DNA of 64,000 nucleotides from Sinomonas atrocyanea (GTDB lineage: Bacteria; Actinomycetota; Actinomycetes; Actinomycetales; Micrococcaceae): positions 1-64,000 of the forward strand of contig NZ_JAUSTE010000003.1 of NCBI RefSeq assembly GCF_030812675.1, written 5' to 3'. The notes beneath the pieces were generated by a model. That model saw only the letters and a program-made list of their open reading frames with translations, was not told where the DNA came from and made no database searches. Both the position numbers and the translations under genes were made by a program. Of this stretch, positions 1 to 64,000 are shown piece after piece; positions within the stretch are counted from its first letter, which is position 1; every line of letters begins with the position of its first letter.

Positions 1-772
1 GTCCCGTCACCGGTCAACGTCTGCTGGACCAGATGGAACGAATCGGCGGTCCCCCAGATGTCGCCCCCGCCACCGGTCTCCGTCCACGTCCCCGAGGAAG
101 ACAGGTTGTCCGTACCGGCCGGCAGCGCGCCCCCGATGTCACTGCACGTCCAAGCCGCCGGGCAAAGACCAGGCGGGGCGACCGCCGTCGTGCTAACGGC
201 CACGGTGTCCAGTGTGACGGCGGAGCTAGTGCCCTGCAGATGGGAGGTGATCGCGAAGCCAGCCAGCAGCGGTTGCGGGAGGTCGAGCGCGACCGTCGAT
301 CCCGGCACGAGTGTCCAGGTGGCCCCGTCGGGTGAGCTATACGCACTGTAGTAGACCAGGTTGTGCGCGGTGTCGGTGTACCGGCCGACGCGCAGATAGG
401 TCGGCACGGAACCAGCCGTCAGGACCTGACTGCTGGCACCCCCCTGCGAGGCCCGCCACTGCACGTCAATCCCGTTCCCGGGTGTGACGAACACGCCGTA
501 GTACGGTGACCCCGGGTCGGTCGTAGCCCGCAGCATCGGCCCCGCCTTGGCCCACGGGTCAGTGACTTGCTGCGCGGTCACATGCGCGCTCACCGTCCCG
601 TCACCGGTCAACGTCTGCTGGACCAGATGGAACGAATCGGCGGTCCCCCAGATGTCGCCCCCGCCACCGGTCTCCGTCCACGTCCCCGAGGAAGACAGGT
701 TGTCCGTACCGGCCGGCAGCGCGCCCCCGATGTCACTGCACGTCCAAGCCGCCGGGCAAAGACCAGGCGGGG
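1..772 (-). repeat. Intragenic tandem repeat, 594-bp period, with a 178-bp identical stretch
   Basis: Bases 1-178 and 595-772 are identical over all 178 positions, offset by exactly 594 bp (198 codons), and diverge from 179/773 onward. The identity may extend left of the window. Both copies encode the start of a ConA-like module in the surface protein. The older modules further upstream in the gene are clearly diverged, so this pair reflects a recent duplication or gene conversion. Confidence 0.9.
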
Positions 773-3700
773 GTTGCGAGCCGGAAAGCTGGGCCACATT
801 GTCGAAAGTTGCGACCGATACTTGAGTGGAGTTGTAGGAGTCGCTAGCGATGCCGGCGACCAGCGGGCCGGGAAGGTTTAGAGCCACGGCGGAGCCAGGG
901 ACATAGGTGAACGTGACGCCATCAATCGAGGTATACGCGCTGTAGTACACAAGGCCATGCGCGGTGTCGGTGTACCGGGAGGCGAGCACCCACTGGGGAG
1001 CTGCACCCGGCGTAACAATACTGTTGGTCTGGGCCGCGTTGCTGCCGCGCCATTGAACAGCGATCCCGTTTCCGGGCGTCACGAACACGCCGTAATAGGC
1101 CGCTTGCGGATCGCTTCCGGCACGGATCATCACCCCAGATTTCATCCATGCCCCACCCACCTTTGTCTGGGAGACCACCCGGGCACTGACGGTTCCGTCC
1201 CCGTTCGTAGAGTTTGCAGAGTCCCGCGGGAAGGCCTGGGATACGAAGCGAAATGAGTCGTAGGTTGACCAGATGTCGGAGCCTCTAGCTTGCATCGTCC
1301 AGGTGCCGTTGAGGTAAATCTGGTTTCCGAGCAAGCCATCGACCCCGATGTCTGCGCACGAGAAGCCGGTGGCGCAGATACCCGGGGGTGGACTGCTCGG
1401 GACTGTGATCGCCACGTTGTTATACACCACCGGCGGTGCCACCCGCGGTGTGCCGGAGGTGGCCGCCATCCCGGCCAGGTACTGGTCACCCATGTCGATG
1501 GCAACCGTCGACCCCAGCGCAGGCGTCCACGTGCTGCCATCGGACGAGGTCAGTGTGGAGAAGAAGGTGACCGGGGGGTTGAGGGTGGTGTCTTGGTAGC
1601 GGACGATCTGTAGGTAGGCAGGCGAAGTCACGCTCGTCAGCGGAATCTTGGACCGTTGGGCGACGCCGTCGTAGGTTCGCCAGGAGATCGTTGCCGAGCC
1701 ACCGGGATTGAGGAATATCCCGTAAAACGGCGAGCTTGCGCTGGTGCTGGCCCGCATCATGAGGCCTTCTTGCGCGGTGTTCGGTGAGCCGGTCTGGGTT
1801 ACGACTTGGGCGCTGAGGCTCTGGTTACCCGAGACCGGTGTGAATGCGTAGTGGAAGGAGTCCCGCGCGCCCCCGATTCCGGTCCCGGTGCCATCAAGGG
1901 TGATCGAGCTCCCTGCTGCAGTCGTGTCGCCTGGAGGATTGGGGTTTCCGATGTCTGCGCACGTCCACGGTGCTGGGCAGGGATCCGCGGGTGGTTGAGG
2001 AGTCATTGTGGTCGTGATAGGCACGCCAACCGACAAGTTGGTGAACGATGCCGTTCCCGTGTTCGTGGACGATCCGGAGTCCACTGCCAGCCCGCCCATG
2101 GCAGCTGCCGGCAGGTCTAGGTTTGCGCTGGCCCCTGGCACAAGTTGATAATTTGTTCCATCAAAGGAAATGCCGGCGCTGAACAGGTTCCCCTTTCGTT
2201 GAAGCATTAGCGACACAGGCTTGTTCGCCGGGTACCACTTGGTGAGTTCGATCGAGTTGCAGCCGAAGCATGCCCGGTACCAGAACACGACGTCCGGAGA
2301 CGGAAAGCCCTCTGTAAGGTCGTTGGGGTAGGCCAGCGCCGCGAAGAACGGCGACCCAGGGTCTGCGTTCTGGCGCACCATCACGCCGGCTTGGGGTTGG
2401 GTGTTCTGGGTCGACTGCGCGGTGATCGTGGCGCTTAACTGGGTGTCGCCGGTCACCGGCTTGGAGATGAAGCGGAACTGGTCGGCTGTCCCGTGGATCG
2501 ATGCGCCCGAAGCCGTCACGGTGAGGGTTCCTCCGGCAGTGGACTCACTGCCGGCAATCGCCGGGTTACGGATGTCCTGACAGGTGAATCCCGTCGGGCA
2601 ATTGGTATCGGCAGGGACGGCCGTGGTCGCGCCGAGGCCGAAAGCGTAGAGATTCGTGTCGTAGTCACCGACGTAGAACTGGCTGCGAGCTACCGACACC
2701 GCCGCGTATCCTGGGCCTCCCATCTGATAGGAGTACAGGAGCGTCCCGTCGGCCGCGTTGACGGCTTCGAAGGTTGACCCCTCTACCAGCCCCAACATCC
2801 CGTTGACGAGCGCGGGTGCTGCCATGACGGCCTGCTCGGTCTGTCGCGTCCAGATGACCGTGCCGGTGGCCGGGTCCAAGGCACTAATCGAACCGCCACT
2901 GCCATGCCCGTTACCGGTATTGTTACCGCCGGCGAAATACAGGACGTTGTTGGCGAACACGCCGGAGGCGATTGTTCCATCTCCGCAGGTGGGGCAATCT
3001 CCGCCGAGGGCGATCCGGCGTTGCCATACGGGGCCGGCCGCAAGGTTGTCCCGGTTAAACGTGTAGACGACACCGTTCTTGTTTGCAACGCTGAGCAGCC
3101 GGTCCCCCTTGGAATCGGTGGTCAGCGTCGGAGTGGTACCCCAGTCTGAGTCTTGAACCGCCGCCTCGAAGGGAAGCTGCCACGAGCTCTTGTATGCCAG
3201 CGTCGCGGCGTCGAGCGCGACTATGGCCTGGGATTGTTTCTGTGTGTAGTCGTTGATCGTGCCGGTCGATACGAAGACGGTGTTGGTGGCGGCGTCGAGC
3301 GCTGGGCTTGTCCACACACCTCCACCCACCTGGCCGGTCGGCACGAAGTTGTAGTCGGCAACGACCGCGTGGGACGCGAGATCCACCTTCATCAGATGGC
3401 CCTGAACCAGCGGGTTGTCGCAGTTGCTGGCAACACCGACGTATGCAGCACCGTTGGCTATCAGCGGGCTGGCCCAGTTGTAGTGGGCCCCCGTCTGAGA
3501 GTTGTCGCCCGTGAAGACCTTCCACAAGATTGCGCCGGTGGTGGCGTCGAGGGCATACCAGTAGGAATCGCCGCCGCCAACATACACAACCCCGTTCACA
3601 ACGGCGGCCGCAGAGGTGACCCCAATCGTCGGAGGCTGGCAGGCCGGGTCCTGAGTCAGTCCCAGGAACTGCTTCCAGATCAGGGCGCCTGTGCCCGTGC

Positions 3701-4016
3701 TGACGGCGTATTCGTAGCCGTCCCAGCTGCCGACATAGGCAGTCGTGCCCACCACGCTCGTGGACGTTGCGATCGGCCCGCCGGTCTTGAACTTCCATTT
3801 GGCCTTCAAAGTGGACGCTTTAGACACGCTCAGCGCAGGATCCACGGTCGCGCCCGTACGGCCCACGTTCTGCAGGAACGTCGGCCAGTCCTGGTAGGGA
3901 GCTGCCCGAGCAGCCGGAGCGCCTGTGAACACCGAGGTGAAACAGGTAGCGAGTATCACGGCCACCGCACACAACAGACCAAGGCCTCGATACCGCTTCC
4001 GGCGACAGTATGTCAT
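1..4016 (-). CDS. Large secreted beta-propeller protein with tandem ConA-like repeats (3' end outside window)
   Basis: The frame is open from the ATG at 4016 to the left edge (1,338 codons, no stop), so the protein is larger still. Residues 1-38 form a signal peptide: RRKRYR, a hydrophobic core, and cleavage near ARA-AP. Residues about 45-465 form a PQQ/WD-like beta-propeller with blade motifs such as YALDATTGAILWK and VYVGGGDSYW. From about residue 471 come repeats of roughly 200 residues. Each opens with a CP...C-D-I motif and contains a G-T-A-D-x-F segment, then a D-P-x-x-x-G-V-M-x-R-like segment, like DUF1349/ConA-like beta-sandwich modules. They start near residues 471, 678, 880, 1084 and 1282. 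I infer an extracellular carbohydrate-binding or adhesive protein. No catalytic motif is visible. It lies beside glycan genes. An in-frame ATG at 4055 is an alternative start. Neither start has a strong ribosome site. Confidence 0.85.
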   Translation of the reverse strand, partial: MTYCRRKRYRGLGLLCAVAVILATCFTSVFTGAPAARAAPYQDWPTFLQNVGRTGATVDPALSVSKASTLKAKWKFKTGGPIATSTSVVGTTAYVGSWDGYEYAVSTGTGALIWKQFLGLTQDPACQPPTIGVTSAAAVVNGVVYVGGGDSYWYALDATTGAILWKVFTGDNSQTGAHYNWASPLIANGAAYVGVASNCDNPLVQGHLMKVDLASHAVVADYNFVPTGQVGGGVWTSPALDAATNTVFVSTGTINDYTQKQSQAIVALDAATLAYKSSWQLPFEAAVQDSDWGTTPTLTTDSKGDRLLSVANKNGVVYTFNRDNLAAGPVWQRRIALGGDCPTCGDGTIASGVFANNVLYFAGGNNTGNGHGSGGSISALDPATGTVIWTRQTEQAVMAAPALVNGMLGLVEGSTFEAVNAADGTLLYSYQMGGPGYAAVSVARSQFYVGDYDTNLYAFGLGATTAVPADTNCPTGFTCQDIRNPAIAGSESTAGGTLTVTASGASIHGTADQFRFISKPVTGDTQLSATITAQSTQNTQPQAGVMVRQNADPGSPFFAALAYPNDLTEGFPSPDVVFWYRACFGCNSIELTKWYPANKPVSLMLQRKGNLFSAGISFDGTNYQLVPGASANLDLPAAAMGGLAVDSGSSTNTGTASFTNLSVGVPITTTMTPQPPADPCPAPWTCADIGNPNPPGDTTAAGSSITLDGTGTGIGGARDSFHYAFTPVSGNQSLSAQVVTQTGSPNTAQEGLMMRASTSASSPFYGIFLNPGGSATISWRTYDGVAQRSKIPLTSVTSPAYLQIVRYQDTTLNPPVTFFSTLTSSDGSTWTPALGSTVAIDMGDQYLAGMAATSGTPRVAPPVVYNNVAITVPSSPPPGICATGFSCADIGVDGLLGNQIYLNGTWTMQARGSDIWSTYDSFRFVSQAFPRDSANSTNGDGTVSARVVSQTKVGGAWMKSGVMIRAGSDPQAAYYGVFVTPGNGIAVQWRGSNAAQTNSIVTPGAAPQWVLASRYTDTAHGLVYYSAYTSIDGVTFTYVPGSAVALNLPGPLVAGIASDSYNSTQVSVATFDNVAQLSGSQPPPGLCPAAWTCSDIGGALPAGTDNLSSSGTWTETGGGGDIWGTADSFHLVQQTLTGDGTVSAHVTAQQVTDPWAKAGPMLRATTDPGSPYYGVFVTPGNGIDVQWRASQGGASSQVLTAGSVPTYLRVGRYTDTAHNLVYYSAYSSPDGATWTLVPGSTVALDLPQPLLAGFAITSHLQGTSSAVTLDTVAVSTTAVAPPGLCPAAWTCSDIGGALPAGTDNLSSSGTWTETGGGGDIWGTADSFHLVQQTLTGDG

Positions 4017-4116
4017 GCTCACGGACCCCGAACGGCGGACGTGACCGCTGGACATGCCTACGGACCTCGAACGCGCGATCATTTGCCCCACGCTAGTGAG
4101 AGCACTGTCCAACGAC

Positions 4117-4134
4117 ACGAGTAGTCAGTACTCG
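4117..4134. promoter_or_regulatory. 18-bp dyad upstream of the surface-protein gene
   Basis: The sequence acgagtagtcagtactcg contains CGAGTA and TACTCG arms around a 6-nt centre. It matches 16 of 18 bases of the motif at 8622-8639, upstream of the sugar-transferase gene. It lies about 100 bp before the start of the surface protein, a plausible operator position. The binding protein is unknown. The rest of 4017-4222 shows no gene. Confidence 0.4.
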
Positions 4135-4222
4135 AAACTGCGCGGCCAGCGGCGAGGAACATACGCAGGTGTACCCGCAGAGATGGATCGCCTACGTGAA
4201 GGAGGTCACGCCGGCATCCTCC

Positions 4223-5046
4223 TCAGCATCCCCGCACCTCCATCACCAGCTCCTGCTGCTCCGGCGTGATGTAAGGGAACAGCGGCAGGGATGGGAGTTG
4301 AGCGGCGGCCTCTTCGCCGACGGAAAATCGCCTAGGTGGTAGCCAAGACAGGCGAAGGCGCCGGGAGGTGCACGAGAGTCGGGAAAAGGATGCCGAAACC
4401 GATCCCTGCCGCCGCGGGTCCAGCCCTGCACGCGGTCACGCTACTCGTCCCGGATTACGTAAGAGGTGGCACACGTCCTCATTGCTTCAGGTTGGCTCTT
4501 CGGCGTGCGGATCTCGCGCGTCCCCTCGAGGAGCTTCCCGTAGAGCCGCGCCGCCACCCGCCGTCGTGCGTATCACTCGGCGAGCGGCTGTAGCTTAGCG
4601 CGGAGGACTATCGTCCATAGGGCGGCGAGCCACACGTTGAAGCCCACGATCCCGTGCACGAACCTGACGACGGTGCCGTGCGCGGCGAGACCGCGATGTC
4701 GTGTGAGAGTGGTGTGGGGGGAACGAGCGCCTCGACCGGTGCTGTCTGGCCGAACAGGTGGACCGGGACGATGGCCTGCGTCCTAGGCCCCACCGCCCGG
4801 CCCACCTTGTTTGTGCCGGTGAGGAGGGTGTCGGAGTCGACGTCCACCCGAAACGGTCGCATGCCGGCCCGCGCCACGGCCTCGGCCGTGGGCACAAAAG
4901 TGTTCGCGGGCACGATCACCTCCTCGCCGCGCCCGATGCCGACGGCCCCAAGCGTGTTTCGAGCACAGCGGTCACCACATCGGCGCTGATCTCCCGCTGC
5001 TGCGCCGCCAGGTCCACGGAAGGGATGGCGGGGGGCAGCCAGGCGT
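4223..5046 (-). pseudogene. Degraded DegT/DnrJ/EryC1/StrS-family sugar aminotransferase
   Basis: Fragments of a PLP-dependent sugar aminotransferase appear in order on the minus strand but in different frames. An N-terminal piece AIPSVDLAAQQREISADV lies near 5020. Then come GIGRGEEVIVPANTF and IVPVHLFGQTAPVE (about 4940-4740), a C-terminal piece GFN...TIVLRAKL (about 4650-4600), GIGFGI (about 4405) and LPLFPYITPEQQELVMEV (about 4290), ending at the TGA at 4223. The segments that normally carry the PLP-phosphate-binding GTDAL region and the Schiff-base lysine are missing, and there is an in-frame stop near 4470. About 820 bp remain of an expected ~1.1 kb. It follows the acetyltransferase gene directly, as in amino-sugar operons. 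The protein cannot be functional. Confidence 0.85.
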
Positions 5047-5056
5047 GCTTCGGCTC

Positions 5057-5749
5057 TCACGGCTTCTTCTTCCGCATCGCCGCGTCGGGTGCGTCCGACG
5101 GCGCGTTCTCGCGTGGTGGGAGCGGGATCTGCAGTGCGGGCGCCCCTACCCAGGTCTGCGCGTCGGGAATGTCGGCGACCACGGCGGCACCCATGCCCAC
5201 CACAGCCTCCGTCCCAATCCGCACGTTCTGCCGGATGCTGCAGTTCATGTTCAAGTGCGCCGCCCGCCCGACCACGACGGCCCCGCCGAGGGTCGCCCCG
5301 GCGGCGAAGGTCGCGAAGTCCTCGATGACGTCCCCATGGGCGAACGTCACCTGGGGCATGGCCACCACGTGGCTGCCGATCTGCACGGCCGCCGTCAGCA
5401 CGACGTTCGCGAGGAGAATGCTCCCCTCCCCCACGTAGCACCCCTCGGGGATGCCGACGCTTGAGTGGACGATGGTGGCGAAGCGATTCTGGGCTACGCC
5501 GACCCCCGCGAGTCTGCCGACGATGTCCGAGCGTTCGGTGCCTTTTACGGCGCAGACCACCACAAGTGCCGTGGGGTAGTCGCGCGCGTCCTCGACGCGC
5601 CCCAGGATGTGCGCGCCGTCGAGGACGGTGCCGATCAGGGACGGGTCGTCGTCCAAGATGCCGAGGACGTCGAACTCGTCCCCGCCGCGCACGGCCGCCA
5701 TGACCTCGCGGGCGAGACCGCTCGCTGCGACGAGGAGCAGTTCAGTCAT
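5057..5749 (-). CDS. NeuD/PglD-family sugar O/N-acetyltransferase
   Basis: A 230-residue protein. The N-terminal part (about 1-75) is a PglD-N-like alpha/beta domain (TELLLVAASGLAREV, then GILDDDP). The C-terminal part is a left-handed beta-helix of hexapeptide repeats ending VVADIPDAQTWVGAPAL. A histidine in FAHGDVI sits where PglD-type enzymes carry their catalytic base. The family transfers acetyl from acetyl-CoA to a sugar hydroxyl or to a 4-amino group of a UDP-sugar. Start chosen at the ATG 5749 because the family begins there. The open frame extends further upstream without homology. The aminotransferase that would make a 4-amino substrate is the adjacent pseudogene, so this enzyme's present substrate is unclear. 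Confidence 0.85.
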   Translation of the reverse strand: MTELLLVAASGLAREVMAAVRGGDEFDVLGILDDDPSLIGTVLDGAHILGRVEDARDYPTALVVVCAVKGTERSDIVGRLAGVGVAQNRFATIVHSSVGIPEGCYVGEGSILLANVVLTAAVQIGSHVVAMPQVTFAHGDVIEDFATFAAGATLGGAVVVGRAAHLNMNCSIRQNVRIGTEAVVGMGAAVVADIPDAQTWVGAPALQIPLPPRENAPSDAPDAAMRKKKP

Positions 5750-5840
5750 GTCCGGGCTACCGGAACGACGACAGACGGACTGCCAAGGAATGGCCGGCCG
5801 GAACTTGAGAGAATCATGGCAAGCCCTGTCCTCGACGCGC

Positions 5841-6836
5841 TCACGACGACGCCAAGACGCGTGCCGCAGCGATCTCCTCACGCAGCGGGCGCCACCAGGC
5901 AACGAGCCTGCGGAGACCCTCCTCAAGCTGCACCTGCGCACGAAACCCGAGATCACGCTCGGCTTCCGTGACGTCGGCGAGATGGCGGACCACCCCGTCG
6001 GCCCTCCGCTCAGAACCGAACTCGACAGAGATGTCAGAGCCCATCGCTGCGAGAAGCGCGACGGCGAGCGCGAGCAGGCTTGTCTCAGTGCCGCTACCCA
6101 CGTTGTACACGCCCTCGCAGATCGAGGATTCGGCAGCGTTGAGGTTCGCCCTCGCTACGTCCTCTGTGTAGACGAAGTCCATCGTCTGCTCCCCGTTACC
6201 AAAGACGATGGGGGGCCGGCCGTCGGCGATTCTCTCCATCCACCGGACGAGCACCTCCGTGTAGAGGCCCCACACATCCATGCGGGGACCGTAAACGTTG
6301 AAATAGCGGAGTGCCACGTAATCAAGCCCGTACATCGCCCGAAAGCTCCGTGCCATGCCCTCGTTGAAACTCTTGGCGGCCCCGTAGAACGTCGTGTTGT
6401 TGTACGGGTGATGCCGCTCCCCCGTCGGGTACGTGTCGGCCCGACCATACACTGAGGAACTCGATGCCAACACGACCTTGTCGACTCCGTGCTGGACTGC
6501 AGCCTCCAGCACATTGAAGGTTCCATCCACGAGGACCTCAAGAGCCGGCCGAGGGTCCTCCGCGCACTGGTCGTTACGGAGGGCCCCCTGATGGAAGACG
6601 AGGTCCTTTCCCATGGTCACATCGTGCACCAGATCGCGGTCCCTCAGATCGCCCTCAACGAGACGGACCCGGCCCGATGCAAGCGCATGGCCCAGATTCC
6701 CGACTCTGCCGCACGCAAGATTATCGAGGACATCGACAAGTTCGACCCCGGCGTCAAGGAGGTGATCGACCAGAGTCGACCCAATCGTGCCTGCGCCTCC
6801 CGTGACCAACACGCGAGCACCCGCCAGAACAGTCAT
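5841..6836 (-). CDS. NAD-dependent nucleotide-sugar epimerase/dehydratase
   Basis: A 331-residue extended short-chain dehydrogenase. The Rossmann motif TGGAGTIG lies at residues 12-19, a Ser-rich ASSSSVYG segment near 124-131, and the catalytic YxxxK as Y151-GAA-K155. RYFNVYGPR, further on, is typical of the C-terminal sugar-binding part. Length and motifs fit WbpP/GalE-like UDP-hexose 4-epimerases. A 4,6-dehydratase is less likely but cannot be excluded from motifs alone. It lies between the sugar-transferase and acetyltransferase genes on the same strand, with 91 bp to the acetyltransferase, so it probably supplies an activated sugar for the same surface glycan. Confidence 0.88.
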   Translation of the reverse strand: MTVLAGARVLVTGGAGTIGSTLVDHLLDAGVELVDVLDNLACGRVGNLGHALASGRVRLVEGDLRDRDLVHDVTMGKDLVFHQGALRNDQCAEDPRPALEVLVDGTFNVLEAAVQHGVDKVVLASSSSVYGRADTYPTGERHHPYNNTTFYGAAKSFNEGMARSFRAMYGLDYVALRYFNVYGPRMDVWGLYTEVLVRWMERIADGRPPIVFGNGEQTMDFVYTEDVARANLNAAESSICEGVYNVGSGTETSLLALAVALLAAMGSDISVEFGSERRADGVVRHLADVTEAERDLGFRAQVQLEEGLRRLVAWWRPLREEIAAARVLASS

Positions 6837-6972
6837 GGCAACCTCACCTCCAATGTGGGACCAGGCGCAAAGCTGACGACCTCAAGCGCCGGATGGCTGG
6901 AAAGCGCCGTTGGCCGGCGGTGTGTGTGACGGTGATCTGCCATGGTTCCCCTAATGGTGAGTGCAGTGACTG

Positions 6973-6991
6973 AAGGCCGATGAGTCGGCTT
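6973..6991 (-). terminator. Weak stem-loop after the sugar-transferase gene
   Basis: Two bases after the stop of the sugar-transferase gene, AGCCGA and TCGGCCT can pair around a CTCA loop on the minus strand, with one bulged base. There is no U-tract, so termination would be partial. The region 6837-6992 holds no gene. Confidence 0.3.
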
Positions 6992-6992
6992 C

Positions 6993-8525
6993 CTAACCGG
7001 TCGGTGCGACCACGGCGCGGAGCGTGCGCCAGAGGATCATGAGGTCGCCCGTGAGGGACCAGTTCTCGACGTAGTACAGGTCGAGCCGCACGGCGTCGTC
7101 CCATTCGAGGTCCGAGCGTCCGCTGATCTGCCACAGGCCGGTGATGCCCGGCTTGATGAGCATCCGGCGGTGGGTGTAGCGCTCGTAGCTGCCGACCTCC
7201 CGGGCCAGCGGCGGACGCGGTCCCACCAGGCTCATCTCGCCGCGCAGGACGTTGAAGAACTGCGGGAGCTCGTCGAGCGAGTAGCGGCGCATCCAGGCCC
7301 CGCACCGGGTGACCCGAGGATCCTGCTTCATCTTGAACAGCACCCCGGCGCCCTCGTTCGCCTCCGCGAGGGCTGCCAGGCGGGCCTCCGCGTCCGGGAC
7401 CATCGAGCGGAACTTGAACATGGTGAACGGCCTGCCGTCCTTGCCCACCCGCTCCTGCCGGAACAGCACCGGGCCCGGAGAATCGAGCTTGACGATCAGC
7501 GCCAGGGCCGCGAGCACCGGCGCCAGGACGATCACCGCCGCTGTGCCGAGCACCAGGTCCGCGCAGCGCTTGAGCACATGCTTGGTGCCCGAGTACCGCG
7601 GGAGGTCCACCTCCATGAGGGGCAGGCCCGGCACGGGACGGAAGTGGATGCGGGGCCCGGCGACGTTGGTCAGCGATGACGCGAGGACGAGCTCGGCGTC
7701 GTGCTCCTCGAGGTTCCAGCCGAGTTCCCGCACGTACTGGTTGCCGCCCGGCACGGGCCCGGCGACGATCACGGCCCCGGCCTTCTTCGTCGCGACCGTG
7801 CGCACCACGTCGTCCGTCGAGCTGAGCACGGGCAGGCGCTCGCCGTCGACCGTCAGGGACTGCCCGCGGCGGCCCCCGGGCAGGATCGCGCCGAGCACGT
7901 TGTACGGCGCGCCGTCGCCGGCGGCGATGCGCCGCACCACGTAGCGGACGTCCTCCGGCTCCCCCACCACCACGGCGGGCGTGAGGTACATGCCGCTCTG
8001 CCGCTGGCGGTGGAGCCAGCGGCGGCTCAGCGAACGGGTCGCCAGCAGCCCGAGCGTGCCGGTGCCGAGGACGAGGGCCCAGAGGCGCGCGGACAGCACC
8101 CCGTCAGTGAGGACCACGACGACCGCGACCAGGGCGAACAGCTGCATCGTGCCGCTGACCACGCGCCGGTACTCGTCCACGCCGATGCCCAGCACGGAGG
8201 TGTCGCGGCTGCCGGAGAGGCCGAGGGCGAACGGCCACACGAGGATGAACGCCCAGAGGGCGGCGGCCGGCCCGGGCGGAGGGTTCATGACCAGGACGCC
8301 CAGGCCCCCGGCCGCGACCGCAACGAGCGCGTCGGTGACGCGCAGGAACCTCGCGTAGCGGTGGGCCCACCCCTGGGCCCGCGCGGACCGGGCCATCCGG
8401 GCCTCCGCGGCGCTGAGGTCCCGGCGCAGCCGCAGGCCCAGTGCGGACGCTCCGATCCGCTCCGCCAGCCCGCGGCCGCGGGCGGGCTCGAATGCTGCTG
8501 ATCCCTGGTGAGCTCCAACGGACAT
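6993..8525 (-). CDS. Exopolysaccharide polyprenyl glycosylphosphotransferase (initiating sugar transferase)
   Basis: A 510-residue membrane protein. The N-terminal half has several hydrophobic helices (about residues 65-155), followed by a CoA-binding-like cytosolic domain. The C-terminal ~200 residues form the catalytic sugar-transferase domain, with KRCADLVLG, LDSPGPVLFRQERVG, FTMFKFRSM and a terminal LDLYYVENWSL...DLMILWRTL segment. The family (WbaP/WcaJ/CpsE) moves a sugar-1-phosphate from a UDP-sugar to undecaprenyl phosphate at the inner membrane face, starting a glycan repeat unit. The ATG at 8525 is preceded by AAGGAG with 6-nt spacing. It is the first gene of the locus to be read, and an 18-bp dyad lies about 100 bp upstream. 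Confidence 0.93.
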   Translation of the reverse strand: MSVGAHQGSAAFEPARGRGLAERIGASALGLRLRRDLSAAEARMARSARAQGWAHRYARFLRVTDALVAVAAGGLGVLVMNPPPGPAAALWAFILVWPFALGLSGSRDTSVLGIGVDEYRRVVSGTMQLFALVAVVVVLTDGVLSARLWALVLGTGTLGLLATRSLSRRWLHRQRQSGMYLTPAVVVGEPEDVRYVVRRIAAGDGAPYNVLGAILPGGRRGQSLTVDGERLPVLSSTDDVVRTVATKKAGAVIVAGPVPGGNQYVRELGWNLEEHDAELVLASSLTNVAGPRIHFRPVPGLPLMEVDLPRYSGTKHVLKRCADLVLGTAAVIVLAPVLAALALIVKLDSPGPVLFRQERVGKDGRPFTMFKFRSMVPDAEARLAALAEANEGAGVLFKMKQDPRVTRCGAWMRRYSLDELPQFFNVLRGEMSLVGPRPPLAREVGSYERYTHRRMLIKPGITGLWQISGRSDLEWDDAVRLDLYYVENWSLTGDLMILWRTLRAVVAPTG

Positions 8526-8621
8526 GACCCGCTCCTTGCCCCTGCCGCGGCCCGGCATCCCGGCACCGCCTCGAACGGAAAGCTTCTGCACACCAGTACA
8601 CGCGCCGGGCGGAGGAGGGTC

Positions 8622-8639
8622 ACGAGTAGTGAGTACGCG
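8622..8639. promoter_or_regulatory. 18-bp dyad upstream of the sugar-transferase gene
   Basis: The sequence acgagtagtgagtacgcg matches 16 of 18 bases of the motif at 4117-4134, and a weaker relative occurs at 16574-16591. It lies 97 bp before the start of the glycosylphosphotransferase. A shared operator for the glycan locus and the surface protein is inferred. The remaining bases of 8526-8797 show no coding gene. Confidence 0.4.
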
Positions 8640-8797
8640 AGCTACGCAGGCCTTCCCCGGGTGCACCCCTTGACCGGTACGCACCCGGATCGGAGGGCAC
8701 TACGCGGGTTCGCACTCCCCGCCCACGCGGTCCCGAACCCAGCTACGTGCCTCGTGCAACGAAGCGCACGACGGCGTGCGGCGGCAGAGGCTTTCGT

Positions 8798-8854
8798 CCC
8801 GCCACAGGCCTCCGGCCCGTCCCAGGGGACGGGCCGGAGGCCTGTGATGGCGGG
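8798..8854 (-). terminator. Long hairpin terminator after the first LuxR-family gene
   Basis: Arms 8804-8823 and 8826-8845 are perfectly complementary over 20 bp with a 2-nt gap. The stem resumes as cccgcc (8798-8803) against ggcggg (8849-8854) after a small bulge. It begins 16 bp past the stop of the regulator gene ending at 8870. No U-tract follows, as is common for GC-rich actinobacterial terminators. Confidence 0.7.
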
Positions 8855-8869
8855 CAGGTGCGGAGGCTG

Positions 8870-11599
8870 TCAGTCCTCGACTGCGGAGCGCAGGTCTTCC
8901 CTGCTGCGGATGCCGAGCTTGGCATAGCTGCGGTGCAGGTGGCCCTCCACGGTGCGCACGGACAGGTGCAGCCTGTCGGCGATCTGGCGGTCGCTGAGCC
9001 CGTCGACGGCGAGGTCCACGACGTCCTGTTCGCGCGGGCTCAGGCGCAGCGACGCGAGGACGGCCTCCTCGGCCTCCCCCGCCTCGCCGGCCCCGGGCAG
9101 GCCCTCGCACGCCCGTGCGGCGGCGCCGGCGCGGCGCGCCGCGACCCTGTCCCCGGAGGCGTCGAAGCAGGCGGCGGCGCGCGCGTAGGCGGCGCGGGCA
9201 CGCCGGTTCAGGCCGAGCGCCCGGAAGTGGTCCGCGGCCACGAGGTAGCCCTCGCCGCGCTCGTCCGCCTCGGCACGCGCCCAGGCGCCCCAGCCGTTGG
9301 CCCACGATCCTTCCGCGGCGGCGGCGACCTCAGCGGCCCGCCCCGCCTCGTCCCTGCCCCCGAGCTCGAGGAAGAGCACCCTCGCGATGAGTTCCCATCC
9401 GGGCCTGCCCGCTGCGCGGTTCCGCTCGGCGATCTCCGTGAGCGCCGCCAGCCCTCTGCCGGGCTCGAGGAGCTCGGCTGCTCCGGCACGGTGCATGGCC
9501 GCCAGCTCGCGCATGGCCGCGTTGCCCACCTCGGCGCAGGCCTCGGCCCGGGCGAGGTACTCGCGCGCTGCCTCCTCGTCCCCGGCGGCCGCGGCCGCCC
9601 ACGCGGCGAACGACGCCGCGACGGCGAAGAGGCGCAGGGGGTCCATGAGCTCGAGGTTCTCGACGACGTCGCCGAGCATCGGAACGGCCTCGGCGGCCCG
9701 GTCGCTGTGGAGGAGCGCGAAGGCCCTGGCGCAGTAGAGGCCTGGGCCGAAGGCGACGATCGGACGGGAACGGACGCCGGTGTAGCCCTCGGACACCTTC
9801 ACGACGGAGGCCCAGTCGCCGCCGAGGACGAGTCCCGAGAGGTAGCGGACGAGCCCGTACTCCTCGAGCGGGAAGTGCTCATCGTCGATCTCGATCTGGG
9901 CCAGGACGGAACCGGCCATGCGTGCGGAAGCGACATATTGGCCGTGCGCGAGCAGCACCGACCCCTCGAGCAGCGTCCACAGCGCCTGCTCGATCGGGGC
10001 GGACGGGGTCGCATGCACGGCGCGCTGCTCCTCTGCGAGCGCAGCCTCGACGGCAGCCATGTCCCCCCGCTCGTCGGCCGCCAGGGCCCGCAGGAGCCTG
10101 GCCCGGCGGAGGACGGCCTCGCGGGGGCCCGGGCCGAAGACGATGTCGCCCGCCGAGGTGGCCCGCTCCACCGCGTCCGCGGCCCGCTCGAGCCGCGCGG
10201 CGTCGTCGTCCATCGCCGCGGTCTCGCCGCGGGCGGCCCGCGCGGCGAAGCCGACCAGCGTCCCGGCGAGGACGTCGTCGACATCGTTCGGGTCCGCCGG
10301 GCCGCGGGAGAGGTCCGAGAGGGCGGCGGCCGGGTTGCCGAGGTTGAGGTGGGCGCGCGCCGGGATGGCCCGCAAGAGGGAGCGCTCGGTCTCGCCCTCG
10401 ACGAGGGCCGCGGCCCTGAGTCCCAGATCGTTGCGGAAGCGCGAGACCGCGTGGGCGGCTCCCCGCGCCAGTTCGTGGAACGGCGGGATGGCCCCGGTCT
10501 CGAGGGCGAGCTCGAACAGCCTGAGCTCGTTCGCGGGCTGGCGGAGGTCGTCCCCGCCCATCGCCGCGGCCCGGCGCAGCAGGTGCAGGCGGCGGGTGGC
10601 GGTCGTCATGGCCCGGATTGCGTCCGCGACCAGCGGGTAGCGGAGCCGGACGCTCGCATGGCCTGCGTCGGCCAGCCAGCCGGAGTCCGTGAGCCTGTCG
10701 AACACCGCCCGCTCGATCAGGGTGCGGGCGGCCGCGCGGGGCAGCGGTTCGGTGAGGGCGATGAGGGTGAGGGCCTCGCGCTCGGCCGGGGCGAGGGACT
10801 CCATCGCGCTGCGCACCGGGGCACCGAGCGCCTGGCCCCTGCTGGCGAACTCGCCGGTGAGGAGCCAGATCCCGCGCCGCTGGACGAGGGTCCCGGCCGC
10901 GATCGCCTCCTCGGTGAGCCGCACGAGGTGCAGCGGGTTGCCGGCGCTCAGGGCGTGCAGCACCGCGGCAGCCGTGATCGAGAGCCGTCCGCCGAGGCGC
11001 TTCCCGGCCGCGTCCCGGCTCTCCTCGAGGGACAGGGGGCCGAGGTCGAACCGCTCTGCGAGGCCGTCCCGCCACAGGTCCAGGAGGTCTCCGGGGAGCC
11101 CCGCCGAGCTGGACGCCGTCGCGAGCACCCGGACCCAGGACGATGCGACCGCCTCGGCGAGGACCCCGGCGGAGTCATCGTCGAGGTGGTGCGCGTCGTC
11201 GAGCACGATCACGATGGGCCGCTCTGCATGGGCGCCGTCCTCCGGCTCGGAGCCGTGCAGCTCAGCCCAGAGGGCACGCAGGACGCCGACACGGTCTTGG
11301 GCCTCCTCCGGGGTGAGGTGCCTCAGACACTGCAGGAGTGACCCGTACGGGATGTGGCGCAGGCTCTCTCCGGGCGTGATGGCGACGAACCGCACGGCGT
11401 CGCGGAGCTGCTCGGTCACCGTCTCGACGAGGTGGGTCTTGCCCGTTCCGGGCTCGCCGGAGACGATGACCGCCCCCGGGAGTCCGCGGCGCAGGGCCTC
11501 GACCGTGGCGGCGATGACCGTCTGCTGCGTCGGGGCCAGCCCGTCGGGGGCCAGGGTGTAGTCGCGGCGGTCTCCCCGGGATCCCGGTGAGGCATTCAT
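8870..11599 (-). CDS. LuxR-family ATPase regulator, LAL type, intact Walker B (module 1, second gene)
   Basis: A 909-residue STAND-like regulator. Walker A GEPGTGKT lies at residues 48-55 and Walker B IVIVLDDAHHLD near 130-140. A long alpha-helical TPR-like middle follows, then a C-terminal LuxR helix-turn-helix (LSPREQDVV, ADRLHLSVRTVEGHLHRSY). Such proteins bind ATP and an inducer or partner and then activate transcription; the target here is unknown. The ATG at 11599 has GGAG 6 nt upstream; an ATG at 11611 is the alternative. It follows the second regulator by 40 bp, so the two are probably co-transcribed. It resembles the regulator at 16618-19362 more than its own neighbour. Confidence 0.9.
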   Translation of the reverse strand: MNASPGSRGDRRDYTLAPDGLAPTQQTVIAATVEALRRGLPGAVIVSGEPGTGKTHLVETVTEQLRDAVRFVAITPGESLRHIPYGSLLQCLRHLTPEEAQDRVGVLRALWAELHGSEPEDGAHAERPIVIVLDDAHHLDDDSAGVLAEAVASSWVRVLATASSSAGLPGDLLDLWRDGLAERFDLGPLSLEESRDAAGKRLGGRLSITAAAVLHALSAGNPLHLVRLTEEAIAAGTLVQRRGIWLLTGEFASRGQALGAPVRSAMESLAPAEREALTLIALTEPLPRAAARTLIERAVFDRLTDSGWLADAGHASVRLRYPLVADAIRAMTTATRRLHLLRRAAAMGGDDLRQPANELRLFELALETGAIPPFHELARGAAHAVSRFRNDLGLRAAALVEGETERSLLRAIPARAHLNLGNPAAALSDLSRGPADPNDVDDVLAGTLVGFAARAARGETAAMDDDAARLERAADAVERATSAGDIVFGPGPREAVLRRARLLRALAADERGDMAAVEAALAEEQRAVHATPSAPIEQALWTLLEGSVLLAHGQYVASARMAGSVLAQIEIDDEHFPLEEYGLVRYLSGLVLGGDWASVVKVSEGYTGVRSRPIVAFGPGLYCARAFALLHSDRAAEAVPMLGDVVENLELMDPLRLFAVAASFAAWAAAAAGDEEAAREYLARAEACAEVGNAAMRELAAMHRAGAAELLEPGRGLAALTEIAERNRAAGRPGWELIARVLFLELGGRDEAGRAAEVAAAAEGSWANGWGAWARAEADERGEGYLVAADHFRALGLNRRARAAYARAAACFDASGDRVAARRAGAAARACEGLPGAGEAGEAEEAVLASLRLSPREQDVVDLAVDGLSDRQIADRLHLSVRTVEGHLHRSYAKLGIRSREDLRSAVED

Positions 11600-11639
11600 G
11601 ATCGTCTCCATCGTCCCCCGTTCCGGGCGCGCTTCCCTC

Positions 11640-14357
11640 TCAGACAAGGCCAGCCAGTCCGGCACGCGAGCTCACCCCCAGCTTCATGAACACCTGGTAC
11701 AGATGGCCCTCCACCGTGCGGACCGAGACGCCGAGCTCGTCGGCGATGTCCCGGTTGGAGGAGCCTGATGCCGCGAGGACCGCGATCTGGCGCTCACGCT
11801 CGGTGAGCATCGGCGCGGGCGTCTGGGGCACGAGCGGGAGGACCGGCAGCACGCGCGCGAGCCGGTCGAGCCGGGTCTGGGCGAGGCCGGCTGCCACCGA
11901 ATTCCCCTCGCCCCGGGCGAAGTCCAGGGCGAGGGCGGCGCACCGGGCCTCGACGGCGTCGAGGCGGAGGTCGTACGCCTCCTCGGCGGCCGCAAGGAGG
12001 GCCGCCACGTCCCTGCGCCGGGTCGCGGAGGCGACGGCGGCGTAGAGGTGGGCGAGGGGACCCTGACGGTGGTGGGCGAGCCGCTCGATCCACAGGAACT
12101 CCCGCTCGCCGCCGACCACGCTCGCCTCGAAGACGGCGGTCCCCGCCGCGCTCATGCGCCCGGCAGCCTCGTCCCGTGCTGCTCGGGCGAGCATCGCCGC
12201 GGCCCCGTCGCCCTGGCCGAGCCACGTGCGCGCGGCGCCCTCGCACTGGTCCGCGCACGTCGCCAGCTGCCAGAACATCGGCCCGCGGGCCTTCGCCGCG
12301 AGGGCGAGGAACCGCTCCGCCTCGCCCGAGTCGCCGATCTGGGCGTAGGCCAAGGCCGCGGCGGCGTAGGCGGCGCGCAGGGCATTGAGCGCCGGGAATT
12401 CCTCGAGCTGGGCCGCCGCACTGAGGACAGGGCCGAGCGCTGCCGAGCCGTGCCCGGCCGCCAGATGCGCGAGCGCGAGGTACAGCTCGGCGATCCCGCC
12501 GCGGAGGGTGAGCCGGCGGCCGCCCTTGTCCATGTACTCCTCGAACAGGTCGACGCACCGCTTCCAGTCGCCCGTCGCGGTCCAGACGGAGAACGCCGTC
12601 GCCAGGAAGTCGCCCTCGTCCGTGCGCCGGGGGGCCGAGAACTCGATCGAGGCCACGAGTCCGGCGGCGTCCATCTCGCGGCCGCACGCGGCCCAGGCGT
12701 GCGCGAGGATGAGGGAGCAGCCGCGCCGGAAGCCCTCGCTCCCGTCCGTGTCCCGCGAGGCGCTCTCGAGCCGGGCGAGGATGGGCATGAAGTCCCCGGT
12801 GAACGCGCGCACCCTGAACTCAGCGAGGTCGAGCACCTCGGCGGCCGCCCGGACCGGCCCGGACTCCTCGGCGCGCACCGCGAGCCGGTCCCACGCGGCG
12901 CGCAGCGGCTCGAGCGCGTTCCCGGCCTCGGGGAGCCAGCACAGCAGCTCCGAGGTGGCCGCCGCGTGCCGCGCGGCGTCCACGGCCTCGAGCGAGCCGA
13001 GGACTGCCGGCGGCACCGCCTCGAGGACGGAGAGGGCCTCGTCCCGGCGCTCGAGCATCGCGAGCGCCGCCGCGCGGCGGAAGGCGGCCTCGAAGGCGGG
13101 AGGCCCGTCGAGCGCGGGCAGCCTGTCCAGCAGGGCGAGCGCCCGGTCCGGCTCGAAGAGCTCGACCGCCGCCGCAGCGGACTGCAGCACGAGCCCGGGT
13201 TCCGGCGCGGTGCCGACCTCGAGCGTCCATTCGACGTAGGAGATGAGCTCGTCGCGGTCCAGCCCGCCGTCCTCGGACGCGCCGCCGAGGGACATGAGCG
13301 AGGCGAGCTCGCGGTGGCGGTCCGGCCCGAGCCGGGCCCGGACGAGCTCGGCCATCCGCGGCTCGCGCAGGTAGGCACAGCGGTGCTGGCTCGCGTCGAC
13401 GGCGATGAGGCCGCGGTCCTCCATGTCGACGAGGACCTCAGAACCGAAAAGGCCCGCGAGGGCCGTGATCGGAACCCTGCGGGCCACTGCGAGCTGCTCG
13501 ATGACTTCCCTGACGTCCTGGGACTCCCGCGCCCAGCGCGCGCGGATGAGATCGTCCGCGCCCCGGACCGGCTCGGGCCGGACGGAACGGTCCAGGGTCC
13601 ACACCCCGCCCCGCTGGTGAAGGTTTCCACGGGCGCGCTCGCGGTGCACGATCCCGTACACCTCGGCGGGGTTGCCGCCGCACGCGTAGTGCACCTCGCC
13701 GATGGTCGACGACGCGACCCTGCCGCCCACGATCGCCGCGACGAGCCGGCGCGTCTCGGGCACCCCGATCCTGCCGAGCGCGACCTCTCTGATCCGTCCA
13801 CCGCGGACGAGGCGGGCGAGGTCCGGCGCGAGGTCGGCGACGGCGGGGGCGATGACCATCAGCCGCGCCGCGCGGCTGAGGACGAGGTGCATCAGCACGG
13901 CCACGCAGTCCTCCGCCAGCGGCCCCACGAGGTCGAGGGTGAGCACCACGTCCCGCCCGCCCGCGTCGTCGGCCAGCATGCGCTCGAGGGCCAGGAGCAG
14001 GCCCGTGCCCGAGGACGGGGCGGACTTGGGGAGCCTGGCGAGGAGCGGACCGAGGCACGTGGACGGGGCAGACGGCCCGGAGGGTCCGGAGGAGGCCCGC
14101 AGGCGCATGGCGTGCACGCCGGGCCCGAGGGAGGAGAGCACGGCGCCCGCGAGGAAGGACTTCCCCACGCCCGGGGAACCCGTGATGACCACACCAAGGC
14201 TGGAGTCCTGGGTGAGCGCGGCGACAGCGGCGTCGAGCTCGGACTGGCGCACGAGCGTGGCCCAGTGCCTCCGGTCCGCCTGCCGCTCAGTCGGCGGCGC
14301 AGGCGGCGCGCCGGCTGTGCCGGGCGCGTCTACCAGGCTCGGTATGTTGTTGCCCAT
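11640..14357 (-). CDS. LuxR-family ATPase regulator, LAL-like, degenerate Walker B (module 1, first gene)
   Basis: A 905-residue protein. Walker A GSPGVGKS lies at residues 60-67. Where Walker B is expected it reads GGRDVVLTLDLVGPLAED, with one Asp but not the usual hhhhDD/DE pair. A helical TPR-like middle and a C-terminal LuxR HTH follow (LTERERQIAVLAASGSS, then LGVSVRTVEGHLYQVF). The ATG at 14357 is preceded by GGAGG with 5-nt spacing. Its HTH and P-loop region match the regulator at 19385-22102 best. ATP binding looks possible, but hydrolysis may be impaired. Together with the gene at 8870-11599 it forms a two-gene module that recurs beyond sufSU. Confidence 0.9.
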   Translation of the reverse strand: MGNNIPSLVDAPGTAGAPPAPPTERQADRRHWATLVRQSELDAAVAALTQDSSLGVVITGSPGVGKSFLAGAVLSSLGPGVHAMRLRASSGPSGPSAPSTCLGPLLARLPKSAPSSGTGLLLALERMLADDAGGRDVVLTLDLVGPLAEDCVAVLMHLVLSRAARLMVIAPAVADLAPDLARLVRGGRIREVALGRIGVPETRRLVAAIVGGRVASSTIGEVHYACGGNPAEVYGIVHRERARGNLHQRGGVWTLDRSVRPEPVRGADDLIRARWARESQDVREVIEQLAVARRVPITALAGLFGSEVLVDMEDRGLIAVDASQHRCAYLREPRMAELVRARLGPDRHRELASLMSLGGASEDGGLDRDELISYVEWTLEVGTAPEPGLVLQSAAAAVELFEPDRALALLDRLPALDGPPAFEAAFRRAAALAMLERRDEALSVLEAVPPAVLGSLEAVDAARHAAATSELLCWLPEAGNALEPLRAAWDRLAVRAEESGPVRAAAEVLDLAEFRVRAFTGDFMPILARLESASRDTDGSEGFRRGCSLILAHAWAACGREMDAAGLVASIEFSAPRRTDEGDFLATAFSVWTATGDWKRCVDLFEEYMDKGGRRLTLRGGIAELYLALAHLAAGHGSAALGPVLSAAAQLEEFPALNALRAAYAAAALAYAQIGDSGEAERFLALAAKARGPMFWQLATCADQCEGAARTWLGQGDGAAAMLARAARDEAAGRMSAAGTAVFEASVVGGEREFLWIERLAHHRQGPLAHLYAAVASATRRRDVAALLAAAEEAYDLRLDAVEARCAALALDFARGEGNSVAAGLAQTRLDRLARVLPVLPLVPQTPAPMLTERERQIAVLAASGSSNRDIADELGVSVRTVEGHLYQVFMKLGVSSRAGLAGLV

Positions 14358-14481
14358 CTGTGCCTCCACCTCGGACGTTGGCCCCCAGCCGCCCGAACAG
14401 GCACAGCCTACGGCCGCCCTCGGACATTGCAAAGGGACCAACGCCCCGGATGCGGCAGGGCGCCGGTATGTTACTGGGGAA

Positions 14482-14500
14482 CACCCCCGGTGCTGGGGTG
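14482..14500 (-). terminator. Stem-loop between sufU and the next regulator
   Basis: CACCCC (14482-14487) pairs with GGGGTG (14495-14500) around a 7-nt loop, just after the sufU stop. TTACTGGGG occurs twice here (14471 and 14509), so the segment could instead be part of the promoter of the regulator starting at 14357. Low-confidence call. Confidence 0.3.
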
Positions 14501-14508
14501 CACGGGCG

Positions 14509-19362
<4,854 letters not shown>

Positions 19363-19384
19363 GCGCGGCCCCCGCCGGGCACGG

Positions 19385-22102
19385 TCACAGCAGGTTCGCC
19401 AGCTCGCCCCGGGTCGAGACGGAGAGCTTGGCGAAGATCTGGTAGAGGTGTCCTTCCACGGTCCGCACGGACAGTCCGAGCAGCTCCGCGATGCGCCGGT
19501 TGGAGGTGCCGGAGGCCGCGAGGGCGGCGACCTCCTCTTCACGGTCGGTGAGGACCGGCGCGTGCCGGGGCTCGACGGGGAGCACGGCGACGCGCCCGGC
19601 GAGGGCATCGAGTCGGGGCCGCAGGCGCCGCACGGCGCGCGCGTCGTCCATCTCGCGCGCCCTGTCGAGGGCCACGGCCGCGCACCGCGATTCGACCGCA
19701 TCGAGTTCGAGGCCCGCCGCGAGGTCGGCCGCCGCGGTGAGGTCCTCGATCCGCCCGGTCCGGGTCCCACGGGCCAGCAGGAGGGCGAGCTCGGCGAGCT
19801 GCCCCTGCCGGTGCGCGCAGACCTCCTCGAGCAGGCGCAGGTCGTCGGCACGCGCCCCGACGGTGGCCCCGACGAGCTTGATCCCGGCCTGGTTCCACCG
19901 GCCCATCGCCATGTCTTCGCGCGCCGCCGCCACGAGCCGGCCCGCTGCCTCGGGATCGCCGGACCAGCGGCGCGCCATCTCCGAGCAGAACTCGACGATC
20001 GAGCGGCTCTGGTAGCTGCCCTGCGGCCGCCAGCGGTCCAGCTTCTCGAGCCATTTCCGGGACGCCGCGGCATCGCCCTGCTGGGCGTAGGCGAAGGCCG
20101 TCGCGGCGTAGGCGGGCCCGAGCTGGGCCGCCGGGCCGCGCTCGAGGAGGGCGAGCGCGGAGAGGAGTGGGTCCAGGGCGTCGTGGCCGCGGCCCGCGTA
20201 GACATACGCGAGTCCCGCAGCAAGCTCGAGGGAGGCCCCCGTCGTCCTGAGCCGTTCGAGGGACCACTGGGCCGGGCTCCTGAGGAGCGCGAGCGCCTGC
20301 CTCCAGTGCCCGTTGAACAGCAGGACGGTGAAGGCACGGGCCGCGAAGGCCTGCCGCAGCGGCGCCGACCCCTGCCTCTGTCCCATCTGCGCTGCGACCT
20401 CGTGCAGCAGGGCGAGCCCGTCCTGCTCCCTGCCGAGCATGGTCCTGGCCTCCATGAGGATGCAGGCGGCCCGGAGGCGGATCTCGCCGTCGGCCGGGTT
20501 CGGGTCCGCCACCATGGCCTCGAGGCGGTCCTCGATGCGGGCGTAGTCGCCGCCGAAGGCGCGGTGCTCGAAGTCTGCGAGGTCGAGCACCGCGGCAGCC
20601 CGGCGGACCTCGGCGTCCGCGCGTGGACCTCTCCCCGAGTCGAGCAGGAGCCGGGCGCGGGCGTCGGAGAGCAGGGCCTCGACCTGCCCCGCGCGCTCCG
20701 GGACCCAGCGCATGGCCTCGGCCTGGGTCGCGGTGAGCTCGGCCACGGCCGAGGGGGCCAGCAGGGCCAGCTCGTCCTCGGTGACCTGGTCCAGGCAGGC
20801 GAGGGCCTGCTGGGGCAGCTGCAGCATGAGCAGCGCCCGGGCGCGCAGGTGCTGGACGGTGGGCCAGGTCGCGGCCTCCCGGTCGATCCCTTCGAGGCAG
20901 TCGAGCGCGAACCGCGGGTCGAACAGCCGCAGGGATGCGACCGCGGCCGCGACGGCATGCCGCGCGGGCAGGAGCGTGTGGCACTCGCGGGTCCAGGCCG
21001 CCAGGCCGAGGAGCTCGACCGTGCTGATGACCTCGACGGGGGGCTCGCCGTCAGACATCAGCAGTGTGCGCAGTTCGCGCCGGCGGGGCACGGAGAGCCA
21101 TCCGCGGACCACCTCGGCCACGAGCGGGTCGGCGAGGGCCACGGAGTGCCGCCCCCCGTCGTCGACCGTGATGAGGCCGTCGTCCTCCATCTGTGCCACG
21201 TCGTCGCGGCGGAACGCGGAGAGGAGCCGCGGGAGCGGGATGCGGCGTGCGCACGCGAGCGCCTCGACGATGGCCTGGATGCGCGCCGGCTGCCGCTCGA
21301 TCCGGGCCCGCACGAGGTCGTCGATCTGGCGGATGCCGCTCAGCTCGGCGTCGGGGGCGAGGGTCCACACTCCGTCCGTGGCGTCGAGCGCCCCGCGCTG
21401 GAGGAGTTCGGCGGCCGCGAGCAGCGCGACCTGGGGGTTGCCCCGGGACATGGCGTGCAGCTGGAACCCGACGGTCTGCGGGACGATGCCGCCGAGCAGG
21501 GACCGCAGGCCCTGCAGGGTCTCGTCGGGCGAGAGCGCGGACAGGGGGATCTCACGCAGCCGCCCCTCGGAGAGCATCCAGTGGAAGTCGGCGGGCAGCT
21601 CGCTCGCGCGGTCGGCGACGAGGACCACCTTCGCCGTGCCCGTGACCATGATGTTCACGAGGGTGGCGGTGCTGAGCTCGTCGAGGTTCTTGGACGTCTC
21701 GAGCGACATCACGGCCATGCGGCCTCCCGCGTCGGCGGAGAGAAGCTGGAGGATGCCCCGCATGATCGAGCCCGGATCGGCCTGCGCGTCCTCGGGAAGC
21801 CGCGCGAGCAGCACGGCGAGCGCCCCGTACGGGGTCCGCGTCCCCACGATCGTGGAACGGAGGCGGACGGTGTGGGCGGTGTCCTCGAGGCCTGTGAGCA
21901 GGGCCGAGGCCACCGCCGACTTGCCGAAGCTCGTGTCCCCGGTGAGCACCACCCCGTAGGAGCCCGGTTCCGCGAGGGCGGCGGTCGCCTCCGCGATCTC
22001 CGTGGCCCTGACGGCGCGTGCCCAGGCCAGCCTGTCGCCCGCGCGGGCCTTCGCGTCCCGGAGGAGCCGGCCGGTCTCCTCCGCCTCGGTCTGCGTCCGC
22101 AT
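19385..22102 (-). CDS. LuxR-family ATPase regulator, LAL-like, degenerate Walker B (module 2, first gene)
   Basis: A 905-residue protein from the ATG at 22102. A GTG at 22129 would add nine residues, and neither start has a clear ribosome site. Walker A GDTSFGKS lies at residues 55-62. The Walker B position reads GGRMAVMSLETSKNLDEL and lacks the acidic pair. A long helical TPR-like region precedes the C-terminal HTH (LTDREEEVAALAASGTS, then LGLSVRTVEGHLYQIF). It is closest in this window to the regulator at 11640-14357. It begins module 2, probably from its own promoter in the 109-bp gap after pth. Confidence 0.9.
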   Translation of the reverse strand: MRTQTEAEETGRLLRDAKARAGDRLAWARAVRATEIAEATAALAEPGSYGVVLTGDTSFGKSAVASALLTGLEDTAHTVRLRSTIVGTRTPYGALAVLLARLPEDAQADPGSIMRGILQLLSADAGGRMAVMSLETSKNLDELSTATLVNIMVTGTAKVVLVADRASELPADFHWMLSEGRLREIPLSALSPDETLQGLRSLLGGIVPQTVGFQLHAMSRGNPQVALLAAAELLQRGALDATDGVWTLAPDAELSGIRQIDDLVRARIERQPARIQAIVEALACARRIPLPRLLSAFRRDDVAQMEDDGLITVDDGGRHSVALADPLVAEVVRGWLSVPRRRELRTLLMSDGEPPVEVISTVELLGLAAWTRECHTLLPARHAVAAAVASLRLFDPRFALDCLEGIDREAATWPTVQHLRARALLMLQLPQQALACLDQVTEDELALLAPSAVAELTATQAEAMRWVPERAGQVEALLSDARARLLLDSGRGPRADAEVRRAAAVLDLADFEHRAFGGDYARIEDRLEAMVADPNPADGEIRLRAACILMEARTMLGREQDGLALLHEVAAQMGQRQGSAPLRQAFAARAFTVLLFNGHWRQALALLRSPAQWSLERLRTTGASLELAAGLAYVYAGRGHDALDPLLSALALLERGPAAQLGPAYAATAFAYAQQGDAAASRKWLEKLDRWRPQGSYQSRSIVEFCSEMARRWSGDPEAAGRLVAAAREDMAMGRWNQAGIKLVGATVGARADDLRLLEEVCAHRQGQLAELALLLARGTRTGRIEDLTAAADLAAGLELDAVESRCAAVALDRAREMDDARAVRRLRPRLDALAGRVAVLPVEPRHAPVLTDREEEVAALAASGTSNRRIAELLGLSVRTVEGHLYQIFAKLSVSTRGELANLL

Positions 22103-22157
22103 CTGACCTGCGCCCCCATGCGTCGGCACGTCCCCCGCCAGGACGTGGCTGGGGAAA

Positions 22158-22163
22158 CCTTAC
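22158..22163 (-). promoter_or_regulatory. Putative -10 box (TAAGGT) before regulator module 2
   Basis: TAAGGT on the minus strand lies 28 nt before the GTG at 22129, in the gap between pth and the first regulator of module 2. No -35 element was recognised, so this is a tentative call. Confidence 0.35.
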
Positions 22164-22175
22164 CGCTCCCCCAGC

Positions 22176-22192
22176 GGCCCCAGCAGGGCCGA
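22176..22192 (-). terminator. Short stem-loop after pth
   Basis: CGGCCC and GGGCCG arms around a 5-nt loop lie 20 bp past the pth stop on the minus strand. The stem is short and no U-tract follows. Confidence 0.35.
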
Positions 22193-22211
22193 ATGTCACG
22201 GCCGGGCGGGG

Positions 22212-22799
22212 CTACGCCTTGGCCGGGTGGAACTTCTGCTGGGCGGCGGCCAGCCCGTCCCGCGCGAGCATCTCGACGGCGTCGGCGGCCTCGTCCAGGA
22301 GGAACGGCAGCTCCTTCTTCTCGGCGGAGCCGAAGTCGCGCAGCACGAAGTCGGCGGCGTCCATGCGGCCCGGCGGCCGGCCCACACCCACCCGCACCCG
22401 GAGGTAGTCCTTGGTGCCGAGGGCCTTGGAGATGTCGCGCAGGCCGTTGTGGCCGCCCTCGCCGCCGCCGAGCTTGAGGCGGACGGTGTTGAAGGGGATG
22501 TCCAGCTCGTCGTGGACGGCGACGACGTGGCCGGGCTCGATCCCGTAGTACTTGGCGAGGGAGGAGGTCGGGCCGCCGGAGACGTTCATGTAGGTCAGCG
22601 GCTTGGCGAGGACCGCACGGGGGCCGCCCACCCACAGCCGTCCCTCGAGGACGGCGGCGCGCGCACCCTTGTGCGCGGCGAACTTCCCGCCCATGCGCGC
22701 GGCGAGGGCATCGAGGACCATCTGCCCCACGTTGTGCCGGTTCCCGCTGTATTCGGGCCCGGGGTTGCCGAGGCCCACGACGAGCCAGGTGTCGGTCAT
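22212..22799 (-). CDS. pth: Peptidyl-tRNA hydrolase
   Basis: A 195-residue Pth. Seen: [11 protein letters not shown] at the N-terminus, the catalytic histidine in [19 protein letters not shown], the catalytic aspartate in VHDELDIPF, and the [10 protein letters not shown] loop. It frees tRNA from peptidyl-tRNA dropped by ribosomes and is essential in bacteria. The ATG at 22799 has AAGGAG 7 nt upstream. It lies downstream of rplY, a pairing widely conserved in Actinobacteria. A strong hairpin between them suggests partial uncoupling. Confidence 0.96.
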
Positions 22800-22866
22800 G
22801 GATGCGCTCCTTGGGTCTGGGCCGGGGGTCGGCGGGCAGCGGCGGCCGGGAGGCCGCCACGTCGAA

Positions 22867-22894
22867 GCGGCCCGCCCCGGGTGGGACGGGCCGC
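22867..22894 (-). terminator. Hairpin terminator after rplY
   Basis: gcggcccg (22867-22874) pairs with cgggccgc (22887-22894), with further partial pairing inside. It begins 25 bp past the rplY stop. There is no clear U-tract. Confidence 0.6.
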
Positions 22895-22919
22895 CTGACG
22901 CAGTGCAGCAGTCGTGGGA

Positions 22920-23531
22920 CTACTCGGCGGGGGCTTCCTCGGCCTCCGGCGCCTCGGCGGGGGCCTCGGCCTCGCCGGCCTCCTCCTCCGCAGCGACCTC
23001 GACGGCCTCGGAGACGTTGACCACGAGGGTCTCGGGGTCGGTCAGCAGCGCCACGCCGCTGGGCAGCGCGATGTCGGCGGCGTGGACGTGCTGGCCGGCC
23101 TCGCGGCCCTCGACGCTGACCTCGAGGGCGGTGGGCAGGTGGGTCGCCTCGGCCTCGACCGAGACGGTCACGGCCTCCTGGTTGGCGACGAACCCGGCCG
23201 CGACCTCGCCGGTGACGTGAACGGGCACGTCGACGGCGACCTTCTCGCCGCGGCGGACCGTGAGGAGGTCCATGTGCTCGATCGTCTGGCGGACGGCGTT
23301 GCGCTGGATGTCCTTGACGATCGCGAGGTGCTCCTCGCCCTCGATGTCGAGCGTGAGGAGGGCGTTCGGGACGCGGACGGCGATCATGGTCTCGTGGCCC
23401 GGGAGCGCGACGTGGATCGGCTCGGCGCCGTGGCCGTAGATGACGGCGGGGATCTTGTGGGCGGCGCGGGTGCGGCGGGCGTAGCCCTTGCCGAACTCGG
23501 TGCGCTTCTCAGCTGCGAGCTTCTCGCTCAT
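22920..23531 (-). CDS. rplY: 50S ribosomal protein L25/general stress protein Ctc
   Basis: A 203-residue long-form L25 (TL5/Ctc class). The N-terminal 5S-rRNA-binding domain has KRTEFGKGYARR and IPAVIYGHG. A C-terminal beta domain follows, then an Ala/Glu-rich acidic tail of about 25 residues typical of actinobacterial Ctc. It binds 5S rRNA in the central protuberance. The ATG at 23531 has AAGGAG 6 nt upstream, which decides the start over the longer open frame. Confidence 0.95.
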   Translation of the reverse strand: MSEKLAAEKRTEFGKGYARRTRAAHKIPAVIYGHGAEPIHVALPGHETMIAVRVPNALLTLDIEGEEHLAIVKDIQRNAVRQTIEHMDLLTVRRGEKVAVDVPVHVTGEVAAGFVANQEAVTVSVEAEATHLPTALEVSVEGREAGQHVHAADIALPSGVALLTDPETLVVNVSEAVEVAAEEEAGEAEAPAEAPEAEEAPAE

Positions 23532-23693
23532 GCGGGTCTCCTTCGATGATTCGTTTGGCGCGAGGTCTGCCGACCTCCGCCCGGCGCCGGGGCGCCGCGA
23601 AGGAGTTGCCAGACCCAGTCGATCACGGAGCGGGCGCTCCCTCGCCAAGGTTCGCCGACCATCCTACAGGGGCGGAGGGACGCCGCCAAAACG

Positions 23694-23744
23694 GCGCACG
23701 ACGGCGCCGTCCCCGCCTCGGGTGGGGACGCCGCCGTCGTGCGC
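23694..23744 (-). terminator. Strong intrinsic terminator after prs
   Basis: Arms 23694-23714 and 23724-23744 pair over 21 positions with a single mismatch and a 9-nt loop. On the minus strand the stem is followed at once by CGTTTT, a short U-run. It starts 12 bp past the prs stop and separates glmU-prs from rplY-pth. Confidence 0.85.
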
Positions 23745-23756
23745 GGGGTGCTGCTG

Positions 23757-24737
23757 CTAGCTGCGGCCGTCGAAGAGCGAGGTGACCGAGCCGTCGTCGA
23801 AGACCTCGTGGATCGCGCGGGCGATGAGCGGGGCGATCGAGAGGACGGTGAGCTGCTCGAAGCGCTTCTCGGCGGGGATCGGCAGCGTGTTCGTCACCAC
23901 GACCTCGCGCGCACCGGACTCGGCCAGGCGCTGGGCGGCCGGGTCGGAGAACACGGCGTGGGTCGCGGCGATGATGACGGAGCGGGCGCCGGCGTTCTTC
24001 AGGACCGTCACAGCGCCGGAGATCGTGCCGCCGGTGTCGATCATGTCGTCGATGAGCACGCAGTCGCGGCCCTCGATCTGGCCGACCACGGTCTTGGAGA
24101 CCGCGGAGTTGGGCACGTTCACGTCGCGGGACTTGTGCACGAACGCGAGCGGGGCGCCGCCGAGGCGCTCGGCCCACTGCTCGGCGACGCGCACGCGGCC
24201 GGTGTCCGGGGAGACGACCGTGACCTTGTTCAGGTCCACCCGGGTGCGGACGTAGTCGGCGAGGAGCGGGATCGCCATGAGGTGGTCCACCGGGCCGTCG
24301 AAGAAGCCCTGGATCTGCGCGGTGTGCAGGTCGACGCTCATGAGCCGGTCCGCGCCGGCGGTCTTGTAGAGGTCCGCCATGAGGCGGGCCGAGATGGGCT
24401 CGCGGCCGCGGTGCTTCTTGTCCTGCCGGGCGTAGGGGTAGAACGGGGAGACGACCGTGATCCGCTTGGCGCTCGCGCGCTTGAGCGAGTCGATCATGAT
24501 CAGCTGCTCCATGATCCAGTTGTTGATCGGCGCGGGGTGCGCCTGGATCACGAACGCGTCGGCGCCGCGGACGCTCTCCTCGAAGCGGACGTAGGTCTCT
24601 CCGTTGGCGAAGTCGTACGCCGAGGTCGGCAGCAGCTCGGTGCCGAGCTCCTTGGCGATCTCCTGCGCGAGCTCCGGGTGGGCGCGCCCGGAGGCGAGCA
24701 CCAGACGCTTCTCGCCATTGGCCGTGATCTCGGTCAT
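23757..24737 (-). CDS. prs: Ribose-phosphate pyrophosphokinase (PRPP synthetase)
   Basis: A 326-residue class I PRPP synthetase. Seen: SGRAHPELAQ at the start, FYPYARQDKKHRGREPIS (the flexible ATP loop), DLHTAQIQGFF, and the PRPP-binding loop VLIDDMIDTGGTISG. It makes PRPP from ribose-5-phosphate and ATP for nucleotide, histidine and tryptophan synthesis and, in Actinobacteria, for decaprenyl-phosphoribose. The ATG at 24737 abuts the glmU stop directly (TAG then ATG), so the two genes form an operon. Confidence 0.96.
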   Translation of the reverse strand: MTEITANGEKRLVLASGRAHPELAQEIAKELGTELLPTSAYDFANGETYVRFEESVRGADAFVIQAHPAPINNWIMEQLIMIDSLKRASAKRITVVSPFYPYARQDKKHRGREPISARLMADLYKTAGADRLMSVDLHTAQIQGFFDGPVDHLMAIPLLADYVRTRVDLNKVTVVSPDTGRVRVAEQWAERLGGAPLAFVHKSRDVNVPNSAVSKTVVGQIEGRDCVLIDDMIDTGGTISGAVTVLKNAGARSVIIAATHAVFSDPAAQRLAESGAREVVVTNTLPIPAEKRFEQLTVLSIAPLIARAIHEVFDDGSVTSLFDGRS

Positions 24738-26330
24738 CTACTTGCCTTCTTCTTTCTTCGAGGGGGATGCGGCGGAGGAGGGACGTTCGGGGGCCTCGTC
24801 GGCGGCCGCAGCCCTGGCGTCGGCGGCCGCGGCCGCCGACGGGGAGCCGGCGCGGTGCGTCTCGGTCCAGCCCTCGGCGTTGCGCTGCGGGGCGACGGAG
24901 AGGGCGAGGGCCCCGGCGGGCACGTCCTTGCGCACGATCGCACCGGCGGCCGTGTAGGCGCCGTCGCCGACGGTGACGGGGGCCACGAAGACGGTGTTGG
25001 AGCCCGTGCGCACCTGGGCACCGATCACGGTGCGGTGCTTGTGGACGCCGTCGTAGTTGGCGGTGATGTTGCCGCAGCCGATGTTCGCGCCCTCGCCCAC
25101 CTCGGCGTCCCCCACGTAGCCGAGGTGCGAGAGCTTGGCGCCGCGGCCGATCTGGGCGTTCTTCGTCTCGTAGAACGCGCCGATCTTGCCCTCGGGCCCG
25201 AGCCGGGTGCCGGCCCGCAGGTAGGTGAAGGGGCCCACGGTGGCGCCGGCGCCGATCTCGGATCCGGTCCCGTCGGTCCGCTTCACGGTCGCGCCCTCCC
25301 GGACCACGCAGTCGGTGAGGGTCGTGTCCGGGCCGATCACGGCCTCGCGCTCCACGACCGTGGCGCCGTGCAGCTGGGTGTTGGGCTTGAGGGTGACGTC
25401 CTCGGCGAGCTGCACGGTGGCATCGACCCAAGTGGTGGCGGGGTCCACCACCGTGACGCCCGCGCGCATCCAGGCGTCGAGGATGCGGCGGTTGTGCTCG
25501 GCGGCCAGGGCCTGCAGTTGGACGCGGTCGTTGGCGCCCTCGACCTGCCAGCGGTCCGTCGTGGCGAGCGCGGAGACGCGCCCACCGGCCGCGCGGGCAA
25601 TCGCGAGGACGTCGGTGAGGTACTTCTCGCCCTGCGCGTTCTCGGTGGTGACCTGCCGGAGCGCCTCGCGCAGCACGGCGGCCTCGAAGGCGTAGATGCC
25701 GGAGTTGACCTCGCGGATGGCGTGCTCGGCGGCCGAGGCGTCCTTGTGCTCGCGGATCCCGGCGACTGTGCCGTCGTCCTCGCGCAGGATGCGGCCGTAG
25801 CCGGTCGCGTCCTCGAGCACCGCGGTCAGGACGGTGACGGCGTTGCCCGCGGCCTCGTGCTCGGCGACCAGCTCCGCCAGCAGCGCGGTGGTGAGGAGCG
25901 GCACGTCGCCGTAGGTCACCACGACGGTGCCCGAGAGCTGCCCGCCCTCGGCCTCGGCGTCGAGCGCCTCCAGGGCCACCTCGACCGCGCGGCCGGTGCC
26001 GGGGACCTCGTCCTGGTCGACGATCACCGCGGCCGGGTCGTGCTCGGCGATGTGCGCGGCGACGAGGTCGCGCTCGTGCCGCACGACGGCGGCCAGCCGG
26101 CCGGGCTCGAGGCCCCGCGCGGCGTCGAGCGCGTGGGCCACCATCGAGCGGCCGCCGAGCGGGTGGAGGATCTTGGGGGTGCGCGACTTCATGCGCGTCC
26201 CTGCCCCGGCGGCCAGGACGATCACCGCGGCGGGGCCGTGCTGTCGGTGGGCCGCGCGCGGGGCGCCGGCGAGATGCGTCCGCCCCAGGTCCTCTGCTGT
26301 TGCGCTCTGTCCGGGGGTCTCCGCATTCAC
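24738..26330 (-). CDS. glmU: Bifunctional UDP-GlcNAc pyrophosphorylase/glucosamine-1-phosphate acetyltransferase
   Basis: A 530-residue GlmU. After a ~33-residue extension, the uridylyltransferase signature LAAGAGTRMKSRTPKILHPL opens the N-terminal domain, and TYGDVPLL marks the nucleotide site. The C-terminal left-handed beta-helix carries FYETKNAQIGRG and GCGNITANYDG, residues of the acetyltransferase site. It makes UDP-GlcNAc for peptidoglycan and surface glycans. The start is the ATG at 26330; a TAGAAT promoter box lies 48 nt upstream. The last ~35 residues are an Ala/Glu-rich tail. It is followed immediately by prs. Confidence 0.95.
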   Translation of the reverse strand: MNAETPGQSATAEDLGRTHLAGAPRAAHRQHGPAAVIVLAAGAGTRMKSRTPKILHPLGGRSMVAHALDAARGLEPGRLAAVVRHERDLVAAHIAEHDPAAVIVDQDEVPGTGRAVEVALEALDAEAEGGQLSGTVVVTYGDVPLLTTALLAELVAEHEAAGNAVTVLTAVLEDATGYGRILREDDGTVAGIREHKDASAAEHAIREVNSGIYAFEAAVLREALRQVTTENAQGEKYLTDVLAIARAAGGRVSALATTDRWQVEGANDRVQLQALAAEHNRRILDAWMRAGVTVVDPATTWVDATVQLAEDVTLKPNTQLHGATVVEREAVIGPDTTLTDCVVREGATVKRTDGTGSEIGAGATVGPFTYLRAGTRLGPEGKIGAFYETKNAQIGRGAKLSHLGYVGDAEVGEGANIGCGNITANYDGVHKHRTVIGAQVRTGSNTVFVAPVTVGDGAYTAAGAIVRKDVPAGALALSVAPQRNAEGWTETHRAGSPSAAAAADARAAAADEAPERPSSAASPSKKEEGK

Positions 26331-26378
26331 TGTCGCTGGCTCTCCTGGTCGATCGGCTGGCGAGTGGGGCTGTCGGCA

Positions 26379-26384
26379 ATTCTA
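26379..26384 (-). promoter_or_regulatory. Putative -10 box (TAGAAT) of glmU-prs
   Basis: TAGAAT on the minus strand lies between tRNA-Gln and glmU and would give a leader of roughly 40 nt. It is close to the actinobacterial TAnnnT consensus. No clear -35 is seen. Confidence 0.55.
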
Positions 26385-26410
26385 GCCAGTGCCGTGAGCT
26401 GGCCATTGCG

Positions 26411-26482
26411 TTCCGCCCCTAGGATTCGAACCTAGTCTGCACGGCTCCAAAGGCCGGCGTGCTGCCGTTACACCAGGGCGGA
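26411..26482 (-). tRNA. tRNA-Gln (anticodon TTG)
   Basis: Seventy-two bases fold as a tRNA. The acceptor arms are TCCGCCC and GGGCGGA with discriminator A, the T-arm reads CTAGGTTCGAATCCTAG, and the anticodon loop is CTTTGGA with TTG at positions 34-36. The first pair of the anticodon stem looks mismatched (C/T). CCA is not encoded. It sits between the divergent TetR gene and glmU. Confidence 0.9.
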
Positions 26483-26570
26483 GTGCACGCTGCCGCCGGG
26501 ACGGGCGCGGCACAGTGGTCAATTCTGCCATGGATGGGCGCCCCGGGCGGCCGGGCGGGCTGCCCCGCAC

Positions 26571-26576
26571 TAGGAT
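26571..26576 (+). promoter_or_regulatory. -10 box (TAGGAT) for leaderless TetR transcript
   Basis: TAGGAT ends 7 nt before the GTG at 26584, so transcription would begin at or next to the start codon. Confidence 0.5.
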
Positions 26577-26583
26577 GGCCATC

Positions 26584-27264
26584 GTGTTGCCGTCCGAGCC
26601 CGAGCGCGCCGCCGCCCGCGCGACGGCGACCGGACCCGACCCCGCGGGCGTGGCCCCGCGGGTGCGGATGACCGGCCCGCAGCGCCGCCGCCAGCTGGTC
26701 GCGGTGGGCCGTTCGGTGTTCGCCGCGAAGGGCCTCGACGGGGCCACGATCGAGGAGATCGCGACGGCTGCGGGCGTGACGAAGCCGGTGGTGTACGAGC
26801 ACTTCGGGTCCAAGGAGGGCCTGTACCGGCAGGTTGTGGAGCAGGAGTCGGAGAGCCTGCTCGAGGCGATCGGCTCGTCGCTGGGCGATGGGGGCCGGCC
26901 GAGGGTGCTCGTGGAGCGCGCCGCGCTCGCGCTGCTGGGGTACATCGAGGAGCACACGGACGGGTTCCGGATCGTGGTCCGGGACGCGCCGCCCGGGCAC
27001 CGCGAGGGGGCGTTCTCCAGCATCCTCTCGCGCGTGACCGCGAGGGTGGAGCACATCCTGGGGGACGAGTTCGCGGCCCGCGGCTTCAGCACGGGCGACG
27101 GCGCGATGTACGCGCAGATGCTCGTGGGCATGGTGGCGATGACGGGCCAGTGGTGGCCCGACGCCCGCTCCCCCGACAAGCACGCGGTGGCCGCGCACCT
27201 GGTCAACCTCGCGTGGAACGGCCTCACTGGCCTTCAGAGGGATCCGGGGCTGGTCGACTCCTGA
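26584..27264 (+). CDS. TetR/AcrR-family transcriptional regulator
   Basis: A 226-residue regulator. The HTH (TIEEIATAAGVTKPVVYEHF) lies at about residues 54-73, preceded by a disordered Ala/Pro/Arg-rich segment and followed by a helical ligand domain. The start is taken as the GTG at 26584 because a TAGGAT box sits 7 nt upstream, indicating a leaderless message; the ATG at 26575 overlaps that box. It lies divergent to tRNA-Gln/glmU. In Mycobacterium tuberculosis a TetR gene (Rv1019) also sits next to glmU. Its 3' end overlaps the convergent DedA gene by 41 bp. Its ligand and targets are unknown. Confidence 0.88.
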   Translation: MLPSEPERAAARATATGPDPAGVAPRVRMTGPQRRRQLVAVGRSVFAAKGLDGATIEEIATAAGVTKPVVYEHFGSKEGLYRQVVEQESESLLEAIGSSLGDGGRPRVLVERAALALLGYIEEHTDGFRIVVRDAPPGHREGAFSSILSRVTARVEHILGDEFAARGFSTGDGAMYAQMLVGMVAMTGQWWPDARSPDKHAVAAHLVNLAWNGLTGLQRDPGLVDS

Positions 27265-27883
27265 ACGACCGCTCCTCGCGGCGGTCGGCGCGCGCCTTGC
27301 GGACGCGCCAGACCACGATGGCGATGACGGCGACCACGCCCACGACCGCGGCGATGTCCCGGCCCGCGGCCTTGGCGACCACCTCGTAGGAGGCGCCGGC
27401 GACGTAGCCGAGGACGGCGAACCCGGCCCCCCACACCGCTCCCCCGAGGGCGTTGAAGGCGAGGAAGCGCGGGTACGGCATGCGGGAGGCGCCGGCGAGG
27501 GCTGGCATCATGGCGCGGAAGAACGCCACGAACCGGCCCAGGAACACGGCGGAGCCGCCCCGGCGGCGCAGGAACTCCTGGGCGTCGTCGAGGCGCCGCC
27601 GGTGCCGGTCGAAGACCCGGAAGCCGAGCAGGCGGGGGCCCAGGTGCCGGCCGATCTCGTATCCGACCGTGTCGCCGAGGATCGCGGCGACCACGATCAG
27701 GGGCGCCATGATCCACAGGTCCGCCTTCCCCTGGTTGGCGAGCACCCCGCCGAGCACGGCGGCGGTCTCGCCCGGGATCACGAACCCGATGAAGATGGCG
27801 TCCTCGGCGAAGACGAGCGCGAACACCGCCACGTACGCCACGAGCGGCGGCACGGCCAGGATCGCTTGAACGAGGGAACCCAT
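27224..27883 (-). CDS. DedA-family (SNARE-associated/VTT) membrane protein
   Basis: A 219-residue inner-membrane protein. Seen: a hydrophobic N-terminus, FVIPGETAAVLGG, the GDTVGYEIGRHLG segment, and FLGRFVAFFRAMMPALAG, which matches the DedA motif of re-entrant loops with acidic and arginine residues. It has about five membrane spans and an Arg-rich cytosolic tail. DedA proteins are implicated in lipid-carrier recycling and membrane homeostasis. The ATG at 27883 lies 7 nt after a TAGCAT box, so the message is probably leaderless. Confidence 0.9.
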   Translation of the reverse strand: MGSLVQAILAVPPLVAYVAVFALVFAEDAIFIGFVIPGETAAVLGGVLANQGKADLWIMAPLIVVAAILGDTVGYEIGRHLGPRLLGFRVFDRHRRRLDDAQEFLRRRGGSAVFLGRFVAFFRAMMPALAGASRMPYPRFLAFNALGGAVWGAGFAVLGYVAGASYEVVAKAAGRDIAAVVGVVAVIAIVVWRVRKARADRREERSFRSRPAPDPSEGQ

Positions 27884-27890
27884 CTAGCCG

Positions 27891-27896
27891 ATGCTA
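27891..27896 (-). promoter_or_regulatory. -10 box (TAGCAT) for leaderless DedA transcript
   Basis: TAGCAT on the minus strand lies 7 nt before the DedA ATG at 27883. Confidence 0.45.
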
Positions 27897-27945
27897 GGCC
27901 TCGAGGCTGGGAGCGGCCAGAGTCCGGTCCCGCGGGCGGCGCCGG

Positions 27946-28149
27946 TCAGGCTCCGAGGCGCTGGACGTCGGCGCCGTCGGTGCTGTGCACCATGTGGCGG
28001 CCCTGGCCGCCGTGCTCGATGACCCACAGCACCGACCCGTCCGGCGCCACCGCGTCGACGATGCCCGAGACTGACAGCCGGCCGGGTTCGACCACGGTGA
28101 CGAGGTCCCCCGGCACCAGCGAGGTGAAGTCGTCGCTCCGAGCGCCCAT
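27946..28149 (-). CDS. Small hypothetical protein, DUF1918-like
   Basis: A 67-residue protein, MGARSDDFTSLVPGDLV onward. It carries short beta-strand-like stretches and a VLWVIEHGGQGRHMVHSTD segment. The pattern of a G-D-x-V start and a D-G-S-hhhh-W-V core faintly resembles the small DUF1918 family; this is a weak inference. The ATG at 28149 is preceded by GAAGGGAC. It lies between DedA and the ABC-F gene on the same strand. No function can be assigned. Confidence 0.6.
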   Translation of the reverse strand: MGARSDDFTSLVPGDLVTVVEPGRLSVSGIVDAVAPDGSVLWVIEHGGQGRHMVHSTDGADVQRLGA

Positions 28150-28241
28150 GCCTGTCCCTTCCCGCGGGCCCCCATGGCCTGCTGGGCCCAGCGTAGGCAG
28201 TCCCGGTGGCCGCGCGGTGGCGGGCGCGTGAACGCCTGGCG

Positions 28242-30047
28242 CTACTCGAGGACCTCCGAGGCCTCGAGCCACGCGAGCTCGAGCTCCTCCTTCTGCCCGT
28301 GCAGTTCGTTCAGCTGCGCAGTGAGGTCTCCGAGCCGGACGAAGTCCTCTGCGGAGGCAGCCATCTGGGCGTGCAGCTTCTCCTCCTGGGCGGTGAGCTT
28401 GCCGAGCTGGCGCTCGATCCGGCCGAGCTCCTTGCGGGCCTCGCGCTTCTCTGCCTCGGAACGGCCCGCCGCGGCGGGCTGGGCGGCCTGGGGGGCCTGT
28501 CCGGGGAGCGCCTCCGCGGCCGCGAGCGCGGCCTCGCGCAGGGCGAGGTACTGCTCGACGCCGCCGGGCAGGTCGCGCACCTTCCCGTCGCCGAGGAGGG
28601 CGAGCTGGTGGTCGGTGACACGCTCGAGCAGGTACCGGTCGTGGCTCACCACGACGAGGGTGCCGGGCCAGCCGTCGAGGACGTCCTCGACCGCTGCGAG
28701 GGTGTCGGTGTCGAGGTCGTTGGTGGGCTCGTCGAGCATGAGCACGTTGGGCTCGCCCACGAGGAGGCGCAGGAGCTGGAGCCGGCGCCGTTCGCCGCCG
28801 GAGAGCTCGGACACGCGGGTCCACTGCTTCTCGTTGGTGAAGCCCAGCTGCTCGACGAGCTGGCCGGCCGTGAGCTCCTTCGAGCCCACGCTGAACGTCT
28901 GCTTCTCGCGCTGGATGACCTCGATGACGCGCAGGTCTGCGACGTCGTCGAGCTCGCGGACCTCCTGGCTGAGCACGGCCGGGACCACGGTCTTGCCGCG
29001 CTTGACCCGGCCCGAAGTCGGGGCGATGTCACCCGAGAGCAGCCGCAGGAGCGTGGACTTGCCGGCCCCGTTGACGCCCACGAGCCCCACCCGCTCGCCC
29101 GGGGCGAGCCGGAGGGTGATGTTGTCCAGGAGGGGCCTCGCGTGCCCCTCGCCCCCGTCGTAGGCGAGGGTCACGCCCTCGAGGTCGATCACGTCCTTGC
29201 CCAGGCGGGCGGTGGCCATCTTCGACAGGGCCACGGAGTCGCGCGGCTCGGGGACGTCGGAGATGAGCGCGTTCGCGGCCTCGATGCGGAACTTGGGCTT
29301 GGAGGTGCGGGCGGGCGCGCCGCGGCGGAGCCACGCGAGCTCCTTCTTCACGAGGTTCGCGCGCTTGCCCTCGACGACGGCGGCCATCCGGTCGCGTTCG
29401 GCGCGGGCCAGCACGTAGGCGGCGTAGCCGCCCTCGAAGGGGTCGACGATCCCGTCGTGGACCTCCCACGTGTCGTTGCAGACCTCGTCGAGGAACCAGC
29501 GGTCGTGGGTGACCACGAGGAAGGCGCCCTCGGTGGGGCGCCACCTCGTCTTGAGGTGCCGCGCAAGCCAGGCGACGCCCTCGACGTCGAGATGGTTGGT
29601 GGGCTCGTCGAGCATGATGACGTCGTGCGGCTCGATGAGGAGCTTGGCGAGGGCCACGCGGCGCTTCTGTCCGCCGGAGAGGTCGCGCACCTGGGCGTGC
29701 CAGTCGACGTCGGCCACGAGGCCGCCCATGATGTCGCGGATGGTGGGGTTGGAGGCCCACTCATAGTCGGCGCGGTCCCCCACGATCGCGGCGCCAACGG
29801 TGAGGTCGCCGTCGAGCACGTCGCCCTGGTCGAGGTAGCCGACGTCGACCCCGCGGCGCCAGGTGACGCGGCCGCCGTCGGGCGCCAGCCGCTGGGCGAG
29901 GAGGCGCATGAGGGTCGACTTGCCGTCGCCGTTGCGGCCCACGATCCCGATCCGGTCGCCCTCGTTGAGGCCGACCGTGACGCCGTCGAGCACGGTGCGC
30001 GTGCCGAAGGAGATGGCCAGGCTCTCGCCGCCGAGGAGGTGTGCCAC
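28242..30047 (-). CDS. ABC-F family ATPase (Uup/Ettx-like)
   Basis: A 601-residue soluble protein with two ABC domains. Walker A motifs are GRNGDGKST (about residues 37-45) and GVNGAGKST. Signature motifs are LSGGQKRR and LSGGERRR, each followed by MLDEPTNHLD or MLDEPTNDLD. The charged linker LVKKELAWLRRGAPA and a C-terminal coiled coil (EARKELGRIERQLGKL, ending ELAWLEASE) are typical of Uup-type members. ABC-F proteins act on ribosomes rather than as transporters. The GTG at 30047 has AAGGA 5 nt upstream. It follows ispE by 29 bp. Confidence 0.92.
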   Translation of the reverse strand: MAHLLGGESLAISFGTRTVLDGVTVGLNEGDRIGIVGRNGDGKSTLMRLLAQRLAPDGGRVTWRRGVDVGYLDQGDVLDGDLTVGAAIVGDRADYEWASNPTIRDIMGGLVADVDWHAQVRDLSGGQKRRVALAKLLIEPHDVIMLDEPTNHLDVEGVAWLARHLKTRWRPTEGAFLVVTHDRWFLDEVCNDTWEVHDGIVDPFEGGYAAYVLARAERDRMAAVVEGKRANLVKKELAWLRRGAPARTSKPKFRIEAANALISDVPEPRDSVALSKMATARLGKDVIDLEGVTLAYDGGEGHARPLLDNITLRLAPGERVGLVGVNGAGKSTLLRLLSGDIAPTSGRVKRGKTVVPAVLSQEVRELDDVADLRVIEVIQREKQTFSVGSKELTAGQLVEQLGFTNEKQWTRVSELSGGERRRLQLLRLLVGEPNVLMLDEPTNDLDTDTLAAVEDVLDGWPGTLVVVSHDRYLLERVTDHQLALLGDGKVRDLPGGVEQYLALREAALAAAEALPGQAPQAAQPAAAGRSEAEKREARKELGRIERQLGKLTAQEEKLHAQMAASAEDFVRLGDLTAQLNELHGQKEELELAWLEASEVLE

Positions 30048-30076
30048 AGGAATCCTTGCCAGTCGGGTGAAGGGGA

Positions 30077-31045
30077 CTACAGAAGGGTATCGCTGACGAT
30101 CCGCGCCCCGGGCACGGGCCCGTGGACCGCGAGCGCCTCGATCCCGTGGTGGGCGAGCTCCTCCGCGAGGTCGGCGGCAGCGCCGGCGTCGGCCGCGAGG
30201 AGGGCGACGGTGGGCCCGGAGCCCGAGACGATCGAGGCGAGTGCCCCGTGTGAGTCGGCCCACCCGAGGGTGTCGCGCAGCTGCGGGGCGAGGCCGACCG
30301 CGGCGCGCTGCAGGTCGTTGACCAGCAGGTGGGAGAGGCCGCCGGCGTCCCCGGCCCGGAGGGCGGCCAGGACGCCCGGCTCGACGTGCGTGGGCTCGGG
30401 GACGCTGAGGCCCTCCGCGTCACGGAGCCGGTCCAGCTCGGAGAACACGGCCGGCGTGCTCAGGCCGAACGGCGCCGGGACGAGGACCCAGTCGAACCGG
30501 GTCGTGGCGAGCGCCGGCGAGAGCTGGTCCCCCACGCCCAGGCCCACGGCGGCACCGCCGAGCAGGGCGAAGGGCACGTCGGCGCCGAGCTCGGCAGCGA
30601 CGTGGGCGAGCTCCTCCTTGGACAGGCCCGAGCCCCAGAGCGCGTCGCAGGCGAGGAGGGCCGCGGCGGCGTCGGCCGATCCCCCGCCCATGCCACCGGC
30701 CACGGGGACGCGCTTGGTGATGGTCAGGTGCACCCCGGTCGGGTGCTCGGTCATCTCGGCCATGAGGCGCGCGGCGCGCACGGCCAGGTTGCGCTCGTCG
30801 AGCGGGATGTCGAGCTCGTCGAGGTCGAGGGTGCTCTCGGGGCTCAGGCTCACCGTCACGCCCGGCTCGGCCGAGGTGGTCGCGGTGACCTCCTCGAACA
30901 GCGAGACGGCGAGGTAGATGCTGGCCACCGAGTGGTAGCCGTCCGGGCGGCGGGGGCCGACCCGCAGGGAGACGTTGACCTTGCCCGGGGCGCGGACCTT
31001 CACGGACCTCGGGCGGGCGTCGGGTCCGGAGGGGCTGGTGCGCAT
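30077..31045 (-). CDS. ispE: 4-diphosphocytidyl-2-C-methyl-D-erythritol kinase
   Basis: A 322-residue GHMP kinase. Seen: APGKVNVSLRVGPRRPDGYH at the N-terminus, the ATP-binding loop PVAGGMGGGSADAAAALLA, and the C-terminal SGSGPTVALLA motif. It phosphorylates CDP-methylerythritol in the MEP pathway, which supplies undecaprenyl and decaprenyl carriers. The ATG at 31045 begins 10 bp after the rsmA stop, and a TAGCGT box over the rsmA stop suggests an additional internal promoter. The rsmA-ispE order is conserved in Actinobacteria. Confidence 0.94.
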   Translation of the reverse strand: MRTSPSGPDARPRSVKVRAPGKVNVSLRVGPRRPDGYHSVASIYLAVSLFEEVTATTSAEPGVTVSLSPESTLDLDELDIPLDERNLAVRAARLMAEMTEHPTGVHLTITKRVPVAGGMGGGSADAAAALLACDALWGSGLSKEELAHVAAELGADVPFALLGGAAVGLGVGDQLSPALATTRFDWVLVPAPFGLSTPAVFSELDRLRDAEGLSVPEPTHVEPGVLAALRAGDAGGLSHLLVNDLQRAAVGLAPQLRDTLGWADSHGALASIVSGSGPTVALLAADAGAAADLAEELAHHGIEALAVHGPVPGARIVSDTLL

Positions 31046-31052
31046 GCCCCCC

Positions 31053-31058
31053 ACGCTA
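31053..31058 (-). promoter_or_regulatory. -10-like box (TAGCGT) before ispE
   Basis: TAGCGT on the minus strand lies 7 nt before the ispE ATG and overlaps the rsmA stop codon. The intervening G-run could instead act as a weak ribosome site. Confidence 0.35.
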
Positions 31059-31964
31059 TCGGACCGCGTCGGTGGCGGGCGCACCCGCGTCGGCCGGGCG
31101 GTGCTGCTCGGCGATGCGGGCGAAGTCGGAGATGCCGAGGACCTCGCCACGGGCCTGCGGGTCCACGCCCGCGGCCCGCAGGGCCCGCTCGGCTTCGGCG
31201 CCCGAGCCAGCCCAGCCGGAGAGCGCGGCCCGCAGGGTCTTGCGGCGCTGGGCGAAGGCGGCGTCGATGACCGCGAACACCTCGCGGCGGGTCGCGGTGG
31301 TGGCCGGCTGCGCGGTGCGGGCGAACGCCACGAGGCCGGAGTGGATCTTGGGCGCGGGCCAGAAGACGTTCATGCCGATCACGCCGGCCTTGCGCATGGT
31401 CCCGTACCACGCCGCCTTGACGCTGGGGACGCCGTAGACCTTGGAGCCCGGCTCGGCGGCGAGGCGGTCGGCCACCTCGTCCTGGACCATGACGAGGCCG
31501 TGGCGCAGCGACGGGAAGTGCTCGAGGAGGTGCAGGACCACGGGGACGGCCACGTTGTAGGGCAGGTTCGCCACGACTGCGCTGGGTTGCGCGAACGGCC
31601 CCTGCGGGAGCTCGGTGGTCTTCAGGGCATCGGAGAGCACGAGGGCGAAGCGCCCGACGGCGTCGGGCCGCCACTGCTCGACCGTCGCGGGCAGCCGGCC
31701 CGCGAGGACCGGGTCGATCTCGATCGCCACGACGTTCGCCGCCGCGTCGAGCAGGCCGAGGGTGAGCGAGCCGAGGCCCGGGCCCACCTCGAGGACCGTC
31801 TCGGAGGGGTCGAGGCGGGCGGCCGCGACGATGCGGCGGATGGTGTTGCCGTCGATCACGAAGTTCTGCCCGAGCGTCTTGGTGGGCCGGATCCCCAGCT
31901 CGCCCGCGAGGGCACGGATGTCGGCGGCGCCGAGGAGCGGGCGGGAGCCGGGGGCGTCAGTCAC
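31056..31964 (-). CDS. rsmA: 16S rRNA (adenine1518/1519-N6) dimethyltransferase
   Basis: A 302-residue KsgA/RsmA. Seen: [16 protein letters not shown], the SAM motif [26 protein letters not shown], and the catalytic VVANLPYNV motif, with a C-terminal helical domain. It dimethylates two adjacent adenines in helix 45 of 16S rRNA. The GTG at 31964 follows a TAGGAT box by 6 nt, implying a leaderless message. It lies between rpfB and ispE, as in other Actinobacteria. Confidence 0.95.
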
Positions 31965-31970
31965 CCGAGC

Positions 31971-31976
31971 ATCCTA
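31971..31976 (-). promoter_or_regulatory. -10 box (TAGGAT) for leaderless rsmA transcript
   Basis: TAGGAT on the minus strand is 6 nt from the GTG start of rsmA, in the short gap after rpfB. Confidence 0.5.
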
Positions 31977-32001
31977 CCGGGGGCGGACTTGTCCCGGCCT
32001 C

Positions 32002-33330
<1,329 letters not shown>

Positions 33331-33335
33331 TCACA

Positions 33336-33351
33336 GTAACCGAAACGTTAC
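33336..33351. promoter_or_regulatory. GTAAC-n6-GTTAC dyad upstream of rpfB
   Basis: gtaac (33336-33340) and gttac (33347-33351) flank six bases containing CGAAAC. This lies in the 230-bp gap between tatD and rpfB, about 160 bp before the rpfB start. It could be an operator or part of the rpfB promoter. The gap also holds small hairpins but no coding gene, and it does not match the c-di-AMP riboswitch that precedes some rpf genes. Confidence 0.35.
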
Positions 33352-33407
33352 ACAGGAGCCAGTCAGGTCACGGAACGACTACGAGCGCGCCCGCGAGCGG
33401 GCAGGGT

Positions 33408-34352
33408 TCAGTCCCAGTCCCCGTAGGCCTGCTCGGTGTTGGCGGAGAGCCGCGAGCAGAGCTCGGCGAGGTCGGCTCCGAGGACCTCGGCCATGGAGCG
33501 CACGGTGTAGGGCACCATATAGCTCGCGTTGGGCCGGCCGCGGTACGGGTGGGGCGTGAGGTACGGCGAGTCGGTCTCGACGAGGATCCTCCCGGGGTCC
33601 GCGATCGCGAGGGCCCGGCGCAGGTTCTCGGCATTCTTGAACGTCATCGTCCCGGCGAAGGACATGAACCAGCCGTTCTCGTTGCAGGTCCTGGCGAGGT
33701 CCTCGTCCCCCGAGAAGCAGTGGAACACGACCGTCTCCGGGGCGCCCTCCTCGCCCAGGAGCCGCACCACGTCCTCGTGGGCGTCGCGGTCGTGGATCTG
33801 CAGGGTCTTGCCGAGGCGCTTGGCGAGGTCGATGTGCCAGCGGAAGGAGTCGTGCTGGACCGCCAGGGCATCGCCCTTGGAGCGGAAGTAGTCCAGTCCC
33901 GTCTCCCCGATGGCGCGCACGCGCGGGTGGGCCGCGAGCTGCTCGATCTCGGCGTAGGCCGCCTCGAGCTCGCCGCGCGCGGCGTAGCGGGGGGCATCGT
34001 TGGGGTGGAGCGCGACGGCGCCGAGCAGCCGCGCGTCGGCGTCGAGCGCCTGCACCGTGAACCGGGAGGAGGGCAGGTCGCAGCCCACCTGGACCGCGCG
34101 GTCCACGCCCACCGCGGCCGCGGCGTCGAGCGCGTCCTTGACCCCGACTTCCACGAGCCCGTCCCGGAAGTTCAGATGCGTGTGGTTGTCCACCACCGGC
34201 ACGGGCAGCGGCTCGGGTGCCGGCGGGTACTCGAGGCGGCGCGACCGGCCGGACTCGTCCGTGGCGGCGCGGCGCCCGCCCGGGCGCGCCTCCTCCGCTT
34301 CGTCGGCGGTGCCGGTGGGACGGTAGGCGGCGGGCGTGTGGGCTGAGCACAT
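33408..34352 (-). CDS. tatD: TatD-family metal-dependent deoxyribonuclease
   Basis: A 314-residue TIM-barrel hydrolase. Metal ligands are seen in VVDNHTHLNF, GETGLDYF, IHDRDAH, VFHCFSGD and the C-terminal VETDSPYLTP. TatD enzymes have 3'-5' exonuclease activity used in DNA turnover and repair. A TACAGT box lies 7 nt before the ATG at 34352, so it is probably leaderless; the GGAGG between them is too close to the ATG for normal pairing. It lies upstream of rpfB, as in mycobacteria, but no methionyl-tRNA synthetase gene adjoins it. Confidence 0.92.
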   Translation of the reverse strand: MCSAHTPAAYRPTGTADEAEEARPGGRRAATDESGRSRRLEYPPAPEPLPVPVVDNHTHLNFRDGLVEVGVKDALDAAAAVGVDRAVQVGCDLPSSRFTVQALDADARLLGAVALHPNDAPRYAARGELEAAYAEIEQLAAHPRVRAIGETGLDYFRSKGDALAVQHDSFRWHIDLAKRLGKTLQIHDRDAHEDVVRLLGEEGAPETVVFHCFSGDEDLARTCNENGWFMSFAGTMTFKNAENLRRALAIADPGRILVETDSPYLTPHPYRGRPNASYMVPYTVRSMAEVLGADLAELCSRLSANTEQAYGDWD

Positions 34353-34359
34353 GGCCTCC

Positions 34360-34365
34360 ACTGTA
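34360..34365 (-). promoter_or_regulatory. -10 box (TACAGT) before tatD
   Basis: TACAGT on the minus strand ends 7 nt before the tatD ATG. The divergent MoxR operon probably uses the TAACGT box at 34425-34430 on the plus strand. Confidence 0.45.
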
Positions 34366-34497
34366 GTTCGCGGACGGCGGGGCAGGGACCGCCGAGGGGC
34401 CGAGCGCGATGCGGCCGCTGCGGGTAACGTGGAGGCTAGGTGTGGCGCATGCCACAGCAGCAGGGCCGCGCGCTGGCGGCCGGCCGGGAGGGCGCAC

Positions 34498-35556
34498 ATG
34501 GACGGTCATCAGGGCGGGCTCGACCAGGCGGGGGGCTCGGTGAGCCCCCTGCGTGCGCTCCACCACGGCGAGGCGCCCGAACCGATGGACGCGGCGCGCT
34601 TCAAGGCCGCGTGCGAGCGGATCCTGGCCTCCATCGGCCAGGTGGTCGACGGCCAGGCGGAGGCCGCGCGCCTGGCCCTCACCGTCCTGCTGGCCCAGGG
34701 CCACCTGCTCGTCGAGGACGTCCCCGGCGTCGGCAAGACGATGCTGGCCAAGACCCTGGCGCGGTCCATCGACTGCTCGGTCAGCCGCATCCAGTTCACC
34801 CCGGACCTCCTCCCCAGCGACGTCACGGGGGTCTCCATCTACAACCAGGCCACCCGGCAGTTCGAGTTCCGGCCCGGCGCCGTGTTCGCGAACATCGTGA
34901 TCGGCGACGAGATCAACCGGGCCTCGGCGAAGACCCAGTCGGCGCTGCTCGAGTGCATGGAGGAGCACCAGGTGACCGTGGACGGCACCTCGTACGTGCT
35001 CAGCGAGCCGTTCATGGTCGTCGCGACCCAGAATCCGATCGAGATGGAGGGCACCTACCCCCTCCCCGAGGCGCAGCGCGACCGCTTCATGGCGCGCATC
35101 TCGATGGGCTATCCCGACGCCGCCGCCGAGGCGGAGATGCTCGACAGCCATCAGTCGGACTCGCCCCTGCTGCGGGTGGAGCCCGTGGTGGATGCGGCCG
35201 AGATCCGCGCCATGATCGCCACCGTCAAGGACGTCTTCGTCTCCGCGCCGGTGCGGGACTACACGGTGGAGCTCGGCCGGGCGACGCGCGCGAGCGAGCG
35301 CATCCGCCTCGGGGCGAGTCCGCGCGCCGTCCTGCAGCTCCTGCGCGCGGCGAAGGCCCGGGCCGCCGTCGCCGGGCGCGACTTCGTGCTGCCGGACGAC
35401 GTCGCCGCAATGGCGCCCGAGGTGCTCACCCACCGCCTCGTCCTCGAACGCCGGGCCTCGGGCAGCGGGCTCACGCCGGCCGCCGTGCTCCGTGCGGTCG
35501 TGGACTCGGTGCCTGTCCCCGTCACCGGGCAGTCCGGCGCCCGGCGGCACGGATAG
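34498..35556 (+). CDS. MoxR-family AAA+ ATPase
   Basis: A 352-residue AAA+ protein. Seen: Walker A VEDVPGVGKTML, Walker B IVIGDEINRASAKTQ, sensor-1 region VATQNPIEMEGTYPLPEAQ, and an Arg in GASPRAVLQL near the C-terminal lid. MoxR ATPases usually act as chaperones with a DUF58 partner. The ATG at 34498 has GGGAGG 6 nt upstream. It is the first gene of a three-gene operon with DUF58 and a transglutaminase-domain protein, a set conserved in many Actinobacteria and linked by inference to envelope assembly or stress. Confidence 0.93.
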   Translation: MDGHQGGLDQAGGSVSPLRALHHGEAPEPMDAARFKAACERILASIGQVVDGQAEAARLALTVLLAQGHLLVEDVPGVGKTMLAKTLARSIDCSVSRIQFTPDLLPSDVTGVSIYNQATRQFEFRPGAVFANIVIGDEINRASAKTQSALLECMEEHQVTVDGTSYVLSEPFMVVATQNPIEMEGTYPLPEAQRDRFMARISMGYPDAAAEAEMLDSHQSDSPLLRVEPVVDAAEIRAMIATVKDVFVSAPVRDYTVELGRATRASERIRLGASPRAVLQLLRAAKARAAVAGRDFVLPDDVAAMAPEVLTHRLVLERRASGSGLTPAAVLRAVVDSVPVPVTGQSGARRHG

Positions 35557-35565
35557 GCGGTCCGC

Positions 35566-36921
35566 GTGGAGCGCCCGCCCCGGACCGACTGGCGGGGCAG
35601 CCTCACGCCGCGGGGGTGGGGCTTCGTGGTCGCCGCCGCGGTGGCGCTCATGGCCGCCCAGGTCATGGGCCGCCGGGACCTCCTGCACCTGGCCGTGTTC
35701 CTCGCGCTCGTCCCGGCGGGCGCCCTCGTGGCCAGCCTGCTCGTCCGCCCGTCGATGACCGTGCTGCGCCGGCCCCACCCGGAGGTCGTCGAGGCCGGGC
35801 AGAGCACGGAGGTCGCCCTGAGCCTGCGCCACAGCGGCCTGCTCTCGGGGCGGATGTCCATGACCGAGCAGCTGCCCGCGTCGCTCGGCACCGGGCCCAC
35901 CTTCGTCTATCCCGGCAGGTCGACCGGCCGGGACGGGGCGAGCAACTACCGGTACGAGCTCGGCTGCCCGCGGCGTGGCCTGTACTGGATCGGCCCAGTC
36001 GAGGCCCGGCACTCGGACCCCTTCGGCCTGGCAGAGCGGCGCAGCCGCATCGGCACGGGCACCAGGCTGACCGTGACCCCGGCCGCGGCCGCGCTCCCCG
36101 CAGCCGCGCTGTCCGGGGTGCGGGGGGCCGAGGGCATCATCGCGGCCCGCATCCAGTCTGTGCCGAGCGAGGACGACGTCATGACCCGCGAGTACCGCCA
36201 TGGGGACCCGATGCGCCGCGTCCACTGGGCGGCGACCGCGCGGCACGGCGAGCTCATGGTCCGGCAGGAGGAGTCCGCCGTCTCGCCCGAGGCCACGATC
36301 GTGGTGGACCTGCGCAGCGCCGCGTTCCCGGACGCGGGGCAGGAGGACGCCGAGGGCAGCGAATCGCCCTCGTTCGAATGGGCGGTCACCGCGGTCATGT
36401 CCGTCGCGGCCCACCTGAGCGAGCTGGGCTACTCGCTGCGGCTGCTCGAGCCCGGCGGCGGCCCCGCCCTCGCCCGTTCCCCCTCGGCGCCGGAGCCCGA
36501 CACCATCGAGTACGCGGGCCGCGACGGCGTCGCGCTGATCGCCGAGGGCCTCGCCGCGATTGCCCCGGAGCCTGCCCCGGGCACCGCGGGTTTCAGCGAC
36601 CGTCTCCTCGACCGGCTCGAGGGCCACCGGCACCGCGGGCCCATCGTCGCGGTGCTCGGCAGGACCACGGCGGAGCAGGCGCGCGGGCTGGCCTCGGCCT
36701 CCGGCTTCGCCGAGCGCGCCCTCGCGGTGGTCGTCGGCCCGCGGGCCGGCTCCTCGCGCGCCGCCGTCGACGTCCTGCGGGACGCCGGCTGGAGGGCCGT
36801 CGAGGCCACGCCCCGCTCCTCGGTGCAGCGGGTATGGGCGGCGCTGACCGTTGCGGAGGCGTCTCTGGACCACGGGGAGCGCCGCGCGGGACCGGGTGGC
36901 GGGACGAGGAGCTCGGCGTGA
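35566..36921 (+). CDS. DUF58-domain protein
   Basis: A 451-residue protein. Two membrane segments near the N-terminus (about residues 18-58) are followed by a beta-rich region and the DUF58 signature REYRHGDPMRRVHWAATARH at about residues 206-225, then a von Willebrand-like region with IVVDLRSAAF. It is the usual partner of MoxR ATPases. It starts at the GTG 35566, 9 bp after moxR, and its stop overlaps the next gene in a GTGA junction. Its molecular role is not established. Confidence 0.9.
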   Translation: MERPPRTDWRGSLTPRGWGFVVAAAVALMAAQVMGRRDLLHLAVFLALVPAGALVASLLVRPSMTVLRRPHPEVVEAGQSTEVALSLRHSGLLSGRMSMTEQLPASLGTGPTFVYPGRSTGRDGASNYRYELGCPRRGLYWIGPVEARHSDPFGLAERRSRIGTGTRLTVTPAAAALPAAALSGVRGAEGIIAARIQSVPSEDDVMTREYRHGDPMRRVHWAATARHGELMVRQEESAVSPEATIVVDLRSAAFPDAGQEDAEGSESPSFEWAVTAVMSVAAHLSELGYSLRLLEPGGGPALARSPSAPEPDTIEYAGRDGVALIAEGLAAIAPEPAPGTAGFSDRLLDRLEGHRHRGPIVAVLGRTTAEQARGLASASGFAERALAVVVGPRAGSSRAAVDVLRDAGWRAVEATPRSSVQRVWAALTVAEASLDHGERRAGPGGGTRSSA

Positions 36922-39266
36922 GGGCCCCCTCGCTCCGGCGCCCCGAGTGGCGCCACGTGCCTGCCGAGCTGTTCCTGGCCCTCGCGGTCGGCGGGGGGTC
37001 CCTCGCGTACAGCGGGGTCCTGCGGGGCTGGACCTGGCTGTACCCGGTCCTGGTGGTGCTCCTGGCCGCGCTGGCCGGCACCGCGCTGGCCCGGGCGTTC
37101 CGCTGGCACCCGGTCCTGGTCGCCCTCACGGGGGCCGCCGGCTGGACGGCCGCGATGGACTCGATGTTCTTCCGCGGCCCGAGCCTGCTCGGCCTCATCC
37201 CGACGGCGGGCACGCTCGGAGCCGCGAGGGAGGCACTGGACCAGGCGTGGCACACGGTCGCCTACGACGCGGTGCCCGCGGCGCCGAACGTCGGCATCGT
37301 GGCGCTGACGGCGGGCGCTATCGGCCTCATCGCGCTGGTCACCGAGACCATCGCCCTCTCGTGCCGCATGCCGGCCGTGTCGGGCGTCGCCGTCCTCGCG
37401 GTCCTCGTCGTCCCCGCGGTGCTCAAGCCGGAGAGCGTGGGCGCGACCGGCTTCGCGACGGCGGCGGCCGGCTACCTCGGGCTCCTCGCCACCGCCGGCT
37501 CGGCCTACGCCTCCGGCAGCGCGGCCGAACGCCTCGCGGCGGCGCTGTCCCCCGGACGCTTCGCCGTGCTCGTGGCGACCGTGGTCGCCGGCGCCCTCGC
37601 CATCCCCCAGGTCATCCCCGGGTTCGACGCCGGGACCTTCCCCGAGGGCGCCCGGCTGCAGAGCCTGGGCCAGAACGTGGGCCTCAACCCGCTCATCAGC
37701 CTGGGCAGCGACCTGAGGAGCTCGAACGCCGTCGGCGTCCTCACCTACGCGACCGACTCGACGTCGCCCGTCTACCTGCGCACTGTGACGGTCGAGGACT
37801 TCAACGGGGCGTCGTGGGGGCCGGAGAACCACGACGACCAGCTCCAGCGCCCGATCAGCCAGATTGCCGGCCCCGCGGAGGCCACCGGTCCCACCACCGC
37901 GACCACCACGGTCGTGACCACCGGGGGCTTCACGAGCCCCTACCTCCCGGCGCCCTATGCTCCCCAGTCCCTCGAGGGCGTCCGGGGCGACTTCGGCTGG
38001 GACCCGAGCGACCTGAGCATCAAGGGCGCTCCCGCCTCGAGCCAGAACCAGCTGTACGTGGTGCACTCCGCAATGCCGCAGCTCACGCCTCAGGCGCTCT
38101 CCGCCGCGGTGACCGCGCCGCGGGGGATCGACCTCGTCGCCGCGCAGGTCCCCCGCGGCGTCCCGGCCAACGTGCGCAGCGCGGCCGAACAGGTCACCCA
38201 GGGCGCCGCCACCCCCTATGCCCGCGCGCTGAAGATCCAGGCCTGGCTGCGGACCTTCCAGTACTCGGAGAAGACGCCGGTCGAGGACGGCTACGACGGC
38301 ACGGGCATGGACGTCCTGAGTACCTTCCTGACGAAGAAGGCCGGCTACTGCATCCACTTCGCCGCCGCGATGGCGGTCATGGCCCGGGTGGTCGGCATCC
38401 CCAGCCGGATCGCCGTGGGCTTCGCCCCCGGGCACCCCACCGGCCAGACCGTCGCAGTCCCGGCCTCGCAGCCGCTGCCCGAGTTCCAGGTCGACGGGAA
38501 GGACGCCCACGCATGGCCCGAGCTGTACTTCCAGGGGCTCGGCTGGGTGCCGTTCGAGCCGACGCCGACGCGCGGGGTGCTGCCCTCCTACGCCTTCACC
38601 GACAGCTCGGGCCCGGGTGCGAGCAGCAACCTCGACAACCTCAACGACGGCCTGCGGGCGACCCCCAACAACGGCACGGCGGCCCCCACGCCCAGCCGCC
38701 CGGCACAGGCGCCGGCCGCCGCCCAGGAAGCCGCCCCGTGGATGCCCGCCGTCCTCGTGGCCCTCGGGCTCCTCGCCCTCGCGATCGTCGTGGCCTTCCC
38801 CGCCGCCCTGCGGGCCGCCCAGCGGCGCCGGCGCCTCCGCCGCGGGCTCCGCGGCATCTGGGAGGAGCTCGAGGCGGTCGGGGTGGACCATGGGCTTCCC
38901 CCGGGCCCGGCGGACACGCCGCGCGCGTACGCGAGTCGGCTCGGCGCGTGGGATGCGGACGACGGCGGGCTCCACCGCGCGCTCGACACCCTCACCACCG
39001 CCTATGAGCGGCACGAGTTCGGGCGCCCCGGCTACGAGGCCGACGAGGATGCCGCGCGCCGCGCGGTCTCCGTGGTGCACGAGGCCGGCCGCCGCACGCA
39101 GCACCCGGTCCGGCGGGCACGCATCGCTGCCCTGCCGCCGTCATCCTTCGCCTGGCTCACGCGCGCCCTGACGCGGCTGGCCCCCGCAGCCGGGGCTGCG
39201 GGGGCCAGGATTCGGACCGGGCTGAAGCGGGCGCTGCGCCGCGTGCGACGCCAGCCGAAGGACTGA
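36918..39266 (+). CDS. TgpA-like DUF3488/transglutaminase-domain membrane protein
   Basis: A 782-residue protein. Several N-terminal membrane helices (about residues 12-220) and a long extracytoplasmic region lead into a transglutaminase-like core. The catalytic triad is visible: Cys in KAGYCIHFAAAMA, then His in DGKDAHAWPELYF with the following acidic site GWVPFEPTP. A C-terminal membrane helix and an Arg-rich cytosolic tail with a DUF4129-like segment (about 650-782) follow. The GTG at 36918 overlaps the DUF58 stop. TgpA of Pseudomonas is essential and acts at the envelope; the substrate here is unknown. Confidence 0.92.
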   Translation: MRAPSLRRPEWRHVPAELFLALAVGGGSLAYSGVLRGWTWLYPVLVVLLAALAGTALARAFRWHPVLVALTGAAGWTAAMDSMFFRGPSLLGLIPTAGTLGAAREALDQAWHTVAYDAVPAAPNVGIVALTAGAIGLIALVTETIALSCRMPAVSGVAVLAVLVVPAVLKPESVGATGFATAAAGYLGLLATAGSAYASGSAAERLAAALSPGRFAVLVATVVAGALAIPQVIPGFDAGTFPEGARLQSLGQNVGLNPLISLGSDLRSSNAVGVLTYATDSTSPVYLRTVTVEDFNGASWGPENHDDQLQRPISQIAGPAEATGPTTATTTVVTTGGFTSPYLPAPYAPQSLEGVRGDFGWDPSDLSIKGAPASSQNQLYVVHSAMPQLTPQALSAAVTAPRGIDLVAAQVPRGVPANVRSAAEQVTQGAATPYARALKIQAWLRTFQYSEKTPVEDGYDGTGMDVLSTFLTKKAGYCIHFAAAMAVMARVVGIPSRIAVGFAPGHPTGQTVAVPASQPLPEFQVDGKDAHAWPELYFQGLGWVPFEPTPTRGVLPSYAFTDSSGPGASSNLDNLNDGLRATPNNGTAAPTPSRPAQAPAAAQEAAPWMPAVLVALGLLALAIVVAFPAALRAAQRRRRLRRGLRGIWEELEAVGVDHGLPPGPADTPRAYASRLGAWDADDGGLHRALDTLTTAYERHEFGRPGYEADEDAARRAVSVVHEAGRRTQHPVRRARIAALPPSSFAWLTRALTRLAPAAGAAGARIRTGLKRALRRVRRQPKD

Positions 39267-39278
39267 GCCGCCCCCTAC

Positions 39279-39455
39279 GGTTGAGGGGTCATGTCCCACG
39301 GTTGAGGGGTCATGTCCCACGGTTGAGGGGTCATGTCCCACGGCTGAGGGGTCATGTCCCACGGCTGAGGGGTCATGTCCCACGTGCGGTGCCGGCCCAA
39401 TGACCAGTCAACGCAGGGACATGACTCCTCAGCGCAGGGAGATGACCCCTCTGCG
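39279..39455. repeat. 21-bp tandem array with mirrored copies between convergent genes
   Basis: Five direct copies of ggttgaggggtcatgtcccac (the fourth and fifth with C at position 4) start at 39279, 39300, 39321, 39342 and 39363. After a 32-bp spacer come two inverted copies with the same 21-bp step, at 39416 and 39437. The core GGGGTCATGTCCC is itself a near palindrome. The array fills most of the space between TgpA (+) and the dehydrogenase (-), so transcripts from either side could fold into a long hairpin that may end transcription. Confidence 0.9.
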
Positions 39456-39468
39456 GGCGTGGGGACGA

Positions 39469-40962
39469 TCAGCCCGCGTACGGGTCCGCGATGCCGATGT
39501 ACTGCGTCGTCGTGTACTCCGCGATGCCCTCGGCGCCGCCCTCGCGGCCCAGGCCGGACTGCTTGACCCCGCCGAACGGCGCGGCCGCGTTGGAGATGAC
39601 GCCGGCGTTGAAGCCGACCATGCCGTACTCGATCTGCTCGGCCACGCGGAACATGCGCGCGTAGTCCCGGGTGAACAGGTAGGAGGCCAGGCCGTACTCG
39701 GTGGAGTTGGCGAGGCGGATCGCGTCCTCCTCGGTCTTGAACGTGGTCACCGGGGCGACCGGACCGAAGATCTCGTTGCGGAGGATCTCGGCGTCGTTGG
39801 GGACGTCGGCGAGCACGGTCGGGGCGTAGAAGTAGCCGTCGCCCTCGAGCGGCGCGCCGCCGGTGGCGACGCGGGCGCCGGACTGGACGGCCTCGGTCAC
39901 GAGGGCGTGCACGTCCTTGCGGGCGCCGCCGTCGATGAGGGGGCCCACGGTGGTGGACGGCTCGGTGCCGCGGCCCGGCGTGAGGTCCGCCATCGCGGCG
40001 GCGAACTTGGCGGTGAACTCCTCGGCGACGGACTCCTGCACGAGGAAGCGGTTCGCGGCTGTGCAGGCCTCGCCCATGTTGCGCATCTTCGCCGCCATGG
40101 CGCCGGCCACGGCCTTGTCCAGGTCGGCGTCCTCGAAGACGATGAACGGCGCGTTGCCGCCGAGCTCCATGGAGGTGCGCAGCACGTTCTGGGAGGCGTC
40201 CGCGAGCAGGCGGCGGCCCACCGGCGTCGAGCCCGTGAACGAGACCTTCCGCAGGCGCGAGTCCTTCATGAGCGGGCCTGAGATGCTCGAGGCGGACGAG
40301 GACGAGACCACGTTGAGCACGCCGGCCGGCAGGCCGGCCTCCTGCATGACCGCGGCGAACAGCTGGGTGGTGAGCGGGGTGAACTTCGCCGGCTTGACCA
40401 CCATCGTGCAGCCCGCGGCCACGGCGGGGGCGATCTTGCGGGTTGCCATCGCCAGCGGGAAGTTCCACGGCGTGATGAGCAGGCAGGGGCCCACCGGCTT
40501 GCGCTGGACCAGGATCTTGTTCTTGCCCTCGGGGGTGGTGAGGAAGCGGCCGTAGTCGCGCACGGCCTCCTCGGAGAACCAGCGCAGGAACTCGGCGCCG
40601 TAGGTGACCTCGCCGCGGGACTCGGCCAGCGGCTTGCCCATCTCGAGGGTCATCAGGAGGGCGAACTCCTCGGCGCGCTCGGTCACGAGGTCGAAGGCGC
40701 GGCGCAGGATCTCGGCGCGCTCGCGCGGCGCCGTGCGGGCCCAGGAGGCCTGGACGGCGTCGGCGGCGTCGAGGGCCGCGACCGCGTCCTCGCTCGTGCC
40801 GTCCGCGATCTCCAGCAGGGTCCTGCCCGTCGCAGGGTCCTCGACCGCGAACTTCTTCCCGCCGGTGGCCTCGCGCCACTCGCCGTTGACCAGCAGGCCG
40901 GTGGGGACTTTCGCGAGCAGTTCCTGCTCGCGCTCGGGGGTGACAGCGGTGTTCTCGGGCAC
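39469..40962 (-). CDS. gabD: NAD(P)-dependent succinate-semialdehyde dehydrogenase
   Basis: A 497-residue aldehyde dehydrogenase. Seen: ITPWNFPLAMATRKIAPAVA, SFTGSTPVGRRLL, the catalytic Glu in MELGGNAPFIVFEDADLD, the catalytic Cys in GEACTAANRF, and the C-terminal EIFGPVAPV. These fit GabD-type succinate-semialdehyde dehydrogenases, which feed GABA carbon into the TCA cycle; a related semialdehyde is possible. The GTG at 40962 has AAGGAG 5 nt upstream. No GABA transaminase is adjacent, so the pathway role is inferred. Confidence 0.88.
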   Translation of the reverse strand: MPENTAVTPEREQELLAKVPTGLLVNGEWREATGGKKFAVEDPATGRTLLEIADGTSEDAVAALDAADAVQASWARTAPRERAEILRRAFDLVTERAEEFALLMTLEMGKPLAESRGEVTYGAEFLRWFSEEAVRDYGRFLTTPEGKNKILVQRKPVGPCLLITPWNFPLAMATRKIAPAVAAGCTMVVKPAKFTPLTTQLFAAVMQEAGLPAGVLNVVSSSSASSISGPLMKDSRLRKVSFTGSTPVGRRLLADASQNVLRTSMELGGNAPFIVFEDADLDKAVAGAMAAKMRNMGEACTAANRFLVQESVAEEFTAKFAAAMADLTPGRGTEPSTTVGPLIDGGARKDVHALVTEAVQSGARVATGGAPLEGDGYFYAPTVLADVPNDAEILRNEIFGPVAPVTTFKTEEDAIRLANSTEYGLASYLFTRDYARMFRVAEQIEYGMVGFNAGVISNAAAPFGGVKQSGLGREGGAEGIAEYTTTQYIGIADPYAG

Positions 40963-41116
40963 GTCGACTCCTTCGTGGGCACGCTCGACATCGGGCGTGG
41001 GTGGACTTCCTCCACGCTAGGCCTCAGTGCCCGCGGGTGTCCATGCATCCGAGGACGAGCGTGACGGACTTCACCTGTGCAGGTGCACAATCCACTTCCG
41101 CAGGATTCCGCGGTTT

Positions 41117-42073
41117 TTACTTCGCGGTCCCGTTTGCACTCCCCTTTGCGGCCAACGCCGCGGCGTACAGCTCCCGCTTGCTCGCGCCGGCCTCCCCCGC
41201 CACCACCGCGACGGCGTCCTTGAGCCGGGCGCCGCCCGCGACGAGCGCCTGCACTGCGCCCACGAGGTCCTCGGGCCGCGCCGGCGCGGCGGCGGGTGCG
41301 CCCTCGGCGACCACCGCGATCTCCCCCCGGACCTCCCCGTCCTCGGCCCACGCGGCGAGCCCACCGGCTGTGCCCCGCAGGACCTCCTCGTAGGTCTTGG
41401 TCAGCTCGCGGCACACCGCGATGCGGCGCTCGGGGCCGAACGCGTCGGCGAGCGCGCGGAGCATCGGGGCGAGCCGGTGCGGCGCCTCGAAGAACACCAT
41501 GGTGCGCGGCTCGGTGCGCAGCTCGGCCAGGCGGGACGCGCGCTCCCCCGCCTTGCGCGGCAGGAAGCCCTCGAAGCAGAAGCGGTCCGTGGGCAGTCCC
41601 GACAGGGCCAGGGCAGTGAGGACGGCGGAGGGGCCGGGGACGGCCGTCACGGTCAGGCCCTGGGCGACGGCGGCCTCGACGAGCCGGTAGCCCGGATCGG
41701 ACACCGCGGGCATGCCGGCGTCCGTGACCAGGAGCACCGTGCCGCCGGCGGCCACGGCGTCCAGCAGCTCCGGGGTCTTGGCGGCCTCGTTGTGCTCGTG
41801 GTAGCTCACCACCCGGCCGCCCGGCTGCACGCCGAGCCCGCGGACCAGCCGCTGGAGGCGCCGCGTGTCCTCGGCCGCGATGACGTCGGCCTCGGCGAGC
41901 AGCTCCACGAGCCGCCGGCTCGCGTCGCCCAGGTTCCCGATCGGGGTGGCGGCGAGGACCACGGCCCCGCCGGCCGGCCGCACGGGGTGGGTGCCGCCGT
42001 CGTGCGCAGGGCCCTCCTCGTGGTCCGCATCCGGGAGTCGGCTGGGTTCCTGGGGTCTCTCGGGTGGCTGCAC
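41117..42073 (-). CDS. rsmI: 16S rRNA (cytidine1402-2'-O)-methyltransferase
   Basis: A 318-residue tetrapyrrole-methylase-fold protein. Seen: LAATPIGNLGDASRR at the start of the fold, AAEDTRRLQRL, LLVTDAGMPAVSDPGY, VPGPSAVLTALALSGLP, and FFEAPHRL. The C-terminal region contains an EDLVGAVQALVAGG segment. It methylates C1402 in the decoding centre. The GTG at 42073 lies 6 nt after a TAGGCT box, so the message appears leaderless. It is divergent from pmt, an arrangement conserved in Actinobacteria. The 154-bp gap after its 3' end contains no gene. Confidence 0.93.
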   Translation of the reverse strand: MQPPERPQEPSRLPDADHEEGPAHDGGTHPVRPAGGAVVLAATPIGNLGDASRRLVELLAEADVIAAEDTRRLQRLVRGLGVQPGGRVVSYHEHNEAAKTPELLDAVAAGGTVLLVTDAGMPAVSDPGYRLVEAAVAQGLTVTAVPGPSAVLTALALSGLPTDRFCFEGFLPRKAGERASRLAELRTEPRTMVFFEAPHRLAPMLRALADAFGPERRIAVCRELTKTYEEVLRGTAGGLAAWAEDGEVRGEIAVVAEGAPAAAPARPEDLVGAVQALVAGGARLKDAVAVVAGEAGASKRELYAAALAAKGSANGTAK

Positions 42074-42079
42074 GCGCCC

Positions 42080-42085
42080 AGCCTA
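42080..42085 (-). promoter_or_regulatory. -10 box (TAGGCT) for leaderless rsmI transcript
   Basis: TAGGCT on the minus strand is 6 nt before the rsmI GTG. The divergent pmt gene has TAGCAT at 42126-42131, 8 nt before its ATG. Confidence 0.5.
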
Positions 42086-42139
42086 CGCCAGCGCAGCGTG
42101 CCCGCCCCGGGCCCCTCGGCCCCGGTAGCATGGGCCGAG

Positions 42140-43798
42140 ATGGCCACCCAGACCCCCACCCGCCCGCCCGTGCGCAGCTGGAACACTCGGCGCAGCCGGA
42201 TCGTCGATCCCGCGCAGGACGCCGCGCTCGGTCCGGCGGCCGCCCTGCGCGAACGGCTCGTGGGACCCCGGCTGGAGGCCGAGCCGGGGACGTGGGACCG
42301 CCGGCTCGCCTGGCTCGTGCCGGTGGCCGTCGGGCTCGTCGCCGGGCTCCTGCGCTTCTGGCAGCTCGACCGGCCGCACTCGCTGATCTTCGACGAGACC
42401 TACTACGTCAAGGACGCCTACTCGTACCTCGTCTCGGGCGTGGAGCGGAGCTGGTCCGAGAACGCCAACGACCTCTTCGTCAACGGCGACATGTCCGGCC
42501 TGCTCGCCTCCCCCGAGTACGTGGTGCACCCGCCCGTGGGCAAGTGGATGATCGCCGCCGGGATGGCGCTCTTCGGCCCGGGCAGCTCGTTCGGCTGGCG
42601 CTTCTCGGCGGCGCTCGTGGGCACGCTCTCCGTCATGATGACGGCGTGGGCGGGCCGCCGCCTGTTCCGCTCGCATCTCCTCGCCGCCGCGGCGGGCCTG
42701 CTCCTGGCGATCGACGGCCACCATCTGGTCCTCTCCCGCACCGGGATCCTGGACATCTTCCTCTCCTTCTGGCTCCTTGCCGCGTTCTGCTTCCTGCTGC
42801 TCGACCGGGACGACGGCAGGCGGCGCCTTGCCGCGCGCCTCGGGGCCCTCGCCGGACCGGACGGAAGGATACGGCCGACGGCGCTCGTGACCGGTCCGTG
42901 GCTCGGCCTGAGGTGGTGGCGGATCGCCGCAGGGGTGTGCCTGGGCCTCGCCGTCGGCGTGAAGTGGTCAGGACTGGCGTTCGTGGCGGTGTTCGGGCTC
43001 ATGACCGTCCTCTGGGACGCTGGGGCTCGCCGCGAGGCCGGGGTGCGGGCGTGGCTCCCCGGCGCCGCCCTGCGGGACGCCCCGCTCGCCGCGGCGAGCA
43101 TCCTCCTCACCGGGGCGGCGGTGTACCTCGCTTCCTGGACCGGCTGGTTCCTCTCGGACAACGGGTTCTACCGGCACTGGGCCGAGGCCAACCCGGATCC
43201 GGCCTGGGCCTGGGTGCCGGCCCCGCTGCGCTCGCTGTGGCACTACCACCAGGAGGCCTACGCGTTCCACACGGGCCTCTCCACGCCGCACCCGTACGCG
43301 TCGAGCCCGTGGAGCTGGCTCCTGCAGGGCCGGCCGGTCTCGTTCTACTACACCGAGCCGGCGGGCGTGTGCGGGACCGCCCACTGCTCCTCGGCCGTCC
43401 TGTCGGTGGGCAACCCGCTGATCTGGTGGGGCGGCACCGTGGCGCTCGGCGTGCTCGTGCTGCTCTGGGCCGGGCGGCGCGACTGGCGCGCCGGAGCGAT
43501 CCTCGCGGGCGTCGCCGCCGGGTACCTGCCGTGGTTCATGTACCCCACCCGGACCATGTTCGCGTTCTACGCCGTCTCCTTCGAGCCGTTCCTGGTCCTC
43601 GCCCTGGCCATGGCGCTCGGCCTCGTGCTCGGGCGGCCCACGGACCCGCCTGGGCGGCGGCAGGCCGGGCTGCTCGCCGTCGGGGTCTTCGTCCTCGCGG
43701 CCCTCGCCGTCTCGGCCTACCTCATGCCCCTCTGGAACGCCGAGCCCATTCCCTACATCGAGTGGCGGCTGCGGCTGTGGATGCCGAGCTGGACGTAG
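42140..43798 (+). CDS. pmt: Dolichyl/polyprenyl-phosphate-mannose-protein mannosyltransferase (Pmt)
   Basis: A 552-residue GT39 membrane enzyme with around ten membrane spans. The catalytic acidic pair is in LIFDETYYVKDAYSY near the first periplasmic loop, followed by HPPVGKWMIAAGMALFG, SRTGILDIFLSFW and GVKWSGLAF, all typical of bacterial Pmt. The enzyme moves mannose from polyprenyl-phosphomannose to Ser/Thr of exported proteins. The ATG at 42140 follows a TAGCAT box by 8 nt. The C-terminus ends in EWRLRLWMPSW, as in homologues. The secreted proteins in this window are possible substrates. Confidence 0.94.
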   Translation: MATQTPTRPPVRSWNTRRSRIVDPAQDAALGPAAALRERLVGPRLEAEPGTWDRRLAWLVPVAVGLVAGLLRFWQLDRPHSLIFDETYYVKDAYSYLVSGVERSWSENANDLFVNGDMSGLLASPEYVVHPPVGKWMIAAGMALFGPGSSFGWRFSAALVGTLSVMMTAWAGRRLFRSHLLAAAAGLLLAIDGHHLVLSRTGILDIFLSFWLLAAFCFLLLDRDDGRRRLAARLGALAGPDGRIRPTALVTGPWLGLRWWRIAAGVCLGLAVGVKWSGLAFVAVFGLMTVLWDAGARREAGVRAWLPGAALRDAPLAAASILLTGAAVYLASWTGWFLSDNGFYRHWAEANPDPAWAWVPAPLRSLWHYHQEAYAFHTGLSTPHPYASSPWSWLLQGRPVSFYYTEPAGVCGTAHCSSAVLSVGNPLIWWGGTVALGVLVLLWAGRRDWRAGAILAGVAAGYLPWFMYPTRTMFAFYAVSFEPFLVLALAMALGLVLGRPTDPPGRRQAGLLAVGVFVLAALAVSAYLMPLWNAEPIPYIEWRLRLWMPSWT

Positions 43799-43913
43799 CC
43801 GGCCCGCGTCGCCCCGGCGCGGGACCGCCCCGGGATGGCAGGATGGGGCCTAGGCGCTGAGCGCTGCACGGGGGGCCACTGGAGACGAGCGGGAGCACGG
43901 AGAGGACGGGCAC

Positions 43914-45800
43914 GTGGCAGGCGGAGCGGAAGCCGGAGCAGGAGCGCAGGAACAGCGGGCGGAGGCGTCGGCGCCCCTGCTGGCGAGCCTGCCGCTCGAG
44001 GCGAACGTCACCTCGCTGCTCGAGGACCGGGTGGCGGCCACCCCCGACGCCGAACTGTTCTCGCGGCGCACGGAGGCCGGCTGGGAGCCCGTCAGCGCCG
44101 CGGAATTCCACGCCGATGTGGTGGCCCTCGCCCGGGGCCTCATCGCCAGCGGCCTGGACGTGGGCGACCGCGTGGCCATCGTCTCCGCGTCGAGCTACGG
44201 GTGGGCGCTCGTCGACTTCGCCGTCTGGTACGCGGGCGGTGTGCCCGTGCCGGTCTACGAGACGTCCTCGCCCTCCCAGATCGCCTACATCCTCGCCGAC
44301 TCGGGAGCACGCCGCGTGTTCGTCGAGAACAGCCACCTCGCCCTGACCGTCCAGGAGGCCATCAGCGCCTCCCCCGAGCTCAGCAGCGTGTGGCTGCCGA
44401 TCACCCTCATGACCGAGGACGGCGGCGGCTCGAACCTCAGGAGCCTTGCCGGCCCGGGGCTCGGGGTCCCGGCTCAGGAGCTCGAGCGCCACCGCACGGC
44501 CGCCGACCTCGACGCCCTCGCGACCCTCGTGTACACCTCCGGCACGACCGGGCGCCCCAAGGGCTGCGAGATCACCCACCGCAACCTCGCCCTCCTCGCG
44601 GTCAACCTCCAGGCCTACCTTCCCGAAGTGGTCGGCCCCGGGGCGCGGACCCTCATGTTCCTGCCGCTGGCCCATGTCCTCGCCCGGGCCGTCCAGATCA
44701 CCTGCGTCGCCGCCGGCGTCGTGGTCGGCCATTCGCGCCAGTCGACCCTGCTCGACGACCTCGCGACCTTCCGGCCCACGTTCCTGCTCGCGGTGCCGCG
44801 CGTCTTCGAGAAGGTCTACGCCGCCGCGGAGGAGCGCGCTGCCGAGGGGGTGCGGGGCTCCGTCTTCGAGCGTGCCGCGGCGACGGCGCGCGAGTTCTCC
44901 CGCGCGCTCGACGACGAGGCCGCCGGGCGCGGGGAGGGCCCGGGGCGGCGCCTTCGGCTGCGGCACGCCGTGTTCGACCGCCTCGTCTACGGTCGGCTGC
45001 GCGCGGCGTTCGGCGGACGGGTCTCGACGATCGTCTCCGGCGGCAGCGCCCTCAGCCCTGCCCTCGCGCACTTCTTCCGGGGCGCGGGCCTGACCGTCCT
45101 CGAGGGCTATGGCCTCACCGAGACCACGGCCCCCTGCACGGTCAACACGCCGCAGGCGACGCGCATCGGCACCGTGGGACGTCCCGTCCCCGGCACGACC
45201 GTGCGCGTCGACCCGAGCGGCGAGGTGCTCGTGAAGGGGATCGGCGTGATCCGCGCCTACCGCGGCGCCGGTGCGGCGGCCGCCGGCGGCGAGGGACCGG
45301 CGTCGGCCTTCCGGGAGGACGGGTTCTTCGCCACCGGGGACCTCGGCTCGCTCGATTCCGACGGCTTCCTCACCATCACGGGCCGGCTCAAGGACGTGCT
45401 CGTGACGGCAGGCGGCAAGAACGTGGCCCCCGGGCCCCTCGAGGAGGCGCTGCGCGAGTCCGAGCTCGTCGCCCACGCCGTGGTCGTGGGCGAGGGCCGG
45501 CCGTTCGTGGGTGCCCTCCTGGCGCTCGACGGCGACCAGCTGGGTGCGTGGGCGCGTCGCCGCGGGCGGACGCTGGGCATCGCCGAGGCGGCGGCCGACC
45601 CTGAGGTGCTGGCGGAGCTCCAGCAGGCGGTCGACGCCGCGAACGCGTCCGTGTCCCGCGCGGAGTCGATCCGCCGGTTCATGGTCCTCCCGAGGGAGCT
45701 CACCCTCGAGGACGGCGATCTGACCCCGTCGCTCAAGCTGCGCCGGCAGCGCCTCGTCGAGTCGTTCCCGCAGGAGCTCGAGGACCTCTACTCCGCCTGA
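43914..45800 (+). CDS. Long-chain fatty-acid-CoA ligase (FadD15-like)
   Basis: A 628-residue AMP-forming ligase. Seen: the P-loop YTSGTTGRPKGCEITH, FLPLAHVLARAV, EGYGLTETTAPCTVN, FATGDLGSLDSDGFL, and the C-terminal lysine region GRLKDVLVTAGGKNVAPGPLE. The large size and the VSGGSALSPALAHFF motif fit the FadD15/AMP-dependent long-chain family, which activates fatty acids as acyl-CoA. The start is the GTG at 43914, with a weak AGAGGAC site. The gene ends overlapping the convergent DUF1461 gene by 13 bp. Confidence 0.92.
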   Translation: MAGGAEAGAGAQEQRAEASAPLLASLPLEANVTSLLEDRVAATPDAELFSRRTEAGWEPVSAAEFHADVVALARGLIASGLDVGDRVAIVSASSYGWALVDFAVWYAGGVPVPVYETSSPSQIAYILADSGARRVFVENSHLALTVQEAISASPELSSVWLPITLMTEDGGGSNLRSLAGPGLGVPAQELERHRTAADLDALATLVYTSGTTGRPKGCEITHRNLALLAVNLQAYLPEVVGPGARTLMFLPLAHVLARAVQITCVAAGVVVGHSRQSTLLDDLATFRPTFLLAVPRVFEKVYAAAEERAAEGVRGSVFERAAATAREFSRALDDEAAGRGEGPGRRLRLRHAVFDRLVYGRLRAAFGGRVSTIVSGGSALSPALAHFFRGAGLTVLEGYGLTETTAPCTVNTPQATRIGTVGRPVPGTTVRVDPSGEVLVKGIGVIRAYRGAGAAAAGGEGPASAFREDGFFATGDLGSLDSDGFLTITGRLKDVLVTAGGKNVAPGPLEEALRESELVAHAVVVGEGRPFVGALLALDGDQLGAWARRRGRTLGIAEAAADPEVLAELQQAVDAANASVSRAESIRRFMVLPRELTLEDGDLTPSLKLRRQRLVESFPQELEDLYSA

Positions 45801-46978
45801 GCCTCGGCATCGGCGCGGGCAGCCTCTGCGGCGTCCGGCTCCCCCACGGACTCGCGGGCTGCGCGGCGCTTGGGGGTCGGCCAGCAGAAGATCACCATGA
45901 GGCTGGCCGCCAGCAGCACCAGCACGCCGACCACGAGCGCGGAGTCCACCCAGAACTGGCCCGGGAAGAGCCGGATGAGCGAGTCCTCGAGCCTGAAGGT
46001 CCAGGTGCCGTTGGCGAAGAAGATCCGGTGGAAGTCGGTGAAGAACTGCTCCCAGCCCAGCGCCGCGAGGACGGCGAGGGCGACGATGATCGCGATCGTC
46101 ACGAATGATCCCGCGAAGAGCCCGCGCCCGAACGCCCCCCTGGTCTTCCGCAGCCCGATGGCAGCGAAGATGAAGAAGAGCAGCAGGACGATGCCGGCCC
46201 CGTACGAGGAGAGGACCACCGTCTTGACGTCCGCCATGTGGCTGACCTCCCCCGCGGTGAAGAGGTGGTCGCCGGAGGGCAGGACGAGGTCGCCGAGGTA
46301 GCGGGGCCCGGCGAGGTTCGCCAGGTAGTCGACCGCGTACGAGCCGTAGGTGAGGCGGTCATCGGTGGTGAAGCCGTAGCCGTCGCCCGGGAACCCGGGC
46401 CGGTAGTACTCGATCCACAGGAACAGGGGCGTGGCGACCACGCGCACCGCGGCGATGAGCAGGAGGAAGGGCAGGAAGATCGCCATGAGCACCTGGACGA
46501 TGCGCCGGCCCACGGGGCGGGACCGGGCGGCGGCGTCGCGCTCCTTGCGCCGCCGCTGGACCTCGTCCTCGGGGGGCCGCACGTTGATAGCGCTGGTCGG
46601 GGACGGCTCGCGGTGCACGGCAGCCGCACCTTCGGCGGCGCCCTCGGCGCGGGCCTCGCGGTCGCCGGTGCGCTCCTGGGCGCTCGCGTCCCGGTCGCGG
46701 GACCGCCTCGCCTCGGCGCGGCTCTGGGCCGGGACCGCGACGGTGTCCGCCGGGGTGGTCTCCGACGCGGCGCGGGCTGCGTCGTGTTCCGGCGCTCCCG
46801 CGGCGGCGGCATCCGGCGTGGCAGCGTCCCCGGTGGCCGCGTGCTGCCCGGCCGTGGGATCGGAGGTGCGGCGGCCGCTGCTGGCGGGCTTCATCCAGCC
46901 GAAGGCGGGCTCGTCGCTGTCCCCGGACTCGTCGAAGTCAGCCCCCGGCTCGGATCCGGAACTCTTGTCGGTCAACAT
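45788..46978 (-). CDS. DUF1461 (TIGR01906-like) integral membrane protein
   Basis: A 396-residue protein. A ~150-residue disordered Ala/Glu/Arg-rich cytosolic N-terminus precedes four membrane helices (near residues 160-180, 260-280, 295-315 and 345-365). The motif FANGTWTFRLEDSLIRLFPG followed by QFWVDSALV is the DUF1461 hallmark, and LTYGSYAVDYLA is also typical. Function is unknown. It is downstream of the L,D-transpeptidase gene on the same strand, and a 12-codon upstream ORF precedes its ATG at 46978. Confidence 0.85.
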   Translation of the reverse strand: MLTDKSSGSEPGADFDESGDSDEPAFGWMKPASSGRRTSDPTAGQHAATGDAATPDAAAAGAPEHDAARAASETTPADTVAVPAQSRAEARRSRDRDASAQERTGDREARAEGAAEGAAAVHREPSPTSAINVRPPEDEVQRRRKERDAAARSRPVGRRIVQVLMAIFLPFLLLIAAVRVVATPLFLWIEYYRPGFPGDGYGFTTDDRLTYGSYAVDYLANLAGPRYLGDLVLPSGDHLFTAGEVSHMADVKTVVLSSYGAGIVLLLFFIFAAIGLRKTRGAFGRGLFAGSFVTIAIIVALAVLAALGWEQFFTDFHRIFFANGTWTFRLEDSLIRLFPGQFWVDSALVVGVLVLLAASLMVIFCWPTPKRRAARESVGEPDAAEAARADAEAQAE

Positions 46979-46979
46979 G

Positions 46980-47018
46980 TCACCGTCCAGTAGAGGCCCG
47001 CGGGCCTGGAGTCTGCAT
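46980..47018 (-). other. Possible 12-codon upstream ORF in the DUF1461 leader
   Basis: An ATG at 47018 opens MQTPGPRASTGR and stops at 46980, one base before the DUF1461 ATG. A TACGGT box lies 12 nt upstream of it (47031-47036). The perfect palindrome aggcccgcgggcct (46994-47007) lies within it. It may be chance; a leader peptide is possible. Confidence 0.25.
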
Positions 47019-47107
47019 GGTTCTCACCCCACCGTACCGGTGCGCGCGCCCGCTCCCCCGTAGCGGCACCCACGTGTGGCCGAAGCGTTATCGCCGCCGC
47101 AGGGGCC

Positions 47108-48337
47108 TCAGCCGTTCGCGTACTGCGCCCACGGGATGTTCCAGTCCCCGAAGCCGTCGTCGAAGTTGGCGTAGTCGCCCTGGGTGTTGATGATCTGGAC
47201 GACGTCGCCGGTGGTCATGTTGTTGAAGACCCACGAGGCGCCGTCGGGGCCCAGGCCGATGCACCCGTGGGAGACGTTGGTCTGGCCGAGGTACGGCAGG
47301 GCGGTGTCGGTGGCCTGGTGGATGAACTCGCCGCTCGGGGTCAGGCGGGTTGCGTACTCGACGTCGAGCTCGCCGTAGTTGGCGGGGTCACCGGGCTTGA
47401 GCCCGATCGAGGCGGCCACGAAGTGGGCCTTGCGCTGCTTCTCCATGAGCACGAGGTAGCCGCGGGCCGAGGGGAACCGCGTGTCCCCGAGGGTGGCCGG
47501 CCACGTGTGCACGGGCTTGTCGTTGACGTAGGCAGTGAAGGTGTGGGCCGTCGCATCGGCAACCGCGGTCCGCTTGTCGCCGATGTGCACGGTGTTCGTC
47601 TTGGAGAAGTTGCCGATCTGGCCGTTGCCGAGGTCCACGCCGAAGAGGTCCATCTTGACCGTGATGGTGCTGTGGGCGGCCCAGAAGGTCTCCGGCCGGT
47701 AGCGGACCATCGTGTCGCTGTACCAGTGGAAAGCACCGGGCTGGCCGGAGGTCGAGGTGATCGTGATGGCCTTCTCGACGGCCTTCTTGTTCTTCACGGG
47801 CTCGCTGAAGGTCAGCTGGATCGGCTGGGCCACTCCGACGTCCATCCCATCGAGGGGGTACATCGCGGCGTCGGCCTCGTTCTTGGTGGCCACGGTGGCG
47901 AACGTCGTGGTCGCCGACTCGGTCCGCCCGGCGGCGTCGATGGTCGTGTAGCTGAGCGTGTAGGTGGTGTCGAAGGCGAGCTGGCCCCTCGAGGTCCAGC
48001 CCGCGCGCGAGGAGCTCAGGGCCCCGTCGACGTCCTGGCCGGAGTCGGAGCGGAGGCTGACGTTGTCCAGGGAGCCGTTCGTGACCGTGACCGTCACGGG
48101 CGCCGCCGGATTGACTTCCTTGGCGCCCTGCGCGGGCACCGTCGCGGCGGTCGCCTGCTTCACCACAGGGAAGGCGGAGCCCGGCTGGCTCCGCACCGGC
48201 GAGGCCTGCTCGGACGTGATCGGGGCGGCCTGGAGCGGGCCCACGGCCGCGAACACGCCGCCGATCCCCGCCACCACGAGGATGGCCGCCAGAATCGCGA
48301 TCTTCGGGCCCCTGGCAAGCCGCTTCCGCTCATACAT
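47108..48337 (-). CDS. L,D-transpeptidase (YkuD) with Ig-like domains
   Basis: A 409-residue wall enzyme. A signal anchor occupies residues about 12-34. Two Ig-like domains follow, typical of LdtMt2-class enzymes, the second around MDVGVAQPIQLTFSEPV. The YkuD domain (about 255-390) ends with the catalytic motif NVSHGCIGLG. It forms 3-3 crosslinks in peptidoglycan. The ATG at 48337 is preceded by GGGGGA at 8 nt. Its C-terminal GFGDWNIPWAQYA tail follows the catalytic domain, as in other actinobacterial Ldts. Confidence 0.94.
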   Translation of the reverse strand: MYERKRLARGPKIAILAAILVVAGIGGVFAAVGPLQAAPITSEQASPVRSQPGSAFPVVKQATAATVPAQGAKEVNPAAPVTVTVTNGSLDNVSLRSDSGQDVDGALSSSRAGWTSRGQLAFDTTYTLSYTTIDAAGRTESATTTFATVATKNEADAAMYPLDGMDVGVAQPIQLTFSEPVKNKKAVEKAITITSTSGQPGAFHWYSDTMVRYRPETFWAAHSTITVKMDLFGVDLGNGQIGNFSKTNTVHIGDKRTAVADATAHTFTAYVNDKPVHTWPATLGDTRFPSARGYLVLMEKQRKAHFVAASIGLKPGDPANYGELDVEYATRLTPSGEFIHQATDTALPYLGQTNVSHGCIGLGPDGASWVFNNMTTGDVVQIINTQGDYANFDDGFGDWNIPWAQYANG

Positions 48338-48450
48338 GGTTGGGGTCCCCCACTTTCAGCCGTACATCCCCTCGGCCAAGCCTACCGGCAGCAGACGGCC
48401 GCCCCGGTCACACCCCGGCTACGGTCGGGACACGATCGGGGCGGCCGGCG

Positions 48451-48474
48451 GGGCCCCGCGCAGGGCTGGGGCCC
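48451..48474 (-). terminator. Hairpin after ahcY
   Basis: gggcccc (48451-48457) and ggggccc (48468-48474) pair around a 10-nt loop, starting 10 bp past the ahcY stop on the minus strand. There is no U-tract. The rest of the gap up to the L,D-transpeptidase start shows no gene. Confidence 0.5.
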
Positions 48475-48483
48475 GCGGGTGCG

Positions 48484-49982
<1,499 letters not shown>

Positions 49983-49986
<4 letters not shown>

Positions 49987-50177
49987 ACGTTCTCCTGGTT
50001 CGCGGAGGTGGTGGTGGGCGCGAGGAGGACGGGGATGCCGTCCTCGATCGCGTAGCGCGGCGTCGTCCCGTCCGGGCCCGGCGCGGTTGCCACGAGGCTG
50101 TCGCCCTCCTGGACGAGTGGGGATCCCGTCACGGGGCACCGGAGGATGTCCAGCAGCGAGGGGCTGAGATTCGGCAT
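49983..50177 (-). CDS. Trm112-like small protein
   Basis: A 64-residue Trm112/UPF0434-family protein: [18 protein letters not shown] at the N-terminus and [13 protein letters not shown] at the C-terminus. In bacteria the family's role is uncertain; members are often found beside phosphomannomutase and manA genes. Only one cysteine is present, so zinc binding of the classical kind is unlikely. Its stop overlaps the ahcY start. Confidence 0.88.
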
Positions 50178-50248
50178 GCCCTCTAGACTACCGAGTCCGG
50201 CCGTGCCGAGGGCCGCGCCCGCGTCCAGGCCCAGTCAGTGGGGCCGCG

Positions 50249-50692
50249 TCAGTACGGCTCGCGCAGGAGCCGCAGGTGGCGTCGGGGGATATCCGCGCCC
50301 GGTGGGACGTCGAGGGGCGGGCGGGCGGCCCGGTCGCCGGGCGCGCGGTCCGGGGCCCGCTCGGGATCGGCGCGGTGCGCCCCCGCCGGGCCCGAGGAGG
50401 CGGGCCCGTCCCCGTCCTCGTCCCGGGCCGTCCCTTCGCGGACGGCGTCGGCGAGCGCGAGGATGTCGTCGGGGTTGCGGGCCGGCGCGGCCGGCAGCGC
50501 CAGCCGGAGCACGTCCCAGCCCCGGGGGACGGTGAGCCGGTCGGCGTGGGTCGCGCAGAGGTCGTAGCTGTGCGGCTCGGCGAAGGTCGCGAGCGGGCCG
50601 AGCACCGCCGTGGAATCGGCGTAGACGTACGTGAGCGTTGCCACCGCCGCCTGGCGGCAGGCAGATCGAGAACAATGGCGTAGTGGACCCAC
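50249..50692 (-). CDS. DUF3499 family protein
   Basis: A 147-residue protein opening with HCSRSACRQAAVATLTYVYA and SYDLCATHADRLTVPRGW, in which cysteines and histidines could bind a metal. The C-terminal third is low-complexity and Arg/Ala-rich. DUF3499 is an actinobacterial family normally divergent from a metallopeptidase-like gene near whiB2. The GTG at 50692 lies 8 nt from a TAGGGT box. Function is unknown. Confidence 0.82.
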   Translation of the reverse strand: MGPLRHCSRSACRQAAVATLTYVYADSTAVLGPLATFAEPHSYDLCATHADRLTVPRGWDVLRLALPAAPARNPDDILALADAVREGTARDEDGDGPASSGPAGAHRADPERAPDRAPGDRAARPPLDVPPGADIPRRHLRLLREPY

Positions 50693-50801
50693 GGCACAGA
50701 ACCCTACTCCCGGGACCGCCGCAACCCGGGCATTGACCTCGACTGCCGGGGCCCGCGCCGCGCGGCCCCGCCGCGACTCGCCACGGCCCGAACGGGGCGA
50801 C

Positions 50802-50807
50802 TACAGT
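50802..50807 (+). promoter_or_regulatory. -10 box (TACAGT) for a leaderless metallopeptidase-like transcript
   Basis: TACAGT ends 6 nt before the ATG at 50814. The divergent DUF3499 gene has TAGGGT at 50701-50706 on the other strand. Confidence 0.5.
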
Positions 50808-50813
50808 CGATGT

Positions 50814-51338
50814 ATGCAGGATCGTCCCTTCTCCGGGGGCCCGTCGGACCCGGGCGGACCCACCCTCAGCATCCGGCCGGTGCCGCCGGAGGGAGAGCCC
50901 GCGGCGGGAGGACGGCGCGGGTTCCGCCAGCGACGGAGGAACCGCCACGGGCGCGGACTGCGCGGGGAGATCCTGCCGTCGGTGCTCCCGGCGAGCCGGA
51001 CCCGGGCGGAGCGCTTCGAGGACTGGGTCTTCGATGCCGCCGACCGCCTCCAGGAGCTCAACTCCCCGAAACTGGACGGGGTGGAGTACGCCGTCGAGGA
51101 GATCCCGCCCGGGCTCGAGCAGATGCTCCGGGACGGGGGGCGCCCCCCGCAGGGCCAGTACGCCCCCGGGGCGCCCGGCCGGGCTCCCCGCATCACGATC
51201 TACCGGCGCGTGGTCGAGACCGGAGCCTCCTCCTCGACGGAGCTGCAGGACCTCGTCCACGACATCGTGGTGGAGTACACCGCCCTCATGCTCGGCGTGG
51301 CGCCCGAGAGCCTGGACCCGTACTACCGCGGCTACTAG
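50814..51338 (+). CDS. Metallopeptidase-family-like protein lacking HExxH
   Basis: A 174-residue protein. An Arg/Gly-rich N-terminus precedes a domain with RTRAERFEDWVFDAADRLQE and ITIYRRVVE, the pattern of the zincin-like (PF06262-type) family that sits near whiB2 and DUF3499 in Actinobacteria. Where HExxH should be, it reads HDIVVEY (residues 149-155), so neither the catalytic Glu nor the second His is present. A peptidase function is therefore doubtful. The ATG at 50814 lies 6 nt after a TACAGT box. Confidence 0.8.
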   Translation: MQDRPFSGGPSDPGGPTLSIRPVPPEGEPAAGGRRGFRQRRRNRHGRGLRGEILPSVLPASRTRAERFEDWVFDAADRLQELNSPKLDGVEYAVEEIPPGLEQMLRDGGRPPQGQYAPGAPGRAPRITIYRRVVETGASSSTELQDLVHDIVVEYTALMLGVAPESLDPYYRGY

Positions 51339-51358
51339 CTCCCCCGGCGCAGGAGGCC

Positions 51359-52963
51359 CTAGTAGCCGACTGTCACCGGCAGCGAGCGGGTCCCCTCCGC
51401 CGCGGCCACGATGGTGGCCGCCGAGATCGCGTTCCCGTCGCCCTTGAAGAGGAGCGAGCCGTAGGCCGGGTCGCCGGAGGCCGAGAGGAGGTACCCGGTG
51501 AGCCGCGAGCCGTCCACCTTCTCGGGGGCGTCGAGGACCGCGGTCGTCCCGCCGGCCACGTCGAGCGAGACCGGGCTGTGGAAAGCCCCGTCCTCGGTGA
51601 CGGGGACCGCGCGGATCTGGGCGCGCCCGTCCGGGACGCCGAACACGATCTGCCGTGAGCCGCTGCCCTGCCCGACGGTGACAACATGGCTGTCGCCGAT
51701 CCGCTGCGCCGCCGCGGTGACGGCCGTGTCGAGGGGCTCGTCCGCCGAGAGTCCGCGCGGCACGCGCGCCGATGCCGTGAAGGACACGTCGGCCGTCGCG
51801 GACACGCTGTAGGTTCCTGCGGGGAGCCCGTCGAGGGGAACCTCCGTGACGGTGCCTGCCTTGGCCGTCACGACGCCGCCTGCCGGCAGCTGCACGGCGC
51901 CGTTGGAGCCGTACACGCGAAGCTGCACGACGGCGTCGGCGGCTCCGGGGACGGTGATCTGCACGGCTGCCCCGGCGTCCCCGTACCCGCTCTTCGCCGT
52001 GAGGTCCTTGGACCGGCCGGGGTCCTGCAGCTCGATGCCCGTCACCGTCTGCCTCGGTGCCGGCGCCGCGGCGGGGGTGATGAGCTCCACGCCGCCGGGA
52101 GTGAGCCCGCGCAGCGTGGACTGCTGGATGACCGCGGCCACGGGGGCTCCGGTGCTGCGCACGTGCACGGAGACGTTGGCCTGACCCGGCATGTAGCCGC
52201 TGAGCACGTAGGAGGCGGAGCTGCCCGGCTTGACCTGGAGTCCGCGGCTCGACGGCGGTGCCTGGGTCAGCGGCTTGTCGCCGAAGAACTCGAGGTCCAC
52301 GGTGGCCGGGCTCGAGCTCGGGTTCGTCAGCGTGAGGACGGAGGTCCGCCCCACGGTCGTCTCCGCCCCGAGGAGCCACTGGTCGTTGGTCGGGGCGGTG
52401 CAGGTCGCGGTGGCCAGGCCGCGCAGGTCGCCGTCCCCGGCCTCGAAGCGGGTGAGGGCACCCGTCGAGGCGGGAGCCCCGGCGAGCGGCTTGGCTGTGA
52501 GCAGGGTCCGCGCGTCCACGCCCTGGCCCGCGATCGCCGCAGCCCGCGGCTGCGCCACGGTGCCCGCTGGCACCTTCTGGCCGGCGCTGGACTTCAGCGG
52601 CGCCTTTCCCTGCGGGCCCAGCGCAACGTCCGGGAGAGTTCCCTGCGTATCGGACAGGACGATCCCGCTCACCTGGGTGCGGGCGGTCCGGCTCGCGGGG
52701 CTGAATTGGGGGTCGCCCTGCACGGGGGTGCCGGACAGCAGGCGCGCCGGTCCGGGGCAGGCACGCACGGCGTCGGCCGTGGGCACGTCGACGGAGGGTG
52801 CGCTCCCGGCGCCGAGCGAGGCGGGGGCGGGCACGGCGGACGCCGCGATGGTGAGGCCGCCGGCCAGCCCGGCCAGAACGGTTCCGGCCAGGGCTGCGCC
52901 CACGGCGCGCATCCTCCGGCCGGGCCGGGTCTTCGGGGTCCGGTCAGAGGCGGGCGTCGTCAT
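51359..52963 (-). CDS. DUF5719 secreted or anchored protein
   Basis: A 534-residue protein. A cytosolic Arg-rich start and one membrane helix (about residues 20-45) are followed by a long extracytoplasmic beta-rich region with SSSPATVDLEFFGDKP and several Gly/Ser/Thr-rich strands. It ends in RSLPVTVGY. It overlaps the upstream glycosyltransferase by 20 bp and is preceded by GAGGAA. DUF5719 is found downstream of this type of glycosyltransferase in Micrococcales; its function is unknown, and a role in the same surface process is inferred. Confidence 0.82.
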   Translation of the reverse strand: MTTPASDRTPKTRPGRRMRAVGAALAGTVLAGLAGGLTIAASAVPAPASLGAGSAPSVDVPTADAVRACPGPARLLSGTPVQGDPQFSPASRTARTQVSGIVLSDTQGTLPDVALGPQGKAPLKSSAGQKVPAGTVAQPRAAAIAGQGVDARTLLTAKPLAGAPASTGALTRFEAGDGDLRGLATATCTAPTNDQWLLGAETTVGRTSVLTLTNPSSSPATVDLEFFGDKPLTQAPPSSRGLQVKPGSSASYVLSGYMPGQANVSVHVRSTGAPVAAVIQQSTLRGLTPGGVELITPAAAPAPRQTVTGIELQDPGRSKDLTAKSGYGDAGAAVQITVPGAADAVVQLRVYGSNGAVQLPAGGVVTAKAGTVTEVPLDGLPAGTYSVSATADVSFTASARVPRGLSADEPLDTAVTAAAQRIGDSHVVTVGQGSGSRQIVFGVPDGRAQIRAVPVTEDGAFHSPVSLDVAGGTTAVLDAPEKVDGSRLTGYLLSASGDPAYGSLLFKGDGNAISAATIVAAAEGTRSLPVTVGY

Positions 52964-55900
52964 GCACTGCTTCCTCACTGCTCGCGGGATCGCGGTCCTC
53001 GGCCGCGGCGGCCCTCTCGTCGGCGCGCCGGCGCGGCGCCCGCGGCCCCCCGGACCGCTGGGCTTCTGACGGTTCCTCCTCGGGGAGGCCTGCCTCTGCG
53101 GCCTGCACGTCGGGTTCGTCGATCGGCCAGTCGTCCGGCCCGTCGTCGAGCGGCGTGCCCACGGTGCGGCGCGCGGGTGCCGGCGCGGCCGCATCGTCCA
53201 CGCTGCCCCCGCGGCGCGCGACGCGCGGCGCGCCGCGGTGGGGGTGGCGGCCGAGCGATTCGGGGACGAGCAGGGCGGAGCCGGCACCGCGACGCCCGGT
53301 GCGGCGGATCCTGGCCGGGATCGCCAGCAGGAGGGTCAGCGCGAAGGCTGCCACCGCCGCGACGCCGAGCGGCCATGCCGCCGGGTTGCGGTAGGCGATC
53401 TCCAGGTGGCCGCCCTGGGCCGGGAGGTCGAAGGCCTGGGACCAGCCCTGGGCCGATGCCGCGAGCGGCCTGCCGTCGAGCGAGGCCGCCCACTGCCGGT
53501 CGCTGCGCTCGGCCAGCACGAGCCGGCGTCCCTGGGGCCCGGAAGGGATGTCGGCGGAGATCGATTCGGGGCCCGAGGGCACGGACGCGAGGGTGGCGCC
53601 GGAGGCCGCGACGATGCGCGCGCGCTGGTCGATGGAGAAGTCGCCGTCCTTGCCCGCGGTGCGCGGGGTGACGCGCCACAGCCAGCCGGCATCGGTGCGG
53701 CCCACCGCCACGAGGGAGGGCACGGCGTCGATCCGCCCGGCCGTGACCTCGTCCGTGGCGCCGTCGTCGGCGAGGACCACAAAGCCGATCCCGAGCTGTT
53801 CGAGGTCCTTGCGCGGGTCCACGGCGGCGCCGCCGCCCACGGTGGCGACGGCGTGGCGGAGCGCGGTGAATGCGGCGTCGTCGTCGGCGATCCGCTCGGA
53901 CCCCCACCCGCCGGTGACCCGGCTCGAGGCGGCGGCCGCAGAGAGCGAGTCCAGCGTGGTGCCGGCGCCGCGCATGAGGCTCGCGGTGAAGCCGCCGGCG
54001 TCGGTGCTGTGGAGGACGAGCGTCCGCGTCTGCTGCGGCCCCTGCCCCAGGTCGGCTGCAGTCGCGGGCAGGACCCTGGCCGGGCCGGGGCCGACGAGCG
54101 CCTCGGCGCCGACTCCCCCCGAGGACGGGGCGTGGCCGAGCCCGGTGGCGGCCCACTGGGCCAGGGCCCCGGCGGGGCCGGCGGCGACGAGCACGTAGGC
54201 GAGGCCGATCGCGGTGGCGGAGACCCGGCGGGGTGCCCGCGGCGCCGCCGAGCCCTCGGGCCGGGGACGGGGGGCGAGGGTCCTGCGGTGCTCGAGGAGG
54301 CGGTCCAGGCCGAGGACGCCGACCGCGATGAAGGCGATCCCTGCGGCTCCGAGGCTCGGTCCCGCGAAGGGCGCAGCGAGGGAGTCCCCTGCGACGGCGG
54401 TGGGCGTCCGGGACACGGCCCACGCGTAGGCCAGGCCGAGGATCCCGACGGCGAAGAGCAGGCGGGCCGCGATCCCCCGGCGGCCGGTGAGGAGGACGGC
54501 TCCGGCCACGGCGGCGGCCAGGACCGGTGCGCCGAGGAGCAGCGCCCCGAGGAGGGACCAGGGCACCCCGGGAGGGAGCCCCGGGACGCCGGTGAGCGCG
54601 GCGCCGGCGTCGAAGGCGACGGGCTGGCCGAGGACCAGCTGCCACGGAGCCGCCGGGACCCCGGCCAGCGGGACGCCGGGGTCTGCGATCCAGGCGCGCG
54701 GGTCCGACGGGACGGAGACCCACAGCGGCGCGAAGAGCGCCACGGTGGGCACGAGCACGATCCAGAGGCTCCTCGCACGCCCGAGCAGGACGAGGGAGGC
54801 GAGCAGGACGACCGCTGCGGCCAGCGGGACGAGCGAGGGCGCACCGGCCGTCGCCAGAGCGAGCGCGAGGCCGCCCGCGGCTGCGGCGGTCCACGAGGGG
54901 ACGCCGCCAGTGCCGTTGCGCGGCTCGTGGCGGGGGCCCACCGTTCCGCGGATGCGGGCGGCGCCCACCGCGCGGACCATGCCGAGCGCGGCCCAGGGCA
55001 GCGCGGCGTGCGCCACCGCGGCGCCGAGCCGGCCCTGGGCGAGCGCGGTCAGGAGCGAGGGCGCGGCGGCCCATACGAGGGCCGCGAGCCAGCGGGGGGC
55101 ACGGTGTGCCGTGAGGTTGGCGGCGAGGGCCCAGGCACCGAGCCCGGCCACGGGCGCGGCAGCGAGGAGGGCGGCGGTGACGCCGCGGTTCGGGTCCCCG
55201 CCGGCGAGGAGGCCGAGGAGCCAGAGCACGAGGTCGAACGGGTCGCCGTGCCCCGCCTGGCCGGGGCCCACCCCCGCCCACCAGCTCGTGGCATGGGCGA
55301 AGACGTCGGCCAGCGTCGTGGAGACGGGCACGAGAGCGCCACCCACGGCGGCCTCGGCCCCCAGCAGCGGAGCGAACGCCGCGAGCGCGGCGATCAGGGC
55401 CGCTCCGGCGACCACGAGGGCGCCGGTCCCGACCCAGCCGCGCGAGGCGACCGCGAGGGCGGCGAAGTCGTCCTGGGAGTCGCCGGTCGGCTCGCTGGAG
55501 CCCTCGGCCATCCCCGAGCCGTCCCCGACCACGCTCTCGGGCTCGGCGGCCGCCGATTCGAGGAGCGCGCGGCGGTGGGCCCAGATGTCCCGGCGCGGGG
55601 TGATGAGCGGGCGGAGCACGGAGCGCGAGACGGCGCGGCTCCGGCGTGCGGCCCGGCGGCCGCGGGCCAGCCGGCCGGGCATGCCCAGGGCCGCGAGGGT
55701 GGCGCCGAGCCTGGCGGCGCCGAGCCCGGGCTCCTTGAGCACGATCGCAAGCAGGAACTGCCAGAGGGCGCCGAGGAGCGCGCCCGCAGCGTGGAGGGGG
55801 AGCTGCCACAGGGGCGCGTGCTTGAGCCGGGAGTAGACCTCGGCCCGTCGGGCGGCGAAGGGGGTGCCGGCGGCGCCCGGACGCGCGGAGTGCATCATGC

Positions 55901-56573
55901 GGGCCCCGGGGACCACGACCACGCGGTGTCCCGCCAGGCGTGCCCGCCAGCAGAAGTCGACGTCGTCGCCGGTGGCGGGCAGCGCCGGATCGAACCCGCG
56001 CAGGGACTCCCACACGTCCCGGCGCACGAGCATCCCCGCGGAATTGACGGCGAAGACGTCGCTGCGCGCGTCGTACTGGCCCTGGTCCTGCTCGTCGACG
56101 TCGATGAGGGTGAGCCGCTCGCCCCACCGGCTGACGGACAGGCCTACGTCGACGAGGGAGCCGGGCGCGTCCGCGTCGAGCTGCTTGCAGCCGGCCACGG
56201 TGACGCTCGGGGCGGCCTCCACCGCGGCCAGCAGCGCCGCGAGGGCGTCGGGCGCCGGCGCTGAGTCATCGTGCAGCAGCCACAGCCACTCCACGGCGCC
56301 TTCCGGAGCGGGCTGCGATCCTGCCGCGAGTCCGCCGAGCCCGCGGGCCACGGCGCCGCCGAAGCCCCCGGGGGTGCGCACCGCGGTGACGTTCTCGGCG
56401 CCGAGCGCCTCGCAGAGCAGTTCGGCCGAGTGGTCGCGGGACCCGGTGTCCACGCCGATGGCGGCGTCGACGGGTCGGGTCTGGGCCGCGAGGCCGGCGA
56501 GGGTCGCAGGAAGGTAGGGACCGCCGTCGTGCGCAACGACGACAGCGGTGACGCGTAGAGCCTCCAGGGTCAG
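52944..56573 (-). CDS. Large GT2-type glycosyltransferase membrane protein, probable CTG start
   Basis: A 1,209-residue protein if read from the CTG at 56573. An N-terminal GT2 domain (TAVVVAHDGGPYLPATLAG, WLWLLHDDSAPAPDALAAL, ATGDDVDFCWRARLAGH) carries the DDS and ED-like acidic motifs of rhamnosyl/galactofuranosyltransferases. A membrane region of about 12 helices, a periplasmic domain, a last helix and an acidic C-terminal tail follow. No ATG, GTG or TTG occurs in the stretch before the GT2 domain. The CTG overlaps the whiB stop (CTGA), with GGAAG 8 nt upstream. It likely adds sugars to a lipid-linked glycan. Confidence 0.85.
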   Translation of the reverse strand: MTLEALRVTAVVVAHDGGPYLPATLAGLAAQTRPVDAAIGVDTGSRDHSAELLCEALGAENVTAVRTPGGFGGAVARGLGGLAAGSQPAPEGAVEWLWLLHDDSAPAPDALAALLAAVEAAPSVTVAGCKQLDADAPGSLVDVGLSVSRWGERLTLIDVDEQDQGQYDARSDVFAVNSAGMLVRRDVWESLRGFDPALPATGDDVDFCWRARLAGHRVVVVPGARMMHSARPGAAGTPFAARRAEVYSRLKHAPLWQLPLHAAGALLGALWQFLLAIVLKEPGLGAARLGATLAALGMPGRLARGRRAARRSRAVSRSVLRPLITPRRDIWAHRRALLESAAAEPESVVGDGSGMAEGSSEPTGDSQDDFAALAVASRGWVGTGALVVAGAALIAALAAFAPLLGAEAAVGGALVPVSTTLADVFAHATSWWAGVGPGQAGHGDPFDLVLWLLGLLAGGDPNRGVTAALLAAAPVAGLGAWALAANLTAHRAPRWLAALVWAAAPSLLTALAQGRLGAAVAHAALPWAALGMVRAVGAARIRGTVGPRHEPRNGTGGVPSWTAAAAGGLALALATAGAPSLVPLAAAVVLLASLVLLGRARSLWIVLVPTVALFAPLWVSVPSDPRAWIADPGVPLAGVPAAPWQLVLGQPVAFDAGAALTGVPGLPPGVPWSLLGALLLGAPVLAAAVAGAVLLTGRRGIAARLLFAVGILGLAYAWAVSRTPTAVAGDSLAAPFAGPSLGAAGIAFIAVGVLGLDRLLEHRRTLAPRPRPEGSAAPRAPRRVSATAIGLAYVLVAAGPAGALAQWAATGLGHAPSSGGVGAEALVGPGPARVLPATAADLGQGPQQTRTLVLHSTDAGGFTASLMRGAGTTLDSLSAAAASSRVTGGWGSERIADDDAAFTALRHAVATVGGGAAVDPRKDLEQLGIGFVVLADDGATDEVTAGRIDAVPSLVAVGRTDAGWLWRVTPRTAGKDGDFSIDQRARIVAASGATLASVPSGPESISADIPSGPQGRRLVLAERSDRQWAASLDGRPLAASAQGWSQAFDLPAQGGHLEIAYRNPAAWPLGVAAVAAFALTLLLAIPARIRRTGRRGAGSALLVPESLGRHPHRGAPRVARRGGSVDDAAAPAPARRTVGTPLDDGPDDWPIDEPDVQAAEAGLPEEEPSEAQRSGGPRAPRRRADERAAAAEDRDPASSEEAVHDDARL

Positions 56574-57121
56574 ACCGCCCGCTTCCGGAGCCGGCGGCGC
56601 TCGCGCTCCGAGAGGCCGCCCCAGATGCCGAAGCGCTCGTCGTTGGCGAGGGCGTACTCGAGGCACTGGGCCCGCACCGTGCAGGAGCCGCAGACCTTCT
56701 TGGCGTCCCGGGTCGAGCCCCCCTTCTCGGGGAAGAACGCCTCGGGGTCGGTCTGGGCGCACAGCGCCTCGGCCTGCCAGGCGAGCTCGCCCTCCTCGGG
56801 CTCGCCCGGCTGCACGAGGTCGATGAGCACGGCCTTGGGCGTGTGCTCCCGGGGGTTGGCGAGGAGGGCGAGTGCCCGCTCGATCGCCTCGTCCGCCGGC
56901 TCGTCCTCGACGTCGTCGTCGAGGTCGTCCACTTCGTGGGCCCCGAGGAACGCCGTCGCGGCGTCCTCGAGGGTCTCCACGGAGCGGGCCTCATACCGTT
57001 CCTGTGCGTCCGGGTCTGCTGGGTCGACGTACCAGTCGGCGGGAATTCCCCGCGACCGGTACCTGGCCGACGCCTGTGCAGCTACGGCCGACTCGTACTG
57101 GATACGCTCCGCCTGTCCCAC
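56570..57121 (-). CDS. whiB2: WhiB-family Fe-S regulator, WhiB2/WhmD type
   Basis: A 183-residue protein. The C-terminal WhiB domain has the four cluster cysteines C121, C144, C147 and C153, followed by the GIWGGLSERERRRL turn and a basic tail. Residues 1-115 are an extended, partly acidic N-terminus (Asp/Glu-rich at 64-78). WhiB2-type proteins act with the primary sigma factor in division and septation control. The GTG at 57121 has AGGAGG 6 nt upstream, which decides it over the longer frame. The downstream giant glycosyltransferase is probably co-transcribed. Confidence 0.9.
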   Translation of the reverse strand: MGQAERIQYESAVAAQASARYRSRGIPADWYVDPADPDAQERYEARSVETLEDAATAFLGAHEVDDLDDDVEDEPADEAIERALALLANPREHTPKAVLIDLVQPGEPEEGELAWQAEALCAQTDPEAFFPEKGGSTRDAKKVCGSCTVRAQCLEYALANDERFGIWGGLSERERRRLRKRAV

Positions 57122-57258
57122 GGTGCTCCTCCTCGGGTCGAGTTCTGCGCGGCGAGCCGCTTCAGACCAGCGCCAGGAAGAATCCCGGTGCCGGTCCCCC
57201 TCGGCCATGCGATGATCGGTTCATCGGGGCCGCCGGCGCAGTTACTGTCCAGTGCTAA

Positions 57259-57272
57259 TTACATGCGTGTAA
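57259..57272. promoter_or_regulatory. TTACA-n4-TGTAA dyad upstream of whiB2
   Basis: A perfect inverted repeat with 5-bp arms lies about 140 bp before the whiB2 start, in the 284-bp gap shared with the divergent TIGR03089 gene. It could be an operator for either gene. No other gene is seen in the gap. Confidence 0.35.
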
Positions 57273-57405
57273 GACGGTCTGAGTCAAGCGGTGGCGGCAG
57301 ATTGTAGCCAGATGATTCCGCGGCCAGCCCGTGCGACACGCGCGCGGAGCGGCGCCCGCCGCGGCTCCGGGGGCGCGGCAAAGGCCGCTGTGGTCCAATG
57401 GGCGC

Positions 57406-58134
57406 ATGCCAACCACGATCGCCCACCTGCTGCAGCGGCTGCGCGCCGGCCAGCACGCCTCCTCCCCCCGCCTGACCTGGTACGGCCCCGACGGGGAGCG
57501 CATCGAGCTCTCGGGGCGCGTGCTGGAGAACTGGGTCGCGAAGACCTCCAACTTCCTCTCGGAGGAGCTCGACGCCGAGGCCGGGACCCGGGTGCGGATC
57601 GCTCTGCCGGCCCACTGGAAGTCGGCCGTGGTCGCCCTGGCGGCGTGGCAGGTCGGGGCCGTGGTGGTCGAGGACCATGATGCCCCGGCCGACATCACCT
57701 TCGTGGGGCCCGAGCCTGCGGCGGACGACGCCGCATCCTCCGGCGGCGTGGTCGTCGCCGTCGCGCTCGGGGCGCTCGAGATGGGCTACCCAGGCCAGCT
57801 GCCGGCCGGCGCCTACGACTACGCGGCCGTCGTCCGCCAGTTCGCCGACTCCTACGAGCCGTTCGATCCGCCGTCCGCAGACGACGCGGCGTACGAGTCC
57901 GGGGGCGAGTCCTTCTCGCAGGCGGAGCTGTCCGCGGGCTTCGCGTCCCCGGCGGAGCCGGGCGCGCGCGTCCTCGTCCCGGCCAGGGAGGGCCTGCGGG
58001 CCGCGCTGTCGCGGCTCCTCGGGGCGTGGGCGGCGGACGGGTCCGCCGTGCTCGTCCACGCGCAGGCAGAGGAGGCGGAGGGCGGGCGCATGCTCGAGCG
58101 CATCCGCCAGGCCGAGAAGGTCACCGCGCCCTGA
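57406..58134 (+). CDS. TIGR03089 family protein (AMP-ligase-like fragment)
   Basis: A 242-residue protein: HLLQRLRAGQHASSPRLTWY, SGRVLENWVAKTSNFLSEEL, RVRIALPAHWKSAVVALAAW. It resembles the N-terminal part of AMP-forming acyl-CoA ligases but lacks the P-loop and the C-terminal domain, which is the definition of the actinobacterial TIGR03089 family. Its function is unknown; catalysis is unlikely. It starts at the ATG 57406 and ends 12 bp from the convergent GtrA gene. The same neighbour set (LCP protein, whiB2, manA) is conserved. Confidence 0.85.
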   Translation: MPTTIAHLLQRLRAGQHASSPRLTWYGPDGERIELSGRVLENWVAKTSNFLSEELDAEAGTRVRIALPAHWKSAVVALAAWQVGAVVVEDHDAPADITFVGPEPAADDAASSGGVVVAVALGALEMGYPGQLPAGAYDYAAVVRQFADSYEPFDPPSADDAAYESGGESFSQAELSAGFASPAEPGARVLVPAREGLRAALSRLLGAWAADGSAVLVHAQAEEAEGGRMLERIRQAEKVTAP

Positions 58135-58146
58135 CGGGGCGCTCCC

Positions 58147-58746
58147 TCAGCGGTCCCCGGCAGCGCCGAGGTCGCCCGGGCCGGCAGCGGTCCGGCCCGG
58201 CTCGCCCGCACCGGCTGCGGAGGCCTGCTGCTGCGGGTGTCCGTGGCCGTGCTCGTGCTCGTGCTCGAAGATCTCGTGGTCGCCCTCGTACCCGGGCTCG
58301 GTGTCCAGCTCCTGGTTGAAGACCCAGAAGCGGTAGGCGAAGAAGCGGACCACCGTGGCGACGACGATCCCGACGACGCCGGCGAGGAACAGCAGGTTCT
58401 TGTCCTGGATGTCCATCCAGTACTTGGCGATCGCGGTGAATCCGGTCGAGATCCCGATGCCGAGGCCGTTGATGACGGCGAACATGACGAACTCGCGGGC
58501 GATGTTGGCCTGCTTGCGGTGCCGGAAGGTCCAGTAGCGGTTGGCCACCCACGAGAAGATCGTGGCCACGGTGGCGCCGACGAAGCGTGCCTTGGCCTCC
58601 GAGTCGGACATGACGGTGTGCATGAACAGGTAGGTCAGGCCGTTGTCGATGACGAAGGCCACACCGCCGACCGTGCCGAACTTCGCGACCTCGCGCCAGA
58701 AGAGCGAGACGAGACCACGCAGGCGGTCGGAGATTGTCGAGATCAT
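58147..58746 (-). CDS. GtrA-family membrane protein with His-rich tail
   Basis: A 199-residue protein with four membrane helices in a GtrA domain: KFGTVGGVAFVIDNGLTYL, FSWVANRYWTFRHRK, RFFAYRFWVFNQ. GtrA proteins are thought to move lipid-linked sugars across the membrane or to partner glycosyltransferases. The C-terminal ~50 residues are soluble and include EHEHEHGHGH, a likely metal-binding stretch not part of the core fold. The ATG at 58746 is preceded by GGAGG at a short 3-nt spacing. It is divergent from purK. Confidence 0.88.
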   Translation of the reverse strand: MISTISDRLRGLVSLFWREVAKFGTVGGVAFVIDNGLTYLFMHTVMSDSEAKARFVGATVATIFSWVANRYWTFRHRKQANIAREFVMFAVINGLGIGISTGFTAIAKYWMDIQDKNLLFLAGVVGIVVATVVRFFAYRFWVFNQELDTEPGYEGDHEIFEHEHEHGHGHPQQQASAAGAGEPGRTAAGPGDLGAAGDR

Positions 58747-58941
58747 GATCCTCCACGGACGGCATTGGGGCGGCGCATCGCCTCAGGACGCATAGGGTCC
58801 GGCGTCCCGGCTCGGCCCGAGGGGCCCGGACGGGAAGAGCGCACAGGACATTCTACCGCCGCGCTCCGTGGCGGACGCTGGGCGGCGGCTGTGAGCACGG
58901 TGCGCCGGGCCCGCGTCCGCCGGTGCCGGGCGCGCATTCTG

Positions 58942-58947
58942 TACTCT
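58942..58947 (+). promoter_or_regulatory. -10 box (TACTCT) for leaderless purK transcript
   Basis: TACTCT ends 6 nt before the purK GTG at 58954. Confidence 0.5.
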
Positions 58948-58953
58948 GGGCGA

Positions 58954-60156
58954 GTGAGTTTTCCTGTGATCGGAGTAGTCGGAGGCGGCCAGCTGGCGCG
59001 CATGATGGCCCCTGCGGCAACCGCCCTCGGCCTCGAACTGCGCGTCCTCGCCGAGGCCGAGGACGTCTCCGCCGTCCCCGCCGTCCCCTTCGCGCCAGTC
59101 GGCGACTACCGCAGCCTCGAGGACCTGCGCGCGTTCGCCGCCGAGGTCGACGTCCTGACGTTCGACCACGAGCACGTGCCGACCGAGCACCTGCTGGCCC
59201 TCATGGCGGAGGGAGTCAACGTCCAGCCGGGACCCGACGCGCTCGTCCACGCGCAGGACAAGCTGCGCATGCGGGAGGCCATCGATGCCCTCGGGCTGCC
59301 GAACCCGCGCTGGCGCGCGGTGCACCACGTGAGCGAGCTCGTCGCGTTCGGCGACGAGATCGGCTGGCCCGTGGTGCTGAAGACGCCGCGCGGCGGGTAC
59401 GACGGGAAGGGCGTGCGGGTGCTCCGCTCCGCCGCGGAGGCCGAGGAGTCGGACGACTGGTTCGGCACCATGTCGCCGCTGCTGGCCGAGGAGATGGTCA
59501 ACTTCTCCCGCGAGCTGTCCGCGCTCGTCGCCCGCACCCCCGGCGGAGAGTCCCGGGCGTGGCCGGTCGTCCACACCATCCAGGTCAACGGGGTCTGCGA
59601 CGAAGTGATCGCCCCCGCGCCCGAGCTGGATCCCGCCGTCGCCCGCGCCGCCCAGCAGGCGGCGCTGACCGTCGCGGAGAGCCTCGGGGTGACCGGCGTC
59701 ATGGCGGCCGAGCTGTTCGAGACGCCGGGCCGGGGCCCGGGCTTCCTCGTCAACGAGCTCGCGATGCGGCCGCACAACACCGGCCACTGGACGCAGGACG
59801 GCTCCGTGACGAGCCAGTTCGAACAGCACCTGCGCGCCGTCCTCGACCTTCCGCTCGGGGACACCGCTGTGCTCGGCGACTGGGCCGTCATGAAGAACTA
59901 CCTGGGCGGCGCCAACCAGGACCTCTACAGCGCCTTCCCGGCCGCGCTCGCCGCCGACCCGGCCGCCAAGGTCCATGCCTACGGCAAGTCGGTCCGGCCC
60001 GGCCGGAAGATCGGCCACGTCAACCTCGTCGGCGGTCCCGGCTCCGATCCGGCCGTGCTGCGCGAGCGGGCCACCCGGGTCGCCGCGATTGTCCGCGACG
60101 GCACCCCCGGCACGTCAGCGGACCAGACGCCCTCCGACTCCCAGGAGACCGCATGA
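58954..60156 (+). CDS. purK: 5-(carboxyamino)imidazole ribonucleotide synthase
   Basis: A 400-residue ATP-grasp enzyme. Seen: [50 protein letters not shown], and [17 protein letters not shown]. It converts AIR, ATP and bicarbonate to N5-CAIR in purine synthesis. The GTG at 58954 follows a TACTCT box by 6 nt, indicating a leaderless message. The stop overlaps the purE start as ATGA. Confidence 0.96.
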
Positions 60157-60716
60157 GCACCCCGGCATCGCCCCAGCAGCCCCTCGTCGGGCTCGTCATG
60201 GGCTCCGACTCCGACTGGCCCGTCATGGAGGCCGCGGCCGACGCCCTCGCCGAATTCGGCGTCCCCTTCGAGGCCGACGTCGTCTCGGCCCACCGGATGC
60301 CGGAGGAGATGATCGCCTACGGGAAGTCGGCACGCGAGCGCGGCCTGCGGGCCATCATCGCGGGCGCCGGGGGCGCCGCCCACCTTCCCGGGATGCTCGC
60401 CTCGGTGACGACGCTGCCGGTGATCGGTGTGCCCGTGCCGCTGAAGACCCTCGACGGGATGGACTCGCTCCTCTCGATCGTGCAGATGCCGGCGGGCGTA
60501 CCCGTCGCCACCGTCTCGATCGGCGGCGCGCGCAACGCCGGCCTGCTCGCCGTGCGGATGCTCGCCTCGGCCCAGGACCAACTCGGGCAGCAGCTCGCGG
60601 GGCGGCTCGCGGAGTTCGCCGTCGGCCTCAATGCCGCCGCCGCCCGCAAGGGCGAGGCGCTGCGCGAGAAGGCCGCGCGGGTCTTCGCGGACGACGCCGA
60701 CCGGCCCGGCGCCTGA
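60153..60716 (+). CDS. purE: N5-carboxyaminoimidazole ribonucleotide mutase
   Basis: A 187-residue PurE class I. Seen: [29 protein letters not shown] with the catalytic His, [16 protein letters not shown], and GIPV-type loop [17 protein letters not shown]. It rearranges N5-CAIR to CAIR. The ATG at 60153 overlaps the purK stop and has AGGAG 5 nt upstream. Confidence 0.97.
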
Positions 60717-60738
60717 CCCGCGCACCGACAGGAGGACC

Positions 60739-62349
60739 ATGGCCCTGCACACGCCCGCGCGAAGCCACCAGACCGATCCGATCCGCCACCCCGAGGGCGC
60801 CTCGCCCGGGGTGCGCACGCGGCGGGCCTTCACGCTCCTGGTCCTGACCCTCCTGGTCCCGGGCGCGGCCCAGCTGATCGCCGGGAGCCGGCGCCTCGCG
60901 CGCCGCGCCCTGGCCGTCACCGCGGCCGTGTGGGCCGTGGCCCTGGTGCTCCTCGTCATCGGCCTCATCAACCGCGGGGCCATCCTCACCCTGGTCACCC
61001 ACCCGGTGCTCTCGCTCGTCCTCATCGTGGTCCTGCTCGTGCTGGCCGTCTGCTGGGCAGGGCTGTTCCTGAACACGCTGCGGCTCATCCGCGTCCCGCT
61101 CCTCGCCCAGCGGATGCGCCCCGTGGTGGTCCTGGCCCTCGTCGTCGCGATGGTCGTCTCGAGCGGCAGCCTCGCGTACGGCGCGTACCTCATCGGCGTG
61201 GGCCGGGGGGCGATCGGGACGATCTTCGGCGGCCCGGCCATCAGCCCCGTGGACGGCCGCTACAACTTCATGGTGATGGGCGGCGATGCCGGCGCCGACC
61301 GGGTGGGCCGGCGGCCGGACAGCCTCTCGATCATCAGCGTGGACGCCAACACCGGCCGCACCGCCCTGATCTCGATCCCCCGCAACCTGCAGAACGCGCA
61401 GTTCCCCGCCGACTCGCCGATGCACAAGATCTACCCGGACGGCTACAACTGCGGCAACGACTGCCTCATCAACGCCATCAATACCGAGGTCAACCAGAAG
61501 TACAAGGACCTCTACCCCGGCGTGGACGACCCGGGCGCCCAGGCCACCCTCGAGGCAGCCTCGGGCACCCTCGGCATCAAGGTCCAGGCCTACGTGGTGG
61601 TGGACATGGCCGGCTTCCAGCAGCTCATCGACGCGATGGGCGGGATCCGCATCAAGGCCGGCGGCTGGGTGCCGATGAGCGGAGCCTCGCTGGACAACAG
61701 CGGGACGCACGCGCTGCCCGTCGGCTGGATCGCCCCGGGCGAGCAGAAGCTCGACGGCTTCCACGCCCTCTGGTACGGCCGCAGCCGCGAGTTCGCGAGC
61801 GACTACGACCGGGTCGCCCGCCAGCAGTGCATCGAGCAGGCGATGATCAACCAGCTCAATCCCGCGACCCTCCTGAGCAAGTTCCAGGACATCGCCGGTG
61901 CGGGGACCAAGGTCGTCGAGTCGAACATCTCCTCGGAGCAGCTCGGCAGCTTCGTCGACCTCGCCCTCAAGGGCAAGAGCCAGCCCACGAGCAGGCTCGT
62001 CATCGGGCCCCCGGACTTCGACGCCTCCTTCCCCACCTACCCGGACTTCTCCGCGATCCACGCGAAGGTGCAGGGCATCCTCAAGCAGGCGAGCGGCTCC
62101 GCGTCGCCGTCGCCGAAGGCGCTCGGAGGCACGACGCCGGTGCTCGGCGGGGGCGCCGGCCTCGCCGTCCCCGGGGCGATCCCGGCCGCCCCGCCAGCGC
62201 CCGCGGGTGCCCCGGCCAACCAGTACAACGACGTGGGCCCGGACGGGGTCAAGGTCACGCCGCAGCACCTCAACGACCTGTTCAACGCGGGCAGGAACGA
62301 CCTCCTCGACGCCATCATGTCCGGCAACGGGGAGTGCACGCCGCTGTGA
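60739..62349 (+). CDS. LytR-CpsA-Psr (LCP) family cell-wall glycopolymer ligase
   Basis: A 536-residue membrane protein. A long basic cytosolic start and about four membrane helices (residues 30-150) precede the extracytoplasmic LCP domain. Signature: RRPDSLSIISVDANTG and LISIPRNLQN, then INAINTEVNQKY and the Arg pair in YGRSREFASDYDRVARQQ. A Pro/Ala-rich C-terminal tail follows. LCP enzymes transfer glycopolymers from undecaprenyl carriers onto peptidoglycan. The ATG at 60739 has AGGAGG at 3-nt spacing. Two close cysteines (GYNCGNDC) may form a disulfide. Confidence 0.93.
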   Translation: MALHTPARSHQTDPIRHPEGASPGVRTRRAFTLLVLTLLVPGAAQLIAGSRRLARRALAVTAAVWAVALVLLVIGLINRGAILTLVTHPVLSLVLIVVLLVLAVCWAGLFLNTLRLIRVPLLAQRMRPVVVLALVVAMVVSSGSLAYGAYLIGVGRGAIGTIFGGPAISPVDGRYNFMVMGGDAGADRVGRRPDSLSIISVDANTGRTALISIPRNLQNAQFPADSPMHKIYPDGYNCGNDCLINAINTEVNQKYKDLYPGVDDPGAQATLEAASGTLGIKVQAYVVVDMAGFQQLIDAMGGIRIKAGGWVPMSGASLDNSGTHALPVGWIAPGEQKLDGFHALWYGRSREFASDYDRVARQQCIEQAMINQLNPATLLSKFQDIAGAGTKVVESNISSEQLGSFVDLALKGKSQPTSRLVIGPPDFDASFPTYPDFSAIHAKVQGILKQASGSASPSPKALGGTTPVLGGGAGLAVPGAIPAAPPAPAGAPANQYNDVGPDGVKVTPQHLNDLFNAGRNDLLDAIMSGNGECTPL

Positions 62350-62449
62350 GCACCGCACTCCGGCGATACCGCATCCGCGCGTCCTGAGCCGTTGTCCATC
62401 ACCCGCCCACCCGCCCACCCGCCCGACCCACCGCCCGAGTAAGGACCCC

Positions 62450-63715
62450 ATGCACCTGCTGAGCAACACGATCCGCGACTACGCCTGGGGCTCGACGACG
62501 GCCATCGCCGCACTGCTGGGACGCGAGCCGAGCGGGCGGCCGGAGGCCGAGCTCTGGATCGGGGCCCACCCCGACGCCCCCTCGCGCCCGCTGGACGACC
62601 CGGACGGATCGAGCCTGGCCGAGCTCATCGAGGCCGACCCCGTCGGCGCGCTCGGGACCGCGAGCATCGAGGCCTTCGGCGCCCGCCTGCCGTTCCTGCT
62701 CAAGGTCCTCGCCGCGGACTCCCCTCTGTCGCTGCAGGTCCACCCGCGGCTCGACCAGGCAAAGGCGGGCTTCGCCGCCGAGGAGGCGGCCGGCGTCGCC
62801 CGCACGGCCCCGCACCGGAACTACAAGGACGACAACCACAAGCCCGAGATGGTGTTCGCCCTGACCCCGTTCGACGCGCTCACGGGCTTCCGCGCGCCGG
62901 CCGAGTCCGCCGCGCTGTTCGAGCGGCTGACGGCACTGCTGGCCGGGTCGGAGGCCGCCGAGGTCACGGAGCAGGTCGCCGAGCTGCTGCGCACCCCGGA
63001 CGAGGCCGAGGCCCTCAGCGCGGCGTTCGCCCGGCTCATCAACGGCGGCCCGGACGTGCGCGCGTGCGTGGACGCAGCCGCGGCGGCGATCGCCGCCGCC
63101 GGGCACGCGGCCCGGGACGATGCCGCCTTGGCCACCGTCGCGGACCTCGCCGCGGCCTACCCCTCGGACCCCGGCGTGCTGCTGTCGCTCATGCTCAACC
63201 GCGTGAGCCTGGCCCCCGGCGAGGCCCTCTACCTCCCGGCGGGCAACGTGCACGCGTACCTGCGGGGCCTGGGCATCGAGGTCATGGCGGCCTCGGACAA
63301 TGTGCTGCGCGGCGGCCTGACGCCCAAGCACGTGGACATCCCGGAGCTGCTGCGCACGGTCGTGTTCGAGGCGCCCGGCGTCCCGCGCCTCGCCGCCCAC
63401 GAGTCGGCGCTCGGGCAGGAGCTGTACCGGCCGCCGTTCGAGGAGTTCCAGCTCCAGCGCATCGACGTGCCGGGCTCCCCCGGCGCGGGCGCGGCGCCCG
63501 AGCCCATTCCCGTGGCGCAGACGGGCGCCGCCGTGGTGCTCGTGGTGCACGGTTCGCTCACCCTGGACACCCCCAAGGGCGACCTCGTGCTCTCCCGCGG
63601 CGACAGCGCCTTCATCCCGGACTCGGAGTCGCCGGCGCTCGCGCATGCGGGCTCGGACGGCGTCCTCGCCTTCGCGGTCACGACGGGGCTCGGCCCCGCC
63701 TCGGGGCTCGCCTAG
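62450..63715 (+). CDS. manA: Mannose-6-phosphate isomerase, class I
   Basis: A 421-residue type I phosphomannose isomerase. Zinc ligands are seen in SLQVHPRLDQ and HKPEMVFALTPFDALTGFR, and in YLPAGNVHAYLRGLGIEVM; ASDNVLRGGLTPKHVD is the family C-terminal motif. It links fructose-6-P and mannose-6-P, feeding GDP-mannose and polyprenyl-phosphomannose for Pmt and surface glycans. The ATG at 62450 has AAGGA upstream. The preceding 62350-62449 gap contains CCCGCCCA-type low-complexity DNA but no gene. Confidence 0.95.
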   Translation: MHLLSNTIRDYAWGSTTAIAALLGREPSGRPEAELWIGAHPDAPSRPLDDPDGSSLAELIEADPVGALGTASIEAFGARLPFLLKVLAADSPLSLQVHPRLDQAKAGFAAEEAAGVARTAPHRNYKDDNHKPEMVFALTPFDALTGFRAPAESAALFERLTALLAGSEAAEVTEQVAELLRTPDEAEALSAAFARLINGGPDVRACVDAAAAAIAAAGHAARDDAALATVADLAAAYPSDPGVLLSLMLNRVSLAPGEALYLPAGNVHAYLRGLGIEVMAASDNVLRGGLTPKHVDIPELLRTVVFEAPGVPRLAAHESALGQELYRPPFEEFQLQRIDVPGSPGAGAAPEPIPVAQTGAAVVLVVHGSLTLDTPKGDLVLSRGDSAFIPDSESPALAHAGSDGVLAFAVTTGLGPASGLA

Positions 63716-63722
63716 GGCGCAC

Positions 63723-63761
63723 GACCCCGGGCCGCGCGCCGGGCCGCGCGCCGCCGGGGTC
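63723..63761. terminator. Bidirectional hairpin between manA and the FemAB-type gene
   Basis: gaccccgg (63723-63730) pairs with ccggggtc (63754-63761), with further GC pairing inside. The element lies between the ends of two convergent genes and overlaps the stop codon of the minus-strand gene. Confidence 0.6.
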
Positions 63762-64000
63762 AGCGCCGGACGAGCCGGCGTGCCCTCCCCGCGGCTCCCC
63801 TGGCCCGCCCGAGCGCGGCCTTGGCCGCACGCCGGCCCTGCGCGAGCGTCCGGCGGGCGAGCGGCATACCGGTGGCGTACACCGGGTAGAACGGCGAGAG
63901 CGGCAGCTCCCACGTCCCGGCGAGCAGGTTCTCGTGCTGGGCGAACTGCTTCTTGAAGTCGGAGATGCCGTCGTTCAGGAGCCCGTTGAGGTCGTAGCGG
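63760..64000 (-). CDS. Partial C-terminus of a probable FemAB-type peptidoglycan interpeptide-bridge transferase
   Basis: The last ~80 codons are visible: YDLNGLLNDGISDFKKQFA, LLAGTWELPLSPFYPVYA, then an Ala/Arg-rich tail and a TGA at 63760. The pattern of a Y-D-L-N-G-h segment followed by a phenylalanine-rich F-K-x-x-F and a P-L-S-P-h-Y-P-V-Y end resembles actinobacterial FemA/FemB-like aminoacyltransferases that build the peptidoglycan cross-bridge. The start is outside the window. This assignment rests on a short fragment. Confidence 0.6.
   Translation of the reverse strand, partial: RYDLNGLLNDGISDFKKQFAQHENLLAGTWELPLSPFYPVYATGMPLARRTLAQGRRAAKAALGRARGAAGRARRLVRR

Follow-up and report, generated by a model that had tools for sequence, protein, structure and literature searches.

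The 64,000-nucleotide stretch of Sinomonas atrocyanea DNA analysed here (the window) carries four large LuxR-family ATPase genes, placed as two pairs around sufS and sufU. This layout raises the question of whether each pair is one two-part regulator or whether four LAL regulators work independently. LAL regulators were called poorly studied in the cited part of PMC3282765, and the cited parts of PMC5015266 and PMC3282765 present most of them as genes that stand singly, many of these within clusters for secondary metabolism; two fixed types in an ordered pair are the feature seen here. In the open-licence literature, nothing on this pair, its operator or the RNA described below was found among the matches listed. 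The genes were arranged as follows.

19385..22102, minus strand: gene A1, 905-aa type-1 LAL/STAND-LuxR regulator; P-loop GDTSFGKS, Walker B SLETS without the second acid
16618..19362, minus strand: gene A2, 914-aa type-2 LAL/STAND-LuxR regulator; P-loop GEMGMGKS, Walker B VIDDAH
14958..16304, minus strand: sufS cysteine desulfurase; start probably the GTG at 16304, by comparison with relatives
14509..14961, minus strand: sufU scaffold (NifU_N)
11640..14357, minus strand: gene B1, 905-aa type-1 regulator; P-loop GSPGVGKS, Walker B TLDLV
8870..11599, minus strand: gene B2, 909-aa type-2 regulator; P-loop GEPGTGKT, Walker B VLDDAH

An earlier note on this DNA had placed four minus-strand regulators of 905–914 aa at these positions, which was borne out (905, 914, 905 and 909 aa). 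All four contained a Walker A P-loop in the N-terminal ATPase and a C-terminal LuxR/GerE HTH above the gathering score, and both features assign them to the LAL regulators; the Pfam AAA_16 score of the ATPase was above gathering in A2 and B2 and below it in A1 and B1. With about 900 aa and a long helical middle between the ATPase and the HTH, they resemble the LALs MalT, PikD and MilR, from which they differ in forming two fixed types in ordered pairs, one type mostly lacking the second Walker-B acid. They scored far under the NCBIfam equivalog cut-offs for MalT (23–29 bits against 537, the HTH alone matching) and for AbsR2, which we take to be SCO6993 (60–101 bits against 850), although AbsR2 was their best named NCBIfam relative. 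The only full-length matches to A1 in the source genome were the four regulators themselves; three more matches covered 57–119 residues at the C-terminal end only. The AlphaFold2 model of A1 had a pLDDT of 90.6. A reading as anti-phage STAND defence genes was rejected, PADLOC giving HTH matches and one weak 38-residue match at the P-loop of B2. The A1/A2 and B1/B2 gaps are close enough to form one operon each.

The first genes of the two pairs were 37.0% identical (A1/B1, 890 columns) and the second genes 35.6% (A2/B2, 859 columns), whereas the four cross comparisons between types gave 23.8–26.8%. In a quartet AU test, ((A1,B1),(A2,B2)) was ahead by 101.6 logL units, with p < 1e-42 for both alternatives, and the same grouping was repeated by the N-terminal part, the middle and the HTH separately. 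The proposed likeness of first members to each other and of second members to each other was thereby confirmed, and the tree check suggested with it gave the predicted clustering in the quartet and in a tree of 129 homologous proteins from 41 loci (window included; midpoint rooting; two frames of at most 600 aa dropped). The HTH endings given as type markers, LYQ(V/I)F against (Y/H)RxY, were real and held within the nearer clade, some distant first members ending in YRLY or NRTY.

The deepest midpoint division of the 129-protein tree was the split between types 1 and 2. Because this split predates the duplication of the module and is common to a second family besides that of the window, the two-gene module is an ancient pair that later multiplied. 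The note's reading of a module duplicated as a unit or inserted twice thus stands for the two-gene module, and not for a recent event. Duplication or double insertion within Sinomonas would fit the module counts, since 14 of 15 Sinomonas genomes carry two and the remaining one (G037) carries one, yet modules A and B are merely about 36% identical, the A1 line joins the first members of another genus (g9, Arthrobacter-named loci; support 1.0) away from B1, and separate second modules occur in other genera, so that such a recent origin is very improbable. The placement of A2 relative to B2, unlike that of A1 relative to B1, was left unsettled by the 129-protein tree.

In Micrococcaceae the two kinds of regulator were nearly always adjacent as a pair. 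Among frames of at least 600 aa on the majority strand, 159 of 172 first members had a type-2 gene directly after them and 159 of 169 second members had a type-1 gene directly before them, counts in which the named loci (L071–L145) were fetched with a type-1 query and are biased towards finding type 1. The named and the other loci (L031–L070) come partly from the same genomes, and 11 loci (L195–L205) share eight genomes with L031–L040. The gap between partners was at most 100 nt in 156 of the 159 pairs. The partner trees were congruent (Spearman 0.849, reached by 0 of 1000 within-locus shuffles), and the true partner was the best match in 18 of 18 loci, ten of which are Sinomonas and not independent and four of which had small or no margins. 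The second family showed the ordered pair in five loci that were fetched for their adjacency (the tree behind the shared split was built after dropping three proteins, L065_3, L065_4 and L066_2); other families had mostly single LALs. An ordered pair alone, for which a search of relatives had been recommended, was found, including in the Sinomonas genome without module B (G037/L033). The adjacency and co-divergence agree with the suggested obligate pair, and the strict word does not hold, with 13 of 172 type-1 and 10 of 169 type-2 genes lacking a partner next door and single LALs elsewhere.

The asymmetry of the Walker B motif claimed for the pairs was seen in the window (SLETS and TLDLV in first members, VIDDA and VLDDA in second members) and proved to be a family-wide tendency. 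The second acid was missing in 56 of 68 type-1 members (12 keep it) and present in 57 of 61 type-2 members. Since type-1 members keep the P-loop and have mostly lost the second acid, the type-1 partner probably holds ATP and hydrolyses it slowly or not at all. Against this, PikD was reported to tolerate loss of the second Walker-B Asp in the cited part of PMC5015266.

The persistence of lone type-1 and type-2 genes would suit two independent LAL homomers, neighbours by ancestry and co-transcription. In the cited parts of PMC6784220, the geldanamycin regulators GdmRI and GdmRII offer such a precedent: like the present pair they are two non-equivalent LALs (26% identical) both required for the same target, and unlike it they are not adjacent in the printed gene list and are described as working independently, with their recognition sequences still to be found. 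However, the order and linkage kept in 159 of 172 cases, the co-divergence of partners and the loss in one partner of an acid that the other keeps argue against independent homomers, which we regard as unlikely. The type-1 and type-2 proteins would most likely act together as a hetero-oligomer, in which the type-2 partner, with its complete Walker A/B site, may set the ATP state.

New here is an operator-like inverted repeat behind the second gene, CGAGTAC-nnn-CTACTCGTG, with a -10-like box at a fixed distance across regions. Its half-sites were inverted with a spacer of exactly 5. The related features of the window were as follows.

16575..16591, minus strand: operator-like inverted repeat CAAGTAGTCACTACCCG, between A2 and sufS; 2 mismatches; 26.2 bits under a matrix whose training sites came from other genera
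16425..16503, minus strand: conserved, covarying terminator-like hairpin RNA, between the CAAGTAGTCACTACCCG operator and sufS; no Rfam match
about 16390: TGGGACAAT box before sufS, -10-like by eye
8797..8852, no strand assigned: GC-rich hairpin behind B2, with chance miRNA-model matches below the gathering score
8623..8639, minus strand: operator-like inverted repeat CGCGTACTCACTACTCG, before SugTr; 1 mismatch; 21.7 bits
8592..8600, minus strand: -10-like box TGTACTGGT, spaced from the operator as is usual for the CTACTCGTG type
6993..8525, minus strand: exopolysaccharide polyprenyl glycosylphosphotransferase (SugTr, TIGR03025); start at 8525 proposed
4118..4134, minus strand: operator-like inverted repeat CGAGTACTGACTACTCG, before the beta-propeller gene; 32.0 bits
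3..4016, minus strand: large beta-propeller/PQQ-repeat protein behind CGAGTACTGACTACTCG, running off the contig; start signal-peptide-like by eye

The operator k-mer was recovered de novo in 22 of 22 regions and was enriched in other region classes too, among classes of at least three regions. With at most 2 mismatches, the operator was present in 100 of 135 regions and 0 of 309 controls; at a matrix score of at least 13 it was present in 112 of 135 regions (matrix training sites included), 1 of 320 controls and 0 of 135 reversed regions. Sinomonas regions, held out of the training, reached this score in 10 of 10 SugTr and 9 of 11 sufS cases, two lying below the threshold. Behind the CAAGTAGTCACTACCCG site a clear -10 box was missing from the usual position, and CGAGTACTGACTACTCG was the sole perfect copy in the 4.12-Mb genome. 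Genome-wide there was no excess: allowing up to 2 mismatches, the source genome had 252 places against 254 for the reversed control, and the exact pattern occurred at 28 places in 197 genomes against about 72 for the reversed control. A mild excess of half-sites was also seen within the coding regions of rplY and SugTr, as well as in the SufU>LAL1 class (4 against 0.9, from one region of 11). The operator was not enriched between pth and the first regulator gene, and autoregulation from upstream was rejected. An unrelated inverted repeat, CACGTCC-N7-GGACGTG, was located between pth and the first gene and was kept in nearer Sinomonas only; the sequences before A1 and B1 had diverged too far for their alignments to be interpreted.

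The occurrence of one kind of palindrome behind both modules also counts against independent homomers. The repeat could instead be owned by another regulator, the LAL pairs being merely hosted at the same place; operators were found in stretches without a LAL, and the pairs of the second family had neither operator nor hairpin RNA. Against this, the repeat followed the pair whatever came next (SugTr, sufS or another pair), none of nine paralogous SugTr loci carried it, and exact copies occurred in 22 LAL-bearing genomes and 1 LAL-free genome of 197. A centre near -44 also suits a LuxR-type activator, and ownership by another regulator is rather improbable. The hetero-oligomer would then bind this repeat, which lies downstream of the module with its centre near -44; the position and co-occurrence of the repeat suggest activation of the promoter there. 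In the class II activation of LuxR-type regulators, the lux box is likewise an inverted repeat of about 20 bp just upstream of -10; the window regulators differ in having an ATPase sensor in place of an acyl-homoserine-lactone domain. Palindrome binding, own promoter included, was described for SCO6993 in the cited parts of PMC9628970, where that protein differs in size (606 or 646 aa) and as a negative regulator, its neighbour SCO6992 is a beta-glucuronidase and not a LAL, and its consensus site could not be predicted by the authors.

These arrangements suggest a single activator made of two parts, with polysaccharide genes and genes next to the pair as its targets. We consider it probable that the pair is a hetero-oligomeric LAL/STAND activator of these promoters, present in Sinomonas as two copies of an ancient co-inherited module. 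The repeat of module B would drive an exopolysaccharide locus with the glycosylphosphotransferase first, that of module A lies before the conserved hairpin RNA and sufS as a candidate target, and a third would serve the beta-propeller gene. SugTr scored 406.7 bits against the TIGR03025 cut-off of 295.55, and transcription from its promoter is predicted to begin near 8587. B2 and the SugTr orthologue were both present in 14 of 15 Sinomonas genomes and absent from the same one, and where they lay 4.7 kb apart (G338) the operator was located at SugTr. The hairpin at 8797..8852 is perhaps the terminator of module B. Control of exopolysaccharide synthesis is thus predicted in Sinomonas and relatives, and the paired family, with its sharp operator, fixed promoter geometry, candidate targets and co-occurring RNA, makes hetero-oligomeric STAND activation testable in soil bacteria that are harmless.

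The hairpin before sufS is a further RNA element, and none of its scanned copies matched a known family: Rfam 15 gave no match over the hairpin at E of at most 5 (window positions 8400–23000) or at most 1 (L080, L107 and L182). In its alignment 591 of 591 cells were paired and 7 pairs had changed on both sides, the covariation of the inner stem alone being free of the search pattern, in which the loop, the bulge and some of the outer stem were preset. The hairpin often followed the operator and largely co-occurred with the regulators over 197 genomes, a comparison in which weak copies may be missed (for example, the best 150 of 10215 candidates were scored); at a stricter LAL threshold, 21 genomes had the RNA and no LAL match. 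In separately fetched loci the operator lay upstream of 12 of 22 hairpins and downstream of 0 of 22, and 10 of 22 had none, the count omitting 5 of 54 rows (the window's own and opposite-strand readings) and 2 of 24 rows of a second listing. ANTAR targets are dual hairpins, which this RNA, one hairpin whose loop has about 10 nt, does not resemble. ANTAR-target RNA and Ms1 RNA were both rejected as identities, the cited parts of PMC9130861 and PMC8164766 giving no link to this locus.

There is close to an even chance that the hairpin is a plain strong terminator common to the lineage, which would insulate the following gene from the operator transcript or from the LAL operon. In the model consensus the stem is GC-rich and the tail tends to be U-rich, weaker copies without an operator lie between pth and the first LAL, and in three cases (L173, L177 and L180) the hairpin is flanked by convergent genes. 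On the other hand, the loop GAGACC and the bulge CCCCC-AG were invariant in 33 aligned copies, although the search pattern required both, and near-identical copies track the LAL pair and operator across genera. EAR/LoaP-type leaders are structured RNAs of polysaccharide operons and offer an analogy for a structured RNA before exopolysaccharide genes; this hairpin differs in being single, in having no Rfam match and in standing also before sufS and before regulators. We can only infer the role of the RNA and the signal of the regulator pair. Tentatively, the pair may be a split STAND switch, in which a hydrolysing and an ATP-holding, non-hydrolysing subunit form one hetero-oligomeric activator on a palindrome whose half-sites are spaced by one helical turn, and a main output may be an undescribed family of hairpin RNAs, acting as sRNAs or leader attenuators for exopolysaccharide and other loci across Micrococcaceae.

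The idea that Fe-S supply is enclosed between the module copies was correct for the layout of the window. Because sufS often follows the pair (16 regions in 41 loci, window included, and 48 regions in 75 named loci) and the operator lies between them in many loci, a link of the regulators to sufSU is possible. The enclosure itself looks like synteny, since two pairs around sufSU were seen in Sinomonas only, while one stretch (L176) has pth-sufSU and no LAL and another (L065) has the order pth-sufSU-pair.

The four minus-strand regulators described by the earlier note were real genes with correct coordinates:

19385–22102, minus strand: A1, 905 aa, LuxR HTH and ATPase domains
16618–19362, minus strand: A2, 914 aa, LuxR HTH and ATPase domains
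11640–14357, minus strand: B1, 905 aa, LuxR HTH and ATPase domains
8870–11599, minus strand: B2, 909 aa, LuxR HTH and ATPase domains

All four are large ATP-binding LuxR (LAL) regulators, with one usual residue absent from type 1 (the first members, A1 and B1; the second members, A2 and B2, are type 2). The AlphaFold2 model of A1 was confident (pLDDT 90.6, pTM 0.85) and combined an alpha/beta ATPase with a long helical array, ending in the HTH. The identities were 37.0% for A1/B1 and 35.6% for A2/B2, against 23.8–26.8% for the four crosses, and the quartet AU test rejected both groupings other than A1+B1/A2+B2 (p < 1e-42), in agreement with the claim that first members resemble each other and second members resemble each other. 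The N-terminal part, the middle, and the HTH, taken separately, gave the same grouping. No further full-length match to A1 beyond the four regulators was found in the 4.12-Mb genome. Comparison with named relatives assigned the window to Sinomonas (Micrococcaceae), A1 having a 90% identical counterpart in Sinomonas atrocyanea. The regulators were not filed as MalT or AbsR2 orthologues by NCBIfam scores, nor as defence proteins in a PADLOC search. An inverted repeat, CACGTCC-N7-GGACGTG (22127–22147), located ~25–45 nt 5' of A1, was kept in nearer Sinomonas only. One Sinomonas A1 homologue (L036, 3438–6047) was broken into two frames near the C-terminal end by a frameshift or sequencing error. 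A GC-rich hairpin immediately 3' of B2 (8797–8852), which gave chance matches to microRNA models, is probably a terminator.

The two-type LAL pair is ancient. The midpoint split of a tree of 129 proteins (>600 aa, from 40 fetched stretches and the window) separated 68 type 1 from 61 type 2 proteins (support 0.968 and 1.0), as the module duplication proposed earlier predicted. Of 197 Micrococcaceae genomes, 115 contained an A1 match with an E value no higher than 1e-10. The search of relatives for the same ordered pair found a type 1 frame followed by a type 2 frame in 116/116 scanned loci (L031–L070, 40 loci; L071–L145, 75 loci; and the window; genomes partly shared), a few with partial frames. 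When only genes that reached 600 aa and had space for a neighbour were counted, type 1 was followed by type 2 within 400 nt in 159/172 cases and type 2 was preceded by type 1 in 159/169; in 156 of these 159 pairs, no more than 100 nt separated the first gene from the aligned type 2 start. The pairing, suggested to be obligate, was thus the rule with exceptions, namely 13 lone type 1 and 10 lone type 2 genes, eight of the latter being a third LAL (L111–L113, L117, L119, L121, L126, and L129).

The same ordered pair was found in all five loci from another family of the order (L146–L150), which were picked for side-by-side hits. No pth was found in these stretches, and a glycosyltransferase resembling SugTr (exopolysaccharide polyprenyl glycosylphosphotransferase) lay directly behind the pair in two and farther on in two. 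In a joint tree the first members of this family joined type 1 (support 0.999), and the second members were placed with weak support. Ten more loci from other families contained a single LAL (eight loci) or two LALs (two loci), and these proteins scored alike as type 1 and type 2.

The degenerate and intact Walker B motifs reported for the partners recurred across the family, the second acid being present in 12/68 type 1 and 57/61 type 2 proteins. The first acid was kept in 67/68 type 1 proteins, and the second place was occupied by N, T, F, L, or S in 55/68. Exchange of either Asp ended the function of MilR, whereas the second Asp of PikD was reported to be dispensable (PMC5015266). Loss of hydrolysis in type 1 is therefore rated as likely.

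The distances of type 1 and type 2 proteins were correlated (Spearman 0.849; 60 modules, 41 loci), and within-locus partner shuffles gave a mean of 0.613, with 0/1000 reaching the observed value. The true partner assignment was best in 18/18 multi-module loci, ten of which were Sinomonas; to three decimals, the true assignment had no margin in L047, and it won narrowly in L063, L065, and L070.

By de novo counting, CGAGTA/TACTCG was the top 6-mer in the 22 pair–SugTr intergenic regions, with 41 sites in 22/22 regions (3.2 expected from shuffles). The half-site [CT]GAGTA, counted against expectation in L071–L145 and then in the other set, was enriched in the LAL2>LAL1 regions (71 vs 4.7; 29 vs 3.3) and LAL2>sufS regions (62 vs 13.5; 16 vs 3.7), and not in pth>LAL1 (14 vs 10.7; 4 vs 4.6) or prs>rplY (3 vs 6.4; 0 vs 2.4). 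Mild excesses occurred in the coding regions of rplY (50 vs 30) and SugTr (36 vs 19.6), and in SufU>LAL1 (4 vs 0.9, from one region of 11). Inverted half-sites were concentrated at a spacer of exactly 5 (1.38 per kb; other inverted spacings, 0.24 or less; control gaps, 0; LAL coding regions, 0.01), and direct repeats also had elevated densities at certain spacings (for spacer 1, 0.58 per kb). A repeat with at most 2 mismatches was found in 100/135 regions behind type 2 and 0/309 control regions. The 79 unique aligned sites of this predicted operator read AAnTCGAGTACnnnCTACT(C/G)GTG. They were accompanied by a box, TTnACTT(A/G), 39–46 nt from the operator start, which places the operator centre near -44. 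LuxR-type class II activators bind at this position.

With a matrix trained on 54 non-Sinomonas sites, only three sites in the 64-kb window scored more than 17 bits, the next reaching 9.1 bits (opposite-strand readings aside):

4115–4138: operator site, 32.0 bits
16572–16595: operator site, 26.2 bits
8620–8643: operator site, 21.7 bits

At the usual offset, a -10-like box was present for the SugTr and beta-propeller sites and absent for the sufS-side site. The only perfect operator of the genome (4118–4134) lay in front of a large beta-propeller/PQQ-repeat gene (3–4016), which runs off the contig. At a threshold of at least 13 bits, operators were found in 112/135 regions behind type 2 (a count that contains the training sites), 1/320 controls, and 0/135 reversed regions. 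The same threshold gave 0/9 paralogous SugTr loci, 0/6 other-family loci with an intact or broken pair, and 1/10 other LAL loci (13.7 bits). In held-out Sinomonas, it marked 10/10 SugTr regions and, in two sets sharing some genomes, 9/11 (L031–L070 and the window) and 4/6 (L071–L145) sufS regions. The matrix marked SugTr in 11/11 Sinomonas polysaccharide loci; in one (L204, genome G338), four sites across ~15 kb suggest several controlled promoters. Weak matches showed no excess in the own genome (252 vs 254 for the reversed pattern), and the exact pattern occurred at 28 places in 197 genomes, fewer than the reversed control (about 72). LALs were carried by 22/23 genomes with an exact copy (Fisher 5.8e-5, genomes taken as independent).

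The recurrent gene order was glmU-prs-rplY-pth-[pair]. In the 41 loci of L031–L070 and the window, the gene following type 2 was SugTr 21 times and sufS 16 times; in the 75 loci L071–L145, many of them Arthrobacter or Pseudarthrobacter, it was sufS 48 times and SugTr 3 times. Therefore, neither is the sole partner of the pair. The enclosure of sufSU noted earlier was present, and flanking by two pairs was observed only in Sinomonas. Since pth-sufSU, with no LAL found in the stretch (L176), and pth-sufSU-pair (L065) also occurred, the pth–sufSU neighbourhood appears to be the older arrangement, which pairs later came to flank. SugTr lay shortly behind module B (B1 and B2) in ten fetched Sinomonas loci, and 4.7 kb from B2 in G338. 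B2 was present in 14/15 Sinomonas genomes, as was the SugTr orthologue (identity of 65% or more); G037 lacked both, which may reflect one deletion event. A frame (4608–5441) with a DegT/DnrJ aminotransferase match, confined to profile positions 56–131 of 360, looks like a truncated gene beside a hexapeptide transferase (5057–5956). A 927-aa frame (23623–26406) is apparently spurious, overprinting prs and glmU on the same strand in another frame.

The best explanation, which we consider fairly probable, is that the LAL pair acts as a hetero-oligomeric activator of operator-bearing promoters. It was rated slightly lower because sufS outnumbers SugTr as the next gene in L071–L145 and because the sufS-side operator of the window has no -10 box. 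Published precedents are GdmRI/GdmRII, two non-equivalent LALs in one cluster (PMC6784220), and SCO6993, a LAL that binds palindromes with no predictable consensus (PMC9628970). The fixed, family-wide, ordered pair with a split Walker B, its operator, and its RNA look new, and a literature search did not find them among the matches listed.

This RNA is a hairpin of ~60 nt, often located behind the operator, with a GAGACC loop and a CCCCC(C)AG bulge. No copy besides that of the window was found in its genome; hence no hairpin follows the window's SugTr operator:

16425–16503: hairpin, folding at -46.2 kcal/mol, z -5.35

A strict pattern found the hairpin once each in 70/136 loci, on the LAL-gene strand wherever LAL genes were called, and 41 of the 66 loci missed were matched by a covariance model. 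No Rfam match covered the window copy. An alignment of 33 sequences, out of 57 distinct ones, showed standard pairs throughout the 591 cells of its 18 pairs. Seven pairs changed on both sides (reached by 7/500 shuffles), with both-side changes in 60 cells (0/500); four of the seven lay in the inner stem, which the search pattern left free.

The model matched 101/197 family genomes. With genomes taken as independent, LAL and RNA co-occurred in 99 at a LAL threshold of E 1e-10 (LAL only, 16; RNA only, 2, weak; neither, 80) and in 80 at E 1e-20 (4, 21, and 92, respectively). In a 149-genome sample of the order, it matched 8/11 family members listed and, marginally, 2/138 others. An operator (at least 13 bits, within 500 nt) lay upstream in the same sense in 68/70 pattern-found, 39/49 further, and 12/22 separately fetched copies, and downstream in 1, 5, and 0, respectively. 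Opposite-sense operators lay upstream in 16, 8, and 1, the repeat being near-palindromic. The 12 separate loci with both elements had LAL genes in three (L178, L181, and L183) and none found in seven; genes were not called in L184 and L185. L167, L168, L172, and L182, with no LAL found in the stretch, carried operator–hairpin cassettes with ANTAR-domain, BTAD-domain, and enolase-like genes nearby.

A plain terminator, an sRNA 3' end, and a leader attenuator are all candidate roles of the hairpin, since its tail tends to be U-rich, copies near pth lack operators, and three copies lie between convergent genes (two with weak operator scores, 13.5 and 13.8). Some copies precede genes with BTAD or ANTAR domains. 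In L060, L062, L064, L068, and L069, the interval from pth to the first LAL held weak, operator-less copies, as if the same terminator family ended the pth operon. Before sufS, a -10-like box, identified by eye, sits behind the hairpin, which favours a putative independent short transcript there.
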